Shown piece by piece: positions 1-64,000 of a stretch of 64,000 nt of DNA. The notes below the pieces were generated by a model that worked only from the letters and a program-made list of their open reading frames with translations, ran no database searches and was not told the origin of the DNA. Within the stretch, counting starts at the first letter, position 1. Every line of letters begins with the position of its first letter. The translations under genes were made by a program, and so were the position numbers. The stretch is taken from contig NZ_KI535340.1 in assembly GCF_000160075.2 (NCBI RefSeq), positions 650,711 through 714,710 on the forward strand. Reading direction: 5' to 3'. This DNA comes from Abiotrophia defectiva ATCC 49176 (GTDB taxonomy: Bacteria; Bacillota; Bacilli; Lactobacillales; Aerococcaceae).

Positions 1-44
1 AGCGGACCTTCTACTGAAGCTAGTAGAAGGTCCGCTCTTTTTAT
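1..44. terminator. Hairpin terminator at left edge
   Basis: A 14-bp perfect stem closes over an 8-nt loop and is followed on the plus strand by a T-rich run. It sits 9 bp past the stop of the minus-strand gene and probably ends a plus-strand gene outside the window. It may work in both directions, but the minus-strand T-run would lie off the edge. Confidence 0.7.
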
Positions 45-52
45 TGCCTTAA

Positions 53-952
53 TTAGCGGTTAATGGAACGCGCAATCATAGAAATGGTATGCCGTTGGCC
101 GCGAATCGCCTTACTGAGGGCAAAAATATTCTCCACTGGAGCCAAACAGCCGTAACCGGAGTCCCCAATGTGCTGGATGTCTACCCCACAAATCTTATTG
201 CGGATAGCCATCTGCTTAATGGTGTCCGTATCCGAACTTTCTTGGCTAGTTCCGATGGCGCTCATGACTAGGGCACCTGCTTGATGGGCCCGCTGAACAA
301 TGGCCTTGAGATCGGCCTCATCGAAGCCTGGCACACTGCCTACAGCCGGCGCCAAAATAATATCGGCTCCAGCCTCAATGAATTGGCTGACCGCTTCTAA
401 GTCGGCAACAGGCTCGTCAACCCCTGCCCCATGCATCTTACCCGCAATCACTAAGCCCGAGAAGTGCTGCTTAGTCAGCCTAATGGCTGACGCAATGGTC
501 TTATTGGTCACACCGGTCCCGGGATTCCCAGTCAAACAGATAAAATCAACACCTAGCGCTTGAGCCGCTTGTAAGGAAGCTTCATTAAGCTGGCGACCCG
601 TCACCAATTCCTGACGTTCTTCATTCATCTGGGCGCTAGCATCAACAGGTTCCAGATTAACCCCAATTGGCCGTCCTACTAGGCGATGGAGCTCTGCGAC
701 AAAATTAGGGACATTTGGATCGATGGCTGATATGACCGGATTTAATAAATCCACCCCGTTAAGCAAAATCAGGTCCGCCCCAAAAGCGCGAGCCATCTCC
801 GAGTTGGTAATATCCCCAATGTAGGACTCCTTAAAGCCCACATTCTCCGACAAAATCACTCGACCTTCACTAGCCTTAATACTCTGCTTTAGTTCTGCTG
901 CTGACATGGCCAGAATTTCCGACGTGTTGGCACTAATCAAACGTTTCACCAT
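53..952 (-). CDS. DUF7916-type TIM-barrel protein, function unknown
   Basis: The 299-residue soluble protein resembles the family often labelled PEP phosphonomutase-like or haloacid dehalogenase-like hydrolase and, as far as I recall, now called DUF7916. It has no HAD DxDxT motif, so that label is misleading. Visible barrel elements include LTGNPGTGVTNKTI near residue 140, GKMHGAGVDEPVADLEAV near 170 and ILAPAVGSVPGFDEADL near 200, which look like phosphate-binding loops. There is no signal peptide or membrane segment. It is monocistronic, with a terminator below and a cre-like box and a 70-bp repeat above. Relatives often sit near sugar transport genes (family knowledge), and the RpiR-type regulator next door fits. 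The substrate is unknown. Confidence 0.6.
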   Translation of the reverse strand: MVKRLISANTSEILAMSAAELKQSIKASEGRVILSENVGFKESYIGDITNSEMARAFGADLILLNGVDLLNPVISAIDPNVPNFVAELHRLVGRPIGVNLEPVDASAQMNEERQELVTGRQLNEASLQAAQALGVDFICLTGNPGTGVTNKTIASAIRLTKQHFSGLVIAGKMHGAGVDEPVADLEAVSQFIEAGADIILAPAVGSVPGFDEADLKAIVQRAHQAGALVMSAIGTSQESSDTDTIKQMAIRNKICGVDIQHIGDSGYGCLAPVENIFALSKAIRGQRHTISMIARSINR

Positions 953-1058
953 GTGAATCCTTCTTTCTTTTTGACAATAATAAAGATAAGACTAACCTTT
1001 GATTACGCCCTTTTGTTTACATTTTGTTATTAATTAGTATAGCATGATTCTTCGGATA

Positions 1059-1072
1059 TGTAAACGGTTTAT
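1059..1072. promoter_or_regulatory. Candidate cre (CcpA) site
   Basis: TGTAAACGGTTTAT matches the cre consensus TGWNANCGNTNWCA except at the last two positions. It lies about 107 bp upstream of the TIM-barrel gene. CcpA control is inferred from sequence only. Confidence 0.35.
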
Positions 1073-1112
1073 AACCTAGGGGCGCCTCGCTACAACATTA
1101 ACTATATTAGTT

Positions 1113-1182
1113 CAATTTTATACCACGAGTTCGGGTTAACCCGAACTCCCAATAAAATCGTGACCAATTAAGAAAGTTATAT
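1113..1182. repeat. 70-bp intergenic dyad repeat, copy 1
   Basis: The element centres on a perfect 22-bp palindrome, GAGTTCGGGTTAACCCGAACTC (1127-1148, written in full for comparison: two 9-bp arms around TTAA). It is followed by AAAATCGTGACC and an AT-rich tail. It aligns without gaps to 51938-52007 at 54 of 70 positions. The inner arm bases differ between copies but keep pairing. Confidence 0.7.
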
Positions 1183-1324
1183 TCTATACCCTATTCACTT
1201 ATTATACAGGCATTAGTCGAAATAGATTTTCTTCAAAACGCCTTTTAAAAAATCTGCTGAATTGACTTTAAAATCTGCAAATCATTAGGAGGTCAAGCGC
1301 CTAGTTAATCCACTCTATCTGGAC

Positions 1325-1355
1325 AAAAAAGGTTGGGTCTAAACCCAACCTTTTT
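1325..1355. terminator. Bidirectional terminator below the RpiR-type regulator
   Basis: A perfect AAAGGTTGGGT/ACCCAACCTTT hairpin is flanked by A-run and T-run. It starts 3 bp past the stop of the minus-strand regulator. Confidence 0.85.
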
Positions 1356-1358
1356 GCT

Positions 1359-2201
1359 TTAATCAATTTTTCGAATCATTTTCCGGGTCTTAACTAGGTG
1401 TTCCTTGGTTGCATGGAATTGGCGTTGTGCCACACCATAGTAGAGTAGGTCTGTCACAATTAAGGAGCCATCTCGAGAAGTTACGGAGCCTAGACGGATT
1501 TCCTTTTCGTCCCGAGGAATGAAGAGGCAGACGTCGGCTAAACTTGCGAGCGGTGCCTTGAGATTGTGGCCGGTAATGGCGATAATCTTAGCCCCTTGCT
1601 CCTTAGCCAAATAAGCCATTTGGTTAACGGTATGCGTATTACCGCTATAGCTGACAACTAACACCACATCTCCTGGCATACAGTGCGCCATCTGTGCCAT
1701 CAGCACATGGGTGTCGCGGTCATAAGTAACTGGGCGATTAATCCGCGTCAATTTGTGAACCAAGTCCATGCAGACGATCCCACTACCCCCAATCCCACAG
1801 AGGAAGAGACGATGGGCACTGGCCATCATGTCAATGGCTTGAGCTAGGACAGCTTCATCAATGAGTTCATAGGTTCGACGTAGATTCTGTTCCAAAATGG
1901 TCTGGGTCTTATGCAACAAGGCCCCTAGCGTATCCCTTGGATCCAAGAAAAGATCTACTTCTGGCATCTCTTCATCGGTGCGATCTTGGGCCAAATCCAA
2001 CTTCAAGGCAGGTAAACCCTTATAGCCCATCTTCTTAGCAAAACGAGTCCAAGCTGCCCCTGATGTACCTGAAGCCCAACCCAATTCTAGCGTATTCATC
2101 TCCAAGACTTCATGACGGTGTTCCAAAATATAACGGCCAATCATTTGCTCGGTTGCGGTCATGGATTCCAAGGCACTCTTAATCTTGGTAATACAACTCA
2201 T
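1359..2201 (-). CDS. MurR/RpiR family transcriptional regulator
   Basis: This 280-residue regulator has an N-terminal RpiR-type helix-turn-helix (about residues 1-77) and a C-terminal SIS phosphosugar-binding domain (about 110-245), seen as LFLCGIGGSGIVCMDLVHKL and VVLVVSYSGNTHTVNQ. Such proteins sense a phosphosugar and control sugar or amino-sugar catabolism genes. I chose the ATG at 2201 because AAAGGAG lies 8 bases upstream; a GTG three codons earlier abuts that site. The gene stands alone between terminators. Its target is not evident, although the TIM-barrel gene downstream is a plausible partner. Confidence 0.9.
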   Translation of the reverse strand: MSCITKIKSALESMTATEQMIGRYILEHRHEVLEMNTLELGWASGTSGAAWTRFAKKMGYKGLPALKLDLAQDRTDEEMPEVDLFLDPRDTLGALLHKTQTILEQNLRRTYELIDEAVLAQAIDMMASAHRLFLCGIGGSGIVCMDLVHKLTRINRPVTYDRDTHVLMAQMAHCMPGDVVLVVSYSGNTHTVNQMAYLAKEQGAKIIAITGHNLKAPLASLADVCLFIPRDEKEIRLGSVTSRDGSLIVTDLLYYGVAQRQFHATKEHLVKTRKMIRKID

Positions 2202-2360
2202 TGCTTTCACTCCTTTATCCTTATCAATTTATATACCACTCTCATACTGGGTCTCCCCAGCCCATTTCGCCTACAGTATAGCATACTTAAGCCCTTACGA
2301 CAACTGAGTTTCACCTAATTGTTTATAACAAAGAAACAAAGTTTCATTGTTTAGCAAAAG

Positions 2361-2384
2361 AAAACAGGCTCTATGAACCTGTTC
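2361..2384 (-). terminator. Terminator below the 263-aa membrane gene
   Basis: An AACAGG/CCTGTT hairpin is followed on the minus strand by TTTTCTTTT. It lies about 40 bp past the stop at 2422. Confidence 0.65.
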
Positions 2385-2421
2385 TTAGCTGACGATGCTT
2401 TTTGATTTATTAGTAGATATT

Positions 2422-3213
2422 TTACTTCACTTTGCTAACTAGCCAGGCGCTTTGCGCCGACAAATAGGCAAAAGGCAAGTACAAGACCAGGCTTCGCCAA
2501 TAAGCAGGTCCGACACCCACGCCACCTCGCATCATGAGCCAATAGAGAAAAGGATAGCAAAAGAGCAGAAGATTAACTCCTACAAGTCCAAGATAAAGCC
2601 GCCAGGTCTGGCCATGACGAGCTACTGTCGCTAGAATCGCGCTCAAGACTAAGAGGCCATTGAGAAGCGCTGCCTCACGCCAATCCAAATTGTTAAAGCC
2701 AAAACGCAAATTATTCAATAAAGGGACTAGGAAATAGAGCAACATCCCTGTCTGTAAGTAAGCCAAGCCCAACTGATGACGTCCCAAGGCCACTTGCTTC
2801 TTATTTCGAACCCCTTCTGATTTAGGCCAAGCTTGGGCGAAGTTCTTAAGGCGATGACTCCAAATTAGTGAAGCCAGGAAGAAGACCCCTGACCGAATCA
2901 TCAAGTCGACTTCGTAGGCAGTCCTTAGTTTTGTGCTTCCTTGCCCTGGCACAAGCAGCCCCATCAGCAGACGCCCCCAGAGCACAACCAGCCCCAGCCA
3001 TTCCAAGCGATAGGCCCATCTCATGGTGGATCCAAATTGGTATAACCAAGCCAACCAGGTGACTGCCATAGCTAGTAGCCAGGCAGCAAAAGGCAAGTTA
3101 ATGAAGTCCCAGTTAAAGATGTTCTGATAAATCCATAAACCGGCCAAAACCTTGAAGACTAAAAATAAAGCAAAGGCGCGTTCTTGGCCTGCTTTGTCTA
3201 CTATGGGTTCCAT
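2422..3213 (-). CDS. Polytopic membrane protein, unknown function
   Basis: The 263-residue protein has about seven hydrophobic segments and basic loops; I recognise no family. I chose the ATG at 3213 because GGAGGGA is placed 7 bases upstream; an in-frame ATG 23 codons earlier lacks such a site and would run into the terminator of the gene above. The pattern of an FKVL motif after the N-terminus and an R-x-EW-x-G-L-V-V-L stretch faintly recalls the small membrane paralogues at 4.7-5.8 kb, so it may be a distant relative (inference). It is separated from the 408-residue gene by a terminator. Confidence 0.7.
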   Translation of the reverse strand: MEPIVDKAGQERAFALFLVFKVLAGLWIYQNIFNWDFINLPFAAWLLAMAVTWLAWLYQFGSTMRWAYRLEWLGLVVLWGRLLMGLLVPGQGSTKLRTAYEVDLMIRSGVFFLASLIWSHRLKNFAQAWPKSEGVRNKKQVALGRHQLGLAYLQTGMLLYFLVPLLNNLRFGFNNLDWREAALLNGLLVLSAILATVARHGQTWRLYLGLVGVNLLLFCYPFLYWLMMRGGVGVGPAYWRSLVLYLPFAYLSAQSAWLVSKVK

Positions 3214-3280
3214 GGCAGTCCCTCCTTTCTTTTCTTTTATTATAACAGAGTCCCCAAAATGCGTCATTAACCGACTAGCC

Positions 3281-3310
3281 AAAAAAAGTGCGGAGTCTCC
3301 CGCACTTTCT
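3281..3310 (-). terminator. Terminator below the 408-aa membrane gene
   Basis: An AAAGTGCGG/CCGCACTTT hairpin has a 6-nt loop and a minus-strand T7 run. Confidence 0.8.
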
Positions 3311-3321
3311 AAAAACAGCTC

Positions 3322-4548
3322 TTAATTCTTATCTGGCACAAAAGCAAGCCAGTCTGCATCTAGAAACCAACCGTTAGGGATGGCCTGACTGTCTGTTTCA
3401 TGATAGCCTACTTGTCCACGAAGAGTTAGGACTCCCTGCCAACTGCTGATAGCGTGTGGGACTTTTCCCTGAACACGCACCCGCAGAACTTTAGCTGAGG
3501 CTCCCCCACCAGTAGACTGACTGAAAGTAAACCAGTAAGCATCTCCTACTTGTCCTAAAAAGCCCTTCTCATCGATAATCATTCGACATTCAATCGATTG
3601 GTCTTTTAAGTTCTCTGCTTGGGTCAATACTTGGTCTAAATCTTGTAACTGATAGGCTTCTTCCCCTTGGTAATGGGAAGTCACGCCAAAGACATAGTCT
3701 TGAACACCCGCTTTAAGCTTACGTAAGAAAAATAAGGGGAGTGTCGGTAGCCCTATCAAGAGTAGAGCAGATAAGCCCAGGCTATAGATAACATTTGCTA
3801 ATATCTCGGAATCTCTCGCCTGATTAAGAAATTGAAAAATCATCGCCCCTATCACCAAAAGAGCGATTCTATAAACGATAAGAAACAAGATAGCCATTAG
3901 GAGATAAACTAGATCTAAGTTCCAGGCTCTCTTGAGCAAGTCCGGGCGATGATGGCGGTAACCCCACCAAGCTAAGTAGGTAGTAGCAAGACATAAGATT
4001 ATAACTAATAGGTAAAGGGGCTCATGAGAATAATTCAGGTGTAAGATGAGCATCTGCCATCCTTTAATGAAGAGATAGCCTAAAAACACACGATTAAGTG
4101 CCTTATTCCCCTCAGTTGGAACTAGCTTTAATTGATTTCCTTGCTTATTCAATTGGCGTCCGACCAAGAATTGCTGATAGGCACAATAAACCATAGGAAC
4201 TACTGATACAAAGAGTTTTGGGATGAGATTTGATAAAGCGATAAGTGGCGAAAAGGCCAATAAGCTTTGAAAATTGAAACTTAGCAAGGTATAGATGACA
4301 ATACCGGCATTGACCGCGCTAGCTAGATAATGACACCAGGCTTGCTTTGACTTATAACCTAACCAAGTCAGTACTAGTGGTAATAAAAAGATTGCTTCTT
4401 CTAACAATAAGTGCCCTAAAATAGTCTGACTTAACCAACTAAATATGGCAGAACCAAAAAGAATGGGGCTAAGCCGGAATAAAAGATAAACCAGTTGGCA
4501 TTCCAGCAACCAACGTTGCTGATTAGATACTGACCTGTTAACTTGCAT
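3322..4548 (-). CDS. Large membrane protein with C-terminal soluble domain, unknown
   Basis: The 408-residue protein has eight or so hydrophobic segments up to about residue 280, then a soluble C-terminal domain of about 125 residues ending LDADWLAFVPDKN. GAGGAGG lies 8 bases before the ATG. The membrane part looks like a tandem of two related blocks; the second (about 150-235) has a W-G-Y-R-H-H-x-P-D-L-L-K-R-A-W-x-L-D-L-V pattern close to the W-K-D-H-D-x-x-I-F-K-R-G-Y-Q-L-D-L-V pattern of the 144-residue neighbour. I therefore suspect an enlarged member of the same local family. Function is unknown. Confidence 0.7.
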   Translation of the reverse strand: MQVNRSVSNQQRWLLECQLVYLLFRLSPILFGSAIFSWLSQTILGHLLLEEAIFLLPLVLTWLGYKSKQAWCHYLASAVNAGIVIYTLLSFNFQSLLAFSPLIALSNLIPKLFVSVVPMVYCAYQQFLVGRQLNKQGNQLKLVPTEGNKALNRVFLGYLFIKGWQMLILHLNYSHEPLYLLVIILCLATTYLAWWGYRHHRPDLLKRAWNLDLVYLLMAILFLIVYRIALLVIGAMIFQFLNQARDSEILANVIYSLGLSALLLIGLPTLPLFFLRKLKAGVQDYVFGVTSHYQGEEAYQLQDLDQVLTQAENLKDQSIECRMIIDEKGFLGQVGDAYWFTFSQSTGGGASAKVLRVRVQGKVPHAISSWQGVLTLRGQVGYHETDSQAIPNGWFLDADWLAFVPDKN

Positions 4549-4587
4549 ATGTTTTCCTCCTCTTAGGGATATTCAATCTTACTGGCT

Positions 4588-4638
4588 TTGCCTAGTTAGA
4601 ACTAGCTAGGCAAGACCGCACTGTATGTAGACTGCGGT
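4588..4638. other. Two tandem hairpins without a T-run
   Basis: TTGCCTAG pairs with CTAGGCAA (4588-4613), and ACCGCA pairs with TGCGGT (4615-4638). They lie between the truncated paralogue and the 408-residue gene. Without a T-run they look more like RNA-processing or stability hairpins than terminators. Confidence 0.4.
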
Positions 4639-4677
4639 AGCTCTAATAAAAAGTGACTAGCACAACAGATAGAATTC

Positions 4678-4743
4678 TTAAAACGGAATTATCATGAAAC
4701 CTTCGAAATCAGCTTGGTGATCCTTCTTGTTTTCTTCTGTCAT
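4678..4743 (-). pseudogene. Truncated small membrane paralogue (21 codons)
   Basis: The reading frame MTEENKKDHQADFEGFM then runs to IIPF and a stop. A GGGAG site precedes the ATG at the same place as in the neighbours. The start matches MTEEVKQSHQPGFERYM at 5814 and the N-termini of the two intact paralogues, then stops where their first membrane segment would begin. I read it as the remaining head of a third or fourth tandem copy. Confidence 0.6.
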
Positions 4744-4760
4744 TAGGCTCCCTACTAATC

Positions 4761-5195
4761 TTACGATTGCCGCTCGTATCTCTTAGTTTCCAGTTCATGT
4801 AACCAAACAGCCCTTGCTTCTTCGAAACGGTTATTGGCGCCTAGGAGTACTAGCCAGATTATGATAGGGATAATCAATAGTATCAGGATAAGGCCTTGGC
4901 TTGCCCATAAAATATATGGGAAAAATAAGATTCCAAGCACCCCTAAGCCTACTTCTAGACTGGTCAAAACTAAATCCAGTTGGTAGCCTCTTTTGAAGAT
5001 TGTCGCATCATGATCTTTCCACGCAATCATCAACCAATAGAAAGCCAATAGGCGCCCAACATATACAAACCCAAGTACAAATGCGAACGACATTAAATCT
5101 AAGCCTGTTATCAACGTTAATACTCGCAAAACAGTGTACAAGGTCATGTAAAGGTTAAACTTGGACTGGCGCCCCTTTTTACTCTCGTCAATCAA
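4761..5195 (-). CDS. Small four-helix membrane protein, paralogue A
   Basis: The 144-residue protein has a charged N-terminus (MIDESKKGRQSKF), about four hydrophobic segments and a charged tail. The shared motif Y-M-x-x-Y-T-x-L-R-V-L-T-x-x-T-G opens the first helix, and GRLLAFYWLM and W-L-V-L-x-G-A appear later, as in the neighbour. The start is a TTG at 5195 with AAGGAGG 8 bases upstream; the nearby ATG in another frame stops at once. It follows paralogue B by 66 bp in one transcript. I recognise no family; a membrane-stress or bacteriocin-type role would be a guess. Confidence 0.75.
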   Translation of the reverse strand: MIDESKKGRQSKFNLYMTLYTVLRVLTLITGLDLMSFAFVLGFVYVGRLLAFYWLMIAWKDHDATIFKRGYQLDLVLTSLEVGLGVLGILFFPYILWASQGLILILLIIPIIIWLVLLGANNRFEEARAVWLHELETKRYERQS

Positions 5196-5261
5196 TGCAT
5201 GTGCCTCCTTAACTTACAATTAAGCTTATATTACTAGTCCATAACTAAACAGCCAATCTGA

Positions 5262-5663
5262 CTAGTCTGAATCAAAACGGCGCTTGGCTCCAAATAAAAC
5301 GAGCCAGATAACGATTGGAACCACAAATACCAAAGGCATATGCCAGGATGATATTAATGCTCCAAGCGCATATGGCCATATTATTAAGAATCCTAATAAC
5401 CAAGGTAAAAGTTCAATCCCAGTCAGTATCGTATCTATCAGAAAGCCTGCCTTGAAATGGATATCCTTATTGCCTATCCAACCTCTCATTAACAAATAGA
5501 AAGCTAGTAGCCTACCAAAATAGATAGTCGCAAAAAGTGGAACAAAGGGATGAAAAGTGAATAAAAGATGTCCTGTCATAAAAGTCAGGATTCTCATGAT
5601 AGTATACCAAAACATAAAATCATAAAAGTGCGGTTTATGATGATGCTTCTTTTTCTCTGACAT
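5262..5663 (-). CDS. Small four-helix membrane protein, paralogue B
   Basis: The 133-residue protein starts MSEKKKHHHKPHFYDFM with a histidine-lysine-rich head, then four hydrophobic segments. It shares W-Y-T-x-M-R-I-L-T-F-M-T-G, GRLLAFYLLMRGW and IVIWLVLFGA with paralogue A. AGGAGG lies 8 bases before the ATG. The start of this gene lies inside the tail of the truncated copy at 5635-5814, so its ribosome binding site is part of that ORF. Function is unknown. Confidence 0.75.
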   Translation of the reverse strand: MSEKKKHHHKPHFYDFMFWYTIMRILTFMTGHLLFTFHPFVPLFATIYFGRLLAFYLLMRGWIGNKDIHFKAGFLIDTILTGIELLPWLLGFLIIWPYALGALISSWHMPLVFVVPIVIWLVLFGAKRRFDSD

Positions 5664-5814
5664 TAGGACTACCTCCTACTTTTCCGTCTGGGTATCGGTT
5701 TAAGTTAACTAGCATAATAATACCAGTCACAAAAGTAATGACTCTTAAAGCGGTATAAATAGACATGTATCTTTCAAAGCCTGGTTGGTGGCTTTGCTTG
5801 ACTTCTTCTGTCAT
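5635..5814 (-). pseudogene. Truncated first paralogue of the membrane-protein array
   Basis: The 59-codon frame begins MTEEVKQSHQPGFERYM and continues through one membrane helix with the family motif Y-T-A-L-R-V-I-T-F-V-T-G. It then passes into a hydrophilic tail that is simply the next gene's leader read in frame. Later helices are missing, so this looks like a deletion between two tandem copies. A GTAAGGA site precedes the ATG. It could still make a one-helix peptide. Confidence 0.65.
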
Positions 5815-5891
5815 TATCCTTACCTCACAGTCTGCCCTAAAAAAACCTCGTGCCGTTAAGACTTTAATTAATAGACTATTAATATGTCATC

Positions 5892-5921
5892 ATTATACCA
5901 AAGTTCTCAAAGCTTGGTAAA
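5892..5921 (-). promoter_or_regulatory. Promoter of the membrane-paralogue array
   Basis: On the minus strand TTTACC and TATAAT are separated by 18 bp. The -10 box lies about 78 bp upstream of the first (truncated) ORF. Confidence 0.6.
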
Positions 5922-6075
5922 GCTTTCGCTTCATTCCTTCTCACTAGATTTAACCCTATACACCCGATGAAAACCTGATAAATCAACATTTTAACTATTC
6001 ACATCTTGTATCTTGTCAATTTTCTGCTGACTTTTGGATGTTGAATGTTTCGTCCATCAAAACACCCCTTAAAAA

Positions 6076-6115
6076 TAATAACCGAGGCTAAATTCATTTT
6101 AATTTAGCCTCGGTT
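6076..6115 (-). terminator. Terminator of the alpha-galactoside operon
   Basis: A perfect 15-bp stem (AACCGAGGCTAAATT and complement) with a 6-nt loop is followed by TATTATTTTT on the minus strand, just past the stop at 6119. Confidence 0.85.
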
Positions 6116-6118
6116 AAA

Positions 6119-8458
6119 TTATTTTATAGCCTCTACATAGAAGAGCCTACCTACAAAATCCTTCGTTACTTGAGGGTAGAGATAAAAACCTGCCTTCATT
6201 AACTCTGCACCACTTGCTTCAAATGATTGGAAGCCTGACTCTACTCCACTGTTATTAGAATTTGAGTCATCACATGCCGAGTCAGTTAAAGACATAGCTT
6301 CAGCTTCTGGACCTCCTTCTTCTTTTGAAAGGGTGGCACCCCAAGCGCCTTCGCCTAGTACTTGGGTCACACGATATTGACATTCTGATTTCAGACCTTC
6401 TAGTTTAAGTACTTGCAATGGCTGCGAAGCCTTTCTTAATACTTGGAAGACCATGACCATAGATTCTGTCTGAGAATCATTGGTCAAACTCCAAGCAGTA
6501 AGGTTCCCATCATCTTCAAAAGGGCTAAGTAAACGATGGAAAGTCCCTTGTTGGAAAAGAGTCCGATGGTTTTTATAGAATGCAACTTGGTCCTTTATTT
6601 CGGATTGCTCAGATTTTGTTAGCTTAGTAAAATCTAGCTCATAGCCAAATGCTCCATAGAAAGCAACTGCCGCTCGTGATGCTAGCGGTGTCTTACGCCC
6701 AGTTTGGTGATTTGGCACAGCTGAGACGTGTGCCCCCATAGCATTAGTAGGTACCATAAGAGAAGTTCCATACTGAATTTTCAATCTAGCTACCGCATCC
6801 GAATTATCACTAGTCCATACTTGCGGCATATAAGCTAATATCCCTAAATCAAAGCGCCCGCCACCACCAGAACAACTTTCAAAGAGTATTTCTGGATATC
6901 GAGAAGTAATACGTGACATTAAGGCATAAACCCCTAGCATATACCGATGAGCTATCTCTCCCTGTTGATCATAAGGAAAAGCACTTGAATAAACTTCACT
7001 TAAATGTCGATTCATATCCCATTTAATATAATTCAATCCAGTATGCTCGATAACAGCTACCATTTGATGGTATATATGGTCTTGTACATCCGAACGAGAC
7101 ATATCTAGAACATATTGATTTCTACCATAGGACTTAGCACGTCCTGGTGTATGGAGAGCAAAGTCAGGGTGTTGCCGATAGAGCTCAGAATCTTCTGAGA
7201 TCATCTCAGGTTCAAACCAAAGTCCAAACTGCATCCCTTTACTATGAACGTAATCCGCTAAACCTTTAAGTCCATGAGGCAGCTTAGTCTTATATTCAAA
7301 CCAGTCGCCCAATGACGAATCGTCCCAATCTCGTTTGCCAAACCACCCATCATCCAAAACAAAAAGCTCAACACCTAAATCTGAAGCTGAGTCCACCATT
7401 GCATGCAGACGTTCTTCAGTAAAGGCAAAATAGGTACCTTCCCAATTATTAATAAGTACAGGACGTTCTTTATCTCGGAAGCGAGCTGGGATGAGATGGT
7501 TTTTAAGGAAATGATGGAATGCTTGTGACATACCATTTAAGCCATCTTCACTATAAGCGAGCACAACTTGTGGTGTAGCAAATTCTTGGTCGGGCTCTAC
7601 TTTCCAGTGGAAACCTGTCGATTGGATCCCTGCTTGTAATCGGATTTGTTGATAGGGGTCCTGTTCTACACTAAGCTCGTGGCTACCGCTATATACCAAC
7701 TGAACCCCTAGGGCAACCCCTTGATTTTCCGTTGTGTTTGGAGATACCAAAGCCATAAACGGAGTTTGTTGATGACTACTCGTCCCCCGCTTACTATCAT
7801 ATACCTTACGACCTCGGTGTACGGCTTCTCTCTCGAGCATTCTTTCGCGTCCCCAAGCACCATTCAGTTGAATGATTTCAGATGGACGAGGTGATAGATC
7901 TAAACTAAAACTAGCCATACGCTCTATCGTTACCGGTTCTGCACTTTCATTTCGGAAGACTGCCCAACGAGTAATAATCGGATGATTCCTGAAAACTGTA
8001 TAGTAGAGATCTACAAACCATGAGTGGATTGGATCGCCCAAACGAACTTTCAGCGTTTCAGCCAGCTCACTTGAATCGACATAAGCATGCGGTAGCCCCT
8101 CTATAGATGAGGCCCCCTTTATAATTTCATATGACTGATATCTAAAATCTGTCACACTACTTCCGTCCATTTGCCGTAAGATTAAAGCCGGGTGACGATA
8201 ATCGCCATGATTATATCCTGGAAATTCCTGTAAGATATTTCCTAATGACCAATCTCGTTTAGTCTTTTGATTTTGATCAACAAAGTCAACTTCAAAGTCC
8301 CTATGAATGACTGGGTAAGACAAGTAGTTAGAATATCGTGGTAATCGTGAGCCAAAATAGCAATGACTTAACACACCATATTCATCAACTTTCATAACAT
8401 AAGAAATTTGATCATTTTGAAGATGAAAGGTCTTATTTTTGTCGTTGTAATGTATCAT
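6119..8458 (-). CDS. aga: GH36 alpha-galactosidase
   Basis: The 779-residue enzyme hydrolyses terminal alpha-1,6-galactose from melibiose, raffinose and related sugars. It has the bacterial GH36 layout of an N-terminal beta-sandwich, a central TIM barrel and a C-terminal beta domain. Signatures are FVLDDGWFGKRDWDDSSLGDW near 365-385 (quoted in two parts: FVLDDGWFGKRD, then WDDSSLGDW), NYIKWDMNR near 475 with the nucleophile Asp, and ESCSGGGGRFDLGIL followed by WTSDNSDA near 545 with the acid/base Asp. There is no signal peptide, so it acts on imported sugar. AAGGAGG precedes the ATG, and the gene follows its permease gene by 12 bp as the last gene of the operon. A run of N/D/S residues near 735 is a local oddity. 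Confidence 0.95.
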   Translation of the reverse strand: MIHYNDKNKTFHLQNDQISYVMKVDEYGVLSHCYFGSRLPRYSNYLSYPVIHRDFEVDFVDQNQKTKRDWSLGNILQEFPGYNHGDYRHPALILRQMDGSSVTDFRYQSYEIIKGASSIEGLPHAYVDSSELAETLKVRLGDPIHSWFVDLYYTVFRNHPIITRWAVFRNESAEPVTIERMASFSLDLSPRPSEIIQLNGAWGRERMLEREAVHRGRKVYDSKRGTSSHQQTPFMALVSPNTTENQGVALGVQLVYSGSHELSVEQDPYQQIRLQAGIQSTGFHWKVEPDQEFATPQVVLAYSEDGLNGMSQAFHHFLKNHLIPARFRDKERPVLINNWEGTYFAFTEERLHAMVDSASDLGVELFVLDDGWFGKRDWDDSSLGDWFEYKTKLPHGLKGLADYVHSKGMQFGLWFEPEMISEDSELYRQHPDFALHTPGRAKSYGRNQYVLDMSRSDVQDHIYHQMVAVIEHTGLNYIKWDMNRHLSEVYSSAFPYDQQGEIAHRYMLGVYALMSRITSRYPEILFESCSGGGGRFDLGILAYMPQVWTSDNSDAVARLKIQYGTSLMVPTNAMGAHVSAVPNHQTGRKTPLASRAAVAFYGAFGYELDFTKLTKSEQSEIKDQVAFYKNHRTLFQQGTFHRLLSPFEDDGNLTAWSLTNDSQTESMVMVFQVLRKASQPLQVLKLEGLKSECQYRVTQVLGEGAWGATLSKEEGGPEAEAMSLTDSACDDSNSNNSGVESGFQSFEASGAELMKAGFYLYPQVTKDFVGRLFYVEAIK

Positions 8459-8470
8459 CTAAACCCCTCC

Positions 8471-9298
8471 TTATAATTTGCTACCAGTTGTTGCAATACC
8501 TTGAATAAATTGTCGTTGGAAGAAGACATAAATTAGCGCCATTGGCCATATTGCAAGTACTGATGCGGCCATCAAATGCGGATAGTTGACTGTGTAGGCG
8601 CCTTGTATCTTGGATAAAGCAGATGAAAGGGTCGCTTTATCTACCTGTGGATTAATGATTAGTGGCCACATTAAATCCTTAAAAGCAAATAGCGCTGTGA
8701 AGATACCTAAGGCAACCAGACCAGATTTTGCCAATGGTAGCATGATGGAAAAGAATATTTGTCCCACATTGGCCCCATCAAGAATGGCAGATTCTTCTAA
8801 GGATCGTGGTAGTCCCATAAAGAACTGTCTCAAGAGAAAAGTACCGAATGCTGAGACAATCCCAGGGAAAACAAGCGCAAAAATCGTGTTACGCATGCCC
8901 ATAGCATCTACCATCAGGTATTGCGGAATAATGAAAATTTGAGAGGGAATCATCATTTGGAAAAGCACCAATCCAAATAACAAATCTCTGCCTGGAAATT
9001 GCAGTCGAGCAAAGGCATAGGCTGCCATCGCTGAAAATAGCAAGCCACATACTAGTCTAAAAAACATCATAGCTAGTGTATTAAAATATAGGACTGCGAA
9101 GTTATTATCTCGAATTACTTGCGTATAATTCTCAAAATGCCACTGGCTGGGCCAGAAGACAAATGGATCTAATTGAGTAGATTCCGTTACCGTCTTGAAG
9201 GAGGTCAGAACCATCCATAAGAAGGGTAACAACATAGATAGAGCTACTAGAATCAAAAATACATGAACTAGACCTTTTGATACCATCGGTTTTGACAT
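8471..9298 (-). CDS. Sugar ABC transporter permease, MsmG-like
   Basis: The 275-residue protein has six membrane segments and the MalG/MsmG-type EAA loop EESAILDGANVGQIFFSIML (about residues 168-187), which contacts the ATPase. It forms the inner-membrane channel with the MsmF-like permease. The start is supported by GGAGGG 8 bases before the ATG, 2 bp after the upstream permease. Import of alpha-galactosides is inferred from the operon. No ATPase gene is present here, so a shared MsmK-type ATPase encoded elsewhere probably powers it. Confidence 0.9.
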   Translation of the reverse strand: MSKPMVSKGLVHVFLILVALSMLLPFLWMVLTSFKTVTESTQLDPFVFWPSQWHFENYTQVIRDNNFAVLYFNTLAMMFFRLVCGLLFSAMAAYAFARLQFPGRDLLFGLVLFQMMIPSQIFIIPQYLMVDAMGMRNTIFALVFPGIVSAFGTFLLRQFFMGLPRSLEESAILDGANVGQIFFSIMLPLAKSGLVALGIFTALFAFKDLMWPLIINPQVDKATLSSALSKIQGAYTVNYPHLMAASVLAIWPMALIYVFFQRQFIQGIATTGSKL

Positions 9299-9300
9299 AA

Positions 9301-10197
9301 TTATCCCTCCATATAATTAACCCATTTCTTCTGGAGCCGAACTTGAATCACGGTAATTAGCATAATAATCGCCAATAACAATATGACAATAGTCGATCCA
9401 TAGCCTTTATCACTATACTTAAAGGTATTATTATAGAAAAGGTAAACTAAAGAAACTGTTGAGTCATAGGCTGGACTGGTATTAAGTATCATCATATAGA
9501 TAGTATCGAACACCTGTAAAGATGAAATAATACTTGTTACCAAAACAAAGAATATCTGTGGTGACAAGAGCGGTAAGGTAATCGAAAATAACTTTTTAAT
9601 GGGCGTTGCTCCATCCATTGTGGCTGCTTCGTAATAATCTTTAGGGATTTCTTGTAACCCGGCTAACAAAAGTATCATGTTGTAACCAATACTTCCCCAA
9701 ATGCCGATGATGGCAACAGAGTACATAGCAAATTGCGGATCATCAATCCAGGCAATCGGGCCAACTCCAAAATAACCTAATACATGGTTTATTAAACCAA
9801 ACTGGGTATTATAGAGCCATTTCCATACCATGGTAATAGCGGCCGGCGCTGCAACCATAGGCAAGAAGTAAACTGAGCGATAGAAATTTCGCCCTTTAAT
9901 TTTACTATTCAGAATAACCGCTAGAATTAAGGAAATAACGATAGTCGGTGGAACGACAAGTAGCATATAGCGTAAAGTGTTCCACGTTGCTTGCCAGACT
10001 TGGGGATCCGAAAATAACTTCGCATAATTTTTAAGGCCAATAAATTTATCGCCCTTTCCAAATGCGCCTGACTTATGAAAGCTCAAATAAAAGGTTTGAA
10101 AAATTGGAATGATATTGAGAATAAGGAGCCCCAGAATAGTCGGCGCAACAAAGCCATATGCCCATATCCAATCTTTCTTCTTAAACGAGTTTGTCAT
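9301..10197 (-). CDS. Sugar ABC transporter permease, MsmF-like
   Basis: The 298-residue protein has six membrane segments and the EAA loop YYEAATMDGATPIKKLFSIT near residue 205, as in MsmF/MalF-type permeases. I chose the ATG at 10197 with AAGGCGG upstream; a GTG three codons earlier overlaps that site. It pairs with the next permease gene in a tight operon behind the binding-protein gene. Confidence 0.9.
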   Translation of the reverse strand: MTNSFKKKDWIWAYGFVAPTILGLLILNIIPIFQTFYLSFHKSGAFGKGDKFIGLKNYAKLFSDPQVWQATWNTLRYMLLVVPPTIVISLILAVILNSKIKGRNFYRSVYFLPMVAAPAAITMVWKWLYNTQFGLINHVLGYFGVGPIAWIDDPQFAMYSVAIIGIWGSIGYNMILLLAGLQEIPKDYYEAATMDGATPIKKLFSITLPLLSPQIFFVLVTSIISSLQVFDTIYMMILNTSPAYDSTVSLVYLFYNNTFKYSDKGYGSTIVILLLAIIMLITVIQVRLQKKWVNYMEG

Positions 10198-10246
10198 TGA
10201 TTTCACCGCCTTGCTTGCCTTTATAATATCTTCATATCTGAAGAGC

Positions 10247-10275
10247 GGGGCTACCTAACCTTTCAAGATAGCCCC
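10247..10275 (-). other. Intercistronic hairpin after the binding-protein gene
   Basis: GGGGCTA pairs with TAGCCCC between the binding-protein and permease genes, without a T-run. Such hairpins often stabilise the upstream mRNA and lower downstream expression (inference). Confidence 0.5.
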
Positions 10276-10298
10276 ACACAAACATTACTTATTAAGCA

Positions 10299-11561
10299 CT
10301 ACTCTTCCTCTTCTATAAGCTCGTTCATAGCTTTAGCTGCTTCTTCTGCAGCTTCTTTCACTGGTTTTTCACCTAGATATGCTGGCTTAAGAATTTCATA
10401 TACTTTTTCTTCCCATTTTGTGGTTTCGTGTGTATATGGACGGATTTGAGCATCTTTGATCTCTTCTATGTATGACTTAAGGTTAAATTGCTTGTTAGTA
10501 TCCACCCAAACATCAGAAGCACCTTCATAGGCGGAGATTGCAACCCCTAGTTTGGAGGCCTTTTCTTGTACCTCTTTGCTGGACAGATAATTAACAAATT
10601 TCCAAGCCGCTTCTTTATGCTCTGTCTTAGCAGAGATAGCATTTGCTAAACCATTATAAATAGATACTCTCTTACCATCTTTGCTAGGCAATGGCACTAC
10701 ATCCACCTTATCTTTAAGACTTTCATTACTGATAATGCTCCCAATCCGCCATGAACCAAAGAGAGCCATCGCTGCCTTATCATTAGCGAAATAATCCATG
10801 GCATCGCCAGTAGTTGGACTTAGGCCTTCTCGTCCAAAACTGAAATAATATTCTAACGCTTCAACTGTCTTTGGATCCGTGTAGCCAGACTTATTGTCAG
10901 ATGTTAAAGCAGTCCCACCATTGGTATACATAAAATTATAAAAGCCTTCTTGGTTTGCTAGCATTGTAGCAATACCATAAATTTCCTTATCCTTATTAGT
11001 TAATTTCTTTGCGGCTTCTTTTAAATCATCCCAGGTCCACTTATCAGTCGGATAGGCAACACCCGCTTCATCAAATAACTTCTTGTTATACCATAATGCG
11101 ATAGTGTCAAAGTCTTTTGGAATACCATACTGATGACCGTTGACCTTATAAATATCAACCAGACCTTGAGGGAATTTGCTAAGATCTAAGTTAGATTCCT
11201 TGATTAAATCATCCAGTGGCAACAATTGATCATTAGCACCGTATTTATAGATTTCATTTGAATGCATCCAGAATACATCAGGTAGTGATCCACCTGTCGC
11301 AGCAGCCTCTAACATTGTCCAATAGCCTTCCCATCCTGTTACCTGGATATCAACCTTGATATCAGGATTAGCTTTTTCAAAATCGTCTGCAATCTGTCTC
11401 AACCCCGGCTCTTGGCGTGAGTCCCAAATACCGTAAGTAATTGTTGTCTGCCCTTGTGCGGCCACAGAATCATGTACAAATAGTGTTGGAGTTACTACAC
11501 CCAATACCAATAATAGGCTGAATATAAAGCTTGGCCAACGACGTTTATGTGCTGATAACAT
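10299..11561 (-). CDS. Sugar ABC transporter substrate-binding protein, MsmE-like, no lipobox
   Basis: The 420-residue protein has the family-1 extracellular solute-binding fold, with LPDVFWMHSNEIYKYG near residue 95 and KLFDEAGVAYPTDKWTWDDL near 165. It has a signal peptide (about residues 1-36, basic HKRRW then a hydrophobic core) ending SVAAQG, with no lipobox cysteine. That is unusual for a Gram-positive binding protein, which normally needs a lipid anchor. The start is the ATG at 11561, 8 bases after AAGGAG. It is first in the operon and, from the neighbouring alpha-galactosidase, probably binds raffinose, melibiose or stachyose-type sugars. The tail is Glu-rich (ELIEEEE). Confidence 0.9.
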   Translation of the reverse strand: MLSAHKRRWPSFIFSLLLVLGVVTPTLFVHDSVAAQGQTTITYGIWDSRQEPGLRQIADDFEKANPDIKVDIQVTGWEGYWTMLEAAATGGSLPDVFWMHSNEIYKYGANDQLLPLDDLIKESNLDLSKFPQGLVDIYKVNGHQYGIPKDFDTIALWYNKKLFDEAGVAYPTDKWTWDDLKEAAKKLTNKDKEIYGIATMLANQEGFYNFMYTNGGTALTSDNKSGYTDPKTVEALEYYFSFGREGLSPTTGDAMDYFANDKAAMALFGSWRIGSIISNESLKDKVDVVPLPSKDGKRVSIYNGLANAISAKTEHKEAAWKFVNYLSSKEVQEKASKLGVAISAYEGASDVWVDTNKQFNLKSYIEEIKDAQIRPYTHETTKWEEKVYEILKPAYLGEKPVKEAAEEAAKAMNELIEEEE

Positions 11562-11591
11562 GATGAACACTCCTTATTTATTTGATATTTA

Positions 11592-11619
11592 AATTATACA
11601 CTGGTAGATAGCGGTTTCA
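11592..11619 (-). promoter_or_regulatory. Promoter of the alpha-galactoside operon with overlapping cre
   Basis: The minus-strand -10 TATAAT is at 11592-11597, with only a weak -35. AGATAGCGGTTTCA at 11606-11619 matches the cre consensus at all but one position and covers the -35 area. This fits AraC-type activation plus CcpA repression. Confidence 0.55.
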
Positions 11620-11661
11620 TATCTTATAATGCCTAGTTTTTTATTTAAGAATGACGCATCA

Positions 11662-11699
11662 TGTACGTACAACATATATTTTGTCTCTTTTCAACATAT
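11662..11699. promoter_or_regulatory. Candidate AraC-regulator operator between divergent promoters
   Basis: Two direct copies of CAACATAT (11670-11677 and 11692-11699) are 22 bp apart, and the 10-bp palindrome TGTACGTACA lies at 11662-11671. Paired direct repeats two helical turns apart are typical of AraC-family sites. The assignment to the adjacent regulator is inferred. Confidence 0.5.
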
Positions 11700-11704
11700 C
11701 TAAA

Positions 11705-11734
11705 TTGACTATCTAAGCTAACTAGCATTATAAT
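11705..11734 (+). promoter_or_regulatory. Promoter of the AraC-type regulator
   Basis: TTGACT and TATAAT are separated by 18 bp, with the -10 box about 35 bp upstream of the start codon. Confidence 0.7.
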
Positions 11735-11768
11735 AGTATTATAACTTCTATCAGACGAGGTGATATCC

Positions 11769-12602
11769 ATGTCCGAGCAAGAGTTTTACGTTTTCCATAA
11801 TATATCTTCTGTTGACCTCTACCCCATTCAGTTTGGCAAGGAGAAGTGTGACCCCTGGCATCATTATGGGCCAACCCTGACCCATAATTACCTCTTCCAC
11901 TACATCCTGTCGGGGCGGGGGAGCTTTCTTGAGAATGAGAGACACGAGGCCATTCAACTGGGACCAGGCCAAGGCTTTCTCATGCCTCCTAACACGGTTT
12001 GTTCCTATACGGCTGACCAAGACGATCCCTGGACCTATTGCTGGATTGAGTTCAATGGACTTAAGGCTGCTAATTTCATGCGCCAAGCAGGTTTGAATGC
12101 TAACAACCTAATCTTTACACCTCATAAGCCCATGATTATCTCTAGTATCAAAGACACTCTAGAGACCATCATCCGCAACCACTCCCAGCATGAGTCCTTT
12201 CTGATTGCCCAGCTCTATCTCTTAGTTGATCATCTGATTCGCTTTTCCAAGCACAGTCCTCAGCAGCGTCCTAACGAGATTCACTCCTTCTATATTCGAG
12301 AGGCTATCCACTATATCCAGGACCACTATATGGACAATCCCAGCGTCGATCAACTGGCAGACATCTGCCACCTCAACCGCAACTATTTCACCCGACTCTT
12401 CAAACAAGAGCTCCACATGACACCTTCGCAGTTTATCTTGACCTATCGTATCAACCAATCCTGCGAGCTCTTGGCCTCAACTAATCGTTCCATTCGCGAC
12501 ATTGCCGATCAAATTGGCTACAGCAATCAGTTCAACTTTTCTTCGGCCTTCAAACGTGTCAAGGGAATGACACCTATGGAATGGCGTCGGCGCTATCGTT
12601 AG
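11769..12602 (+). CDS. AraC-family regulator of alpha-galactoside genes
   Basis: The 277-residue protein has an N-terminal cupin-type sugar-binding domain (about 15-150, with HYGPTLTHNYLFHYILSGRG and PPNTVCSYTAD) and a C-terminal AraC double helix-turn-helix (about 180-275, ending NQFNFSSAFKRVKGMTPMEW). It is MsmR/RafR-like and is transcribed away from the alpha-galactosidase operon, which it probably activates when sugar is bound. The ATG at 11769 is preferred over a GTG at 11760 because GAGGTGAT then has proper spacing. Confidence 0.9.
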   Translation: MSEQEFYVFHNISSVDLYPIQFGKEKCDPWHHYGPTLTHNYLFHYILSGRGSFLENERHEAIQLGPGQGFLMPPNTVCSYTADQDDPWTYCWIEFNGLKAANFMRQAGLNANNLIFTPHKPMIISSIKDTLETIIRNHSQHESFLIAQLYLLVDHLIRFSKHSPQQRPNEIHSFYIREAIHYIQDHYMDNPSVDQLADICHLNRNYFTRLFKQELHMTPSQFILTYRINQSCELLASTNRSIRDIADQIGYSNQFNFSSAFKRVKGMTPMEWRRRYR

Positions 12603-12623
12603 CCGAGGGGTATGATGGCATAC

Positions 12624-12656
12624 AAAAATCCGCACTCAATCAGTGCGGATTTTTTT
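12624..12656. terminator. Bidirectional terminator between convergent genes
   Basis: AAAATCCGCACT pairs with AGTGCGGATTTT, with A-run and T-run on either side. It serves the AraC gene and the convergent GH36-like gene. Confidence 0.9.
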
Positions 12657-12662
12657 AACATT

Positions 12663-14630
12663 CTAAGTTCTTGAACCAACCATGGGATCAGCATAGGTCA
12701 GTTGATAGATGACCAGTTCCTGAGGCGCTAAAGTAGCCTGCCAAATATGCTTTTCCGTCCGTTCCAAGCTTGCACGACCTGCGACTTGCATGAGGGTCTG
12801 GAGTTCGCCATCCCCCAAAACATAGGTTTGAGGTTGAGCTGTCGGATTACGTAGCGACAGAATGACACGACGCCCGTCATCACTCAAACAGCGATAGCCA
12901 TACAACCCCGTATGGTCAGCTGGCTTATGGCCGATAAAGCGACTATTCTTAAGGCAATCGTCATAGTTATCCTGTACCCAGCGAATGGCCTCGGCATTGG
13001 CACGCCAACGTTCCTGGTCGAAGAGGTCGTAGGAATAATAGCACTCCCAGAAGGCATTACCGCGCGTCCCAATAAAGTAGAGATAGTCACGGAATTCACT
13101 GACACTGGCCTGGATAGGATGGTCTAAGAGCCCTGCAGTCGCCCGATGAGCAAAGATTGGCTCATGGTTATAGAAGTATTTCTGTGGCACTTGGATAGCT
13201 CGCTCGCGAATGAAGGCGTGATAACGATCATCTCGATAGGTCATCATACGGGCAAAATCAGTCTCCCCAAGTGAATCGTAGCCTGTATCCTGAGAAACTT
13301 GAATCCATAGGCTATTGACATAGGCTAGCCACCAAGGGCTTGGATTGACGTAAGAAGTTAAATTCAACCATAAATCTCGCTTCGCCCCTTTTTCATCATG
13401 GTCTTGGGCATGTTTTTGGCGATAGGCTGTCCGGAGGTTCTGGAAGAGCCTAATCAAACGTTCGTAAGTCGCCGTCATCTGGTGCATGCCATGAGGACCA
13501 GAGGCATCATCTTGGGCGGGCTCAATCAAAAAGCCATCTAGCTTCCAATAAGACAGATCATACTGGTCCTGATAGGCTAGAAGCTTAGCTTCTAAGGCAT
13601 CCAAATAGGCCGGGTCACCCACATTGACGTCTTGAGTGCGTTCATTTTTAGTCCCTAGCCCTAATTCTGGATGAGCCTTGAGCCAGTTGCTCATGGTCAG
13701 CTGCGTGCCCCCATAGCCACCGCGTGGCCCCATCCAAAGGCCAAGCTGGCCACCATAACTTGCCACTTGATCCTTGATACATGAGAGGCCAAGCGGAAAT
13801 TTCTCGTTGAATTCCCAAAAGCTCTCATAATTGGCCCAGCCATCGTCGACCACATAAGTATCCAGTGGCACCCCATAATCACTGAAACCTGCTCGTATAG
13901 CGGCAAAGGAAGTCATAATCTTGTCCTCGTCAATGTCTAACATATGGTCGTACCAGGAATTATATTGTAGGCGGAAGTGGTTTGGTAATGCAATGCTATC
14001 GATGTAAGCGAAGAAGGCTTGTTGGATGCTTGAATATTCAGGGCTTGCCGCTGATCCTATAACCGTCGCATGTAAATTCACTGGTTGGTCTGAAGTCACC
14101 TCTCGCCCTAGATAGTAGCGTGACCAATAGCGACCTTCTTCTAGGCGATTCTCTGCTAGGGGAAATTCCATCCCTAGGAAGAAACTATTGGCGTAGACTG
14201 GCTGGCCACAGGCCACATAGTAACCACTAAATCCTGCCATCTCAGGAATTGCCTCTTGTTCCTTTGGCGGATAAAACTTGGCATCCTCCTGGAAGGTCAT
14301 GGCCGATAAATCTAGGAAATTAATCGCCTGTTTTGCCTCTAAGAGGCTAACCTTGCATTTAAGATAGCCGTCTATTAGCTCGTAAATCACCTTGACTCGC
14401 GCTAGGTCGTCTTGGTAATCTACCTGAATGGCTTCTGAGGTATCTTTCTCAAGCTGAGCTTGCATCTGGCTAGCGGCTAGCTGCTCGCCCTCCTGCCAAT
14501 GGATAACAAAAGGCTCACTCTCACTTAAGAGATAGGTCTTTCCCGTCTGTCTATTGGTCAGCCGGTCTAAGTAAAACTGTTGATGATTGCAGACAAAATG
14601 TCCGATAAGCGTTTGGCTTTGGAGTTCCAT
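12663..14630 (-). CDS. GH36-like glycoside hydrolase, second copy
   Basis: The 655-residue enzyme has a clan-D TIM barrel: YVVDDGWANYESFWEFNEKF near 248-267 and LSYWKLDGFLIEP near 350, where the Asp of KLDG is the expected nucleophile. It is unlike the 779-residue enzyme outside these motifs and closer in style to shorter GH36 members such as clostridial alpha-N-acetylgalactosaminidases (family knowledge; specificity unproven). It has no signal peptide. GAGGAGG lies 7 bases before the ATG. It is convergent with the AraC gene and has its own upstream region, so it is not in the Msm operon. It may act on blood-group or mucin-type alpha-linked GalNAc/Gal. Confidence 0.75.
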   Translation of the reverse strand: MELQSQTLIGHFVCNHQQFYLDRLTNRQTGKTYLLSESEPFVIHWQEGEQLAASQMQAQLEKDTSEAIQVDYQDDLARVKVIYELIDGYLKCKVSLLEAKQAINFLDLSAMTFQEDAKFYPPKEQEAIPEMAGFSGYYVACGQPVYANSFFLGMEFPLAENRLEEGRYWSRYYLGREVTSDQPVNLHATVIGSAASPEYSSIQQAFFAYIDSIALPNHFRLQYNSWYDHMLDIDEDKIMTSFAAIRAGFSDYGVPLDTYVVDDGWANYESFWEFNEKFPLGLSCIKDQVASYGGQLGLWMGPRGGYGGTQLTMSNWLKAHPELGLGTKNERTQDVNVGDPAYLDALEAKLLAYQDQYDLSYWKLDGFLIEPAQDDASGPHGMHQMTATYERLIRLFQNLRTAYRQKHAQDHDEKGAKRDLWLNLTSYVNPSPWWLAYVNSLWIQVSQDTGYDSLGETDFARMMTYRDDRYHAFIRERAIQVPQKYFYNHEPIFAHRATAGLLDHPIQASVSEFRDYLYFIGTRGNAFWECYYSYDLFDQERWRANAEAIRWVQDNYDDCLKNSRFIGHKPADHTGLYGYRCLSDDGRRVILSLRNPTAQPQTYVLGDGELQTLMQVAGRASLERTEKHIWQATLAPQELVIYQLTYADPMVGSRT

Positions 14631-14858
14631 ACGCCTCTCCTCCTCATAAAAGTAATCATACTTACCTAATATAATTGTAAGCTCCTAGCAAATATTTTTC
14701 TATCTTACTTTGCCACCTTCTCTATGTGCTGATTAATCACTAAGGAACTTTTGTCATATTTATAGTAGCTTTTACAAATATTTCTAGTATAAAAGGCGCT
14801 CCATCCCGAACGGAACTCATCTAATTCTCATTTTTTTGCCACTTTATTCAAATTCTTC

Positions 14859-14887
14859 TTGTGCCTCTTGACCTAAACGCGTATAAT
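14859..14887 (+). promoter_or_regulatory. Promoter of the APC permease
   Basis: TTGTGC and TATAAT are separated by 17 bp, with the -10 box 38 bp before the start codon. Confidence 0.65.
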
Positions 14888-14925
14888 GTAGAGTAATTCA
14901 TCTTTGATATTAGGAGGTATTATAT

Positions 14926-16269
14926 ATGAATCAACCAAAAAAAGCCTACGGCCTCTTAACAGCTGTAGCGATGATTATTGGGATTGTGGTCGGTTCGGGG
15001 ATTTACTTCAAGGCTGATGACATCCTGACCTATACGGGTGGTAGCCTAGCCTTAGGCTTACTGGTCCTGTCCATTGGGGCCAGCAATATCGTCTTTGGTT
15101 CCCTATCCTTGTCAGAATTTGCTAAATTAGAGACTTCAAGTGGTGGGGTTGTGGCTTACTTAGACCGCTTTATCTCTTCACGCTTAGCAACTGGCTATGG
15201 TTGGTTCTTAGCCTTCGTCATGATTCCAAGTGTGGTTGCTGTCGTATCTTGGGCTTCTGCAATTTACACCGGCTTACTCTTCAATCTTGACCTGAACCTA
15301 GGTCAGCAAGTACTCTTAGGTCTGGCCTACACCCTCTTCTTCATGGCCTTGAATGTCCTCTCTCGTGTCCTCGGGGGTTACTTCCAAACTCTGACCATGT
15401 TCATCAAGATGGTACCCTTGGCCCTGATTGTCTTTGCTGGTCTCTTCTGGTCAGCACCCGCGCCAAATCTTCCGGCTGGTGTTTCCGCAATTGAACCGAG
15501 CAATGTGGGCTTAGGTTGGCTATCAGCCCTAGTTCCCCTGGCCTTCACTTATGAAGGCTGGAACTATGTCGTGACCATTGCACCTGAGCTCAAACATCCA
15601 AAACGTGATTTGATTCGTGCCTTCATTATTGGCCCGCTCATTATTCTCTTGACTTACTTGCTCTTCTTCTATGGCATGGTCCGCATTCTGGGGGCAACTT
15701 TCGTACTATCAACTGGTGACCAAGCCATCACCTACGCCCTGACTTCACTCTTAGGTGAACGCGCTGGTAACCTAATCCTAGTCGTGGTGATTATCTCCAT
15801 GCTAGGGGTCCTCAATGGCCTTCTCTTAGCTGGGATGCGTCTACCACAGGCCTATGCTGAAAAAGGCATGTTACCAAAAGGTCGCTTGGAAGAGATTCAC
15901 CCTAAATATCAGGTATCTGTGCCTTCCGCCATCCTCTTCACTGCTATTACGCTAGTTTGGCTTTTAATCCATTACCTAACGCAAAAATTCGGGATTATGG
16001 GCAAGGGAGATGTCAGCGAAATTACCATTGTCTTCAACTACATCTTCTACATTATTCTCTATCTTCGCGTCATCAAACTCAATCGCGAGGGCTTGGCTAG
16101 CAATCGCCTGACCAGTCTCTTTGCTCCAGTTATGGGGATTATTGGGGCCGCGCTAGTCATCGGCGGGAGTTTGATTTCTTCCCTTCAAACCACTTTGGTT
16201 TTCAGCTTACTCTGCGCCCTAGTGATTTTGACCGGGTGGCTTTACTCTAAACGCCAAATGCAAAACTAA
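14926..16269 (+). CDS. APC-family amino acid permease
   Basis: The 447-residue protein has about 12 membrane segments and the APC signature IIGIVVGSGIYFKADDIL in the first helix (about 17-34), which forms the unwound substrate site. The later motif EGWNYVVTIAPELKHPKRDL (about 209-228) is typical of LAT/SteT-type exchangers. It moves amino acids across the cytoplasmic membrane; the substrate cannot be read from sequence. AGGAGG lies 9 bases before the ATG, with its own promoter and terminator, so it is monocistronic. Confidence 0.9.
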   Translation: MNQPKKAYGLLTAVAMIIGIVVGSGIYFKADDILTYTGGSLALGLLVLSIGASNIVFGSLSLSEFAKLETSSGGVVAYLDRFISSRLATGYGWFLAFVMIPSVVAVVSWASAIYTGLLFNLDLNLGQQVLLGLAYTLFFMALNVLSRVLGGYFQTLTMFIKMVPLALIVFAGLFWSAPAPNLPAGVSAIEPSNVGLGWLSALVPLAFTYEGWNYVVTIAPELKHPKRDLIRAFIIGPLIILLTYLLFFYGMVRILGATFVLSTGDQAITYALTSLLGERAGNLILVVVIISMLGVLNGLLLAGMRLPQAYAEKGMLPKGRLEEIHPKYQVSVPSAILFTAITLVWLLIHYLTQKFGIMGKGDVSEITIVFNYIFYIILYLRVIKLNREGLASNRLTSLFAPVMGIIGAALVIGGSLISSLQTTLVFSLLCALVILTGWLYSKRQMQN

Positions 16270-16274
16270 CAACG

Positions 16275-16307
16275 AAAAAGGCTGAGACGCTGTCTCAGCC
16301 TTTTTTT
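16275..16307. terminator. Bidirectional terminator
   Basis: AAAAAGGCTGAGAC pairs with GTCTCAGCCTTTTT between the convergent permease and ClC genes. Confidence 0.9.
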
Positions 16308-16311
16308 ATTG

Positions 16312-17868
16312 TCATTCATCTTGCGCTGGCATAGCTAGTTGGGTCATGGCTTGATGCATGTTGCCCACAATGCCTTCATCCGTCACCGCAATCAGAATAT
16401 CGCCTGCCTGCAGGACCATTTTGCCTTTGGTGATGTACTCTTTCTCACCACGGCGAATGGTGGCAATCAAGACCTCTTCAGGCCATTTAATAGCGGCCAC
16501 CTTCTGGCCAACCAAGGGGCTGTCAACATAAATGGGCACTTCGAAGGTGGTCCGTCGCCCTGTCTTGGCTAGGTCCTCTTGGTGCAGCATTTTTTCAGCT
16601 AATGCCTCATAAATTGGCGGCATCTTAAGGGCTTCCGCAAGAAGGAAGGCAGATAGGACCACTACCGCGAGCGGCATGAGTTGGTTGAGGCCCCCTACCA
16701 TTTCACTTACCAGAAGCAGAGCCGTAAGTGGCGCTTTCCCGATGGCTGCAAAGCCTCCTGCCATAGCGAAGAAAATAAAGCAGAGCAGGAGTTCCTGATC
16801 CATGCCGGTGACATTGATAATGAACTGGCCGTATAAAGCACCTACTAAGGCACCTAGGGACAGGATAGGTAGGAAAATCCCGCCCGGCAGGCCAGTCCCA
16901 TAGGAAACCATGGAAAATACAAAACGCACTAGGAGAATAAGGGCTAGGACTAAGAGCGGCGTCTTAGTGTGAGCTAATTCTAAAATCAACTCACCACCCC
17001 CGCCTAGAATGTGGGGTGCCACCAATCCAATTGGAATGATAAGCAAGCCAGCCACAATGCCATAGAAAGGCGGGTTAACCCAAGGCACTAACTTAGCATA
17101 AAGCCGTGGCAAGGCAAAGGTCACACGTTGATAGCACCAACCGAAAGTTGCTAACAAAAGGCCTAAAACTACCAAATAACCGTAATAGGCGACAGGAAAC
17201 TTGAGATGATTACCTAAATCAAGCGCTGGATGATTACCAAAAACATGTAGGGAGATAAAGTTAGCCGTCACCGTTGCTGTCAAAGTCGTTAAAGCGACCG
17301 TCGGACTGAAGCTATGGTGAATCTCTTCCAAAACAAAAAGCAAACCCGCAATGGGCGCATTAAAAGCCGTCGCTAGACCGGCACCTGCCCCACTGGAAAT
17401 CAGAATATTCTCTTGGACGCGATTGCTCTTGGTTACCTTAGCGACCCCCTGACCAACTGCTGATCCCAATTGAATGGAGGGACCTTCTCGGCCTAGGAAG
17501 AGTCCGGACCCAATAGCAATACCGCCCGCCACAAATTTCTTCCAGAGAATAGACCACCAGTTAAGGCTTAGATGCCCTTGAAGTTGGAGCTCTACCTGCG
17601 GGATCCCGCTGCCCTTAATATAAGGTTCACTCCGAACAATTAGGCCTAGAACATAGCCTAGGACTAGGGTCCCTGCAATATAAGGCAAAATCAGCCAAGG
17701 ATTAACCTGCATGGCCTGATAGGCTGACACAATCCATGACAGGACAGCACCTATCATAAAGCGGAAAGCCGACACAATACACCCCACTAGCCCCCCGACT
17801 AAGAGACCCGCTAAGACATAGCGTGTCTTATTGCGGCGAGCCGCAAATTCTTGAAATCTCCTACGCAT
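16312..17868 (-). CDS. clcA: ClC chloride/proton antiporter with TrkA-C domain
   Basis: The 518-residue protein has the ClC motifs GSGIPQVEL (near 108), GREGPSIQLGS (near 127, with the gating Glu) and GTGLPGGIFLPILSLGALVG (near 328). The pair EE in LLFVLEEIHHSF matches the proton-path Glu of antiporters, so exchange rather than channel activity is likely. A C-terminal RCK_C/TrkA-C domain (about 440-518) suggests control by a cytosolic ligand. In other Firmicutes TrkA-C domains on transporters can bind c-di-AMP (family knowledge), which fits the cdaA genes in this window, though binding here is untested. AGAGGTG precedes the ATG. Confidence 0.92.
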   Translation of the reverse strand: MRRRFQEFAARRNKTRYVLAGLLVGGLVGCIVSAFRFMIGAVLSWIVSAYQAMQVNPWLILPYIAGTLVLGYVLGLIVRSEPYIKGSGIPQVELQLQGHLSLNWWSILWKKFVAGGIAIGSGLFLGREGPSIQLGSAVGQGVAKVTKSNRVQENILISSGAGAGLATAFNAPIAGLLFVLEEIHHSFSPTVALTTLTATVTANFISLHVFGNHPALDLGNHLKFPVAYYGYLVVLGLLLATFGWCYQRVTFALPRLYAKLVPWVNPPFYGIVAGLLIIPIGLVAPHILGGGGELILELAHTKTPLLVLALILLVRFVFSMVSYGTGLPGGIFLPILSLGALVGALYGQFIINVTGMDQELLLCFIFFAMAGGFAAIGKAPLTALLLVSEMVGGLNQLMPLAVVVLSAFLLAEALKMPPIYEALAEKMLHQEDLAKTGRRTTFEVPIYVDSPLVGQKVAAIKWPEEVLIATIRRGEKEYITKGKMVLQAGDILIAVTDEGIVGNMHQAMTQLAMPAQDE

Positions 17869-17926
17869 ACTATCACCTCTTCTAGTGAATATTATAGCAA
17901 AAAATTGAGGGGCTGTGGTAAAAAAA

Positions 17927-19402
17927 TTAATTACTCATATCCAATCCTTGACTCACACACCAGGCTTGAACATCCTCAATCACCTCATCCGCCATCTGAC
18001 GGAACTCTCGGTCATCAACCTTGAGGACATAGCGGTAGATGCCTTGGGCCAATTGGAAGGAGAGACAGGCATCTAGCAGGGGGCTTGGTTCTTGCAGGGG
18101 CAGAATCTTGCGGTAGCCTGCTAGAAAGGCTTGGCGTTCTTCTGTCGACTTGACTTCACGCAGCCAGAGCTTACCTAATTCACGCCAGGGAATATCGACC
18201 ACAAGGCGCTCAAAGTCAATGACCGCCCACTCATCTCCCCTACGTTTGAGGTTACGCCAGGAGTAGTCCCCATGCAGAACCGCTTGCGGAAGACTGGCAT
18301 ACTCCGCATCGATTTGCTCAAAGCGAGCTTGGAAAAAATCATAGAGGGGTGCTAGCCTTGCCGCTTCAGAGCTACCAAGTAAATCCTGATGCCAGCTATT
18401 TACTTGCTGACTGAGCGGCGGTTGACGTCGCAAGTGATCAGCTAAAGGCGCCAGCTTCAAATGCGTTTTAGCTAGGAGCTCACCTAGTTGGCCTAAGTCC
18501 TCAAGGCTTGGCGCCACCACTGGGGCTAGTTCCTGCCAGTCTTGAATGAGAACATGGCGCCCTTCTAAGACTAGGTCCGCGACATACCAATCGGGCCAGA
18601 TTGCTAGGAGACCTAGCTTATCCCGCTTAAACTTGTCTGCTTCGGCATACACTTTGACGAAATAGCACCGCTGATACTGAGGCAAGTCGGCCCGGAAAAC
18701 TGCATTCAGCGAAAGATGATCCAAAGGTGTCAAACTGGCTGACAAACAAGCCGCTAACTTAGCCTTAAATTCCGGTGTGACGGGGCCATCATGAGGCGCA
18801 AACCAATCCAGAATATCCTTTAACTGCGTCATGACGCGTTGCCGACCAGTCTCTGGACCGATAAAGTTAATGCTTCCTACACCAGCAGCCAGCGCACACT
18901 CAATATCTAGGTCGCGGTCACCGACATAGTAGGTTTGAGCCGGATCCAATTGATATTTAGCTAAGAGGTAATGCACCCCTTGAGGATCAGGCTTGCGCTT
19001 AAAACCTGCTTCAATTGTAATGACTTCATCGAAATAGTCAGACCAACCCAATCGGTCCAGAACTTGGAAGGCTGCCTTGTCCTTATGGGTGTAGACAAAG
19101 TGCCGATGGCCTGCTTGCTTCAAGCCAGCTAGGGTGGCATCTGCTCCTTCCATGGGACCAATCTGTCCGTCCCGAGCAGCGGTCGCTTGTTTGAGTCTAG
19201 CCACAAAACGGTCGCGCTCTATCTGGCCAGAAGCCACTAGATTAGCGATGAGGTCACGGATGGAATAATCAATAATATAGGTTGCCACTGCCTCTCGGTC
19301 AAAGCTGAGTCCCAAGGCTTGATAGGTTTCGGCTAGCGCCTCTAGGGTATGGGGATAGGAATTAATGAGGGTCCCGTCCAGATCCCAGATAAAGTTGGCC
19401 AT
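17927..19402 (-). CDS. HAD phosphatase fused to APH-type phosphotransferase
   Basis: The 491-residue protein joins two opposing activities. Residues 1-215 are a HAD-IA phosphatase of the phosphoglycolate-phosphatase type: FIWDLDGTLINSY with Asp7 and Asp9, YTHKDKAAF, and YVGDRDLDIECALAAG. Residues about 240-491 are an APH/choline-kinase-like domain with AVLHGDYSWRNL (His377, Asp379, Asn384) and WAVIDFERL (Asp396). Both active sites look intact. I chose the ATG at 19402 because AAAAGGAG has proper spacing to it; the TTG three codons earlier abuts that site. The substrate is unknown. It lies 43 bp downstream of the oxidoreductase gene in the same direction. Confidence 0.8.
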   Translation of the reverse strand: MANFIWDLDGTLINSYPHTLEALAETYQALGLSFDREAVATYIIDYSIRDLIANLVASGQIERDRFVARLKQATAARDGQIGPMEGADATLAGLKQAGHRHFVYTHKDKAAFQVLDRLGWSDYFDEVITIEAGFKRKPDPQGVHYLLAKYQLDPAQTYYVGDRDLDIECALAAGVGSINFIGPETGRQRVMTQLKDILDWFAPHDGPVTPEFKAKLAACLSASLTPLDHLSLNAVFRADLPQYQRCYFVKVYAEADKFKRDKLGLLAIWPDWYVADLVLEGRHVLIQDWQELAPVVAPSLEDLGQLGELLAKTHLKLAPLADHLRRQPPLSQQVNSWHQDLLGSSEAARLAPLYDFFQARFEQIDAEYASLPQAVLHGDYSWRNLKRRGDEWAVIDFERLVVDIPWRELGKLWLREVKSTEERQAFLAGYRKILPLQEPSPLLDACLSFQLAQGIYRYVLKVDDREFRQMADEVIEDVQAWCVSQGLDMSN

Positions 19403-19445
19403 GGGCGACAACTCCTTTTCTTAAAATTAAGTTATTGGCTGAATA

Positions 19446-20495
19446 CTAAGGTGCTACTTGCCAACTGGCCTTCAGACTGGCAATACCGGCTTCTAATATT
19501 TCTAGCTGAAGCAAGGTCTCTTGCGGTTGAACGCGACGGGGGGCGCCTTCTCTGACTGTGGCATAGAGGGCCTGATAGACGCGGCCATAATCGCCCCTTT
19601 GACTCTGGATGGCTTGTCGGACTAGGCGCCCCTCTTGATCGAGGCTAGACAGAATGCCATAGTGCTCTGGCCTGTCCAAACCAAAATCAGGCTGGTCTGG
19701 CATATAGAAGGCCTTGAGATCTTCCTCCTGGCGGTCCTTGCTAGCCTTGATAAAGGAGCCTTTACTGCCATAGAGTTGGAAGGAAGGTCGTTCTTCTAGG
19801 CGGAAGTAGGAGGATTTAACGGAAACCTTGAGGGGACCATAATAGAGGTCCAGGTCGAAGTAATCATTCATCCGATTGGGGCCTAGGAGAGATCGAACAT
19901 CGTAGACCACCCGGTCAGGCCGGCCAAAGTAGGCAATCACCTGGTCTAAAGTATGGCAGGCGTGGCTGTAGAGAAAGCTCGAATTGAGGGTAAAGGTTTC
20001 TTGCCCTTGCGGAACTTCTGGTCGATAGTAATCAAAGTGCATCTCGACTTCCAGCAAATCACCCAACTTACCCGACTCGATGACCGCTAGGCTAGTGAGG
20101 TAGTCCGAATCATAGCGACGATTTTGATAGCACTCTAGGTGTAGGCCTAATGCTTCCGCCAAGCCAAAGAGCTCGCGCGCCTCTTGGGCAGTCGCTAAAA
20201 AAGGCTTCTCACACAAAACGTGTTTGCCAGCTAGGAGGGCCTGTTTAATATAGTCATAGTGGGAGTCCAAGGGTGTCGTGATGACCACTAAGTCCACTTC
20301 AGGGTCTGCTAAAATAGCCGCTAAGTCCTGACTATAGTGGATATCTGGGCGTTTGGGCCAAGCAAAGTTAAAATGCCGGACATAGACGCTTTTGACCCGA
20401 AACAAATGGGGCAGTTGATCGACGAAGGGTAGGTGATAGCGGTTGGTACTCTTGCCATTGCCGATATAGGCCAGAGTGAGGGGCTGAGTGGTCAT
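19446..20495 (-). CDS. Gfo/Idh/MocA-family oxidoreductase
   Basis: The 349-residue protein has an N-terminal Rossmann fold (LAYIGNGKSTNRYHLPFV, a modified GxGxxG), the family's catalytic EKP motif in HVLCEKPFLAT near residue 95, and a C-terminal alpha/beta domain with YSHACHTLDQVIAYFGRPD near 180. Members oxidise or reduce sugars, inositols or similar polyols with NAD(P). AAAGGAGG lies 8 bases before the ATG. It precedes the HAD-APH fusion by 43 bp in the same direction, which suggests a shared small-molecule pathway. The substrate is not evident. Confidence 0.85.
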   Translation of the reverse strand: MTTQPLTLAYIGNGKSTNRYHLPFVDQLPHLFRVKSVYVRHFNFAWPKRPDIHYSQDLAAILADPEVDLVVITTPLDSHYDYIKQALLAGKHVLCEKPFLATAQEARELFGLAEALGLHLECYQNRRYDSDYLTSLAVIESGKLGDLLEVEMHFDYYRPEVPQGQETFTLNSSFLYSHACHTLDQVIAYFGRPDRVVYDVRSLLGPNRMNDYFDLDLYYGPLKVSVKSSYFRLEERPSFQLYGSKGSFIKASKDRQEEDLKAFYMPDQPDFGLDRPEHYGILSSLDQEGRLVRQAIQSQRGDYGRVYQALYATVREGAPRRVQPQETLLQLEILEAGIASLKASWQVAP

Positions 20496-20623
20496 AGCAT
20501 TACCTCCTTTAGCGAGTGACGATAAAATAGTGATTGCTAGGCTAGCATAAATTACTGATTACTTCTATTATACGCAATGAGGGGGGCTATCGACAAGCGC
20601 TTTCCATTCCTGGCTCGATAGAC

Positions 20624-20660
20624 AAAAACAAGGCCAGAGCTTGCACTCTGACCCTGTTTT
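20624..20660 (-). terminator. Terminator below the GNAT gene
   Basis: GGTCAGAG pairs with CTCTGGCC, with one G-T wobble, followed on the minus strand by TTGTTTTTG. Confidence 0.65.
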
Positions 20661-20705
20661 CCTGGCTAGTACTCTAGCACTATACAGTACCGGTTCCATT
20701 TTAGC

Positions 20706-21305
20706 TTATGCGTAAGAAGCTCGCTCGCGCCGGCGAGCCCAGTCTGACTTAAGTAGTCCATAACGTAAGTCATCGATGCGGGCATCATCCAGTTGGTGTC
20801 TACCCCGCAAACAAGCTTCTAGGGAAAAGCCACATTTGCGTAAGACTGACTGACTCTGTTCATTACTGCTATAACAGGATGCCTCTAATTTGTAGAGATC
20901 CAGTAGGCCAAAAGCCACCTCGATAAAGGCTGACACAGCTTCCGGCGCAATGCCCCGTCCCCAATAAGTAGGATGTAGGACATAGCCAATCTCTAAGATA
21001 TCTGGCCCCAGACGATCAATAAAATCAATGGAGCCAATCACTCGATCAATTCCCTTAAGGGTAATGCCATAACCAATCGGCACCCTGCGATAACTCATTT
21101 CTTGAGGAAAAACCTGGGTAAAGTAGGTAATTTCTTGTTCTAGACTCCGAATGCGCGGGAACCCCGCCGCCTGAGCCACGGTATCCAAATGAGCATAAGC
21201 AAACATATCTTCTGCGTCCGCCAAGGTCCGCTTGCGCAGGACTAGGCGATTGGTCTCCACGCGCGGCAAGTGGTTGTCCACCACGCCACCAAATATCTTA
21301 ATCAT
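20706..21305 (-). CDS. GNAT N-acetyltransferase, RimJ/RimL-like
   Basis: The 199-residue protein has the GNAT acetyl-CoA core: VLHPTYWGRGIAPEAVSAFI near 118-137 and LEASCYSSNEQSQSVLRKCG near 152-171. It probably acetylates a protein N-terminus or a small amine. The ATG at 21305 has AGGAGG 11 bases upstream and overlaps the end of queH by 8 bp, so the two are translationally coupled. A longer frame to 21341 would begin deep inside queH and has a basic, unlikely leader. Confidence 0.85.
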   Translation of the reverse strand: MIKIFGGVVDNHLPRVETNRLVLRKRTLADAEDMFAYAHLDTVAQAAGFPRIRSLEQEITYFTQVFPQEMSYRRVPIGYGITLKGIDRVIGSIDFIDRLGPDILEIGYVLHPTYWGRGIAPEAVSAFIEVAFGLLDLYKLEASCYSSNEQSQSVLRKCGFSLEACLRGRHQLDDARIDDLRYGLLKSDWARRRERASYA

Positions 21306-22095
21306 GGTTTTCTTTGGCCTCCTTCGCCTTGCTCCTGCCAAAGTTAAATGAAATCTTGTCCCAATTCTCGTGCTTATCCTTGAGATAAGCCAAGGCTTCC
21401 TTATTCACCTCCCGTAAATCCACCCCTTGTTGCTTGGCTGCAAAGACACAGCCACAGTAACACTGGCGATAGACATCGTATTCGCGGCACATGACGATTG
21501 AACGCTCATAGCCTTTATTTTTCTTAAAGTCACTGGGTAAGTAGTTAACATCATAGAGTTGTTGAACCTCTAGCCCCAATTCATTAATAAGCTGACTGTT
21601 TTTCTTAGGGGATAGGGTCAGAGCCGAACCAAAGTAGTCAAAGCCCAATTCTTGGGCCACTTGGGCTACCCGGTCTAGTCGCATATTAAAGCAAGCCGAG
21701 CAACGCTCGCCCCCCTCTTCTTCTTCAGCCAATTGATGGAACATGACCATACGCGTAAAGACTTCTGGCCGATATTCATCTTCAATAAAGCCCGCCTGAT
21801 GGCCAGTCCGTTCATTGAATTGGTCAACGAAGCGCTTCTGCTCATGGGCCCGGCGCTGATACTCAGACTTAGGATGAATATTGGAGTTAGAGAAGAAGAT
21901 GGTCACCTCCGCGTGCTGGCAGAGGAATTCGAGGGTGGAAGTCGAACAAGGTGCACAGCAAGAATGCAAGAGAATGGTTGGCTTGTCTTCTTGGGCCTCC
22001 CATTTAACAATCATTTTGCGTAAGACCTTGTCATAGTTAATGGTCTGATTCTTCAGACGTCGTAAGACTTCTTCTGCGTTAATCTTAGCGTGCAT
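21298..22095 (-). CDS. queH: Epoxyqueuosine reductase QueH
   Basis: The 265-residue protein matches QueH (formerly DUF208), which reduces epoxyqueuosine to queuosine at the tRNA wobble base. The cysteines for the iron-sulfur cluster and metal are visible: HSCCAPCSTSTLEFL near 46-58, ERCSACFNMRLDRV near 128 and YRQCYCGCVFAAKQQG near 207. FYFSNSNIHP-type and GSALTLSPKKNSQLIN stretches are also typical. AAGGAG precedes the ATG. It leads a two-gene unit with the GNAT gene. Confidence 0.93.
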   Translation of the reverse strand: MHAKINAEEVLRRLKNQTINYDKVLRKMIVKWEAQEDKPTILLHSCCAPCSTSTLEFLCQHAEVTIFFSNSNIHPKSEYQRRAHEQKRFVDQFNERTGHQAGFIEDEYRPEVFTRMVMFHQLAEEEEGGERCSACFNMRLDRVAQVAQELGFDYFGSALTLSPKKNSQLINELGLEVQQLYDVNYLPSDFKKNKGYERSIVMCREYDVYRQCYCGCVFAAKQQGVDLREVNKEALAYLKDKHENWDKISFNFGRSKAKEAKENHD

Positions 22096-22195
22096 GGCCT
22101 CATCTCCTTTCCGCCTTTATCTACCTATAGTATACCATAAACGCCGAATAAATATCATTGGCTATTTTACGTTATTCCTATTATTCATATTGCGC

Positions 22196-22250
22196 AAAAA
22201 AAAGACCCCATTCTGACCTCTTTCTAAATTTCAGGGGTCAAAATGGGGTC
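22196..22250 (-). terminator. Strong minus-strand terminator of the small-ORF island
   Basis: A two-part stem (GACCCCATT with AATGGGGTC, then TGACC with GGTCA) ends in a minus-strand T8 run. No queH sequence feeds into it; it terminates whatever is transcribed leftwards from the tiny ORFs at 22363-22661. Confidence 0.8.
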
Positions 22251-22362
22251 AGATTTTATAGGTCGCTTACCCACTTGAGATAAAAGACTTTGCGTGACAA
22301 TTAGTTAGTCTTTCCTGCTACTCTGCCGTCCACATTGTTGTCATCTCCTACTTAAAGGTTAG

Positions 22363-22455
22363 CTACAAAGCGCCGATGATGATAATCCGTCCGATTAGAG
22401 CTTTCCAATCTGGCTTCGTGCGCTCTATTTTGAATTCGACCTTGAAGTTCTTCAT
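22363..22455 (-). CDS. Putative 30-aa peptide, basic head and hydrophobic tail
   Basis: The frame encodes MKNFKVEFKIERTKPDWK followed by the hydrophobic end ALIGRIIIIGAL. I do not recognise it. No good ribosome binding site precedes the ATG. It lies between the 50-residue ORF and a strong terminator on the same strand, so it could be the second gene of a tiny operon or debris from an accessory element. Confidence 0.35.
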   Translation of the reverse strand: MKNFKVEFKIERTKPDWKALIGRIIIIGAL

Positions 22456-22485
22456 TTTCACTGTTTTTTATGATATACTAAGCAT

Positions 22486-22600
22486 GACCCCCGGAGGGGT
22501 GTAGGAGCTTACGCTTCCCACTTGATGCGCCACTTGAGCTTGAACAACCAGAGGCTGATTTCGAAGGTGACCTCGTGTTCTCGTTTAGGTGGCTTTTTTT
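22486..22600 (+). ncRNA. Candidate structured small RNA antisense to a tiny ORF
   Basis: An extended -10 promoter, TGATATACT (22471-22479), should start an RNA near 22486. The RNA can fold GAGG/CCTC and AAC/GTT helices inside a GCCAC/GTGGC stem, and it ends in T7 at 22594-22600, which fits an intrinsic terminator. It runs opposite to most of the 50-codon ORF at 22509-22661. The RNA is predicted from sequence alone. Confidence 0.45.
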
Positions 22601-22661
22601 CGACATGAAAATATACTTTTAGACCAAAAACCGTAAATAGAAGCCAAGTCAACCATTGCAT
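22509..22661 (-). CDS. Putative 50-aa membrane peptide opposite the small RNA
   Basis: The frame encodes an N-terminal hydrophobic helix (MQWLTWLLFTVFGLKVYFHV), then a charged linker with KKPPKREHE and an amphipathic, Trp/Lys-rich end (LWLFKLKWRIKWEA). The layout of one membrane helix with a charged tail is that of type I toxins, but I match it to no named family. No ribosome binding site is visible; the IS200 end lies about 30 bp upstream and may have replaced the original leader. Confidence 0.4.
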   Translation of the reverse strand: MQWLTWLLFTVFGLKVYFHVEKKPPKREHEVTFEISLWLFKLKWRIKWEA

Positions 22662-22820
22662 TTTTTGCAATAGTTGAATGCAAATAAATCAAAACCGCCC
22701 GTGACAACGGGCGGTTTGCTCTGCGGCTGGAAGCCTATGCTACCGGCCACGGCCTAAAGGCCTACTGAATCGGTTTCCCTCCTGCACCACTTTCCCTCGC
22801 TAGCTCTCAAAGAGCTCCAC

Positions 22821-23294
22821 TTACTTTCTCCGATACTTTTCTCCCGTGAAAGGATCTGTCACTTCGAACAAACTCAGTTGTTCTGCTACCTGGTCCTCAC
22901 GAACTTGATTCCGAATGTATTCTTCTATCTTCTCCTTGTTTCGGCCTACTGTATCCACGAAGTAGCCTCGACACCAAAACTTGCGGTTCCCATAACGGTA
23001 CTTTAAATTGGCGTATCGATCAAATATCATCAGACTACTTTTTCCTTTCAGATACCCCATAAAGCTTGAAACACTTAGTTTTGGTGGGATACTGACTAAC
23101 ATATGAACGTGGTCTTTGCAGGCATTTGCTTCATGGATAATGACGCCCTTACGCTCGCATAATTCACGGATAATTCTGCCAATCGTTGCCTTGTACTTCC
23201 CATATATGATTTGCCGTCGATACTTAGGCGCGAACACGATATGATACTTACAATTCCAACTTGTGTGTGCTAAACTATCATTGTCCTTTTTCAT
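22821..23294 (-). CDS. tnpA: IS200/IS605 transposase TnpA
   Basis: The 157-residue protein is a full-length Y1 single-strand transposase. Its HUH motif is in CKDHVHMLVSIPPKLS (near 62-77), and the catalytic tyrosine is probably in FWCRGYFVDTVGRNK (near 110-124). It cuts and joins single-stranded element ends at the hairpins. GGGAGG lies 8 bases before the ATG and is complementary to an upstream segment, which is the family's translational brake. No accessory tnpB is present. The frame is intact, so the element may be active. Confidence 0.93.
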   Translation of the reverse strand: MKKDNDSLAHTSWNCKYHIVFAPKYRRQIIYGKYKATIGRIIRELCERKGVIIHEANACKDHVHMLVSIPPKLSVSSFMGYLKGKSSLMIFDRYANLKYRYGNRKFWCRGYFVDTVGRNKEKIEEYIRNQVREDQVAEQLSLFEVTDPFTGEKYRRK

Positions 23295-23300
23295 AAGGAT

Positions 23301-23360
23301 ACCTCCCTGGTTCTTTTTGTGTGGTCGGGAAACCTACACTAAGTTTACCACTTGGGAGGT
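23301..23360 (-). promoter_or_regulatory. Leader hairpin that can hide the tnpA ribosome binding site
   Basis: The 7-nt ribosome binding site segment GGGAGGT (complement of 23301-23307) pairs with ACCTCCC (complement of 23354-23360) in the tnpA leader. Repression of IS200 TnpA translation by such a hairpin is known for the family. Confidence 0.6.
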
Positions 23361-23423
23361 CTTTTTGCTTACCTCGCTGTAAGCTCTCCGGAACCACCAG
23401 CATTGCTGGTGGTTTTCTCCATA

Positions 23424-23455
23424 CAAAAAAGACCCCCAGGCCGAAGCCTAGGGGT
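23424..23455 (-). terminator. Minus-strand terminator beside the IS200 left end
   Basis: ACCCCTAGGC pairs with GCCTGGGGGT (one mismatch) over TTCG, followed by T6 on the minus strand. It stops read-through from the kinase gene into tnpA. Confidence 0.75.
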
Positions 23456-23509
23456 ATGTCATAAAGACTGCCTTCAAACATTGCGAGTTTAGCGAAAGCA
23501 AGACACAGT

Positions 23510-23533
23510 AAAAGGCACCGCGTCAGCAGTGCC
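23510..23533 (-). terminator. Short hairpin terminator below the P-loop kinase
   Basis: GGCAC and GTGCC flank a 10-nt loop, with TTTT following on the minus strand, 10 bp past the stop at 23543. Confidence 0.5.
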
Positions 23534-23542
23534 CCATAGCTT

Positions 23543-24058
23543 TTATAAGTCGATTTCTACTTGGTAACCGTCTTGAATCAGAAGATAGTTGGCGCCCGCT
23601 TGCTTAGCCTGAGCTAGCTGTCTGGCATTGTCCCGCAAGACGCTGTCAAGGGTACACCAAGTGTCATCTACCCTTTGTTCAATGGCATTGGCATGTGCTT
23701 TGATATCGGCAAAGTGCTTTCTAATATAATCCTCACTCATGATTAGGCAATAATACTTAATCTGGCTAAGTTCGTCTGCTTCAAAATCCTTGGCCCAATC
23801 AAAAGGGATATAGCAGCCTTCTACTATCAAATTTTGCCCATTCTCAATGGCTGTTTTAATCATCTCCCGCACAATCGGCCAGAGAAATTCGGTCAAGGTC
23901 TGATCATCCGTCATGGCATGATGGGGACTATGCCCACTCCGAATCAAGCCCATTTTTAGATGGTCGATGGATAGGTAGGGATAATGATATTTTTCCAATA
24001 GTCTCTGGGCGAGTAGGGTTTTGCCTGTATGGGACGCCCCCATAATTAAGATAATCAT
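23543..24058 (-). CDS. Small P-loop kinase-like ATPase
   Basis: The 171-residue protein has a Walker A motif GASHTGKTLLAQ (residues 7-18) and the adenylate-kinase-like pattern HYPYLSIDHLKMGLIRSG near 25-42 and NLIVEGCYIPFDWA near 95. It is likely a small-molecule kinase of the AAA_33/zeta-like group; the substrate is unknown. GGAAGG precedes the ATG. It lies 68 bp below the CNNM-type gene, on the same strand. Confidence 0.75.
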   Translation of the reverse strand: MIILIMGASHTGKTLLAQRLLEKYHYPYLSIDHLKMGLIRSGHSPHHAMTDDQTLTEFLWPIVREMIKTAIENGQNLIVEGCYIPFDWAKDFEADELSQIKYYCLIMSEDYIRKHFADIKAHANAIEQRVDDTWCTLDSVLRDNARQLAQAKQAGANYLLIQDGYQVEIDL

Positions 24059-24126
24059 ACTCTTTCCTTCCTCTCAAATTCTATAGCAGAAGAGGCAGAG
24101 ACGATGGTCTCTACCCCTTTAGAAGT

Positions 24127-25503
24127 CTAGTTTTCTTCGTTTTCTTCGTCACCAAATTCTTCTTCTTCGAAGTCTTGGTAATCAAAATCAGTGGCCATGG
24201 TGCGCTCAGCATCTAGTGTTAGCAGTACCCAACGAATACGGCCATTTTCAATTTGTGTGGTAGTCAAGACATAGTCGTTAACCCGTACCGACAAGCGTTC
24301 ATCATCATCTGGCACATAGCCGATAATTTGAATCATGAGGCCGGCAATGGTCTCCACGTCCTCAGATCGGACTGACTCATTGAAAGTCGCATTAAACTTA
24401 TCTAGGGTCATACCGCCGTCAATTTCCCAGTGGGTTTCATCAATCGCTTGAAGTGACTCACTATTGATATCGGACTCGTCTTCGATTTCCCCGACAATTT
24501 CTTCAATTAAGTCTTCTAGGGTGACAATCCCTTCGACACCGCCGTATTCATCCTTGAGGATAGCCAAATGGGTTTGTTCGCGACGGAATTCGAGGAGTAA
24601 ATCATCCGTATAGATAGTATCCGGCACAAACATTGGTTCATTGGCAATCTCACGTAAATCTAAGTTATCAAAGCCATGCTCACGTGAGGCACGTAAGAGG
24701 TTCTTGACGTGAATCACACCAATCACATTGTCCTTATCCCCTTCATAGAGTGGAATACGAGAGAAAGGACTATCTAATAAGGCATTAATATTTTCTTCCA
24801 GTGGATCTTCAATATCAATCATCTGGGTGTCTGTCCGAGGCACCATAACCTCACGAGCTAGCTTACTATCAAGTGATAGCACGCCCTGCATCATAGCAAA
24901 CTCATCCGTGTCAATGGCACCGTCATTGCGGCTGTTAGCCAAGAGGGCCTTCATCTCACTACGGGTGAACTTCTCTTCTTCTTTGGTAAAATCAATTGGC
25001 GTCAACCGCTTCAAAAGCCCTGTTGAAGCCGTCAGCAAGCCCACAAAAGGCTTGGCTAGCCACTGGGTAACAGAGATAAAGCCCGCCGTTCCTAAGGCAA
25101 TCTCTTCAGGCATCTGAAGGGCGACTTGCTTAGGATAAAGTTCCCCTAAAACCAGGGTTAAATAAGATAAAACAAAGGTGACAATCAAAATCGCGACTGC
25201 TTTTCCGCCCGGCAAACTTGGTAGCCAAGTCATAATTCGATCTGCAAAGGTAGTTGCAGCCGACGCACTAGAGAAGAAGCCTGCTAAGGTGATGGCTACT
25301 TGAATAGTGGCCAAAAAGTCGTCCGAATTATCCAACAATTTCATCACGCGTTGGGCTTTAACATTACCTGATTCAGCCAATTGCGTCATCTTTTGTTGGT
25401 TGAGCGACACGAAGGCAATCTCTGATGCCGAGAAAATCGCATTAATAAAGGTTAGTACTAAGATTAATAAGATTTGTGTACTTAAATTCCCCGAGGGGTC
25501 CAT
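24127..25503 (-). CDS. CNNM/CorC-type transporter with DUF21, CBS and CorC_HlyC domains
   Basis: The 458-residue protein has the order DUF21 membrane domain (about 1-190), a CBS pair (about 205-330) and a CorC_HlyC domain (about 350-425), with an acidic tail. Labelled hemolysin in many genomes, the family is now linked to magnesium efflux or homeostasis. Landmarks are VMVPRTDTQMIDIEDP and LKDEYGGVEGIVTLEDLIEE. The ATG at 25503 has AAAGGAG 8 bases upstream; the longer frame to 25590 lacks a site. It is divergent from the CBS-domain gene. Confidence 0.9.
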   Translation of the reverse strand: MDPSGNLSTQILLILVLTFINAIFSASEIAFVSLNQQKMTQLAESGNVKAQRVMKLLDNSDDFLATIQVAITLAGFFSSASAATTFADRIMTWLPSLPGGKAVAILIVTFVLSYLTLVLGELYPKQVALQMPEEIALGTAGFISVTQWLAKPFVGLLTASTGLLKRLTPIDFTKEEEKFTRSEMKALLANSRNDGAIDTDEFAMMQGVLSLDSKLAREVMVPRTDTQMIDIEDPLEENINALLDSPFSRIPLYEGDKDNVIGVIHVKNLLRASREHGFDNLDLREIANEPMFVPDTIYTDDLLLEFRREQTHLAILKDEYGGVEGIVTLEDLIEEIVGEIEDESDINSESLQAIDETHWEIDGGMTLDKFNATFNESVRSEDVETIAGLMIQIIGYVPDDDERLSVRVNDYVLTTTQIENGRIRWVLLTLDAERTMATDFDYQDFEEEEFGDEENEEN

Positions 25504-25730
25504 TGTCGTCAATCTCCTTTTGCTTTTACAATATAATGTTAACTTTAATAATAGGTAAAAATGCTGCAAATTGCAAGAGCTAGAGGTCAATAATACGTTT
25601 TCTTTTAGATATTTTTAATATTCTATGAGATATCCATGAGAAAATATTGTGTTTTGCCCTTATTTTTGATACACTATACGAGATTGGGCCCTATGATAGG
25701 GCTAGAAGTTCCCCAGAAAGGAGTGCCGCC

Positions 25731-26366
25731 ATGATTGAACAACTGGTCGTCCCTAAACAACAGATTAGCTATCTAACCGAAGCCGATAACTGCGCTAGCG
25801 CCTTGGATTTATTAGAAGACCAAGGGCTACGCTGTGTACCCGTCTTAGATGCCACCCAAACCCTCTACCGCGGTAATCTCTATCGCTATCATATCTATCA
25901 ATACGCCTACCATCACCCTGATGAGGATTTGAGTCGCTTACCTGTCACCCACTTCCTAAAAAATACCACCCGCGTAGTACACGAGCAAGACTCCTTCTAC
26001 CATCTGGTCTTTACCCTCAACGACTTACCTTACGTAGCCGTCTTAGACCGTGAAAATCGCTTCAGCGGCATTATCCGCCACAATACCATGCTGCAATGGC
26101 TAGCTCAAGCCTGGGCCATGCCGAATGCTGGTTTTGCCCTATCAGTCGAGACCCTAGGGAGCCGTGGCGAGCTGGCTCAAGTCAGCAAGTTAATCAATCG
26201 CTTTAGCGATATTGTCTCTGCTACCACCCTAGAGAAGACCGATATGGATACCAAGGGCCAAATCCTCTATGCGCTTCCAAACAGTTTGGACCCTGTTGAG
26301 TATAATCAATTAGTCAAACAACTAGAACGACGTGGCTATCGTATTCGAAGCTATCGTCTACATTAA
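25731..26366 (+). CDS. cbpB: CBS-pair protein, likely c-di-AMP receptor CbpB
   Basis: The 211-residue protein has two CBS motifs (about 10-65 and 75-135) and a C-terminal segment of about 75 residues rich in short helices. Length and layout resemble lactic-acid-bacterial CbpB; the Bacillus DarB and Listeria CbpB homologues are shorter (about 150). Those homologues bind c-di-AMP and, when empty, stimulate the RelA-type alarmone synthetase. AAAGGAG precedes the ATG at 25731; the longer frame to 25647 starts in the promoter. It lies next to the relQ operon and in the same window as cdaA, which supports but does not prove the role. Confidence 0.65.
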   Translation: MIEQLVVPKQQISYLTEADNCASALDLLEDQGLRCVPVLDATQTLYRGNLYRYHIYQYAYHHPDEDLSRLPVTHFLKNTTRVVHEQDSFYHLVFTLNDLPYVAVLDRENRFSGIIRHNTMLQWLAQAWAMPNAGFALSVETLGSRGELAQVSKLINRFSDIVSATTLEKTDMDTKGQILYALPNSLDPVEYNQLVKQLERRGYRIRSYRLH

Positions 26367-26371
26367 GCCAG

Positions 26372-26396
26372 GCTTGGAGCTAACTCCAAGCTTTTT
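26372..26396 (+). terminator. Terminator of the CBS-domain gene
   Basis: GCTTGGAG pairs with CTCCAAGC and is followed by T5, 5 bp past the stop. Confidence 0.85.
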
Positions 26397-26404
26397 CTAT
26401 AAGA

Positions 26405-26440
26405 AAAGAGCTCGATATTTGGCTATCGAGCTCTTTTTTT
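26405..26440. terminator. Bidirectional terminator of the relQ operon
   Basis: A 13-bp perfect stem (AAAGAGCTCGATA and complement) is flanked by A-run and T7. It overlaps the stop of the pseudouridine synthase gene. Confidence 0.88.
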
Positions 26441-27341
26441 ATAGGTGATGTTGTCTTTTAGCTAGCCAAGCAGCCATATCCTCAGGCAGAGGAGCCGATA
26501 GCACCAAACGCTGCCCTGTAAAGGGTTGGGTGAGACGGAGTTCACCGCAGTGCAGGGCCTGGCGCCTAATCGCTTCTAAATGCGGGCCACCATATAGGTC
26601 ATCTCCTACTAGGACCCCACCTGCATCCTGCATATGGACCCGAATCTGGTGAGTACGTCCGGTATGAAGGCGCAGCTTGAGTAGACTGCTGTCAGCAAAG
26701 CGATGCTTTAGCCAATATTCAGTGACTGCCCGCTGGCCACTTTCATGGACCCGTCGCGTGATAATCGAATCTTCTGTGCGCGCAATGGGCCGATCGATGA
26801 CGCCATGATCCGGCCAGTCTGCTTTTGTCGAAATGGCCAAATAATATTTCTCTACTTGCCCCCCTTGGACCTGCTTATCCAACATGGCGTGAGCTAAACG
26901 GTGCTTAGCTATCAACATGAGGCCAGTGGTCTGGCGGTCCAAACGGGTGACAATATGAATGACCTGATCCGCGTAGTCTTGGCGCTGATAGTAGCCCTTA
27001 ACCCGATTGGCCATGGCGGAATCTGGAATCCGTTTGGAAGGGATGGAGACTACGTCAGTCGGTTTATTGACAATCAGTAGGTCCCGATCTTCGTAAATAA
27101 CCTGAATGGGGACATGTGAAGGTGGCACCGTCTCGTGGCTTCCTTCATCAGCTGCCACCAAGGTCAAGATATCGCCTGCCTCTAATTTGGCCAGGACATT
27201 GACTTCTTGCCCATTCAATAAAATGTTGCCACCTTCGAATTTAACATGTGATACGAACTTGCGAGGGATGCCCAGATGCTTGAGATAGTCCTTGATTCGA
27301 ACCGGATGCTCTCCCTCATAGTGCCATTGAAACTGGACCAC
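26439..27341 (-). CDS. RluD-type 23S rRNA pseudouridine synthase
   Basis: The 300-residue protein has an N-terminal S4-like segment (about 13-75) and an RluA-family catalytic domain with HIVTRLDRQTTGLMLIAKH (about 128-146), whose Asp attacks uridine, plus LHTGRTHQIRVHM near 225. It matches Bacillus YjbO in the relQ-nadK-yjbO order. The start is a GTG at 27341, 2 bases after the stop of the lipoprotein gene and without a strong ribosome binding site, so translation is probably coupled. Confidence 0.9.
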   Translation of the reverse strand: MVQFQWHYEGEHPVRIKDYLKHLGIPRKFVSHVKFEGGNILLNGQEVNVLAKLEAGDILTLVAADEGSHETVPPSHVPIQVIYEDRDLLIVNKPTDVVSIPSKRIPDSAMANRVKGYYQRQDYADQVIHIVTRLDRQTTGLMLIAKHRLAHAMLDKQVQGGQVEKYYLAISTKADWPDHGVIDRPIARTEDSIITRRVHESGQRAVTEYWLKHRFADSSLLKLRLHTGRTHQIRVHMQDAGGVLVGDDLYGGPHLEAIRRQALHCGELRLTQPFTGQRLVLSAPLPEDMAAWLAKRQHHL

Positions 27342-27343
27342 GT

Positions 27344-27949
27344 TTACTTCGCTGCCTCGTTAATAAAAGCTTCGAGATCTGCCATTTTACTTGAGTGGTT
27401 GACATTGGTGCCGGGTTTTCCTGATTTGACGATAAAGGCATTAGGTACCTTATTAACCCCATAGACTTGCATAGCAGATTGGAAGTTGCTGTCATTGGCG
27501 TGTTTACGGGTATTGTAATAGTAGACAGTGACGCCCTTTTCCTTAGCTAATTGGTTGATCTTAGGAGAGAAGGCGTGGCAGTATGGACACTCGTCAAAAC
27601 CTAGATAGACAATTTTAGGCCCATCGGTCGTTGATAGGATGAGGTCATTATACTCTTGTTCAGTGACAATTTCTTTGATGTTAGAGTATTCACCTGGCTT
27701 GAGGCCCTCACTGGTGTCAAGTGTAATCAGGTCTAAGCTAGAATAGAAACTGGCTTTTTCAGACTCAGACATGCCCGCAATATTGGTGTTGTCTGGAATT
27801 TCGACTTTCTTATCGACTTCGGTGACGGTCGCATTAGTCGTATTGTTGCTGGAGTTGTTGCCACCTTGCCCTAAGTTGCAGGCTGCCAAGCTTAAGCTAG
27901 CTAAGCCTAAGAGCCCGAGTTTGATTAAGTGTTGTTTATTAAAACGCAT
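27344..27949 (-). CDS. Thioredoxin-fold lipoprotein
   Basis: The 201-residue protein has a lipoprotein signal (lipobox LAAC, Cys near residue 24), an Asn/Thr-rich linker and a thioredoxin-like domain (about 75-200) with GFDECPYCHAFSPK carrying CPYC. It should sit outside the membrane and handle disulfides; the bacteriocin-accessory (Bta-like) group of thioredoxin proteins has this look. The start ATG follows GAGGG. It is inserted between nadK (15 bp) and the pseudouridine synthase (2 bp), an unusual place for an envelope protein. Confidence 0.85.
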   Translation of the reverse strand: MRFNKQHLIKLGLLGLASLSLAACNLGQGGNNSSNNTTNATVTEVDKKVEIPDNTNIAGMSESEKASFYSSLDLITLDTSEGLKPGEYSNIKEIVTEQEYNDLILSTTDGPKIVYLGFDECPYCHAFSPKINQLAKEKGVTVYYYNTRKHANDSNFQSAMQVYGVNKVPNAFIVKSGKPGTNVNHSSKMADLEAFINEAAK

Positions 27950-27964
27950 ATTTTTCCCTCTTTT

Positions 27965-28816
27965 TTATTTTACTGACTTGTTAATGTTTGATTTTGGATT
28001 CCGTTCCTGCTTGTGGCCGATAAAGGAATTCTCTACGCGGTCCCAGAAATGGGTGTGGCGGAAGCTGGCAAACTTAATCCGTGTATCAGCCAACTGGAAT
28101 TTGACTGACTGGATCCCCTTAGTCTCGCAAGCAAGATGGTCGATCATGAGCATGGTCTGAGCTTCTTCTTGGATAACCAAGGTTAGGTATTCATCACGTG
28201 GAATAATCATAGGCGCACCCAGGGTTCGATAGACCCGGTTGTTAAGGGCGGCCATCTCCGTTAATTGTAAGGCATCCACACGAGGATGCATGACGGCTCC
28301 ACCCAGTGACTTGTTAAGACCAGTGGATCCAGTTGGCGTCGCGATACAGAGGCCGTCGCCACGGAAGGTGGCAAAGAACTTGTCGTTAATTTGAATCTCG
28401 GCTACCATGGTGCCAGCCATCGTCCTTAGGGAACATTCATTGAGGGCCAGCCACTCATGAATTTTGCCATCTTTGCAAGCGGCCTGTACCTTAAGTAAGG
28501 GATAGCTGACATGGCCCTGTCCGCCAGAACGAACCAAACTATCCACTAGCTCATCTAATTCATGGGGTAGCCAATCGGCATAGAAGCCCAGATGGCCGGT
28601 GTGAATCCCGATAAAGATGAAACAATCCAACCAGTCCTGATATTCATGGAAGGCTGCTAGAAGCGTGCCATCACCGCCAATGGTAATGAGGTAATCAGGC
28701 ACCTGGCCAGGTTCCACCAAGCGGAAGCCCGCAAACTCCAATTTAGCCTTGAGACTGGCCTCAATTTCTAAGGATTGGGGCTGTTGATTGGTATAAATCA
28801 TGATTGCTTGTTTCAT
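27965..28816 (-). CDS. nadK: NAD kinase
   Basis: The 283-residue enzyme phosphorylates NAD to NADP. It shows the GGDGT motif in LITIGGDGTLLAAF (near 46-57), TPTGSTGLNKSLGGAVMHP (near 160-178) and NECSLR. The length fits Gram-positive PpnK, with a slightly longer basic tail. It lies 17 bp below relQ in the known relQ-nadK arrangement. Confidence 0.95.
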   Translation of the reverse strand: MKQAIMIYTNQQPQSLEIEASLKAKLEFAGFRLVEPGQVPDYLITIGGDGTLLAAFHEYQDWLDCFIFIGIHTGHLGFYADWLPHELDELVDSLVRSGGQGHVSYPLLKVQAACKDGKIHEWLALNECSLRTMAGTMVAEIQINDKFFATFRGDGLCIATPTGSTGLNKSLGGAVMHPRVDALQLTEMAALNNRVYRTLGAPMIIPRDEYLTLVIQEEAQTMLMIDHLACETKGIQSVKFQLADTRIKFASFRHTHFWDRVENSFIGHKQERNPKSNINKSVK

Positions 28817-28833
28817 CCGTCAACCGTCCTTCC

Positions 28834-29466
28834 TTAGCGTTTGTCGAAGAGCAAGAGCGCTTCACGAATCTCATCGCGAATCTCCGACATCTCTTCGTCC
28901 AGGCGAAAGGCTGCCTCGGAGGCGCGCTCTAGCCGTTCTAAGATTTCTTGTGGGTATTCGCCTTGGTATTTGTAGTTGAGCGAGTGCTCAATGGTTGCCC
29001 AGAAGTTCATGGCCAAGGTCCGAATCTGAACCTCAACAATGAGTTGCTTGACTTCGCCGGAAGCCAGCTGGACAGGATACTCCAAAACCATATGATAGGA
29101 GCGATAACCGCTCGGCTTACGATTTTGAATATAATCGCGAATTAAGAGTACTTTGAAGTCCTGACGATTCTTCAAAATATTGGCCACTTCATAGATATCT
29201 TCTACGAACTGACACATGATCCGAACACCGGCAATATCCTGTACCCCTACTAGAAAATCTTCTGGCGCAATCTTGCGTACTTCCATTTTCTCTAAGATAC
29301 TCTCCCGCGTCTTAACCCGCCCCGTCACAAACTCGATAGGCGCCCGACGATGCTCGATACGAAACTCCTTGCGCAGGTTTTTAAGTTTGAGCTTAAGCTC
29401 ATCCACTGCCTGCTCATAGGGTGCCAAAAATAATTGCCAATCATCGATAAAATCATCCGCGATCAT
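28834..29466 (-). CDS. relQ: Small alarmone synthetase RelQ
   Basis: The 210-residue protein is a stand-alone (p)ppGpp synthetase without a hydrolase domain. Motifs are RVKTRESILEKME near 50, DIAGVRIMCQFVEDIYEV near 77, RKPSGYRSYHMVLEYP near 118 (substrate-binding Tyr) and EVQIRTLAMNFWATIEHSLN near 145. The ATG at 29466 has GGAGGT 8 bases upstream; a GTG three codons earlier overlaps that site. It heads the relQ-nadK-lipoprotein-rluD operon. Confidence 0.95.
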   Translation of the reverse strand: MIADDFIDDWQLFLAPYEQAVDELKLKLKNLRKEFRIEHRRAPIEFVTGRVKTRESILEKMEVRKIAPEDFLVGVQDIAGVRIMCQFVEDIYEVANILKNRQDFKVLLIRDYIQNRKPSGYRSYHMVLEYPVQLASGEVKQLIVEVQIRTLAMNFWATIEHSLNYKYQGEYPQEILERLERASEAAFRLDEEMSEIRDEIREALLLFDKR

Positions 29467-29563
29467 GCAACCCACCTCCTGATACTCACACCCTTCATTT
29501 TATCATATCTGAAGCCCCTTCGGCTACTAGAAACCTAAGCTAATATGCGACTAGATGCCATAG

Positions 29564-29595
29564 AAAAAGGAGCTAGCTCTCTCAAGCTAACTCCT
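29564..29595 (-). terminator. Terminator below rlmA
   Basis: GGAGTTAGCT pairs with AGCTAGCTCC (one wobble) with T5 on the minus strand. Confidence 0.75.
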
Positions 29596-29606
29596 TAAGT
29601 AAATCC

Positions 29607-30500
29607 TTATTCCTTCCAGCCTACTAAGACCGTCAGATCGAGTAAAAATTCATCCGGCAGAGACTCTACTAGTTGGCTGGCCTGACTTGCATCTAGGTGC
29701 CAAGTCAAAGGTGTCATCGCCACTAAGTCAGCCTTGGCTTGGTCTGTGAGCAGGCGCTTTGCCTGCACTGGATAGGCTTGATGGTGTCGGTAGTGGCTTT
29801 CAAAGACTTGTCGGGTTGCCTGGTTGTCGTAAGTTTGTTTAACCGCCTCTTGCCCTAAGGCCCGGCGGATTTCTGCCAAATATCCGCCATTTGGAATAAC
29901 CTTGAAGACTTGCCCACCCGGCGCCAGGACGCGGTCAAATTCCTGATAGTTGGAGGGCGATAAGATGGACAATAGACCATCGATGGTCTGGTCGCCAATA
30001 GGTAGCTGGGCCAAGTCCCCTACTAAATTGAGTTGTTGCCCATTAAAATCGGTAGCAAGGGCAATACCTGCCCGCGCCAAATCCACACCAAGTCCAATCC
30101 GGTGGTTCGGATCTTGAGCCAAGAGCCAGGCCAAGTGACTCCCTTCGCCCGAGCCTGCATCTAGAATGCGATAAGGCGAGTCTGATTGTCCTAGGCTGGC
30201 TTGATGGTCGCTTACTAATTGGTTTAGCAGGTCCTGCAAGGGAGCGTAATAAGCAGATTCTTGTATAAACCGCCGTCTTGCCTGAAAAAGTTGCCGGTCA
30301 TAATGGTCATCAACTGACTTATTGCTCAAAAAATAGGTGCCTTGTTTATGGCTATCTACTCGGTGTCCCTGAGGACAAACCAAACTATAGCCCTCCAGGC
30401 TCAAGGCTTGATGGCAATGATGGCATTGTAGGCTCAGATGCCCCAAATGCGCTTGGAGCCAGTCCTGGGTCCGGTCTTTCTTGCTTTTTAATTCCGTCAT
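29607..30500 (-). CDS. rlmA: 23S rRNA (guanine-N1)-methyltransferase RlmA-like
   Basis: The 297-residue protein has an N-terminal zinc knuckle (QCHHCHQALSLEGYSLVC-PQGH, about 23-48) and a class I SAM methyltransferase domain with YRILDAGSGEGSHLAWLL (about 118-135) and DGLLSILSPSNYQEFDRVL (about 180). This layout is RlmA(I)/RlmA(II), which methylates G745 or G748. The ATG at 30500 is chosen with GAGGAAGGGG upstream; a GTG six codons earlier lies within that site. It is monocistronic. Confidence 0.85.
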   Translation of the reverse strand: MTELKSKKDRTQDWLQAHLGHLSLQCHHCHQALSLEGYSLVCPQGHRVDSHKQGTYFLSNKSVDDHYDRQLFQARRRFIQESAYYAPLQDLLNQLVSDHQASLGQSDSPYRILDAGSGEGSHLAWLLAQDPNHRIGLGVDLARAGIALATDFNGQQLNLVGDLAQLPIGDQTIDGLLSILSPSNYQEFDRVLAPGGQVFKVIPNGGYLAEIRRALGQEAVKQTYDNQATRQVFESHYRHHQAYPVQAKRLLTDQAKADLVAMTPLTWHLDASQASQLVESLPDEFLLDLTVLVGWKE

Positions 30501-30591
30501 AATAGGCCCCTTCCTCACTTCTCTATCGCATGATCGTCATTGGACATTATAGCCCTTATCCGCTAAATTTTCAATCGAGCTAGTCAATAAC

Positions 30592-30622
30592 AAGAAAGGT
30601 TGGCACCCCAAGGTCCCAACCT
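30592..30622 (-). terminator. Terminator of the cdaA-cdaR-glmM operon
   Basis: AGGTTGG pairs with CCAACCT over a 12-nt loop, followed by TTTCTTG on the minus strand. Confidence 0.65.
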
Positions 30623-30632
30623 AATGCTTGAC

Positions 30633-31988
30633 TTATTCGATTCCGCGTTCAGCGCGAATGACATCGGCAATGGTATCCACATATCGGGACACCTTCTCGT
30701 CGGTTGAGGCTTCAGCCATAACCCGTAAGAGTGGCTCCGTCCCACTTGGCCGAACCAAGATACGTCCGTCGCCATTCATTTCAGCTTCAACGGCTTCAAT
30801 CACTGCCTTAACAGCTGGTTCATCCATAACCGTATGCTTGTCGCGTACGCGAATGTTCACTAGTTTTTGCGGGAAGATGGTCACTTGAGCTGCTAATTCA
30901 GATAAAGGCTTACCTGTTTCCTTCATTACAGCCAAGAGTTGCACGGCACTTAAGAGGCCATCCCCAGTTGTATTCAAGTTAAGGAAGACGATGTGGCCAG
31001 ATTGTTCGCCCCCAAGGACATAACCACCTTCACGCATGGCTTCTACTACGTAACGGTCACCCACTTGGGCTTTAAGTGCGACCATGCCATGCTCTTCAAT
31101 GGCCTTGTGGAAGCCAATGTTGGACATAACCGTCGATACGATGGTGTCTTTTTCTAGGCGGCCTTTAGATTTAAGGTGTTGGCCACAGATGAACATAATC
31201 TTGTCCCCGTCAACCAATTCACCATTCTCATCTACTGCAATCAGACGATCGCCATCCCCATCGAAGGCCAAACCAACCATGGCGCCTTTTTCTTTGACGA
31301 AGGCTTGCAGGCCTTCTGGATGAGTAGACCCTACGCCATCGTTAATGTTAATGCCGTTAGGACGGTCACCCATGGTGTAGAAGTCAGTTTCCAAATCAGC
31401 GAAGAGTTGGTTAACCAGAGGTGCTGTAGCCCCGTTGGCTGCGTCGATACAGACACGAATGCCTTCCAAATCGCCAGAAATAGTCGATTGCAAGAATTGC
31501 AAGTACTTGATGGCCCCTTCTGGGAACTCATCGATAGTCCCAAGACCATCGGTACTTGGTCGCGGCAAGGTATCTTCTGGTGCATCAATTAAGGCTTCGA
31601 TTTCTTCTTCCTGTTGATCAGAAAGTTTGAAACCGTCAGAACCGAAGAATTTAATCCCATTATCCAAAGCTGGGTTGTGGGAAGCAGAAATCATAACCCC
31701 TGCTGCCGCATTCTGCGTACGGGTCAGGTAGGCTACTGCTGGCGTCGAGATGACGCCTAATTGCATAACCTCAATCCCTACTGATAAAAGGCCGGCTACT
31801 AAAGCTTGCTCTAGTAATTGGCCAGAAATCCGGGTGTCGCGTGCCACCAAGACGCGTGGATGCGCCTGTTCTGGTGCATGTTGCATTAAAACGTAACCCC
31901 CGCACCGGCCTAGTTTAAAGGCTAACTCCGGTGTTAATTCCGTATTAGCGACGCCGCGAACGCCGTCAGTTCCAAAGTATTTTCCCAT
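30633..31988 (-). CDS. glmM: Phosphoglucosamine mutase GlmM
   Basis: The 451-residue enzyme converts glucosamine-6-P to glucosamine-1-P for UDP-GlcNAc. The phosphoserine loop is [20 protein letters not shown] (Ser near 102), the metal loop [14 protein letters not shown] (near 240) and the phosphate-binding loop [14 protein letters not shown] (near 413). AAGGAG lies before the ATG. It is third in the cdaA-cdaR-glmM operon; in Bacillus and Lactococcus GlmM binds CdaA and inhibits c-di-AMP synthesis. Confidence 0.97.
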
Positions 31989-32036
31989 TATGTTTATGTT
32001 CTCCTTCTTATCAACTAATCTAAGGATGTCTTAAAC

Positions 32037-33167
32037 TTATTCGACATCTTGGCCGCCAGGATTGGCGTTATTGTCTTCTGTCACACCTGGATTGGCGTTG
32101 CCACCATTTTGATTGGGGGTTGTTGGGGCCTCTTCCACCGCGCTGCTGGAACTAGCGGCAGGTGTGCTACTGGTAGTATCACTGGTATCCGTTGTGATTG
32201 GGGTGACCGTCACAGCAACTGAAACGGGACCTGAGAGATTGGCGGTGACACCCTCTGGCAGTTCTAACTGACCCTTGAGGGTAGCACTAGAGGTCAGGTT
32301 GCTGACGTCTACATTGACCTTAATATTGCGGATGTTTTCTAGAACCGATGCCGATCCTTGAAGGGCAATCTGACTGGCATCTACCAATTGATATTGGTAA
32401 CGATAGCTATTGGATTCGCCTTGCGCGGCCACTACTAAGTTGACCGTCTTACGCTGTTGGGCGTTAAGCTCCACATGAGCTTCTACTTCACTGACATTGG
32501 CATTAACATCCAAGAGCTTGTTGTCAGCATCTACTACCTGGAGTTTGAACTTACCGCTAAAGGACCGGTTGTGAGCCGTCGCATTGCTGATGCGGATGTA
32601 GGCGCGTTTCACCTTATTGATATTTTCCTCGTTGCCCGTTAACTCAACTTGACTTGGGTTGAGCGTCACATTTCCAACTTCCATACCAGAGGCAATGGTA
32701 CCTTCTTCGATTTCATATTCTACTGGTACAGTTACGGTCTTACGTCTTGCGACCTGAACGACTACCCGCGATGGGTTAATCTGATATTTAACACTGTCTG
32801 GCAAGCCAGGTATTTCTAATTTGAGGGTTTGTTGCCCTGTCTCAATACCGGTTAAATCTTCGGTTTGGACAACCAAATTGCCACTGGCTAACGAAGAGAC
32901 GATATTCTTAGGACCCGTTAGGGTAACGGTCACGGTTTCTTGCAGTTGGCTGACGAAAATGTCGTCGTCGTGCTTACCTAATTTAACTGGCACATTGGAG
33001 ATGGTTTCGGTTGTATCCACACTGACTACTTGCTGCAAATTAGATAGGCTAGTCACTGAGGGGCTACTTGCCTGGACCATGCCATAGAGGAAAACCGCAA
33101 AGACTAGAGAAGCAATCCGCAAGAACCATTTATTGTCGTACCAACGACTATTCCAAAGCTTCTTCAT
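32037..33167 (-). CDS. cdaR: CdaR, YbbR-domain regulator of diadenylate cyclase
   Basis: The 376-residue protein has one N-terminal membrane helix (about 12-34), four YbbR repeats (about 50-320) and a Ser/Thr/Asn/Pro-rich tail. It is anchored outside the membrane and modulates CdaA. Its ATG overlaps the cdaA stop in ATGA, so translation is coupled. AAAGGTGG lies upstream inside cdaA. The low-complexity tail of about 55 residues is longer than in many homologues. Confidence 0.93.
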   Translation of the reverse strand: MKKLWNSRWYDNKWFLRIASLVFAVFLYGMVQASSPSVTSLSNLQQVVSVDTTETISNVPVKLGKHDDDIFVSQLQETVTVTLTGPKNIVSSLASGNLVVQTEDLTGIETGQQTLKLEIPGLPDSVKYQINPSRVVVQVARRKTVTVPVEYEIEEGTIASGMEVGNVTLNPSQVELTGNEENINKVKRAYIRISNATAHNRSFSGKFKLQVVDADNKLLDVNANVSEVEAHVELNAQQRKTVNLVVAAQGESNSYRYQYQLVDASQIALQGSASVLENIRNIKVNVDVSNLTSSATLKGQLELPEGVTANLSGPVSVAVTVTPITTDTSDTTSSTPAASSSSAVEEAPTTPNQNGGNANPGVTEDNNANPGGQDVE

Positions 33168-34027
33168 GCGGCACCACCTTTCTGCTTGTTAAAGAATGAC
33201 AAGAGATCATTAACCAGGCGGTTACGACTAGACTCAGCGTTATCGCCTTGGTCGTCTCTACTTAAGTAACGTTTTAGGAGTTCCTTGAGCTCCTTAGGGT
33301 CTACATCCCGGTGCAAATGGTCTCTCATAGCTAAGCTGACCCCGCCTGTCTCTTCTGAGACAATCAAGGTGACCGCGTCTGTGACTTCTGATAGACCAAT
33401 CGCTGCCCGATGGCGTGTCCCTAATTCCTTAGGAATGGCCTGACTACCAGACAAAGGTAGATAGCAGGCAGCTGCTGCCACGCGATGGCCCGCGATAATA
33501 ACGGCCCCATCATGGAGTGGCGTATTGGGGATGAAGATATTGACTAAGAGCTGATGGGAAATAGCTGAATCCATGGGAATGCCCGTTTGGATGTATTCAT
33601 TCAGGCTATTTTCTCGTTCGATGGAAATCAGCGCCCCGATTTTACGACGGGACATGTACCAAATACTCTTGTCTAAGTCTTGAATCAAACGAGCAGTTGG
33701 ATCATGCTCTAATCCCTTGCGCGAGCGAGAGCTGACGGTTCGCCCGATAGATTCTAGGGCACGGCGCAATTCTGGTTGGAAGAGGATGACCACGGCCACC
33801 ACACCCCAAGAAATAACTTGTTGCAGCAACCAATCGATGGTCTGCAAGCCTACAACCGAGGCAATAAATTTAGCGGCTAAGATTATGCCTACCCCTTTTA
33901 ATAAGTTCATTGCCCGTGTATTACGTGCATAGAGTAAGACACGATAGATAATGTACCAGACTATGGCAATATCCAGGAGTCGAACTAAAGGCTTATCCAC
34001 TAAGAATTGATGAAACCAATCCAACAT
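33164..34027 (-). CDS. cdaA: Diadenylate cyclase CdaA
   Basis: The 287-residue enzyme makes c-di-AMP from two ATP. It has three N-terminal membrane helices (about 13-85) and a DAC domain with the catalytic TPLHDGAVIIAG (DGA, near 168) and GTRHRAAIGLSEVTDA (RHR, near 200). GAGGAG precedes the ATG. It heads the cdaA-cdaR-glmM operon. c-di-AMP controls potassium and osmolyte transport and cell-wall balance in Firmicutes. Confidence 0.97.
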   Translation of the reverse strand: MLDWFHQFLVDKPLVRLLDIAIVWYIIYRVLLYARNTRAMNLLKGVGIILAAKFIASVVGLQTIDWLLQQVISWGVVAVVILFQPELRRALESIGRTVSSRSRKGLEHDPTARLIQDLDKSIWYMSRRKIGALISIERENSLNEYIQTGIPMDSAISHQLLVNIFIPNTPLHDGAVIIAGHRVAAAACYLPLSGSQAIPKELGTRHRAAIGLSEVTDAVTLIVSEETGGVSLAMRDHLHRDVDPKELKELLKRYLSRDDQGDNAESSRNRLVNDLLSFFNKQKGGAA

Positions 34028-34163
34028 CTTCTCCTCACCTTTCTCTTGTATTCGACTTATTATACCATAAGTTAGCTAGAGGAAGGAAATATTTGTACAG
34101 TGAACTTTTCACCTGGCTTTTGACTGTCTCTGTTACTGAGCTAGTAACCTTCCATAGACAGAC

Positions 34164-34192
34164 AAAAAGACCGGCCGTAGCCGATCTTTTTC
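34164..34192. terminator. Bidirectional terminator
   Basis: AAAAGACCGGC pairs with GCCGATCTTTT (one mismatch) over CGTA, just past the phosphoglycosyl transferase stop. Confidence 0.78.
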
Positions 34193-34202
34193 TAGTGCTA
34201 TT

Positions 34203-35606
34203 TTAACGTGCTCCTTTGCCTAGGAGGACAATTCTAACGGTCTTCAAGAGAATCTTGAAATCTAGCCACAAGGACCAGTTATCAATGTATTCGGCATCTA
34301 AATGAACCACTTCTTCAAAGTCAGTAATATCACTACGTCCGCTTACCTGCCAGAGCCCAGTTATACCAGGCCGTAACTTGAGGCGCTTCTTATGGCCAGC
34401 AGAATAGGCCTTGAACTCACTCTCGGTCGGCGGCCGGGTGCCAATCAAGCTCATATCACCAATCAGAACATTGTAGAACTGTGGCAACTCGTCTAGACTA
34501 GTCCGGCGAATAAAGCGACCGACTTTGGTGATACGTGGGTCATCTTCTAACTTGAACATGAGACCCTTCATCTGATTGTATTGTTCTAATTCCTTCTTGC
34601 GCTCTTCAGCGTCAGCATACATGGAGCGGAATTTATAGAACTTAAAGACCCGTCCATTACGGCCCACACGATTTTGGGCGAAGATAGCAGGACCCTTAGA
34701 TTCTAACTTAATCAAAGGCACTAAGATTAGGCCAACTAAGAAGGTAATGACTAAGCCCACTAAGGCGCCCAAGATATCAATAGCCCGCTTAATGGTCATC
34801 CATTTGTAGTCATAGAATTTAGTGGAGAAGGTCAAGACACTGTACTTGCCTAGCTTACGAACTCGGCGGTCCGAATTAAGGGGAATCTCAAAGGCTGAGA
34901 TATTGAGACTGACCACAATCCCCATGGACTGGAAGAGTAAGAGGTAATCCGCAATTTGCTCATCAAAATCACGAGACAAATTAAGGAAGACTTCATCGAC
35001 CACATTCTGAGTCGCATAGGGCTCGAGCTCATCTACAGAAAGGATGAGCTTATCTTGGAAAATCTTAGGTAAGGCCAATTCCTCTGGTTTATCTAAGAGC
35101 GCAATGGCACAAATCTGCCCACCCCAAGCTCTACTGGCTTCAAAGCGAGCCGCAATACGTTCTAGGCGATCCGATGTCGTCACCAAGAGTACCTTGCGCG
35201 AATATTTGAGGGTTGGATAGAGGTGCTGGTAATAGTATTTAATCGAGGAATGAACAGCATAAACCAAAAGCCCATTTAGCGTCACGAAAACCAAGGACGC
35301 CGTCCGAGCAATATAGAAGTGGTTCTTAGACATAAAGACCATCATGGTAATGCCGACAAGGAAATAGATAGAATAAATAATAACTGACTTGAGTTGTTCC
35401 AAGTAGCCGCGGTCAAACAAAGAGTTAAATTGATTGGACACATAGAAGGCTGCTATATGAATCAGTAACAAGGTATTGACATCGTCCATATCCATGTGGA
35501 GTCGTGGTGAGCGGCTGGTGGTTAAGAGTAGGCCGACCAAGATGACACCCATCAAGTCAACCATACAAATTAAGAATTTTTTCAAATCACGATCTTTCGT
35601 GGTCAC
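34203..35606 (-). CDS. Polyprenyl-phosphate sugar phosphotransferase (WbaP/CpsE-like)
   Basis: The 467-residue protein has four N-terminal membrane helices, a CoA-binding-like middle domain, a fifth helix (about 275-300) and the PGT catalytic domain with KFYKFRSMYADAEERKKELE, RRTSLDELPQFYNVLIGDM and RPGITGLWQVSGRSD. It loads the first sugar-1-phosphate onto undecaprenyl phosphate for capsule or wall polysaccharide. The start appears to be a GTG at 35606 with AGGAGG 12 bases upstream, a long spacing. It is separated from galU by a terminator, so it is transcribed on its own. Confidence 0.93.
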   Translation of the reverse strand: MTTKDRDLKKFLICMVDLMGVILVGLLLTTSRSPRLHMDMDDVNTLLLIHIAAFYVSNQFNSLFDRGYLEQLKSVIIYSIYFLVGITMMVFMSKNHFYIARTASLVFVTLNGLLVYAVHSSIKYYYQHLYPTLKYSRKVLLVTTSDRLERIAARFEASRAWGGQICAIALLDKPEELALPKIFQDKLILSVDELEPYATQNVVDEVFLNLSRDFDEQIADYLLLFQSMGIVVSLNISAFEIPLNSDRRVRKLGKYSVLTFSTKFYDYKWMTIKRAIDILGALVGLVITFLVGLILVPLIKLESKGPAIFAQNRVGRNGRVFKFYKFRSMYADAEERKKELEQYNQMKGLMFKLEDDPRITKVGRFIRRTSLDELPQFYNVLIGDMSLIGTRPPTESEFKAYSAGHKKRLKLRPGITGLWQVSGRSDITDFEEVVHLDAEYIDNWSLWLDFKILLKTVRIVLLGKGAR

Positions 35607-35822
35607 TGTGGGGCGTCCTCCTTATAGAATTTGATAAATTCCTATTTATTGCATCACTTTATTATAGCACCTGTCACCCAAAAATTCTATACTTCTCAAA
35701 ATAAATTTCAGAAGCTAACCATCACTTTTATTTAAATGATAGAAGAAACTACTAGCAAATGCTGAGCAAACTTTTACTAGCTCTCGCTACTCTCATACCT
35801 AGACTTAAGGGCCAAATAAAGC

Positions 35823-35848
35823 AAAAGGCTAAGACCTAGGTCTTAGCC
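35823..35848 (-). terminator. Terminator below galU
   Basis: A perfect 22-bp palindrome GGCTAAGACC/GGTCTTAGCC is followed by TTTTGCTTT on the minus strand. Confidence 0.75.
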
Positions 35849-35866
35849 TCCATATTATCCATTATT

Positions 35867-36754
35867 CTAGCGTAATGTTGTTGCTATATTTTTGATATAT
35901 TCCTTTAGCCCCGCAGCGGTTTCAGGGTGACTCAAGCCATACTCCACCATATAGCGCATATAACCCATTTTGTTGCCAACATCATGGCGGTTACCTTGAC
36001 ACTGAACAGCCAACACACGTTGGGTCTGATTGAGTTTGTTAAGGGCATCCGTGAGTTGAACTTCGTCTTCCTTACCTACAGGCAGGTCTTCCAAGAGATC
36101 GAAGATTTCAGGTGGCAAGACATAACGTCCGGCAATGGCCATGTGACTCTTGAGCTCACTGGCCTTGGGCTTTTCCACCATATTGTTAATGTGATGAACC
36201 GGTAAGCCCACTTGATTGTCGACTACTTTGCCTAATTCAACAATCCCCATTTGTTCAGCTTCTTCATCAGAAACTTCCATAATGGCCACATTGGCCGTTT
36301 GAGTTTCTTGATAGAGATCCATGAGCTGACGAGTGACAGGTTGCTGCCCCGTCATAATGTTGTCACCTAACATGACCACAAAAGGCTCATCTGCCACAAA
36401 GGCCTTAGCCGCTAAAATCGCATCTCCTAAGCCCTTTGGATAAGACTGGCGAACAAAGAAGAGATTAGCCTGGGTGGTCCCCTCCACTAGTTTAAGCAAA
36501 TCTGCCTTACCTTTTGAGCGGAGGTTGTCTTCCAACTCGATATTGGAGTCAAAGTGGTCCTCAATAGGCCGTTTGGTTTTACCCGTAATAATCAAGATTT
36601 CCTCGATACCAGACGCAATGGCCTCTTCCACAATAAACTGGACAATAGGCTTGTCTACAATCGGGAGCATTTCCTTAGCGAAGGCTTTAGTGGCTGGCAA
36701 GAAGCCCGTTCCATAGCCGGCCGCCGGAATAACAGCTTTTCTAATTTTCTTCAT
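35867..36754 (-). CDS. galU: UTP-glucose-1-phosphate uridylyltransferase with altered signature
   Basis: The 295-residue protein is a full-length GalU, which makes UDP-glucose. Family marks are KEMLPIVDKPIVQFIVEEA, MLGDNIMTG and EKP. In the nucleotide-binding loop, however, the usual GTRFLP reads GTGFLP: codon 17 (36704-36706) is GGC instead of the expected CGC. That Arg contacts the UTP phosphates in the family. The rest of the protein is not degraded, so this is either a real variant with weak activity or a sequencing error. It follows the LCP gene by 10 bp. Confidence 0.9.
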   Translation of the reverse strand: MKKIRKAVIPAAGYGTGFLPATKAFAKEMLPIVDKPIVQFIVEEAIASGIEEILIITGKTKRPIEDHFDSNIELEDNLRSKGKADLLKLVEGTTQANLFFVRQSYPKGLGDAILAAKAFVADEPFVVMLGDNIMTGQQPVTRQLMDLYQETQTANVAIMEVSDEEAEQMGIVELGKVVDNQVGLPVHHINNMVEKPKASELKSHMAIAGRYVLPPEIFDLLEDLPVGKEDEVQLTDALNKLNQTQRVLAVQCQGNRHDVGNKMGYMRYMVEYGLSHPETAAGLKEYIKNIATTLR

Positions 36755-36764
36755 GAGATGTCTC

Positions 36765-37598
36765 CTATTCTTTCAAGTCAGACAGTAAGGTCGTGCGTAA
36801 TTCAGCTAGAGAGGCTTGGTCAGGGATATCGTAATAAATGCCATTAATGGTTTGTCCCTGCCCTTGCAATTGACCTAGTTCAAGTTGTAGGCCCGCTTGG
36901 CGATATTGATTGAAAAGCCCCATGAGTTGATCCAAGGACAAGTCAGTCGAGACAGATGTCATAAGAGAGGCCACTTTCAAAGGATCTAATTTAAAAGAGG
37001 CATCTTGTGCCTTATGCATCAGGGCTTCTAGCACTTGTCGTTGACGGGCTTGGCGGACATAGTCACCGCTTGAAGAGAAGCGATCTCGCACATAGTAGAG
37101 GGCTGTCCGGCCATCTAAATAAACCGGCGTGTCTTGGTAAAATTCATAGCCATCAATGGTAAATGTTTCAGGTGGCACTACTTCTACTCCGCCCACTAAA
37201 TCCACCAAATCTTCTAGCCCCTTCATATTAAGCGCTAAATAGTGTTGGATGGGGACGCCTAGTAAGTGCTCGACGGTTAGTTTGGATAACTCCGCACCAC
37301 CATAGGCATAGGCGTGGTTGAGCTTATCCATGCCCTCGTAGCCCTCAATATTGACATAGGTGTCTCGCGGTAGACTAACGAGGCGTAGGGTTTTATGGCT
37401 AGGGTTCAGGGTCATCACCATGATGGTATCGGAACGACCTTGTTCTGTCCGGCCCAGCTCCCCCGTGTCAATCCCCAGAAAGAGGAAAGACATTGGCCCC
37501 GATTCAGGCGTCGCCTGAACCTGAGGTCCTTGCCACAGACTGGCCACTAGGCCCAAGATGAGGATTAAAAGCAAATGCTGGAGTTTTGATTTCATCAT
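36765..37598 (-). CDS. LytR-CpsA-Psr (LCP) family ligase
   Basis: The 277-residue protein has an N-terminal anchor or signal helix (about 7-28) and an LCP domain with FLGIDTGELGRTEQGRSDTI (about 40-59), SLPRDTYVNIEGYEGMDKLN (about 79-98) and GGVEVV. The Arg and Asp residues that hold polyprenyl pyrophosphate are present. LCP enzymes attach wall polymers to peptidoglycan. It is shorter than typical (300-400 residues) and ends soon after the domain. AGGAGG precedes tandem ATGs; the first is used here. It sits between the dehydratase and galU in one operon. Confidence 0.92.
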   Translation of the reverse strand: MMKSKLQHLLLILILGLVASLWQGPQVQATPESGPMSFLFLGIDTGELGRTEQGRSDTIMVMTLNPSHKTLRLVSLPRDTYVNIEGYEGMDKLNHAYAYGGAELSKLTVEHLLGVPIQHYLALNMKGLEDLVDLVGGVEVVPPETFTIDGYEFYQDTPVYLDGRTALYYVRDRFSSSGDYVRQARQRQVLEALMHKAQDASFKLDPLKVASLMTSVSTDLSLDQLMGLFNQYRQAGLQLELGQLQGQGQTINGIYYDIPDQASLAELRTTLLSDLKE

Positions 37599-37607
37599 GG
37601 GGGCCTC

Positions 37608-39464
37608 CTAGTCAGCTTGAGTAGTTTGATTGGCGAAGCCAATGATGGCTTCTTTGAGGACATCGCCTTCTAAGTTATCGAATTCTGCCATTTTAGCTTC
37701 AATGGTAGCCAGCGGCATGGTATTTACCTTGCCGACGAAGATTTGATCATGCACTTGGTTATCAACAAATTCTGACGCCACCAAGAGCTCTTCATAGAGT
37801 TTCTCACCCGGACGAATGCCTACTTCAACAATTGGGATTTCTTTTTCAGTATGGCCACTAAGCAGGACCATTTTCTTAGCCAAGTCATAAATCTTAACAG
37901 GTTCACCCATATCTAAGATGAAGACTTCACCGTCGCGGGCATATGCCCCGGCATGAATGACTAAGCGACTAGCTTCCGGAATGGTCATAAAGTAACGGGT
38001 CATGCGGAAGTCGGTCACCGTCAAAGGTCCACCTGCAGCAATTTGTCGTTCAAAGACTGGAATGACACTGCCTCGGCTACCTAAGACATTACCGAAACGA
38101 ACGGCACAATAGGTGGATTGACTGGTCTTATTGAAGCCAGTCACAATCAGTTCGGCTACACGTTTAGTTGCCCCCATCACGTTAGGTGGGTTGACCGCCT
38201 TATCTGTCGAAATCATGACCATCTTAGGCACACCAGCTTGGTCGACTGCCTTGGCCACATTATAGGTCCCGTGGATATTATTTTTGAGGGCTTCCTTAGG
38301 GTTACGCTCCATCATCGGCACATGCTTATGAGCTGCTGCATGATAGACGATAGCTGGTTGATAATCCTGGAAGACTTGTAATAAGCGTGGGTAATCTTGA
38401 ATATCTGCAATAACGGGCACATATTCGATTTCCGGATGGCTCTTAATTAATTCATGGTAAATCAGATAAATGGAGTTTTCGCCATGACCTAAGAGGATCA
38501 CGCGTTTAGGCTTGAAGCGACTCACTTGGCGACAGATTTCGCTCCCGATTGAGCCACCTGCCCCGGTCACTAAGATGGTTTTATGGCTTAACTCTTGGTC
38601 CAGGCATGACTCATCTAGGCGGATTTCCTTACGACCCAAGAGGTCTACAATGTCAATTTTCTTAATCCCATTGCGTTGTGGGCCAGCCCCTTGAATAACA
38701 TCTTCAACCTTAGGCATTTTATAGACGGTTAAGCCCGCCTCATTACACATTTCGAGAATGCGTTCATATTCGCGCGGTTCAAGAGAGGGGATAGCCACGA
38801 TGACTTCGTCAATATCATATTCTTTGGCCAGGCTGGCTAAATCATCATAACGGCCTAAAACCGGCACACCACTTAACTGTTGTCCCTTCTTATTGAGGTC
38901 GTTATCCAAAATCCCCACGATGTCCAAATCACTGGTTTGGGGTTGATAGCTGTTCATGAAGGCCGCGCCTCCGTCCCCAGCCCCAATTAGGAAAATTCGG
39001 CGACTGGTCGCCACCTCCTGGCCGCGATCTCGTTGGGAGTATAAGAGCTGCCAAATCAAACGTGGCGCAAAAACCAAGAAGGTACTCAAGAGAATGAAGA
39101 GAACCAAGAATCGAACTGAAAACTGAGGCAAGAAGACATAGCTAATGCCATAGCCCACCACACTGGAAATGGCGATGGTGGAAAAGAGCTTCATAAATTC
39201 ATCTAGGGAATTGTAGCGGCTCATACTTGCTGCCAAGCCCATAAGATGGGTTAAAACTTGGTAAATTGCAAAAGTTAACCCCACATACACAATGTAGTCA
39301 AAGGGATTAGGGTTAATCAAGGTATAGAAGAGGACATAGGATACCACAATGGCTACAATAAAACTTATTAAGTCACTGATGGCCCAGAAAAATTGTTTCT
39401 GCCCCCGATTTAATCTTTCAACGATGTCTATTACATAGCCGGCTATATCTTTATTCAAAATCAT
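37608..39464 (-). CDS. UDP-sugar 4,6-dehydratase, PglF/CapD-like
   Basis: The 618-residue membrane enzyme has four N-terminal helices, a first Rossmann domain (FLIGAGDGGAAFM near 150) and a second SDR domain (LVTGAGGSIGSEICRQV near 290; MISTDKAVNPPNVMGATKR near 425). It converts UDP-GlcNAc to the 4-keto-6-deoxy sugar for bacillosamine- or FucNAc-type sugars. The ATG at 39464 has AAAGGTGG 6 bases upstream; the frame extends 9 codons further without a better site. It leads the dehydratase-LCP-galU operon. No aminotransferase follows it here. Confidence 0.92.
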   Translation of the reverse strand: MILNKDIAGYVIDIVERLNRGQKQFFWAISDLISFIVAIVVSYVLFYTLINPNPFDYIVYVGLTFAIYQVLTHLMGLAASMSRYNSLDEFMKLFSTIAISSVVGYGISYVFLPQFSVRFLVLFILLSTFLVFAPRLIWQLLYSQRDRGQEVATSRRIFLIGAGDGGAAFMNSYQPQTSDLDIVGILDNDLNKKGQQLSGVPVLGRYDDLASLAKEYDIDEVIVAIPSLEPREYERILEMCNEAGLTVYKMPKVEDVIQGAGPQRNGIKKIDIVDLLGRKEIRLDESCLDQELSHKTILVTGAGGSIGSEICRQVSRFKPKRVILLGHGENSIYLIYHELIKSHPEIEYVPVIADIQDYPRLLQVFQDYQPAIVYHAAAHKHVPMMERNPKEALKNNIHGTYNVAKAVDQAGVPKMVMISTDKAVNPPNVMGATKRVAELIVTGFNKTSQSTYCAVRFGNVLGSRGSVIPVFERQIAAGGPLTVTDFRMTRYFMTIPEASRLVIHAGAYARDGEVFILDMGEPVKIYDLAKKMVLLSGHTEKEIPIVEVGIRPGEKLYEELLVASEFVDNQVHDQIFVGKVNTMPLATIEAKMAEFDNLEGDVLKEAIIGFANQTTQAD

Positions 39465-39595
39465 ACTGCCACCTTTTCTATAGATTTGCATTCTTTTGTA
39501 TCAGTACTATTTTACTCTTGATTGGGTCAAAATACAATGTATTTTCGCTAAAAAGAGCCCCAGTTAGCCCATAGGACTCTGTCCCTACCCCAAAT

Positions 39596-39626
39596 AAAAA
39601 CACGGCAAGGCTAACCCTTACCGTGT
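39596..39626 (-). terminator. Terminator overlapping the yesN-like stop codon
   Basis: ACACGGTAAGG pairs with the CCTTGCCGTGT arm (one mismatch), with T5 on the minus strand. The stop at 39618-39620 lies inside the stem, so termination is built into the last codons. Confidence 0.75.
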
Positions 39627-41099
39627 CGTTTGCTTATCTTCCTGAGCCTTAAGGTGATCATGATAGTGTTGGCGATACTCTTTAGGACTGACACCCTCAG
39701 ATTGTTTAAAGACCCGATAAAAATAGGCTTGATTCTGATAGCCAACCTTGACCGCAATCTGGGCCACCGACAGCTTAGACGCAATCAGTAAATCCTTAGC
39801 GATAGCTAGACGATATTGATTGATATAGCGGGACAGAGTCATACCGACCTCACGCTTGAAGAGTTGCCCCAAGTACATGACATTGACATGGAGGTCATCG
39901 GCCAAACTCTTCATGGAGATATTCTCGTTATAGCGTTCATAGATAGCCGCCAAGACTTCATTGACTATTGGCGGATAGAGGTGGTGACGTTTCTCACGTC
40001 CACCTAAATCTAAACTCTCCTTGAGATGTTGGCTTAGCAAGGCAAAAGTCAGAGGCTGATTGGCCCCTTCATCTAGGAGACTGGTTGGGGTATGCTGGTT
40101 AGATTTAATATCAAAATAATGCCGAATCAAGGCCGTTAATTGCACCACTTCCTGAGGCGCTAGTTCCCGCTCCTGACAAAAGGCCAAGAAACTATCTAAG
40201 TCCGCATCCAGTTTAATACTATTCTGCTTGTCGATGGCTTCATAGAGATGGCCCACTAATTGATCGACTAACTTGGCGGTTGCCGGATCGCTCTGAGGAC
40301 TTTCGCTCTCATCCTGACAAAAGATTTGCCTAGCTCTCTCTTCATCCCACTCCCATTCATAGAAAAGCCGTCGACTTTCAGCCTGAAGGAAGGCTTGGAG
40401 TTTATGATGAATGTCGGTTAGGCTAAGCTTAGTCTGTATTTGCATCCCACTATCTTGAAGTTTTTGACTAGAATCTGACTGGGGCATAATCCCTAGTAGC
40501 CAGTCACCTAGCACCATAATAGACCAACCGCCCGTAGCCAACAATTGGGGCTGACAAGTCTTTGGTGCCAAAACCCACTGCCAGTTGGGGGCAGTGACAT
40601 CCTGGTAACGAAGAGGTAAGCTCCCTTGGCCTGTCTCTAACCAACTAGTCAGTTGAGCTTGCTCATGGTCCGAAATAACCTGAGCTAGGGCTCGCTTATC
40701 CCGAATTTCTTGGGCTACTTGGCTAAGCACCCGATGAAGTTCTACCTTGTCTATAGGCTTAAGCAGATAATTCTTGGCCCCTAATTCCATGCCTCGCTTA
40801 ACGTACTCAAATTCCTGATAGCCTGACACAAAAATGAAGGCAAAGTCCTGGCCCAGCTCCTTGGCTTGACTAATAAAATCAATCCCCGTCACGTTAGGCA
40901 TATTGACATCGGTGATGACAATATCTACAGCTTGGTGACTCATTAAGTCCAAGGCTTCCTGGCCATTACCAGCTGTCCCTACAAGTTGCAGGCCTAGTTC
41001 TTGCCAGCGGATCAGGCGTTCTAAACCTTTGACGATCATGTACTCATCGTCCACAATCAGGACCCTGAGTGGGGTGGGTTGAAAGGACACTTGAGCCAT
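39618..41099 (-). CDS. YesN-like response regulator with AraC output domain
   Basis: The 493-residue regulator has a receiver domain (about 10-130; phospho-acceptor Asp in VDIVITDVNMPNVTG near 60, Lys in NYLLKPID near 110), a long middle segment and an AraC-type double helix-turn-helix (about 380-485, ending NQAYFYRVFKQSEGVSPKEY). With the overlapping sensor kinase it forms a YesM/YesN-type system for extracellular sugars. AAGGAGG precedes the ATG, and the gene overlaps the kinase gene by 43 bp. I infer that it binds the 21-bp-spaced repeats upstream of the transporter, GH1 and secreted-protein genes. Confidence 0.92.
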   Translation of the reverse strand: MAQVSFQPTPLRVLIVDDEYMIVKGLERLIRWQELGLQLVGTAGNGQEALDLMSHQAVDIVITDVNMPNVTGIDFISQAKELGQDFAFIFVSGYQEFEYVKRGMELGAKNYLLKPIDKVELHRVLSQVAQEIRDKRALAQVISDHEQAQLTSWLETGQGSLPLRYQDVTAPNWQWVLAPKTCQPQLLATGGWSIMVLGDWLLGIMPQSDSSQKLQDSGMQIQTKLSLTDIHHKLQAFLQAESRRLFYEWEWDEERARQIFCQDESESPQSDPATAKLVDQLVGHLYEAIDKQNSIKLDADLDSFLAFCQERELAPQEVVQLTALIRHYFDIKSNQHTPTSLLDEGANQPLTFALLSQHLKESLDLGGREKRHHLYPPIVNEVLAAIYERYNENISMKSLADDLHVNVMYLGQLFKREVGMTLSRYINQYRLAIAKDLLIASKLSVAQIAVKVGYQNQAYFYRVFKQSEGVSPKEYRQHYHDHLKAQEDKQTTR

Positions 41100-42784
41100 A
41101 CACGGACACCTCCTTCTTCATTTACTTGATAAGATAAAGTAGCCTCGCCACCAAAATAATGATGCAGTCGCTCAGCCACATTAAAGATTCCAATTGACTG
41201 CCGGCTATTCGGTTCAATGGGTCGAGCTCCTTCTCTTAATCCTTGATTTAAGGCGCTGAGGGTTTCCGGGGACATACCTCTCCCATTATCAGACACTTCA
41301 ATCCAGAGCCTGCTAGTCAGGCTAGCTTGGTCGGCCACGCCTTCCACCCAGGCTTTGATGACTAAGTGATTATCACTTCTAGCGAAATCCACGCCATGCA
41401 CAAAATAGTTTTCAATCAATGGTTGCAAGGTAAACTTAGGCAAGACGAAAGCTTGACATTCTGATGTCATTTCAATATCCACCTGCAATTTGTTAGGATA
41501 GCGCACTTGGTAGAGGTGGATGTATTTACGACAGAAGGAAAGCTCACGCTCCAAGGTCGTCTCCTTCTCATCGCTAATGTTATTTCTTAATAAGGCAGCG
41601 AAATCATAGACGATATCGGCCAATTCATCTGCCCCCTCAGTCAGGGCACTCATGCGAATAAACTCTAGAGTGTTATACATAAAATGCGGATTGATTTGCG
41701 ACTGCAAAGCCTTGAGAATGGCTTCGTGCTCGCGGGCTTCCATGGAATAGAGTTCCTGTATGTTGACCTGATACTGGTCTAACATGGTATTAATGGAATG
41801 GGTAATTTCCCGAAGTTCATCCTGCTTATCGGCTTCACGAATACGATAGTAGAACTGCCCTTCTCCAATTCGCTTGAGGGTCGTGACCATATCATGAACC
41901 TGATTAGAATAGGCCCCGAAGAAACGATAAAGCAAGGCCAAGAGGATGACTGCCACAAGTATGGTAATCAAGGTAATCACTAATACTGGACCCGTAACCC
42001 GTTGCCAGATGATCGACTTAGGCAAGAGACTAATAATCAGTAGATCCTCGCCCGTCTCCATGCGGCTGATTAGGTAGCCAGACAGCGAGTTTTCTCCTTT
42101 GATGACCGCTTGTAGCTTGTCTTGACTCAGCTTGCCACGTTCTAGGAGCATGCGTTTTAGCTTAGCATCGACGACGACAGTTTGAGCCTTGGTTAAGAGC
42201 GGCGACTCGGCCAGCCCTTGGAAGAAACGATCAGCATGGTAGTTGACCTGAACCTGCCCCAAACTATGGCCAGAACGCAAGTCAAATAAAGGGCGGTCAA
42301 AGCCAATCTCTTGACCCTCTTCTTTACTTATATCAGACGGCATCATCTTACGGCCTCGTGTGTTGTCGGCGGTAGAAACAATCAGTTCTTTGGCATTATC
42401 GACATGGATCACAATCGAGGTAATATCTTGAAACTCCCGATGAAGTCGATAGAGCTTATCAGGCAAGTAGAGATTGTACTGACGGTTCATTAGAAAGCTC
42501 TCTAGCGACTCCTGGTAGCTATAATTGGCATAATGACGCAAGGCTTCAATCTGCTTGGTTGACTCCGTCAGTTTTTGCGCGATTTTCTGAGTATCTTGGT
42601 CAGCCTGACTGAGTTCTGTCTGAATATGGTAGTGCATGAGATTAAGCTCCGCCAGGGCGTTATTGACGTTATGTTGATAGAGCAAGTAGACCGCTACAAG
42701 AGGCAAAAGAAAGACCAAGACCAGAATCAGAGTTGCATAGTAGCGTAAGAGCCGACTAAAGCGGTTGGGATTCTTCTGGCTCAT
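41057..42784 (-). CDS. YesM-like sensor histidine kinase
   Basis: The 575-residue kinase has membrane helices near 13-33 and 265-290 flanking an external sensor domain, then a HAMP region (about 290-345), a His_kinase domain with the phospho-acceptor His in QINPHFMYNTLEFIRM (near 367) and an HATPase domain with SDNGRGMSPE. Family members sense sugar through an ABC binding protein or directly. AAGGAG precedes the ATG. Overlaps on both sides (28-43 bp) show tight coupling with yesL- and yesN-like genes. Confidence 0.93.
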   Translation of the reverse strand: MSQKNPNRFSRLLRYYATLILVLVFLLPLVAVYLLYQHNVNNALAELNLMHYHIQTELSQADQDTQKIAQKLTESTKQIEALRHYANYSYQESLESFLMNRQYNLYLPDKLYRLHREFQDITSIVIHVDNAKELIVSTADNTRGRKMMPSDISKEEGQEIGFDRPLFDLRSGHSLGQVQVNYHADRFFQGLAESPLLTKAQTVVVDAKLKRMLLERGKLSQDKLQAVIKGENSLSGYLISRMETGEDLLIISLLPKSIIWQRVTGPVLVITLITILVAVILLALLYRFFGAYSNQVHDMVTTLKRIGEGQFYYRIREADKQDELREITHSINTMLDQYQVNIQELYSMEAREHEAILKALQSQINPHFMYNTLEFIRMSALTEGADELADIVYDFAALLRNNISDEKETTLERELSFCRKYIHLYQVRYPNKLQVDIEMTSECQAFVLPKFTLQPLIENYFVHGVDFARSDNHLVIKAWVEGVADQASLTSRLWIEVSDNGRGMSPETLSALNQGLREGARPIEPNSRQSIGIFNVAERLHHYFGGEATLSYQVNEEGGVRVWLKCPFNPPHSGS

Positions 42785-43382
42785 GCGGAATCACTCCTTG
42801 CCGGCGCCATTCTCTCAAATAGAAGGACGACAAGCTAGTCACCCAGAGAGGGACCGCGAAGATAAAGGCCAAGGCTGGGAAGGTCATCACCACCCAGACA
42901 ATAACCAAACTATAAACCAAGGTCAGGAGATTGGGACGAGGCGTCACCAAGAGTTGGAAGAAGCTAAACTTAATGAATTGGCTAGCTTCCCCCTGGTAGA
43001 CTACCCGCATTTGACTCTCTGCAACCAAAGCTAGGTTCACCAGAACTAGAACCGTCACTTGGATAACAAGGGCCACCAAGAAGATCAGGCCTCGCATTTG
43101 AGAGGTAATAAAAATCAACCAGCACAGGAAAACAGACAAGAGGGTATAGAAGAGATTGAGCCCCCAACTATCACGACGATTGGCCTTATAGCTATCCCAA
43201 AAACTAGAGAAGGTCAGCAGGTCTGCCCGCCATTTAGCTTTTTGATGGGCTTCAGTTAAGGCCGTCAGACTAGCCATAGTGCCAAAAAGGCCCAAACCAG
43301 CCAACCAACCCAACCAGAAATAGGCGGCTCCCTTCATCCAATAGTAGACTCGCATCATCATCTCAACAAGTTTAGTTTCCAT
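42756..43382 (-). CDS. YesL-like DUF624 membrane protein
   Basis: The 208-residue protein has five or six membrane segments and the DUF624 pattern (YYWMKGAAYFWLGWLAGLGL near 12-31; WRADLLTFSSFWDSYKANRR near 52-71). DUF624 genes usually sit beside YesMN systems and oligosaccharide ABC transporters; the exact role is unknown. GAGGAGG precedes the ATG. It overlaps GH92 by 11 bp and the kinase gene by 29 bp. Confidence 0.9.
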   Translation of the reverse strand: METKLVEMMMRVYYWMKGAAYFWLGWLAGLGLFGTMASLTALTEAHQKAKWRADLLTFSSFWDSYKANRRDSWGLNLFYTLLSVFLCWLIFITSQMRGLIFLVALVIQVTVLVLVNLALVAESQMRVVYQGEASQFIKFSFFQLLVTPRPNLLTLVYSLVIVWVVMTFPALAFIFAVPLWVTSLSSFYLREWRRQGVIPHEPEESQPL

Positions 43383-45654
43383 GCGCTTCCTCCTCTATCT
43401 TACAATCAAGACTATTATACTCCCTTTGGCCATTTAGCGCTAGAGAAAACGGTCTTAAAGATGCTTCCAACGGCTTGATTGACGGCAGCAAGCCAAGTTC
43501 TTGCTCCAATTGGCCACCCGCCATGATATCTTCATAAGTCAGGAAGTGAGCAGCATAATCTCGGCCATTTAATTGGCGGCTCAAAACTACATTGAGTACC
43601 TGGCTAGGATTCAGGGTAGTCCATTGGAAGCTCCGTCCCTCACTTAGGTTGAGACTGGCTCGGTCCCAGATGCTGATCCCTAAGACATATTGATTAGTCC
43701 CCGGTGTGACGGCATAAATTCCCAGAGAACTCAAAACAAACCAGGCTGATAAGGAGCCGTTGTCCTCATCGCCAATATAACCTTCTTCTTCCAACTTAAA
43801 GGCTTCTAGCATGAGCGATTTAAGCAATTGATGGGCCATATGTGGGTAGCCAGCATAGATTGGCAAATAAGGCAAATGGAAGCTGGGCTGATTGGACAGG
43901 GCAAGCTGGCCCCAATCGCGGCGGGCCATTTCTAACATTTCATGAATTTCATAGCCATAGCCATCCACCCGGTAGCTAGCTGGTTGATTAACCAAGGCCT
44001 GCAGTTGCTGGTAGAAGGCAGCATCCCCGCCATGTAGGGCCACTAAATCAGCTAAATTATGATAGACTGCGAAAGACTGCTGCCATGCAGATCCCTCGGT
44101 ATAAGGTCCACCCCAGGCCTGGCTAACAAAGCTGTCTAGGAAGTGGCCCTCTTGATCCTTGGCCCGCATCAGGCCACTTTCGTCATCGAAAAGCTGGCGG
44201 TAGTTGAGTGATTGTTGGCGGTAGTCCTTAGCTCTCTCCCAATCGCCCAAGGCCTGGGCTACCTGACTAATACAGAAGTCACTATAGGCGTAGTCCAAAC
44301 TTTTATTAACCGACTCGCCGTAGCTTGCTGGCAAATAGCCCAAACGACGATAGTCACCCGCCCCCTGGCGACCTTCCAAGTGGTGGCCACTCTCTGTCTC
44401 AGCCGTATAAAGCATGGCCTGATAAAGCTCCTGAGCTAATTCTTCAGGCACTAACCCCTTGACGATGGCATCCGCTATGACCGCATCTACTAGGGTACCT
44501 GGCATGAGCCCCCGCTCATCAGGAGACAGCCATTTAGGCAAGAAGCCATCTTCTCGGGCAACCGCTAGAATACCTTCTAGGAAGAGTGGAACCATTTCAG
44601 GCACAATTAAGGCATAGAGTGGGTAGTTAGTCCGGAAGGTGTCCCAGTAGCCATTGTTGGTGAAGAAGTAACCAGGCTCCAACTTACCCGTATAAGGCGA
44701 TTGATGAATCGGCTCTCCAGCCTCTGACCACTCATAGGCCGCTTGAGGGAAGGTGGCCGTCCGATAGAGACAATGATAGAATCGATTGACTAACTTGTCC
44801 TCTCGATGACTAACTGTCAAACGGCTTAGATAGGCCTCCCATGCGGCCTCCGTCTGAGCGCACTGCTGGTCCCAGGACTGGCCGAAGAAATTGGATTGCT
44901 GATAATTAAGCTCCAGCTGGTCTGGGCTAATATAAGAGGTCACCCATTCCAAGTGCAAGAACTGACTTGGGACAGCTTCAATACCGTCCAACTCTAGCCA
45001 AAGTTGCTGAAGCCCCTCTCCCAAACTCACCACCTGGCAAAGCTTGAAGGATACACCTTCAGGCGCTTGCATGCTACTGTATTGCCCATACTGGCCATAC
45101 TTAGAACCTGCTAGTTGATTAGTATAGAAGCTTAATTGACGCCCCTCTAGCTCATACCAGCCACTTTGTGCCAGAACCAAGCTCATGACCCAATGTCCCT
45201 TAGGATAGCGCCGGTCAGGTGTCACCTTAAGACTGGCCCCATCCCGCGTTGGACAACAAGCCACCTGCAAGCCGTCCCGTAAACGTTGATAGGACAAAAA
45301 GCCTGGCCGAAATTGAGCTAAATCACCGCGATAGCCAGAACTTGCTAATTCTCGACTGGCCTCAGCCGACAACGGACTCTTAAGTTGATCCCACTCCTTA
45401 TCCGTTAGACAGGCCACCTGCCAAGTCACCCAGGCAAAGTCGCCCATCCAGGGACTGGGTTGGTGGGTCAAACGAATCCCAAAGGCAGTCCCATCTTCCG
45501 GATGGAAAAAGCGTGCCTCTCTAGGCCGGGTTTCCAAAACAAAATGGTTCATGCCAAAGGGGACCCCAGTATAAGGCAGGGTGTTGCCCTGGCCCAAGCG
45601 GTGACTATTCCGTGTTCCCCAACGAGTATCAATGGTTTGGTAAGGGGCTGACAT
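43372..45654 (-). CDS. GH92 alpha-mannosidase-like enzyme
   Basis: The 760-residue protein has the GH92 layout of a beta-sandwich followed by an (alpha/alpha)6 barrel. Signatures include NTLPYTGVPFGMNHF near 25, FFTNNGYWDTFRTNYPLYAL near 325 and GDEDNGSLSAWFVLSSLGIY followed by AVTPG near 640. GH92 enzymes are calcium-dependent exo-alpha-mannosidases that trim high-mannose N-glycans. It lacks a signal peptide, so it works on imported oligosaccharide, as in streptococci. It is in an operon with the LplABC-type transporter and YesLMN genes. AAAGGAAG precedes the ATG. Confidence 0.92.
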   Translation of the reverse strand: MSAPYQTIDTRWGTRNSHRLGQGNTLPYTGVPFGMNHFVLETRPREARFFHPEDGTAFGIRLTHQPSPWMGDFAWVTWQVACLTDKEWDQLKSPLSAEASRELASSGYRGDLAQFRPGFLSYQRLRDGLQVACCPTRDGASLKVTPDRRYPKGHWVMSLVLAQSGWYELEGRQLSFYTNQLAGSKYGQYGQYSSMQAPEGVSFKLCQVVSLGEGLQQLWLELDGIEAVPSQFLHLEWVTSYISPDQLELNYQQSNFFGQSWDQQCAQTEAAWEAYLSRLTVSHREDKLVNRFYHCLYRTATFPQAAYEWSEAGEPIHQSPYTGKLEPGYFFTNNGYWDTFRTNYPLYALIVPEMVPLFLEGILAVAREDGFLPKWLSPDERGLMPGTLVDAVIADAIVKGLVPEELAQELYQAMLYTAETESGHHLEGRQGAGDYRRLGYLPASYGESVNKSLDYAYSDFCISQVAQALGDWERAKDYRQQSLNYRQLFDDESGLMRAKDQEGHFLDSFVSQAWGGPYTEGSAWQQSFAVYHNLADLVALHGGDAAFYQQLQALVNQPASYRVDGYGYEIHEMLEMARRDWGQLALSNQPSFHLPYLPIYAGYPHMAHQLLKSLMLEAFKLEEEGYIGDEDNGSLSAWFVLSSLGIYAVTPGTNQYVLGISIWDRASLNLSEGRSFQWTTLNPSQVLNVVLSRQLNGRDYAAHFLTYEDIMAGGQLEQELGLLPSIKPLEASLRPFSLALNGQREYNSLDCKIEEEAHGN

Positions 45655-45760
45655 CTCTTTTCTTCCTTTCTTTCAATCCTCAATCTTTGATCCGAGGGAG
45701 TGCAAAAGCTCCCGACTTCTGCTTCCGAGCCACAAGGCTTGAGCCGTCTGTTAACAACAA

Positions 45761-45785
45761 GAGGCTGGAACTGAGTCCCAGCCTC
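45761..45785 (-). terminator. Hairpin between binding-protein and GH92 genes
   Basis: GAGGCTGG pairs with CCAGCCTC; the minus-strand tail TTGTTGTT is weak. It probably lowers rather than stops transcription into GH92, since no clear promoter follows. Confidence 0.55.
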
Positions 45786-45802
45786 GCCTCATTCATTAGG
45801 CA

Positions 45803-47257
45803 TTAGTTTTTGTTTTTCAAGAATTCGTCGTATTGACGTTGCATTTCTTCCTTGATTTTATCAATACCTGCGTCTTTCAAAGCTTTGTTGAATTCAGGCA
45901 ATACTTTTTCAGGGTCAACTGTACCAGTGTGGAGACCTGCAACATATTCGTTAACAACGTTGTTGACGTTAGCAATTTCATCCGCTACAGGTTCTTGGTT
46001 GAAGTTGAAACCTAAGAGTGGAGAATCAGTTGCTTCTTTCAAGCCTTTTTCAGAAGCAGCCAATTGTTCTGGTGTGACGCGTTCATCCTTGTAAAGCAAG
46101 GCAGCATTCCCTGTGTTCCAGGCAGACATGTGAGTTGCGCCTTCGTTGTACTTAGGCAAGAGTTTGATCTTGTCTTCGCCAACTTTTTCCCAGTTTTCGC
46201 CTTCAAGACCATAAACCAAGGTGTTCATGATTTCTGGTTTAGAGTTGATGTAGTTGAGCAATTTCACTGACTCTTCAACGTGGTCAGAGTTTTGCGCGAC
46301 AACGAAGTTAGACATACGTGCTTGAGCGTTTGTCTTGATGATAGAGTCGCCGTGAGGCACGATTTCTAAGTCTTTACCAGAAACAGCACGGAGTAAGTAG
46401 TTACCGTAGTCACGTGGCCCTACTGTTTCACGACGCATGAACCAGGTATCCGCATCTAATGGGTAACCTTGGTCAGAAGTGGCAGCATCTTTAGGAACAA
46501 AGCCTTTTTCGTAGAATTCGTGCATTACTTTGATTTCTGGAATGAAGGCATCTGTTTCTTCATAAGGGTTCACGATCTTAGCGGTGTCGCCTTTGAGGTA
46601 AACCCCGAGTGGTACGGCATCACCAATGACATAGTCAAAGTCATGCCCTACACGCCAACCACGACCGGCAGCTAAAGGCGCTACACCAGGTTCTTTGTCT
46701 TTAATGGTTTGTAAGAGAGGCTCTACGTCTTTGAGTTCTTTGATACCGTCTAGTTTGAGGTTATATTTCTTCAAGAAGGTTGGGTTGAAGGTGTAGAATT
46801 CTTGTGCATACACGTTCCCGTTTACTGGGAAAGCATACATCTTGCCGTCAACTGTGTTCCCTTTGATGTAAGCTTCGTCTAAGTACTTGAAGGAGTCTTG
46901 AGCGTGTTCTTTGATTAAGTCGGTCAAGTCAGCATAAGCGCCTTTTGAAGCATTTTGGATATAACCAGAAGCACGCGCGATGTCGTATTTTTCACCTGAG
47001 TTGGTCATCACGTTCATCTTGTCATCGTACTCACCCCAACCTAGGTAGCGGATTTCAAGTTTAAGGTTTAAGTCACGAACAAAAGCTTCGTTAACTTTAG
47101 CCAAAAGTTGATCCAAGTTATCAGGTGGTGTCCCGATTTGGTACATGGTGATAGTAGTTGGCTCTTCAGCTTTAACAGCTGGAGTGAAGACAGAAGCTAC
47201 AGATACTGCTGCTAAAGCAGACATAGCCATATTACGTACAAGACGTTTCATTTTCAT
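45803..47257 (-). CDS. Oligosaccharide ABC substrate-binding protein, LplA/YtcQ-like, no lipobox
   Basis: The 484-residue protein has a signal peptide (about 1-30, ending TPAVKAEEP) cut by signal peptidase I and no lipobox cysteine. The solute-binding domain spans about 35-400, with MYQIGTPPDNLDQLLAKVNE near 39, and the C-terminus (about 340-484) is DUF3502-like. It likely binds mannose-rich or other host oligosaccharides delivered to the adjoining LplBC-type permeases. GGAGG precedes the ATG. The lack of an anchor resembles the alpha-galactoside binding protein at 10.3 kb. Confidence 0.9.
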   Translation of the reverse strand: MKMKRLVRNMAMSALAAVSVASVFTPAVKAEEPTTITMYQIGTPPDNLDQLLAKVNEAFVRDLNLKLEIRYLGWGEYDDKMNVMTNSGEKYDIARASGYIQNASKGAYADLTDLIKEHAQDSFKYLDEAYIKGNTVDGKMYAFPVNGNVYAQEFYTFNPTFLKKYNLKLDGIKELKDVEPLLQTIKDKEPGVAPLAAGRGWRVGHDFDYVIGDAVPLGVYLKGDTAKIVNPYEETDAFIPEIKVMHEFYEKGFVPKDAATSDQGYPLDADTWFMRRETVGPRDYGNYLLRAVSGKDLEIVPHGDSIIKTNAQARMSNFVVAQNSDHVEESVKLLNYINSKPEIMNTLVYGLEGENWEKVGEDKIKLLPKYNEGATHMSAWNTGNAALLYKDERVTPEQLAASEKGLKEATDSPLLGFNFNQEPVADEIANVNNVVNEYVAGLHTGTVDPEKVLPEFNKALKDAGIDKIKEEMQRQYDEFLKNKN

Positions 47258-47316
47258 TGTGGATTCCTCCTAAAATTTTTATATTGTTATTACCTGTAAG
47301 AATGGGGTGGTCACGT

Positions 47317-48237
47317 CTATTCCTTGACGCCACCGATGGTTAAACCAGAAATAAAGTATTTCTGGAAGAAAGGATAGCTTAAGGCGATTGGCAAGGTTGA
47401 GATAACCACCATGGCCATACGCGTTGCTTCCCGCGGAATGGAGACGCCCGATACGGCCGAAGCCCCTTGGGCAGCATTTTTAACGATATAGTCAATATTG
47501 GCTTGGATTTGCATCAAGACATATTGCAGTGGGAAGAGGTTTTGATCATCTAAGTAAAGCAAAGCGCTAAACCAGTCGTTCCAGAAACCAATAGCCGCAA
47601 AGAGAGAGATAGTTGCAATCCCTGGGATGGCCAGTGGTAAGACGATTTGACGGAAAATCCGAAATTCGCCTGCCCCGTCAATCCGAGCGGATTCAATGAT
47701 GGATTCAGGAATAGACTTGCGGAAGAAGGTCCGCATGATGATGACGTTGAATGGACTCAAGGCCATTGGCAAAATCAAGGCCCAGATAGAGTTTCTTAGC
47801 TTGAGCAAGGAAGTCATCACGATATAGCTTGGCACCATCCCAGCCCCTACCAACATGGTCACCAAAATGATGAAGAGGAAGAAGCGGCGGAAGATGAAGT
47901 AAGGTCGTGATAAGGCATAGGCATAAGTCGAGGTCACCGTTACGTTAATCAAGGTCCCAACCACGGTCACGAAGACTGTCACCATAAAGGCATTGACGAT
48001 GGTAGAACTTTGCGTAAAGAGATACTCGTAACCTGCCGTAGACCAGGCATCCGGAATCAAGCGATAGCCGTTCCGCACAATGGAGTTTTCATCGGTCAGC
48101 GATAAGATGATAACAAAGATGAAGGGAAAGACACCCGTCAAACCAACCAAGGTCATCAGAAGACTGAAGAAGAAGTTAGCTTTGGGGCCGAAGGTATCCA
48201 CCGATACCTTGCCCAGTTTTTTCTTGGTCTGAGTCAT
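47317..48237 (-). CDS. Oligosaccharide ABC permease, LplC/YtcP-like
   Basis: The 306-residue permease has six membrane segments and the EAA loop IIESARIDGAGEFRIFRQIV near 193-212. The C-terminus ISGLTIGGVKE is typical of LplC/YtcP proteins. AGGAGG lies 8 bases before the ATG, and the gene follows the LplB-like permease by 11 bp. Confidence 0.92.
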   Translation of the reverse strand: MTQTKKKLGKVSVDTFGPKANFFFSLLMTLVGLTGVFPFIFVIILSLTDENSIVRNGYRLIPDAWSTAGYEYLFTQSSTIVNAFMVTVFVTVVGTLINVTVTSTYAYALSRPYFIFRRFFLFIILVTMLVGAGMVPSYIVMTSLLKLRNSIWALILPMALSPFNVIIMRTFFRKSIPESIIESARIDGAGEFRIFRQIVLPLAIPGIATISLFAAIGFWNDWFSALLYLDDQNLFPLQYVLMQIQANIDYIVKNAAQGASAVSGVSIPREATRMAMVVISTLPIALSYPFFQKYFISGLTIGGVKE

Positions 48238-48248
48238 GGTGGCACCTC

Positions 48249-49205
48249 CTAGAATAGAGCAGAATCTGGATCAATCTTGCGCACAATCAAGTTAGCTGAC
48301 AGCAACAAGATGAAACCAACGAAGGACTGATAAAGCCCGGCTGCGGTGGTCATCCCCAGGTTCCCTGCGTTTTTCAAACCATCATAGATATAGGTATCTA
48401 AGACGGACGTCACATTCTTAAGTGGACCAGATTGAAGTGGCACTTGGTAGAAGAGACCGAAGTCGGCCCGGAAGATGTTCCCAATCCCCAAGATAACCAG
48501 AATAATCATCATAGGCACCAAATGTGGAATCACGACGTGACGGATTTGATCCCACTTGCTAGCGCCATCCATTTGAGCGGCTTCATAGTAGGTCCGGTCA
48601 ATCCCCACGATGGTCGCGAAGTAGATAATGGAGGAATAACCAATCCCTTTCCAAATCCCCATGAAGACAAGGAATGGTGGCCACATATCAGGTGTTGTAT
48701 ACCAGTTAGTGTCGGCCTTCATGCCCATATCCCCTAACATTTGGTTCAAAAGACCGCGGTCAGTAGATAGGAAGGTTAAGACGAAGATACTGATGATAAC
48801 CCATGACAAGAAATAAGGTAAGAGCATGGAGGTTTGAATGGTCTTAACCAAGAGCTTGCTGCGTAATTGGCTGAGAATAATCGCGAACATAACGGCGAAG
48901 ATAAGGCCAATAATAATGAAGGCTAGGTTGTATAAGACGGTGTTTCGGGTAATGAGATAGGCCTTAGAACTTGAAAATAGGTAGTTAAAGTTGGCGAACC
49001 CTACCCATTTACTGTCGAGGATGGACTGAACAAATCCTCCCTTGGAGAAACGGAATTGCTTAAAGGCCACTACGTTCCCTAATACTGGAATATAGTAGAA
49101 AAAAATGAGCCAAATCAGCCCTGGTAAAGTCATAATGAGCAAGGGTATATTTTGTTTCCATTTGCGTCGTTTTTTGGAGCTTTTAGCTTTTTTCGCTGCT
49201 TCCAT
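48249..49205 (-). CDS. Oligosaccharide ABC permease, LplB/YteP-like
   Basis: The 318-residue permease has a lysine/arginine-rich head, six membrane segments and the EAA loop YYEAAQMDGASKWDQIRHVV near 210-229. It is the first gene of the transporter-GH92-YesLMN operon. The ATG at 49205 has AGAGGAG 5 bases upstream; a GTG two codons earlier overlaps that site. The promoter region carries a perfect cre box and the 21-bp repeats. Confidence 0.92.
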   Translation of the reverse strand: MEAAKKAKSSKKRRKWKQNIPLLIMTLPGLIWLIFFYYIPVLGNVVAFKQFRFSKGGFVQSILDSKWVGFANFNYLFSSSKAYLITRNTVLYNLAFIIIGLIFAVMFAIILSQLRSKLLVKTIQTSMLLPYFLSWVIISIFVLTFLSTDRGLLNQMLGDMGMKADTNWYTTPDMWPPFLVFMGIWKGIGYSSIIYFATIVGIDRTYYEAAQMDGASKWDQIRHVVIPHLVPMMIILVILGIGNIFRADFGLFYQVPLQSGPLKNVTSVLDTYIYDGLKNAGNLGMTTAAGLYQSFVGFILLLSANLIVRKIDPDSALF

Positions 49206-49221
49206 TGTCACTCCTCTTTTC

Positions 49222-49235
49222 TGTTAACGTTTACA
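49222..49235. promoter_or_regulatory. Perfect cre (CcpA) site
   Basis: TGTTAACGTTTACA fits TGWNANCGNTNWCA at every position. It lies between the -10 box and the start codon of the LplB-like gene, where bound CcpA would block early transcription. Confidence 0.75.
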
Positions 49236-49241
49236 GTTTGT

Positions 49242-49305
49242 ATTATACGCCATTCTCCTTGAGCTTCCTATCCTCAAATCATAGGTAATTTATTAAAAAT
49301 TATAG
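49242..49305 (-). promoter_or_regulatory. Transporter-operon promoter with 21-bp direct repeats
   Basis: The minus-strand -10 TATAAT (49242-49247) has no good -35. Direct repeats CAAATCATAG (ending 49284) and AAAAATTATAG (ending 49305) lie 21 bp apart, starting 25 bp upstream of the -10 box. The same distance is seen at 54170. This is the expected position for an AraC-domain activator. Confidence 0.65.
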
Positions 49306-49456
49306 GTATTAAATCATACATTGTGCACTAAACCCGTATAGGCAAATAGTTATTTCGCCCGAGACTCTAGCAAGCCACTTGTACTTTTTAAGCCCCTCTC
49401 TCGCTGCTAAATTAAGCAGATATTTTACTAGGCTTTATAGTCGCATCAGATCAAAG

Positions 49457-49484
49457 CAAAAAGGCATGACTTCAGTCATGCCTT
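49457..49484 (-). terminator. Terminator of the GH1-ROK operon
   Basis: GGCATGAC pairs with GTCATGCC over TTCA or TGAA, with T5 on the minus strand. Confidence 0.82.
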
Positions 49485-49523
49485 AAATATATACTAAATG
49501 AGTTCGACTCCTTGGAAGCCAGG

Positions 49524-50384
49524 CTAGTCACTAAGTTCAGCAGCTGCCAACCAGGTTACCCCTGCCCCAATCAGATTAGCATCTGCTTGATGGGCACAAG
49601 AACGTACCTGAGGGTAATGGGGGACTTCAGACGCTTCTAAGAAGGTCTTGACCCGCTCTTCTAGTAGCCGACTGAAGTCCTGATTGCCCGACAAGGCGCC
49701 CCCAATCAAAATAAGCGGCAAATCCATAAAGACATAGAGATTATGAATCAAGAGGGCCAGGTCATCTACCATTTGATTGACGGCTTCCTTGGCTTCTGGA
49801 TAACCTTGTGTGGCCAATTCCAAGAGGGCCTTGAAGTCGCTCGACCCATTATAGCGTCGCGCCACATTGACTGGACTCATAGTTGGGCTGACCCGGCGGT
49901 TGAAGTCAACCATGCCATAACCAAACTCTCCGGCAAAGCCCCCTGGCCCCCGGTAGAGCTGACCATTTAAGACTAGGGCACCCCCAATGCCAGAGCCTAA
50001 GACTAGGAGGGCCACTACTTGAGCACCCTGCGCAGCGCCTGAGTGGACTTCAGCCACCGCTGCACAGTTGGCGTCATTTTCTATGGTGACAGGCACTTGG
50101 AAGGCCTGGCTCATCTCTTGAACAAAAGGCCGATGATGGATATAAGGGACGGCACTTATGCCTTCGATAAGGCCCTTGTCCGGCAAGACGGTCCCTGGCA
50201 CGGAAAAGCCGATTCCTTTGATAGGTAGGTCCAATTGTTGGCGGAGTTTAGCAAGCTCGGACTGGAATTCCTCCCAAGTCGCTGGTGTTAGAAACTTGCC
50301 TTGATGGCTCAACACCTGCCCATCAAAGATGCCATACTTAACGCTCGTGCCCCCGACATCACATACTAGTAGATACTCGGTCAT
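49524..50384 (-). CDS. ROK-family sugar kinase
   Basis: The 286-residue protein has the ATP loop VCDVGGTSVKYGIF (about 5-18), the catalytic Asp in TIENDANCAAVAEVHSG (near 100) and GSGIGGALVLNGQLYRGPGG (near 125). The zinc-binding CxCGxxGC motif of typical ROK proteins is missing, and no helix-turn-helix is present, so it is a kinase rather than a NagC-type repressor. It may phosphorylate mannose or glucose released by GH92 or GH1. The ATG at 50384 overlaps the GH1 stop (ATGA), with GGGAGG inside the GH1 gene. Confidence 0.9.
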   Translation of the reverse strand: MTEYLLVCDVGGTSVKYGIFDGQVLSHQGKFLTPATWEEFQSELAKLRQQLDLPIKGIGFSVPGTVLPDKGLIEGISAVPYIHHRPFVQEMSQAFQVPVTIENDANCAAVAEVHSGAAQGAQVVALLVLGSGIGGALVLNGQLYRGPGGFAGEFGYGMVDFNRRVSPTMSPVNVARRYNGSSDFKALLELATQGYPEAKEAVNQMVDDLALLIHNLYVFMDLPLILIGGALSGNQDFSRLLEERVKTFLEASEVPHYPQVRSCAHQADANLIGAGVTWLAAAELSD

Positions 50385-51790
50385 GACATTTCCTCCCACT
50401 CAAAACCGTGATTAGCAGTCAAATCCTTGAACCACCAGCCGGATTGTTTGACGGTCCGGGTCTGGGTATGAATATCGTTAGAGATTAAGCCATAGCGGTT
50501 CTTGTAGGCATTGAGCCAGGACCAACCATCGACTGGCGTCCAGACATGGTAGCCAAAGCAGTTAGCCCCTTCTTGCATAGCTCGGTTGAGCCAGTAGAGG
50601 TGCTCACTGAAGAACTGAATCCGATAGTGATCCTGGATAATGCCTGTCTGATCCAGATAGCGCTCCTCACGCGAAACGCCAATCCCATTCTCGGAGACGA
50701 ACCAAGGGATATTATCATAATTGTCTTGAAGGTTCTTAGCAATATCATAGAGAGCTTGAGGATAGATTTCCCAACCCTTATCCACATTCATACGCCGGCC
50801 TGGCATTTGATAGTCGTTAAAGTAGCGTTGTGGCATCCAGTCAACCGTTAAACTGTTAGGCGAAATTTCTGGCGCCTTGACCCGATGAGGGTGATAGTAG
50901 TTAACCCCGATGTAATCCACGCGATTGTCTCGGATAATGGCTAGCTCTTCTGGCGTCGATTCCCATAACACGCCATCTTTAGCCAGAACGGCCACTAATT
51001 CCTCTGGAAAATGCCCCTTAACTGAAGCATCTAAGAAGAGGCGATTAACAAATAAGTTGGCAAAATGCGCCGCTGCCAAATCTTCTTCAGATTGGCTAGC
51101 TGGATAAGCCGGCGTCAGGTTAAGGGCAATGGTGACTCGACCTGCCGGATTTCGATTGATTTGGCGGTAGGCTTGAATGGCCTTAGCAGAGGCTAGTTGT
51201 AGGTTATAGGCTACTTGCACCGCCTTCTTGCCATCTACCAACATAGGGTAGTGGAAACCATAGAGATACTGGCCTTCTACGACTACCATAGGCTCATTGA
51301 AGGTCATCCAATCGGTCACACGATCGCCGAAACATTCAAAGGCCCGACGCGCAAATTTCACAAAAAGGTCTACGACATGCTTGGACTCCCAACCACCGTA
51401 ACGCTCATAGAGTTCGATAGGCAGATCAAAGTGATGGAGATTGATAATCGGCCGAATACCGGCTGCCAAGAGGGCATCAATGACCCGATTGTAGTAGTCT
51501 ACCCCTTCTGGATTCAAGCTCCCTTCCTCTAAATCATCAATCAAGCGGGTCCATTGAATGGAGGTCCGCAAACTGTTAAAACCTAAGTCCTTAAATAGGG
51601 CAATATCAGACTCATATAAATGGTAGAAATCGGATGCCACATCCGGCCCTACATAGCGGAAGAAATCTTCCGGCTTGGTATCATAATGATAATCGAATAC
51701 ATTGACATGTGGCTTATGGAAACGCCCTTCATTCTGTGGACCAGAGGTTGCCCCGCCCCACCAAAAATCTACTGGAAATGTTACTTTCAT
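50381..51790 (-). CDS. GH1 beta-glycosidase
   Basis: The 469-residue enzyme has the GH1 TIM barrel with the acid/base Glu in WMTFNEPMVV (near 165) and the nucleophile Glu in FVSENGIGV (near 368). The aglycone loop reads WSWLNAYKNRYG: the Ser and Tyr of the 6-phospho-glycosidase phosphate site are present, but the usual Lys is shifted by one and an Asn takes its place. With an ABC rather than PTS context, the substrate may be unphosphorylated. The ATG at 51790 is best spaced from GAGGTG. It is cotranscribed with the ROK gene. Confidence 0.9.
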   Translation of the reverse strand: MKVTFPVDFWWGGATSGPQNEGRFHKPHVNVFDYHYDTKPEDFFRYVGPDVASDFYHLYESDIALFKDLGFNSLRTSIQWTRLIDDLEEGSLNPEGVDYYNRVIDALLAAGIRPIINLHHFDLPIELYERYGGWESKHVVDLFVKFARRAFECFGDRVTDWMTFNEPMVVVEGQYLYGFHYPMLVDGKKAVQVAYNLQLASAKAIQAYRQINRNPAGRVTIALNLTPAYPASQSEEDLAAAHFANLFVNRLFLDASVKGHFPEELVAVLAKDGVLWESTPEELAIIRDNRVDYIGVNYYHPHRVKAPEISPNSLTVDWMPQRYFNDYQMPGRRMNVDKGWEIYPQALYDIAKNLQDNYDNIPWFVSENGIGVSREERYLDQTGIIQDHYRIQFFSEHLYWLNRAMQEGANCFGYHVWTPVDGWSWLNAYKNRYGLISNDIHTQTRTVKQSGWWFKDLTANHGFEWEEMS

Positions 51791-51808
51791 CGTCATCACC
51801 TCACCCTT

Positions 51809-51862
51809 ATTATAGCATGACCCTGACTGTACAAAATATAGACCTTTTGCAACAAACTATAG
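51809..51862 (-). promoter_or_regulatory. GH1-ROK promoter with 21-bp direct repeats
   Basis: The minus-strand -10 TATAAT is at 51809-51814. ACAAAATATAG (ending 51841) and ACAAACTATAG (ending 51862) are exactly 21 bp apart. Here the repeats start 15 bp from the -10 box, one helical turn closer than at the other two promoters. Confidence 0.65.
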
Positions 51863-51937
51863 GCTTATCTTAAAGTGCGCCAAAGGAGCCGGCAAAGGGC
51901 CTATCGTCCGAGCCAGATAATCATAATCATGTTGAAG

Positions 51938-52007
51938 CAATTTTTTACTCCGAGTTGTGGTTAACCACAACTCGTGACAAAATCGTGACCCAACAAGAAG
52001 TTTATAT
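51938..52007. repeat. 70-bp intergenic dyad repeat, copy 2
   Basis: The palindrome at 51952-51973 has arms GAGTTGTGG and CCACAACTC around TTAA and extends one base each side. AAAATCGTGACC follows. It is 54/70 identical to 1113-1182 with no gaps; paired changes in both arms keep the dyad. Confidence 0.7.
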
Positions 52008-52111
52008 AAGGTATAAAGGATGCCTCTATATCAAATAGGGACAGATAAAACATCTCTCACTTGGCCCAAAATCATTTCTCTAAAAGTTCTCTAGCTTTGC
52101 CTGATAGACAG

Positions 52112-52144
52112 AAAAAGGCGAGAGACCTAAGTCTCTCACCTTTT
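52112..52144 (-). terminator. Terminator of the secreted EndoD-like gene
   Basis: GGTGAGAGAC pairs with GTCTCTCGCC (one mismatch), with T5 on the minus strand. Confidence 0.8.
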
Positions 52145-52147
52145 GAA

Positions 52148-54106
52148 TTAAAACCAAGCAAATAAGTCTTTCATTTGTCGGCTAAGTGATTCGATTTCTC
52201 TTGCAGGAATCACTTCTAAAGGCAACAAGGCCTTAGCCGCGTTCACTGCTTTTTGAATGGATGGATATAAGGTTGAGGTTGGGAAGCGAGACATCAAGTT
52301 TTCCCCTCGGTTAATGAGGGCCTTGAAATCATTTAAGACCTTGTCTTTGTTAGCTGTCCCGTTGAGACGACGCAACTCCCCATAGAGGCTCCAACGAGCT
52401 CCTTCTTCCTCATTGCTACGAGTGAATGGTGAATTCAAGGCTTCTTTGGCCCGAGCAAGTGCCATGTCGACTGCTACTCGCGCACCTAAAGTGGCATATT
52501 GGTAGTGACCCGTTTGGATGACGGCTTCTGCTTCAGCAACTAAGGCTTTTAGGCGAGTGAAGTCAAGTTGTTCCTTAGGCTTGACCACCACATCAAAATG
52601 GCTGAGCACTTCATTCTTGAAGGTCATGGTGATGCGTTGGGTTCCTAATTTATTCTTGTCATAGCCTGAGTAGACTACACGTCGATGAACGAATGGTTGC
52701 AGAACTGCGCGCCCATCGCTATAGAGCAGACGGAAGCGTCCGCCAATTAAATCTAGGTCTTCACCCTGAATATATTCAGCTTTCGGTAAGGTCACGACAT
52801 CCATTCCGACAACTACGCGTGAGTTATCTGGCGCTGGTTTGTAAACAAAGACCTTCCAAGGCAAGCGTACCTTGTGGCCTAAAAAGCTAATCTCTAGGTC
52901 TTGTTGGCCTACTTTTTGGCTATTGAAACCTGAAACCGTTACGGCTGGGTTAGTTAGATCATAGACCTTACCTGCAAAGTCCCCTACATAACGAACTAGG
53001 AGTGAAGTATTGCTAAAGTCTAATTCTTCCCCAACTCTATAAATGCGTTTTGCCTTGTCTACCTCAAGGGTCATCTGGCTAATGGCCAAGTGCGCATTTT
53101 TTGGAACGTCCAATTGCCCTACAGCACTTTGTGCTAGGCCTGGAGTTTGAATGCGATAGTAGAGCGTCTTGATATCATTTTTTAAGGCTAGCGGTTTAAG
53201 TAATAAATTGCCACCTTGATCCGCGATACCAGTCGCCACAATCTTGCGAACTTTGGCATTATCATAGACGGTTACAGTACTATGTTGTGGCAAGTTCTTC
53301 AAGCCCAATTGAACATAGCCTTCCCCTAAAGCATGAAGGGTCACTTGGCTAGGATCCAGCGCCGGAGTCTCAGGATTTGCTTTTTCATACATCTTCCAGT
53401 TGTAGATTCGAACGCCTGGATGCTTGTTACCATTGGTTGCCGTCTTAACAACAAGGCCCCACTCATCAGATTCGAAGGGACGTTCTAATAAGACATCTGT
53501 CACAGATTCTTCATTACCACGAATAGCCTTAGCTAGTTTCCAGCCTCTGCTCTTCATATCGCGGAAAATCAGGTCGAAGTCGCGCGTATTCATCTCGCTA
53601 TCTTCGCCACCTGCCCCTGCGTGTTCCACTACCAAGCGCACAATGGTCCGCGGACGGTCTAACTTAATCTCAACACGTGCTTGGCTCTTAGGCGTAAAGT
53701 ACTTATCAGATAAGCCATTTTTAGTCCCGTTCAACATCTTGTTGGCCGTCTCAGCATTTTGACCAGGTGCAGATTGATAAGTAATGCTAGCTCCAAGCAC
53801 CACATTTTCTTCTTCAGCAGGTGCTTGAGGCGCTGGGCTTGTTTGACTAGCCTCTGGAGTTGGCTCAGTCTGAGGCGTTTGGCTTGCTGATTCCGGGCTG
53901 ACGGATTCAGCAGGCACTTGTGGTAAGACCGGGGAAGTCTCTTCCTTGCTAGCTACTGCGGGGACAGTAGACTGAACTGGTACTTCGGATGAAGTGGAAT
54001 TGGCAGGTTCAACTGCCTGTGCTTGTCCCTGATAGGACAAGGCCATACCTAAAGCGATAGAGGTCGCCAAGGCATATTTGAAGCGGGTAGAATGTTTCTT
54101 GCCCAT
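52148..54106 (-). CDS. Secreted EndoD-like multidomain protein without a GH85 domain
   Basis: The 652-residue protein has a signal peptide (about 1-31, ending GQAQAVEP), a Ser/Pro/Glu-rich spacer to about 105, a galactose-binding-like domain (about 105-245, with SARVE-type strands and GVRIYNWKMYEK), an Ig-like segment, two bacterial Ig-like repeats (about 340-425 and 430-520; GEELDFSNTSLLVRYVG) and two FIVAR-like helical modules at the end (about 525-650). These domains follow the catalytic domain in GH85 endo-beta-N-acetylglucosaminidase D, but no catalytic domain is present. It ends KDLFAWF with no LPXTG or other anchor. It may bind host glycans for the GH92 pathway. GGAGG precedes the ATG. 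Confidence 0.8.
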   Translation of the reverse strand: MGKKHSTRFKYALATSIALGMALSYQGQAQAVEPANSTSSEVPVQSTVPAVASKEETSPVLPQVPAESVSPESASQTPQTEPTPEASQTSPAPQAPAEEENVVLGASITYQSAPGQNAETANKMLNGTKNGLSDKYFTPKSQARVEIKLDRPRTIVRLVVEHAGAGGEDSEMNTRDFDLIFRDMKSRGWKLAKAIRGNEESVTDVLLERPFESDEWGLVVKTATNGNKHPGVRIYNWKMYEKANPETPALDPSQVTLHALGEGYVQLGLKNLPQHSTVTVYDNAKVRKIVATGIADQGGNLLLKPLALKNDIKTLYYRIQTPGLAQSAVGQLDVPKNAHLAISQMTLEVDKAKRIYRVGEELDFSNTSLLVRYVGDFAGKVYDLTNPAVTVSGFNSQKVGQQDLEISFLGHKVRLPWKVFVYKPAPDNSRVVVGMDVVTLPKAEYIQGEDLDLIGGRFRLLYSDGRAVLQPFVHRRVVYSGYDKNKLGTQRITMTFKNEVLSHFDVVVKPKEQLDFTRLKALVAEAEAVIQTGHYQYATLGARVAVDMALARAKEALNSPFTRSNEEEGARWSLYGELRRLNGTANKDKVLNDFKALINRGENLMSRFPTSTLYPSIQKAVNAAKALLPLEVIPAREIESLSRQMKDLFAWF

Positions 54107-54139
54107 TTCGATTCCTCCTATTGGTTATTTGATACTTCC

Positions 54140-54203
54140 AGTATAAGAGAGGCTCCCCCTAAAAAATATGCACAAAATATAGAAAAATTAGCACAAATTA
54201 TAG
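54140..54203 (-). promoter_or_regulatory. Secreted-protein promoter with 21-bp direct repeats
   Basis: The minus-strand -10 TATACT is at 54140-54145. GCACAAAATATAG (54170-54182) and GCACAAATTATAG (54191-54203) are 21 bp apart and start 25 bp from the -10 box, as at the transporter promoter. The -35 box is poor, fitting activator dependence. Confidence 0.68.
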
Positions 54204-54518
54204 TTTTGTTCAATTTTTAGCTATCCTTATTAGGGGTATAAACACAAATATATTGAACCCTTATTTTTAGACTTAACTTTTACTTTAGTTTGTAAATGTA
54301 AGCATTATATTAATTGCCGGAACAGCCCAAACACTTATAATATAGATATTTATAAGCATCTAAATAGAAAATCAGAGTTATTATGATTATAATCTATATA
54401 TAATACAATGAAATCTTACTGGTCTGATTAGAAACATATAACTCTATACAGCCGACCATTTTGTTAAATTTGTCTTATTTGACTAGATAAGACCTCTCTT
54501 ATACCCACTAAAGCAGAC

Positions 54519-54549
54519 AAAAACAGGGAGCCTGAAACAGGCTCCCTGT
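54519..54549 (-). terminator. Terminator of the MarR gene
   Basis: A perfect 12-bp stem (ACAGGGAGCCTG and complement) over 3 nt is followed by T5 on the minus strand. Confidence 0.88.
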
Positions 54550-54574
54550 ATGAGACGCTTATAAGTAATATAGG

Positions 54575-55003
54575 CTATTCAATTGAGTCAAATTTGATTT
54601 TCTTGAGTAACGTACTGAGCCGCTTTAATTCTGTTTCACTTAATTTACCGAAAATTTGATCGAGCCGGGCTGCGTGTTCGGGAAAAATATCTTTCATTAA
54701 ATCATAACCTGACGGACTCAGGCTAATATAGGCCACCCGGCGGTCCTTAGGATCCACTCGGCGTACCACAAAGCCCTTACTTTCGAGCTGGTTAATGGTA
54801 TAGGTAGTTGACGAAGAAGAGATAAGAATTTTCTTGGCTATCTGCTGAACTGGAAATTCCCCTTTGGAGTAGAGCAACTCGAGCACCCCAAACTCCGTCG
54901 TATTCAGGCCATAATGGGTGATATCACTCTTAAGAAATTGGAGCAGTTTACCACTTGTACGCACTAGCCCTACAACAACTTTTAATGCTAGCTCTTGATG
55001 CAT
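54575..55003 (-). CDS. MarR-family transcriptional regulator
   Basis: The 142-residue protein has the winged helix of MarR proteins, with FGVLELLYSKGEFPVQQIAK near 40-59, SSSSTTYTINQLESKGFVVR near 67-86 and RRVDPKDRRVAYISLSPSG at the wing. Such dimers repress transport, redox or stress genes and release DNA on ligand binding or oxidation. AAGGAG precedes the ATG. It is divergent from the HxlR gene, and a 13-bp palindrome in its own promoter suggests autoregulation. Confidence 0.93.
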   Translation of the reverse strand: MHQELALKVVVGLVRTSGKLLQFLKSDITHYGLNTTEFGVLELLYSKGEFPVQQIAKKILISSSSTTYTINQLESKGFVVRRVDPKDRRVAYISLSPSGYDLMKDIFPEHAARLDQIFGKLSETELKRLSTLLKKIKFDSIE

Positions 55004-55039
55004 AAGTCACTCTCCTTCTCTTTTCACACTTAAGGTTTT

Positions 55040-55068
55040 ATTATAACAAGTCTTGTTTTTTTCAACAA
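55040..55068 (-). promoter_or_regulatory. MarR promoter with palindromic operator in the spacer
   Basis: The minus-strand promoter is TTGTTG, 17 bp, TATAAT. The perfect palindrome AACAAGTCTTGTT (55045-55057) overlaps the spacer and the edge of the -10 box, the usual place for a MarR repressor site. Confidence 0.65.
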
Positions 55069-55083
55069 GGAAAACTTTTGTAC

Positions 55084-55112
55084 TTGACGATTCGATTATA
55101 ACTCTATATAAT
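55084..55112 (+). promoter_or_regulatory. Promoter of the HxlR gene
   Basis: TTGACG and TATAAT are separated by 17 bp, 42 bp upstream of the start codon. Confidence 0.75.
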
Positions 55113-55154
55113 ATATTAAGTATCAAAATTATATATACGAAGGAAGTAAATGAT

Positions 55155-55496
55155 ATGACACGCTTCAGCAGTGACAAACTCCCCACTTGTCCATTTGTCG
55201 TCACCCAAAAGGTATTATCAGGCAAATGGGCTATTCTCATCCTCCACGCCCTCGAGCAAGGTCCTAAACGCTTTAACGCCCTCCACCGTGAGCTATCCGG
55301 GATCACGCAAGCTACTCTGACCAAACAATTGCGTCAGTTAGAAGAAGATGGCATCATCCTCCGCAAGGCCTATCCTCAGATTCCACCCAAGGTGGAATAC
55401 CAATTAACCGAGATTGGTACTGAGTTCCGTTTAGTCCTAGAGCAACTAGGCACTTGGGGTGGCAAATATATTCAGTTCCTAAAGAACCAAGACTAA
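55155..55496 (+). CDS. HxlR-family transcriptional regulator
   Basis: The 113-residue protein has an HxlR-type winged helix: CPFVVTQKVLSGKWAILILH near 11-30, RFNALHRELSGITQATLTKQ near 39-58 and VEYQLTEIGTEF. These proteins respond to aldehydes, quinones or redox stress; the N-terminal Cys11 is the usual sensing residue. The ATG at 55155 follows GGAAG; the longer frame to 55053 lies within the promoter. No enzyme gene follows it before the terminator, so its targets lie elsewhere. Confidence 0.92.
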   Translation: MTRFSSDKLPTCPFVVTQKVLSGKWAILILHALEQGPKRFNALHRELSGITQATLTKQLRQLEEDGIILRKAYPQIPPKVEYQLTEIGTEFRLVLEQLGTWGGKYIQFLKNQD

Positions 55497-55497
55497 G

Positions 55498-55535
55498 AAA
55501 AAGCGTGTTGACTCCCCTAAGTCAACACGCTTTTT
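55498..55535. terminator. Terminator of the HxlR gene
   Basis: A 16-bp perfect stem (AAAAAGCGTGTTGACT and its complement) sits over a short loop and ends in T5, directly after the stop. Confidence 0.9.
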
Positions 55536-56472
55536 GTCATCATGATAGAACGCGTCAAAATAGAAAAGTTTTCGGTATGCCCCTATACTCCCTATTTGAC
55601 TGACGATATCCAACTGAACCATGGTCGGCCTTCCCCTAAAGGTCGACCACTTTATCAGCGCATCCATCATTCGAATAGTAACCAATAATAATGAGGTTAT
55701 GCTAGCCCTGTGCTAGCCATGAAGTATCTTGACTGGGCTGACCGAGATCCCTCAATCTCATGGTCAGTGTCAAGTTACAGGATGAGGTATCTACAGCCTC
55801 TTCAAAAGGCAACCTCAGATAATGTGATCAACGGTGGTATCAGGCCATCATCCCTATTAAGCAGAGAAACCACTCATCAAATAACCAAGCTGTAGCCATC
55901 GCTTGTCCTTGATCTCTTGCCAACTCACGTACCCCATTGCTAGGAGCAACGCGCCGTTACTCCCTGACAGGATAGGTTCTTTCAGCCGAATCCACACTCA
56001 GGTGAAAAAAAGAACCATAAGTGGCATAAGATTTAGGTATCTAACCCACAAGCGATTGATGTGATTGAAACCAGCCGTCGTCACAATCATCCTAAATTCG
56101 AAACGACACACAGCAAAAGAACTACTTCCCCTCTATTTATAAAAGCAGTATCTTAGATTACTTAGTTATCTCGAATTCGAAGTAATTATATCACGCCAAT
56201 GATACCCGGTCAATATATTGATTTTCAAAATATTTTATTAAATAAGTGGGTATTCACACAATCAAACATTCGGAATTATATGAACTTTCCCTGATTTTTT
56301 TTGAATTACATTCTTGTTTTCTAACCATGTCTATTATTGAAACGTTTTCGATAAACTTTCATTCGCTTTTTAGTCTTAAATTTGAGTGTAAATCCCCATA
56401 TTTTTTTCTAAACATCAAACATCTATAGCTAAAAACTATAGATAATCCTATGAAATCGGTATAGCTAGATGA
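55536..56472. other. Gene-poor stretch with unrecognised ORF debris
   Basis: About 0.94 kb has no intact gene. Short protein-like frames appear on the minus strand (for example one of about 45 codons around 55892-56025 and one of 31 codons around 56005-56100) and a 47-codon frame on the plus strand from 55543. None has a ribosome binding site or a family I recognise. I read it as a decayed gene or element. No riboswitch for metA is evident. Confidence 0.5.
55728..55774. other. Long three-helix hairpin in the decayed stretch
   Basis: CTTGAC/GTCAAG, CTGACC/GGTCAG and GAGAT/ATCTC stack in one 47-nt hairpin with small bulges. It has no T-run. It may be a remnant RNA structure or element end. Confidence 0.45.
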
Positions 56473-56502
56473 TTGACCCTTCCCTGCTCTAGCCCTTACA
56501 AT
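56473..56502 (+). promoter_or_regulatory. Promoter of metA
   Basis: TTGACC and TACAAT are separated by 18 bp, with the -10 box 54 bp before the start codon. Confidence 0.7.
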
Positions 56503-56555
56503 AAGAGAAAAGCTCCTTTACATGATAGGAGTCATCACGTAAGGAGGTTGCCCCT

Positions 56556-57485
56556 TTGCCAATTCGTATTGCTGATGGCCTACCCGCCAAACAAGAATTA
56601 CTTCGTGAAGGTATCCAGGTCATGGAAGAGCAGACAGCACAGCGTCAGGATATTCGCCCGCTTAAAATTTTGCTCCTCAATCTCATGCCAAAAAAAGAAG
56701 AAACTGAACTTCAATTTCTACGCCTTTTAGGGAGCCAACCTCTACAAATTGAAGTCGACTTCCTCCAGATGTCGAGTCGCAAGTCTAGCCACACCAACGC
56801 CTCACACTTGGAGAAATTCTACTATCAATTTAATCAGATTCAAGATCGCTATTATGACGGACTAATTGTGACCGGCGCTCCAGTAGAGCACCTTGACTTC
56901 GAAGACGTCACCTACTGGCAAGAACTCCAAAGTATCTTTGACTGGTCTAAAAGCCATGTCTTTTCTTGCCTCCATATTTGTTGGGGGGCACAAGCGCGGC
57001 TCTATACCGACTATGGCATCACTAAACATAGCCTACCTATTAAGCTTTTTGGTATTTTTAGTCATGACTTGACCCAACGTCACCATCCCCTAACACGAGG
57101 AATGGACGACTCTTTCTTGGCGCCGCAATCACGTCACACGGGTATTGACGAAGCGAAACTGGCACAGCACCCAGAGTTGGATGTGCTGGCCACTGCGCCT
57201 GAAACAGGCACCCTATTGGCCGCTTCTAAGGACAATCGTCAGATTTTTGTCACGGGTCATATGGAATACGACGCCCTAACCTTAGATCAGGAATACCGGC
57301 GAGATTTAGGTTCTAATCCTCAAGTCTGCTTACCTCTCAACTACTATCCTCAAGATCAGGCGGATCTACCTCCTCAACATCGTTGGCGCTCTAGCGCCTA
57401 TCTCTTCTTCCATAATTGGCTGAACTTGGTTTATCAACAAACACCTTATGATTTAACCACGCTTGACAATCAGTCGGCAAAATAA
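56556..57485 (+). CDS. metA: Homoserine O-acetyltransferase (MetA type)
   Basis: The 309-residue enzyme activates homoserine for methionine synthesis. The catalytic Cys142 lies in SCLHICWGAQ, and the His-Glu pair in FVTGHMEYD near 235-237. Residue 111 is Glu (GAPVEHLDFED), which in Bacillus cereus MetA directs use of acetyl-CoA rather than succinyl-CoA, so acetylation is expected. The start is a TTG at 56556 with AAGGAGG 8 bases upstream; no ATG or GTG is better placed. It stands alone with its own promoter and terminator; no other methionine gene is nearby. Confidence 0.93.
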   Translation: MPIRIADGLPAKQELLREGIQVMEEQTAQRQDIRPLKILLLNLMPKKEETELQFLRLLGSQPLQIEVDFLQMSSRKSSHTNASHLEKFYYQFNQIQDRYYDGLIVTGAPVEHLDFEDVTYWQELQSIFDWSKSHVFSCLHICWGAQARLYTDYGITKHSLPIKLFGIFSHDLTQRHHPLTRGMDDSFLAPQSRHTGIDEAKLAQHPELDVLATAPETGTLLAASKDNRQIFVTGHMEYDALTLDQEYRRDLGSNPQVCLPLNYYPQDQADLPPQHRWRSSAYLFFHNWLNLVYQQTPYDLTTLDNQSAK

Positions 57486-57503
57486 ATCGCCAAACAAAGC
57501 AAG

Positions 57504-57534
57504 AGCCCTCCCCTAAGTGGGAGGGCTGCTTTTT
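57504..57534 (+). terminator. Terminator of metA
   Basis: GCCCTCCC pairs with GGGAGGGC, then GCTTTTTG follows on the plus strand. Confidence 0.82.
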
Positions 57535-57538
57535 GCGC

Positions 57539-58894
57539 TTATTTTAGGACCGTACCGTCTGCTAAGGTGATGGTGTGTCCATTGAAATTGATAGTGCCTT
57601 TGTTGGTTAAGCTAGTTAGAGTGACATCCCCGGTTAAGTTCCAAGTTGCCCCTTCTTCTACTGTAACCACTGCGTTATCCGCAACTGACCTACCCCCATC
57701 TGCGTTATCGACGATTTTGATGGTGCCGGTAAAGTCAGTGCCTTTGCCCAAAGCCAGATTCAAGGTAGAGATGGTATCGACCTCAATGGCGCCTTCCAAA
57801 GTTTGATTTTGGGTTGTCATGGTAACTTTAGCGCCATTGGCCCCAGCAGTCCCCCAACCGTGGCTGGCATCATTCCCTAAGACAGCTAAGAGTCTACCTT
57901 CTGTATCCAGGTTTTTAATCGTCACGTTGGTTAAGTTAATGTCAGCATGCGTGTTGGTGACATAGATTAAATCGCCATTGTTGCTAATCAAGTTGCCATC
58001 CGTCATGGTGAAGGCGGCCTTACCGACTTCAGCATCCCCAGACATAGACTGGTAAATCATGACATTGTGGACATTGGTATCAGAGCTGCTACCTTTGGTA
58101 TCACTCATATTGCCTTCAACGGTCGCATTCTCTAAGGTAATAGAGTTTTGACCTTCGATTACGAGGGCTTCAGAGTTCTGAGCGGTGAAGGTCCCATTTT
58201 TTGCTGTAATATTGGCCGTTGAGTAAATGGCTGGAGAGTTGTAACCTTTAGAAGTATAGGTCCCGCCATCAACCACTACAGTACCGCCACCCCGGTCTGA
58301 CCGGACAGCTGCTGCTGAGTTCCCGGCTGTCTCAACGGTCAGGTTAGTCGCATTCATAGTCGCGCCCCCTGTCGTCTGAATCCCACCAGAGTTGTCAGCC
58401 GTAGTTGTAATTTTCGTATCCGCCACATTCACCGTCGTGCCTTGGCCATAGGAGAAAATCCCATTCCCGTTTTGAGCGCTGGTATTAACGGTCGCATCTT
58501 TGATGGTCACGGTGGCACCGTCTGTTGCTAGTAAGCCAGCATTCATCCCGTAGAAGTCACCGTCTTCTGTGTTAGAGGTCGCTCCTGCTGTCTTATCCAC
58601 TTTGATGCCGGTTAAGGTCACTTTGGCATTGGTTACTCTGAGGGCATTCTCATCATCACCAGTAGAGCTATACTGTGTATCGGTTACAGTGCCATCCTCG
58701 GTAATCTCAGTAGCAGTCGTCCCTTGATTAACGGTACCAGATCCACCAAATCCTCCGCCTCCACCTGGAGGTGCTTGAGGTGGTGCTGCCTGAACTTGAA
58801 CAAGTGAGCTATTAAGCGTAAGCGTCATGAGACTAGCTTGTGCTAAGATAAAAGCAGAAGTAGTAAGTGCGGCAATTTTATGTAGTTTTTTCAT
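57539..58894 (-). CDS. Secreted beta-helix protein, unknown function
   Basis: The 451-residue protein has a signal peptide (about 1-36, ending VQVQAAPP), a Pro/Gly-rich link with PPGGGGGFGGSG, then about 380 residues of short Thr/Asn/Val-rich strands with recurring turns such as ALRVTNAKVTLTGIKV, GNGIFSYGQGTTVNV and GGTYTSKGYNSPAIYS. This is the pattern of a right-handed beta-helix, as in adhesins or polysaccharide-binding proteins. No catalytic motif, LPXTG or other wall anchor is visible. The ATG at 58894 is better spaced from AAAGGA than the one three codons earlier. The promoter has tandem 11-bp repeats. Confidence 0.75.
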   Translation of the reverse strand: MKKLHKIAALTTSAFILAQASLMTLTLNSSLVQVQAAPPQAPPGGGGGFGGSGTVNQGTTATEITEDGTVTDTQYSSTGDDENALRVTNAKVTLTGIKVDKTAGATSNTEDGDFYGMNAGLLATDGATVTIKDATVNTSAQNGNGIFSYGQGTTVNVADTKITTTADNSGGIQTTGGATMNATNLTVETAGNSAAAVRSDRGGGTVVVDGGTYTSKGYNSPAIYSTANITAKNGTFTAQNSEALVIEGQNSITLENATVEGNMSDTKGSSSDTNVHNVMIYQSMSGDAEVGKAAFTMTDGNLISNNGDLIYVTNTHADINLTNVTIKNLDTEGRLLAVLGNDASHGWGTAGANGAKVTMTTQNQTLEGAIEVDTISTLNLALGKGTDFTGTIKIVDNADGGRSVADNAVVTVEEGATWNLTGDVTLTSLTNKGTINFNGHTITLADGTVLK

Positions 58895-58939
58895 CTTAAT
58901 CATCCTTTCGTCAACTCTTTTGTTTTAGTTGATAGCTTA

Positions 58940-58971
58940 AGTATAGGATGCTTACTTAAAATCTACTTAAA
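58940..58971 (-). promoter_or_regulatory. Promoter of the beta-helix gene with 11-bp direct repeats
   Basis: The minus-strand -10 TATACT (58940-58945) has, at the -35 position, two copies of TTTAAGT (complements of 58954-58960 and 58965-58971), 11 bp apart. Repeats one helical turn apart over the -35 box are typical of OmpR-family response-regulator sites. Confidence 0.55.
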
Positions 58972-59007
58972 GCCATAAAAACTTTTTTTGCCTTATTCAA
59001 ATCCAAG

Positions 59008-59034
59008 AAAAAATGCCGACTAAGTCGGCATTTT
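59008..59034. terminator. Terminator of the hexosamine-kinase operon
   Basis: AAAATGCCGACT pairs with AGTCGGCATTTT; it is bidirectional in form. Confidence 0.82.
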
Positions 59035-59054
59035 CGAGTCAAATTTATTTGCTG

Positions 59055-60182
59055 CTAACAAGCTTGAGCCGCGCGCGCTACAATGGCTTTGAGTTCTGGC
59101 CATTGAGCTTCCATTTGAGCCACTAAGGTCAACTGAGTGGCGGTCCGATCCAAATTCTGGCCTGGACGGCTAGTGCCATAATAGACGTCGCCATTGAGGT
59201 AGTCGGTCAGGAAACGAATCCCCTGCTCCAAAGTAATAACCCGTGCACCCCATGGCAGCAATTCGATTTCTAAGGTGGTTAGGCGGTCCCCCATCCCCTT
59301 CAAAAAGCCTCGCGTATAGACTTCAAATAAATGGGCATCAAATTGGACCTTGCTTAAATCTGCCTCGTCTTCCGCATTATGGTTGGCGCCAAAACGAATG
59401 GCATCCCCATAATCGAAGAGCACCAGACCTGGCATAATGGTATCTAAGTCTACGATACAGAGCGCCTGGCCAGTGTTAGCATCCATGAGAATATTATTGA
59501 GCTTGGTATCATTGTGGGTCACGCGCAGAGGCAATTGGCCGGCATCTAACAAGTCATAGAGCAGGTAGCAATCAGATTTGCGGGAACGTACAAAATCAAT
59601 CCATTCCTGAACCTCTGCCACACGTCCCACACGGTCTTGAGCAACAGCTTCTTCAAACTGAGCATAGCGATGACGGGTGTCATGGAATTTGGGAATGACT
59701 TCAGTCAGTTGGCTAGCATCAAAATCATCTAAATCAGCGGCGAAGGCCCCAAAAGCTTGGCCAGCCCGATAGAACTCGTCCTCATTGGTGACTTGTTCAA
59801 TGCTGAAACTGTCCTTAATAAACTCATAGATGCGCCAATAGGTCCCATCTTCCAAGCGCGTATAAGGCAAGCCCTCGCGATTCAGCACAACCGTCAAGGT
59901 TTCCCGCTCGGGGTCGCCACCACGGCGACTGATAATGCCCTTCATGTAATCTGTCACGGCCAAGATATTCTGCATAAGGCCGGGAACATCTGGGAAGATA
60001 GACTGGTTAATTTCTTGGAGGACATACTCCCCTTGCCAGCCTTGATCATCCCCTTGCTGGATGCGGTAGGTTTTGTTAATCAGGCCGTTACCTAAGGGTT
60101 CTAGGGCAAGTAAGTTCCCTGGTAAATCATAAGCTTGATAGGCCAAGTAGGCCGGCGAATCGGTCGCTAGAACGGTTGACAT
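59055..60182 (-). CDS. APH-fold sugar kinase, N-acetylhexosamine 1-kinase-like
   Basis: The 375-residue protein matches the bifidobacterial NahK/LnpB group: RVTHNDTKLNNILMD (near 225, catalytic Asp), CIVDLDTIMPGLVLFDYGDA (near 250) and IRFGANHN. Such enzymes phosphorylate GlcNAc or GalNAc at C1. The ATG at 60182 has AAAAGGAG 9 bases upstream; the frame to 60242 would overlap the preceding gene. It is 25 bp below a sugar-nucleotidyltransferase gene, which suggests direct salvage of hexosamine to a UDP-sugar. Confidence 0.85.
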   Translation of the reverse strand: MSTVLATDSPAYLAYQAYDLPGNLLALEPLGNGLINKTYRIQQGDDQGWQGEYVLQEINQSIFPDVPGLMQNILAVTDYMKGIISRRGGDPERETLTVVLNREGLPYTRLEDGTYWRIYEFIKDSFSIEQVTNEDEFYRAGQAFGAFAADLDDFDASQLTEVIPKFHDTRHRYAQFEEAVAQDRVGRVAEVQEWIDFVRSRKSDCYLLYDLLDAGQLPLRVTHNDTKLNNILMDANTGQALCIVDLDTIMPGLVLFDYGDAIRFGANHNAEDEADLSKVQFDAHLFEVYTRGFLKGMGDRLTTLEIELLPWGARVITLEQGIRFLTDYLNGDVYYGTSRPGQNLDRTATQLTLVAQMEAQWPELKAIVARAAQAC

Positions 60183-60207
60183 ATACTTCACTCCTTTTGA
60201 TGCTATC

Positions 60208-61131
60208 CTAAACTTCTGGCCACAAGGGGCTTGGGTAAACACCTGACTGAGTCAAGCTTTCAATGGCTTCTACCACTAAAGGCTTGTCTTCTTGGTAGGT
60301 GACGCCAAACCACTGGGATTGGGTTTCTAAAATCTTAACTCTGGCTTGGTCAGACTTAATTTGTTTGCGGACGACACTTGGCAAATAGTACTCGCATTTA
60401 TCTGGTTTAGTTCGTAGACCCTTCTCCAAAAACTCTGGCAGATAACCTTCAATCACTTGAATGAAACCTTGGGGAAAGCCCCAGAGGTTCATAGATACAA
60501 TGGTTTCTGGGTCTACATCCACCCAGTTTAAGCCGTCTTGCGTGTAGTGAATTCCTTCTGGATAGGCTTCAATCTGGGTCTGCTCTTCGATTTCAACTAA
60601 GTAGCCTGACTCATTGATTTGGCAAAGGCCACGCGAAACCGCCCCGTTAGCCGAGATCGTTCTCTTGAGAGGATAGCCCACCATACTATAACGCGGATTA
60701 CGATAGGTCTGCATCTTGACCAAATAATCATAGACCGACTGGAAGGCATGACGGCCATAGAAATCATCGGCATTAATAACCGCAAAAGGCGCGTCAATCA
60801 GGTCTCGCGCACACCAAACCGCATGGGCAGTTCCCCATGGCTTGGTTCGACTAGACGGCACACTAAAACCGGCCGGTAAATCTTCTAGTTTCTGAAAGGC
60901 ATATTCTACCGTTAGATATTGCGCTACACGGTCGCCAACTTGGGCCTTAAAACGCTCGGCCATATCGGGTTTAATGATAAAAATAACCTTCTTAAAGCCT
61001 GCTTCTTTCGCATCATAAAGCGAATAATCCAGCATAACCTCCCCTCTTGGTCCGACTGAATCAAGCTGTTTAAGGCCACCATAACGACTGCCCATTCCGG
61101 CTGCCATGATGACCAGGATTGGTTCCTTCAT
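60208..61131 (-). CDS. Sugar-1-phosphate nucleotidyltransferase family protein
   Basis: The 307-residue protein has the nucleotide-binding signature VIMAAGMGSRYGGLKQLDSV (about 6-25), in which Arg is present, APFAVINADDFYGRHAF (near 110, metal-binding Asp) and GAVSRGLCQI. It probably joins UTP to a sugar-1-phosphate supplied by the kinase gene that follows. GGGGAG precedes the ATG. A hairpin and a cre-like box lie in its leader. Confidence 0.85.
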   Translation of the reverse strand: MKEPILVIMAAGMGSRYGGLKQLDSVGPRGEVMLDYSLYDAKEAGFKKVIFIIKPDMAERFKAQVGDRVAQYLTVEYAFQKLEDLPAGFSVPSSRTKPWGTAHAVWCARDLIDAPFAVINADDFYGRHAFQSVYDYLVKMQTYRNPRYSMVGYPLKRTISANGAVSRGLCQINESGYLVEIEEQTQIEAYPEGIHYTQDGLNWVDVDPETIVSMNLWGFPQGFIQVIEGYLPEFLEKGLRTKPDKCEYYLPSVVRKQIKSDQARVKILETQSQWFGVTYQEDKPLVVEAIESLTQSGVYPSPLWPEV

Positions 61132-61212
61132 CTACAAGACTCCCCTAGTGCCTCTTAAGGAGGCAAACATAATAATCGATTAGCTATCCCAATTTGGATA
61201 GGCGTCAGCTTT

Positions 61213-61249
61213 ATTTTAGCATATTTTGAGATTTTTGTAAGCTATTTCA
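61213..61249 (-). promoter_or_regulatory. Promoter of the hexosamine-salvage pair with cre-like overlap
   Basis: The minus-strand boxes TTACAA and TAAAAT are 16 bp apart. TGTAAGCTATTTCA (61236-61249) differs from the cre consensus at one core position and overlaps the -35 box. Confidence 0.4.
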
Positions 61250-61350
61250 TTTTGCTTAAGCTTTTTTTCTCAGCCCAAATTCCCCACTGAGCTTGCTGCC
61301 CTATAAAGCATCGCTAGCGCAGCTCAAACCTCGCAAAGCTAGGCACCGTA

Positions 61351-61359
61351 TGCTATAAT
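61351..61359 (+). promoter_or_regulatory. Extended -10 promoter of the GtrB-like gene
   Basis: TGCTATAAT carries the TGN extension; no good -35 is visible. It lies 30 bp before the start codon. Confidence 0.6.
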
Positions 61360-61388
61360 AGTCACGAGATATGACAGGAGGAATCAGC

Positions 61389-62336
61389 ATGTTATCCATT
61401 ATTGTGCCCTGCTACAACGAAGCAGACGCCATTCCACATTTTTTTGCTGCTACTGAGGCAGTCGTGCAGGACCTAGACTTTCCTGCCGAATATATTTTTG
61501 TTAACGACGGGTCCAAGGACTCGACCTTAGAAGTTTTACGCAACTTACATCAAGCCCACCCCGATCGGGTTCGCTATTTATCCTTTTCCCGTAACTTCGG
61601 TAAAGAGGCGGCCATTTACGCTGGACTCAAATCTAGCCGAGGCGACTACATCACCTTAATGGATGCCGATCTACAAGATCCACCAGAGTTACTGCCACAG
61701 ATGTTCGATCTCATTCAAAGCAAGGGCGTTGACTGTGTCGGAACCCGGCGAACTAACCGCAAAGGGGAGCCGCCTATTCGTAGCTTTTTCGCTCGCCTTT
61801 TCTACAAATTGATTAATCGTATCAGCCAAACCGAAATCGTAGACGGGGCTCGTGACTATCGCCTAATGACCCGCCAAATGGTGGATGCTATTCTGGAATT
61901 ATCCGAGTACAACCGCTTCTCTAAGGGCTTGTTCAGCTGGGTGGGCTTTGATACGGTCTACCTAGAATTCGAGAACCGTGACCGGGTAGCGGGCCAAACC
62001 AGCTGGAACTTCTTCCAGCTACTTCGCTACTCCATTGACGGCATTATCAACTTCTCTGAAGTTCCTCTGACCTTAGCCTCTATTATGGGGACCATTACCT
62101 GCCTAATTTCAGCCTTCTTCTTGGTTGTCATTATTGTCCGGGCCATGCTCTATGGCGACCGAGTGGCTGGTTGGCCTTCAATTGTGTCCATCATCCTCTT
62201 CTTCTCAGGTATCCAGCTCCTGTCTTTAGGGATTATTGGTAACTACATTGGTAAAATCTTTATGGAAACCAAGCGACGCCCTATCTATATAATTAAGGAA
62301 ACTGAAGCAAGTTCAGACAAAAAAAATGAAGCCTAA
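61389..62336 (+). CDS. GT2 glycosyltransferase, GtrB/CsbB-like
   Basis: The 315-residue protein has a GT-A domain with IIVPCYNEADAIP (about 4-16), VNDGSKDSTLEVL, MDADLQDPPELLP (near 89) and NRDRVAGQTSWN, then two C-terminal membrane helices (about 228-255 and 263-285). Such enzymes move glucose or GlcNAc onto undecaprenyl phosphate for decoration of wall polymers. The ATG at 61389 has AGGAGG 6 bases upstream; an ATG six codons earlier overlaps it. No GtrA-like flippase is adjacent. Confidence 0.93.
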   Translation: MLSIIVPCYNEADAIPHFFAATEAVVQDLDFPAEYIFVNDGSKDSTLEVLRNLHQAHPDRVRYLSFSRNFGKEAAIYAGLKSSRGDYITLMDADLQDPPELLPQMFDLIQSKGVDCVGTRRTNRKGEPPIRSFFARLFYKLINRISQTEIVDGARDYRLMTRQMVDAILELSEYNRFSKGLFSWVGFDTVYLEFENRDRVAGQTSWNFFQLLRYSIDGIINFSEVPLTLASIMGTITCLISAFFLVVIIVRAMLYGDRVAGWPSIVSIILFFSGIQLLSLGIIGNYIGKIFMETKRRPIYIIKETEASSDKKNEA

Positions 62337-62359
62337 CCCTTGGGTTGGCTTCATTTTTT
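62319..62359. terminator. Bidirectional terminator overlapping the glycosyltransferase stop
   Basis: AATGAAGCC-AACCC pairs with GGGTT-GGCTTCATT, with A-run and T-run. The stem includes the last codons of the plus-strand gene and serves the convergent peptidase gene. Confidence 0.85.
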
Positions 62360-62367
62360 ATTTGCGA

Positions 62368-63015
62368 TTAATGAGTTTCGCCGCCCACGACTTGAGCATC
62401 TGTCTTGCCTTGGTAGGCTACAATGGTCTCTAAGCAGACCGTCAGGCCCTTGACAATATCAGCTAAAGCCATAGAGGCTTGGCCCGGCTTGTCGACCACT
62501 TGTTCCGTCACATAAGGGACATGAATAAAGCCCCCTTGAGTCTTTGGATAGTGTTTAGCCAGATAATAGAGGTTCTGGTACATGATATGGTTGCAGACGA
62601 AGGTCCCAGCAGTGTTAGATAGACTAGCAGGCAAGCCAGCTTTCTTGACCGCCTCTACCATGGCCTTAACTGGCAAGGTCGTAAAGTAGGCCGGCGCCCC
62701 ATCAGCTTGAATGACTGTATCCAAAGGTTGTTGACCCTTGTTATCCGCAATCCGCGCATCATCCACGTTAATGGCCACCCGTTCAGGCGTAATACCGAAG
62801 CGGCCCCCCGCTTGACCGACGCAGACTACCGCATCAGGCTGATGCTCATTTACCGCTTCAAAGAGGCGCTTAGCTGAATCGCCAAAAACGGTCGGAATCT
62901 GAACGGTCACAATCTCAGCCCCCTCAATTTCCTTAGGCAAGCGACTAACAGCTTCCCAAGCAGGATTAATGGCTTCACCGCCAAAAGGATCAAAACCTGT
63001 TACTAATATTTTCAT
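62368..63015 (-). CDS. pcp: Pyrrolidone-carboxylate peptidase
   Basis: The 215-residue cysteine peptidase removes N-terminal pyroglutamate. The family triad is visible: Glu in [20 protein letters not shown] (near 81), Cys in [16 protein letters not shown] (near 143) and His in [13 protein letters not shown] (near 167). AGGAG precedes the ATG. It lies 16 bp below the DUF979 gene in the same unit. Confidence 0.97.
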
Positions 63016-63031
63016 AAATTCATCTCCTATT

Positions 63032-63961
63032 CTAATAAGCCATGAAGTAAATCAAGGCAATATGTAGGACAATCATGGCCAGTGCGACAGGCACTTGTTG
63101 TTTAATGACGCCATTTGGATCTTTCATTTCTAAGAGAGAAGCCGGCATGGAGTTAAAGTTGGCTGCCATTGGGGTCATCAAAGTCCCGCAATAGCCTGCT
63201 GTCATAGCTAAGGTTCCCGCTACCACCGGATTAGCTCCCAAGGCGAAAACAAAAGGAATCCCAATCCCTGCTGTAATTACCGTGAAGGCTGCGAAGGCGT
63301 TCCCCATAATCATAGTGAAAATAACCATACCTAAAACGTAGGCTACCACACCCAGCAAACGGTTCTCTGCTGGCACCACTGAGGCCACTGCGGTCGAAAT
63401 TAGGTTCCCTACTTGGGCCTTAGTGAATATAATGCCAAGAGCTGCAAGTAGCTGAGGCAAGATAATGGTTACCCCCATTTGCAGGATCATTTGTGTAGTT
63501 CCATCGTAGACTTCTTTTGGTTTAGGACGCAACATAATCAAGGCAACTACTAAAGCAGTTAAGCCCCCAATTACTAAAGGCGCCTGGCCACCTAAACCCT
63601 TAACATTGTAGACTAATAAGACAACCACTAAGGCCAGGGTTAGAGAAGGCAGGAAAATCCACAAGCCAAAACGTTTAGCACGTTCCTCCTTCACTGCTTC
63701 TGATACTGCGTGAAGACTAGGCGTAGTCACTTGCTTGGTTACAGTCAGAACTGCCATAACCACTAGAAGAATCCCCACTAGAAGCGGAGGTAGGTAAGAA
63801 CCAAAAGTAAAAATAACCCCCAAGAGACTCCAGAAGAGAGTTGTCCCTATCCGAGTCTTACTATCAGAGCGATAAACATAGTAGGCCGACAGGAAGAAAA
63901 TCGCGCCCGCAATGTAATAGGCGAATTCTAAAATTAAATCACGTACTGCAGTAATTTCCAT
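63032..63961 (-). CDS. DUF979 membrane protein
   Basis: The 309-residue protein has eight or nine membrane segments and the DUF979 pattern near the end: [20 protein letters not shown] and [23 protein letters not shown]979 and DUF969 proteins are paired permease-like proteins often found beside pcp or 5-oxoprolinase genes; transport of 5-oxoproline or its peptides is a reasonable inference. AAAGGGG precedes the ATG, which overlaps the stop of the gene upstream. Confidence 0.88.
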
Positions 63962-64000
63962 TATTTCCGCCCCTTTCTGTTAAGCCCTTGTTGCCAGTAT
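63960..64000 (-). CDS. 3-prime end of upstream gene, probably DUF969
   Basis: The last codons read YWQQGLNRKGRK and end in a TAA that shares bases with the DUF979 start (TAATG). This translational coupling and the usual DUF969-DUF979 order suggest DUF969, but only 12 residues are visible. Confidence 0.45.

Follow-up and report, generated by a model that had tools for sequence, protein, structure and literature searches.

The repeated sequences in front of three gene groups in the glycan locus of Abiotrophia defectiva ATCC 49176 constitute, with a probability of roughly 0.88 as judged from sequence, a tandem operator for the YesN-type response regulator encoded in the same locus, a regulator that corresponds to pneumococcal RR07 (TCS07). 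The locus genes lie on the minus strand of the window (the whole stretch of 64,000 nucleotides that was analyzed), and the repeats are read here in gene direction. Each of the three promoters, denoted P1, P2, and P3, contains CTATANTTTGT twice as direct repeats with a spacing of 21 bp, as in an AraC-type tandem operator:

49295-49305, minus strand: P1 promoter-distal half-site CTATAATTTTT
49274-49284, minus strand: P1 promoter-proximal half-site CTATGATTTGA, degenerate
51852-51862, minus strand: P2 distal half-site CTATAGTTTGT
51831-51841, minus strand: P2 proximal half-site CTATATTTTGT, overlapping the -35 position
54193-54203, minus strand: P3 distal half-site CTATAATTTGT
54172-54182, minus strand: P3 proximal half-site CTATATTTTGT

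The pairs CTATAATTTTT/CTATGATTTGA (P1), CTATAGTTTGT/CTATATTTTGT (P2), and CTATAATTTGT/CTATATTTTGT (P3) span 49274-49305, 51831-51862, and 54172-54203, respectively, which confirms both the location and the 21-bp register given in the preliminary description. The common core claimed there for six half-sites is exact in four of them (CAAANTATAG), whereas the two half-sites of P1 (CAAATCATAG and AAAATTATAG) differ from it by one mismatch each and are degenerate and weak.

When up to 3 mismatches are allowed, the complete 2.04-Mb genome contains 8 matches to the paired motif versus 2 to the reversed control. The three promoter pairs are the best in the genome (0, 0, and 2 mismatches), and the random scatter that would have spoken against a regulatory role is not seen. 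One other pair with 2 mismatches (C2:132245) is regarded as a chance occurrence; it has no -10 box at 27 or 17 nt, and a DUF1576 gene lies downstream. With a scoring matrix built only from promoters of other bacterial families, the top three positions in the window are P3 (32.2), P2 (30.9), and P1 (15.3), while the maximum in 60 shuffles is 16.3. The P1 score is below this maximum, thus P1 alone is not significant; its assignment rests on orthology and position.

The elements located between the operators and the genes are the following:

49242-49247, minus strand: P1 -10 box TATAAT, separated by 27 nt from the 10-base core of the proximal half-site
51809-51814, minus strand: P2 -10 box TATAAT, preceded by TGC (extended -10), 17 nt from the operator
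54140-54145, minus strand: P3 -10 box TATACT, 27 nt from the operator
49222-49235, minus strand: cre-type site TGTAAACGTTAACA closely following the P1 -10 box, predicted to mediate CcpA repression

The distance from repeat to -10 box is equal at P1 and P3, as described before, but it amounts to 27 nt from the 10-base core and not to 25. At P2 the repeats are indeed one helical turn closer (17 versus 27 nt), and all the -35 boxes, taken at 17-bp spacing, are as poor as had been claimed (TAGGAA, ATTTTG, and TATTTT for P1-P3). The inner half-site ends ~4 bp before the -35 position at P1 and P3 and covers it at P2, so that it abuts or overlaps a poor -35 in the manner of AraC-type tandem operators. 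The distance between the motif and the transcription start, estimated from the -10 positions, is ~40 nt at P1 and P3 and ~30 nt at P2. The cre at P1 is perfect, and none was found at P2 and P3. A similar geometry is known for AraC of E. coli at araI1-araI2, where direct repeats are 21 bp apart and the inner site adjoins or overlaps a weak -35; AraC responds to arabinose and loops to araO2. The 21-bp repeats and the inner site at a weak -35 are common to both systems, whereas the regulator here is a phospho-receiver protein, and the half-site sequences are unrelated as far as could be judged.

The genes behind the three promoters (first P1, then P2 and P3) are:

48249-49211, minus strand: NgtP-like ABC transporter permease; the P1 operon begins with this gene
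47317-48237, minus strand: ABC transporter permease
45803-47257, minus strand: solute-binding protein with DUF3502 (NgtS-like)
43372-45654, minus strand: GH92 alpha-mannosidase
42756-43382, minus strand: DUF624 membrane protein (YesL-like)
41057-42784, minus strand: sensor histidine kinase of the YesM/HK07 type, HAMP/His_kinase (Pfam)
39618-41099, minus strand: response regulator of the YesN/RR07 type, receiver and AraC-type DNA-binding domain (Pfam), proposed ligand of the operator
50381-51799, minus strand: GH1 glycosidase, first gene after P2
49524-50399, minus strand: ROK-family sugar kinase, P2 operon
52148-54106, minus strand: secreted product of the P3 gene, containing Big_3 modules and the EndoD carbohydrate-binding module but lacking GH85

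The first permease (48249-49211) shows about 60-77% identity to its relatives. The EndoD-like character ascribed to the secreted P3 product is confined to the accessory modules (PDB 2xqx, E 7.8e-36; PDB 2l7y, E 2.4e-11); a GH85 catalytic domain was searched for in this protein (52148-54106) and not found. The true GH85 gene is located about 90 kb away (C1:611620-612537); 85 bp upstream of its start it carries a weak pair. In the sister genome (G024), the regulator is 96% identical, and the P3 gene is absent between the GH1 and MarR genes.

The regulator gene of the P1 operon encodes a receiver domain followed by a C-terminal AraC-type HTH, and the gene of its cognate HAMP/His_kinase sensor is adjacent. 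The regulators found beside the operator share an N-x-x-Y-L-G-Q recognition helix in the first HTH, which the YesN protein of the window also possesses. Against a profile of operator-linked AraC domains this protein scores 156 bits; it also matches the joint regulator profile strongly, although that profile includes its own sequence. Its identity to the S. infantis counterpart is 31%. The repeats could in principle be read by another regulator, such as a different AraC/MsmR-type protein (for example the one encoded at window positions 11760-12602), a ROK repressor, or a GntR protein, since nine AraC-domain proteins are encoded in the genome, direct repeats fit any AraC protein, and a GntR gene adjoins one related locus (L190). 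We regard this as improbable: the remaining eight AraC proteins score far lower (40-90 bits), none of those with an inspected alignment has the YLGQ helix that is present in all regulators beside the operator, the ROK protein of the window is kinase-like with no HTH match, and the operator and the YesN-type regulator co-vary in their presence across genera. The recognition helix and the co-occurrence across 395 genomes thus support the original proposal of the YesN-like protein as the putative ligand of the repeats.

For comparison of the promoters, 35 relatives of the window's regulator were fetched. The same pair is present in the orthologous transporter promoters of Enterococcus, Vagococcus, Erysipelothrix, Streptococcus, and Niallia, and thus its expected conservation among relatives extends to other genera. 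The matrix derived from transporter promoters also detects the pair upstream of GH85 genes that had been held out (Enterococcus, Vagococcus, and Erysipelothrix). The distance from the operator to the -10 box was measured in 29 distinct promoter pairs selected irrespective of that box; it is exactly 27 nt in 22 of them and 26-28 nt in 27. In the case of S. infantis and two other streptococci (L134, L210, and L211), the operator is kept at the transporter, although the fetched stretch does not contain the regulator. Two more S. infantis pairs, one in front of a PTS EIIA-like gene (L135) and one in front of a gene for a peptide-binding lipoprotein (L136), probably arose by chance and do not show the 27-nt geometry.

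The 66 aligned promoters contain a conserved TT at +36/37, where a -35 would be expected for a 17-bp spacer. A cre-like site lies between the operator and the -10 box in 41 of these promoters. Together with the perfect cre at P1, this frequency might suggest that the conserved stretch is merely a promoter and CcpA element, namely A/T-rich UP-element-like DNA with a cre. Such an origin is less probable still than recognition by a different regulator. UP elements would not account for the C and G that are conserved at fixed places in the half-site (1.6-1.9 bits each), nor for the strict register, with 44 CTWWWWWW(A/T)G pairs at 21 bp versus 0-4 at other spacings across all collected loci (some loci overlap in this count, equally so for every spacing). 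In addition, P2 and P3 do without a cre, and genomes negative for the regulator mostly lack the pairs.

The operator was also searched for by pattern in 395 Lactobacillales genomes. A loose pair pattern (3 mismatches, without the -10) gave a signal indistinguishable from the reversed control, and therefore a composite pattern, half-site-N11-half-site-N27-TANNNT with at most 1 mismatch, was adopted. It yields 123 matches, distributed over 86 genomes, whereas the reversed pattern yields about 24. From these matches 40 loci were picked by the pattern alone. The transporter/YesMN operon is found downstream of the site in 31 of them, with the regulator inside the fetched stretch in 27 of the 31, and an endo-N-acetylglucosaminidase gene in 6 (GH85 in five, EndoS-like in one), which gives 37 of 40 loci with the transporter operon or an endoglycosidase of these two types. 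The remaining 3 loci (L221, L223, and L224) have no relevant glycan gene. In one of the 31 loci (L207) the site is placed ~2 kb upstream of the transporter operon. The recovery of the same gene families bears on the simplest alternative, a chance resemblance in A/T-rich intergenic DNA. Its probability is negligible: it would suit P1, which taken alone is within the shuffled range, but it is contradicted by the genome-wide ranking, the cross-genus conservation, and this pattern-first recovery, and for the set as a whole it is already refuted by the 395-genome search and the pattern-picked loci.

In respect to the regulator, its presence in the 395 genomes was scored by profile; single-sequence BLAST missed most orthologues because the matches were split. 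The operator occurs in 75 of the 89 regulator-positive genomes and in 11 of the 306 scored without the regulator (75 with both, 14 with the regulator only, 11 with the operator only, and 295 with neither; Fisher p 9e-54, which overstates the significance, as related genomes are not independent). The profile fails to detect some of the shorter streptococcal regulators, such as those at L213 and L214, whose genomes were scored negative; hence the 11 operator-only genomes are an upper bound. When exact operators only are considered, 2 of 48 are without a detected regulator. The co-occurrence is partly built in, because the regulator gene usually sits inside the transporter operon.

The pneumococcal TCS07 likewise has an AraC-type response regulator. 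Overexpression of RR07 induces NgtP1/P2/S, EndoD, ROK, GH92, and the glycosyl hydrolase BglA3, among others (PMC7075642), and the target set here (transporter, GH92, GH1, ROK, and EndoD-module protein) matches these families by gene content. The authors of that study found no motif, and hk07 was not induced by RR07 (PMC7075642), whereas here yesMN lies in the regulated operon. Binding of RR07 to the strH and gh125 promoters was not detected by EMSA (PMC9603416). In 2024 an RR07 motif, [CTWWWWWWAG]-N39-60-TSS, was proposed from endoD upstream regions (PMC11034029); in its text one half-site is given, with neither a second copy nor a 21-bp register. The half-site described here also opens with CTWWWWWW and closes in G, but the half-sites of P1-P3 end with TG or TT, most of them TG, unlike the AG of the motif. 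Half-sites ending with AG are present in the transporter promoter of a congener (G026/L023), which reads CTATAAAAAG-N11-CTATAAAAAG-N27-TATAAT. In S. gordonii and S. intermedius, the endoD promoters contain CTWWWWWWAG twice, 21 bp apart, each with the -10 at 40 nt. From these pairs, the published motif very probably represents a single half-site of this tandem operator.

In the case of XydS/XydR of C. cellulolyticum, the DNA-binding part binds target promoters, no consensus operator is defined, and the targets concern plant polysaccharides (PMC3572039). The operator had been presented as unfamiliar from any YesN system. This holds insofar as a described 21-bp operator of a YesN-type regulator was not found in the open literature, but a candidate RR07 half-site is already in print (PMC11034029). 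The present finding is a much better defined case of the AraC-type tandem operator and of the RR07 type, not a new kind of system.

From this arrangement we infer the following mechanism. The sensor kinase would detect host N-glycan fragments as the inducer, and the regulator would then be phosphorylated. Two AraC-type DNA-binding domains would bind head-to-tail to the two CTATANTTTGT half-sites, two helical turns apart. The inner half-site is next to or over the missing -35, thus the bound regulator may substitute for this element and recruit RNA polymerase, as does AraC at araI1-araI2. Its targets would be its own transporter-GH92-YesMN operon, GH1-ROK, and the secreted EndoD-module protein; the distant GH85 endoglycosidase may be activated too, more weakly. 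CcpA at the cre would add glucose repression, at P1 only. Since yesMN is within the operon controlled by P1, positive autoregulation is predicted, which differs from the behavior of pneumococcal hk07.

TCS07/RR07 previously had no proven binding site: no motif was found, EMSA was negative on two promoters, and a single half-site was proposed. A complete operator with fixed promoter spacing supplies exact probes for binding tests and makes the question of the RR07 operator directly testable. For streptococci and their relatives, degrading host N-glycans is a key means of feeding. The regulon was initially taken to be local, which is contradicted by the cross-genus promoters and the 395-genome search; it is common to the order and beyond. 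It is thereby extended across an order, and new target genes are indicated without prior knowledge of the enzymes. The fixed operator (two half-sites 21 bp apart, then 27 nt to the -10, frequently with an intervening CcpA site) probably defines a host-N-glycan regulon of some 20 Lactobacillales genera together with Erysipelothrix and Niallia, which would reach unlinked endoglycosidases (GH85 and EndoS-like) and new secreted EndoD-module proteins and may be used as a genome-wide pointer to unknown host-glycan genes.

The P3 promoter and the secreted EndoD-module gene that it precedes (window 52148-54203) are missing between the GH1 and MarR genes in the near-identical sister genome G024 (locus L128). 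Judged by this comparison, promoter and gene together form a unit of gain or loss, with its own strong predicted operator (two direct half-sites 21 bp apart). The true GH85 endoglycosidase gene of the genome is found outside the window, within G000:C1:608000-618000 (locus L151). It encodes a secreted protein of 1527 aa and shows a degenerate 21-bp pair 85 bp upstream of the start, with a cre-like stretch adjoining the -10 box.

Two further features are observed within the window. Another AraC-domain regulator, of 280 aa and without the YLGQ recognition helix, is encoded at 11760-12602, at a distance of 27 kb from the gene for the glycan-locus regulator. Directly downstream of the latter gene lies a gene group:

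30633-39491: capsule or exopolysaccharide genes (Polysacc_synt_2, LytR_cpsA_psr, nucleotidyl transferase, sugar transferase), along with CdaA, YbbR and phosphoglucomutase genes

In two related genomes, additional predicted operator pairs are located upstream of one GH20C hexosaminidase gene and one GH2 beta-galactosidase gene near the transporter operon (L189:11866-13746 and L190:5188-8283). In E. canintestini (L129:5035-8508), a perfect predicted operator is found in front of a ROK gene; the next gene encodes an AraC/GGDEF_2 regulator of 747 aa, which possibly acts at a second level.

In the streptococcal endoD promoters (L147 on G008:C11, L148 and L149), the pair is separated from the -10 box by 40 nt, and a TTGACA box is present in S. 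gordonii; in S. infantis STn400 only a TTTATA repeat is observed, at about the same spacing. This 40-nt placement suggests an activation geometry unlike that of the 27-nt promoters.
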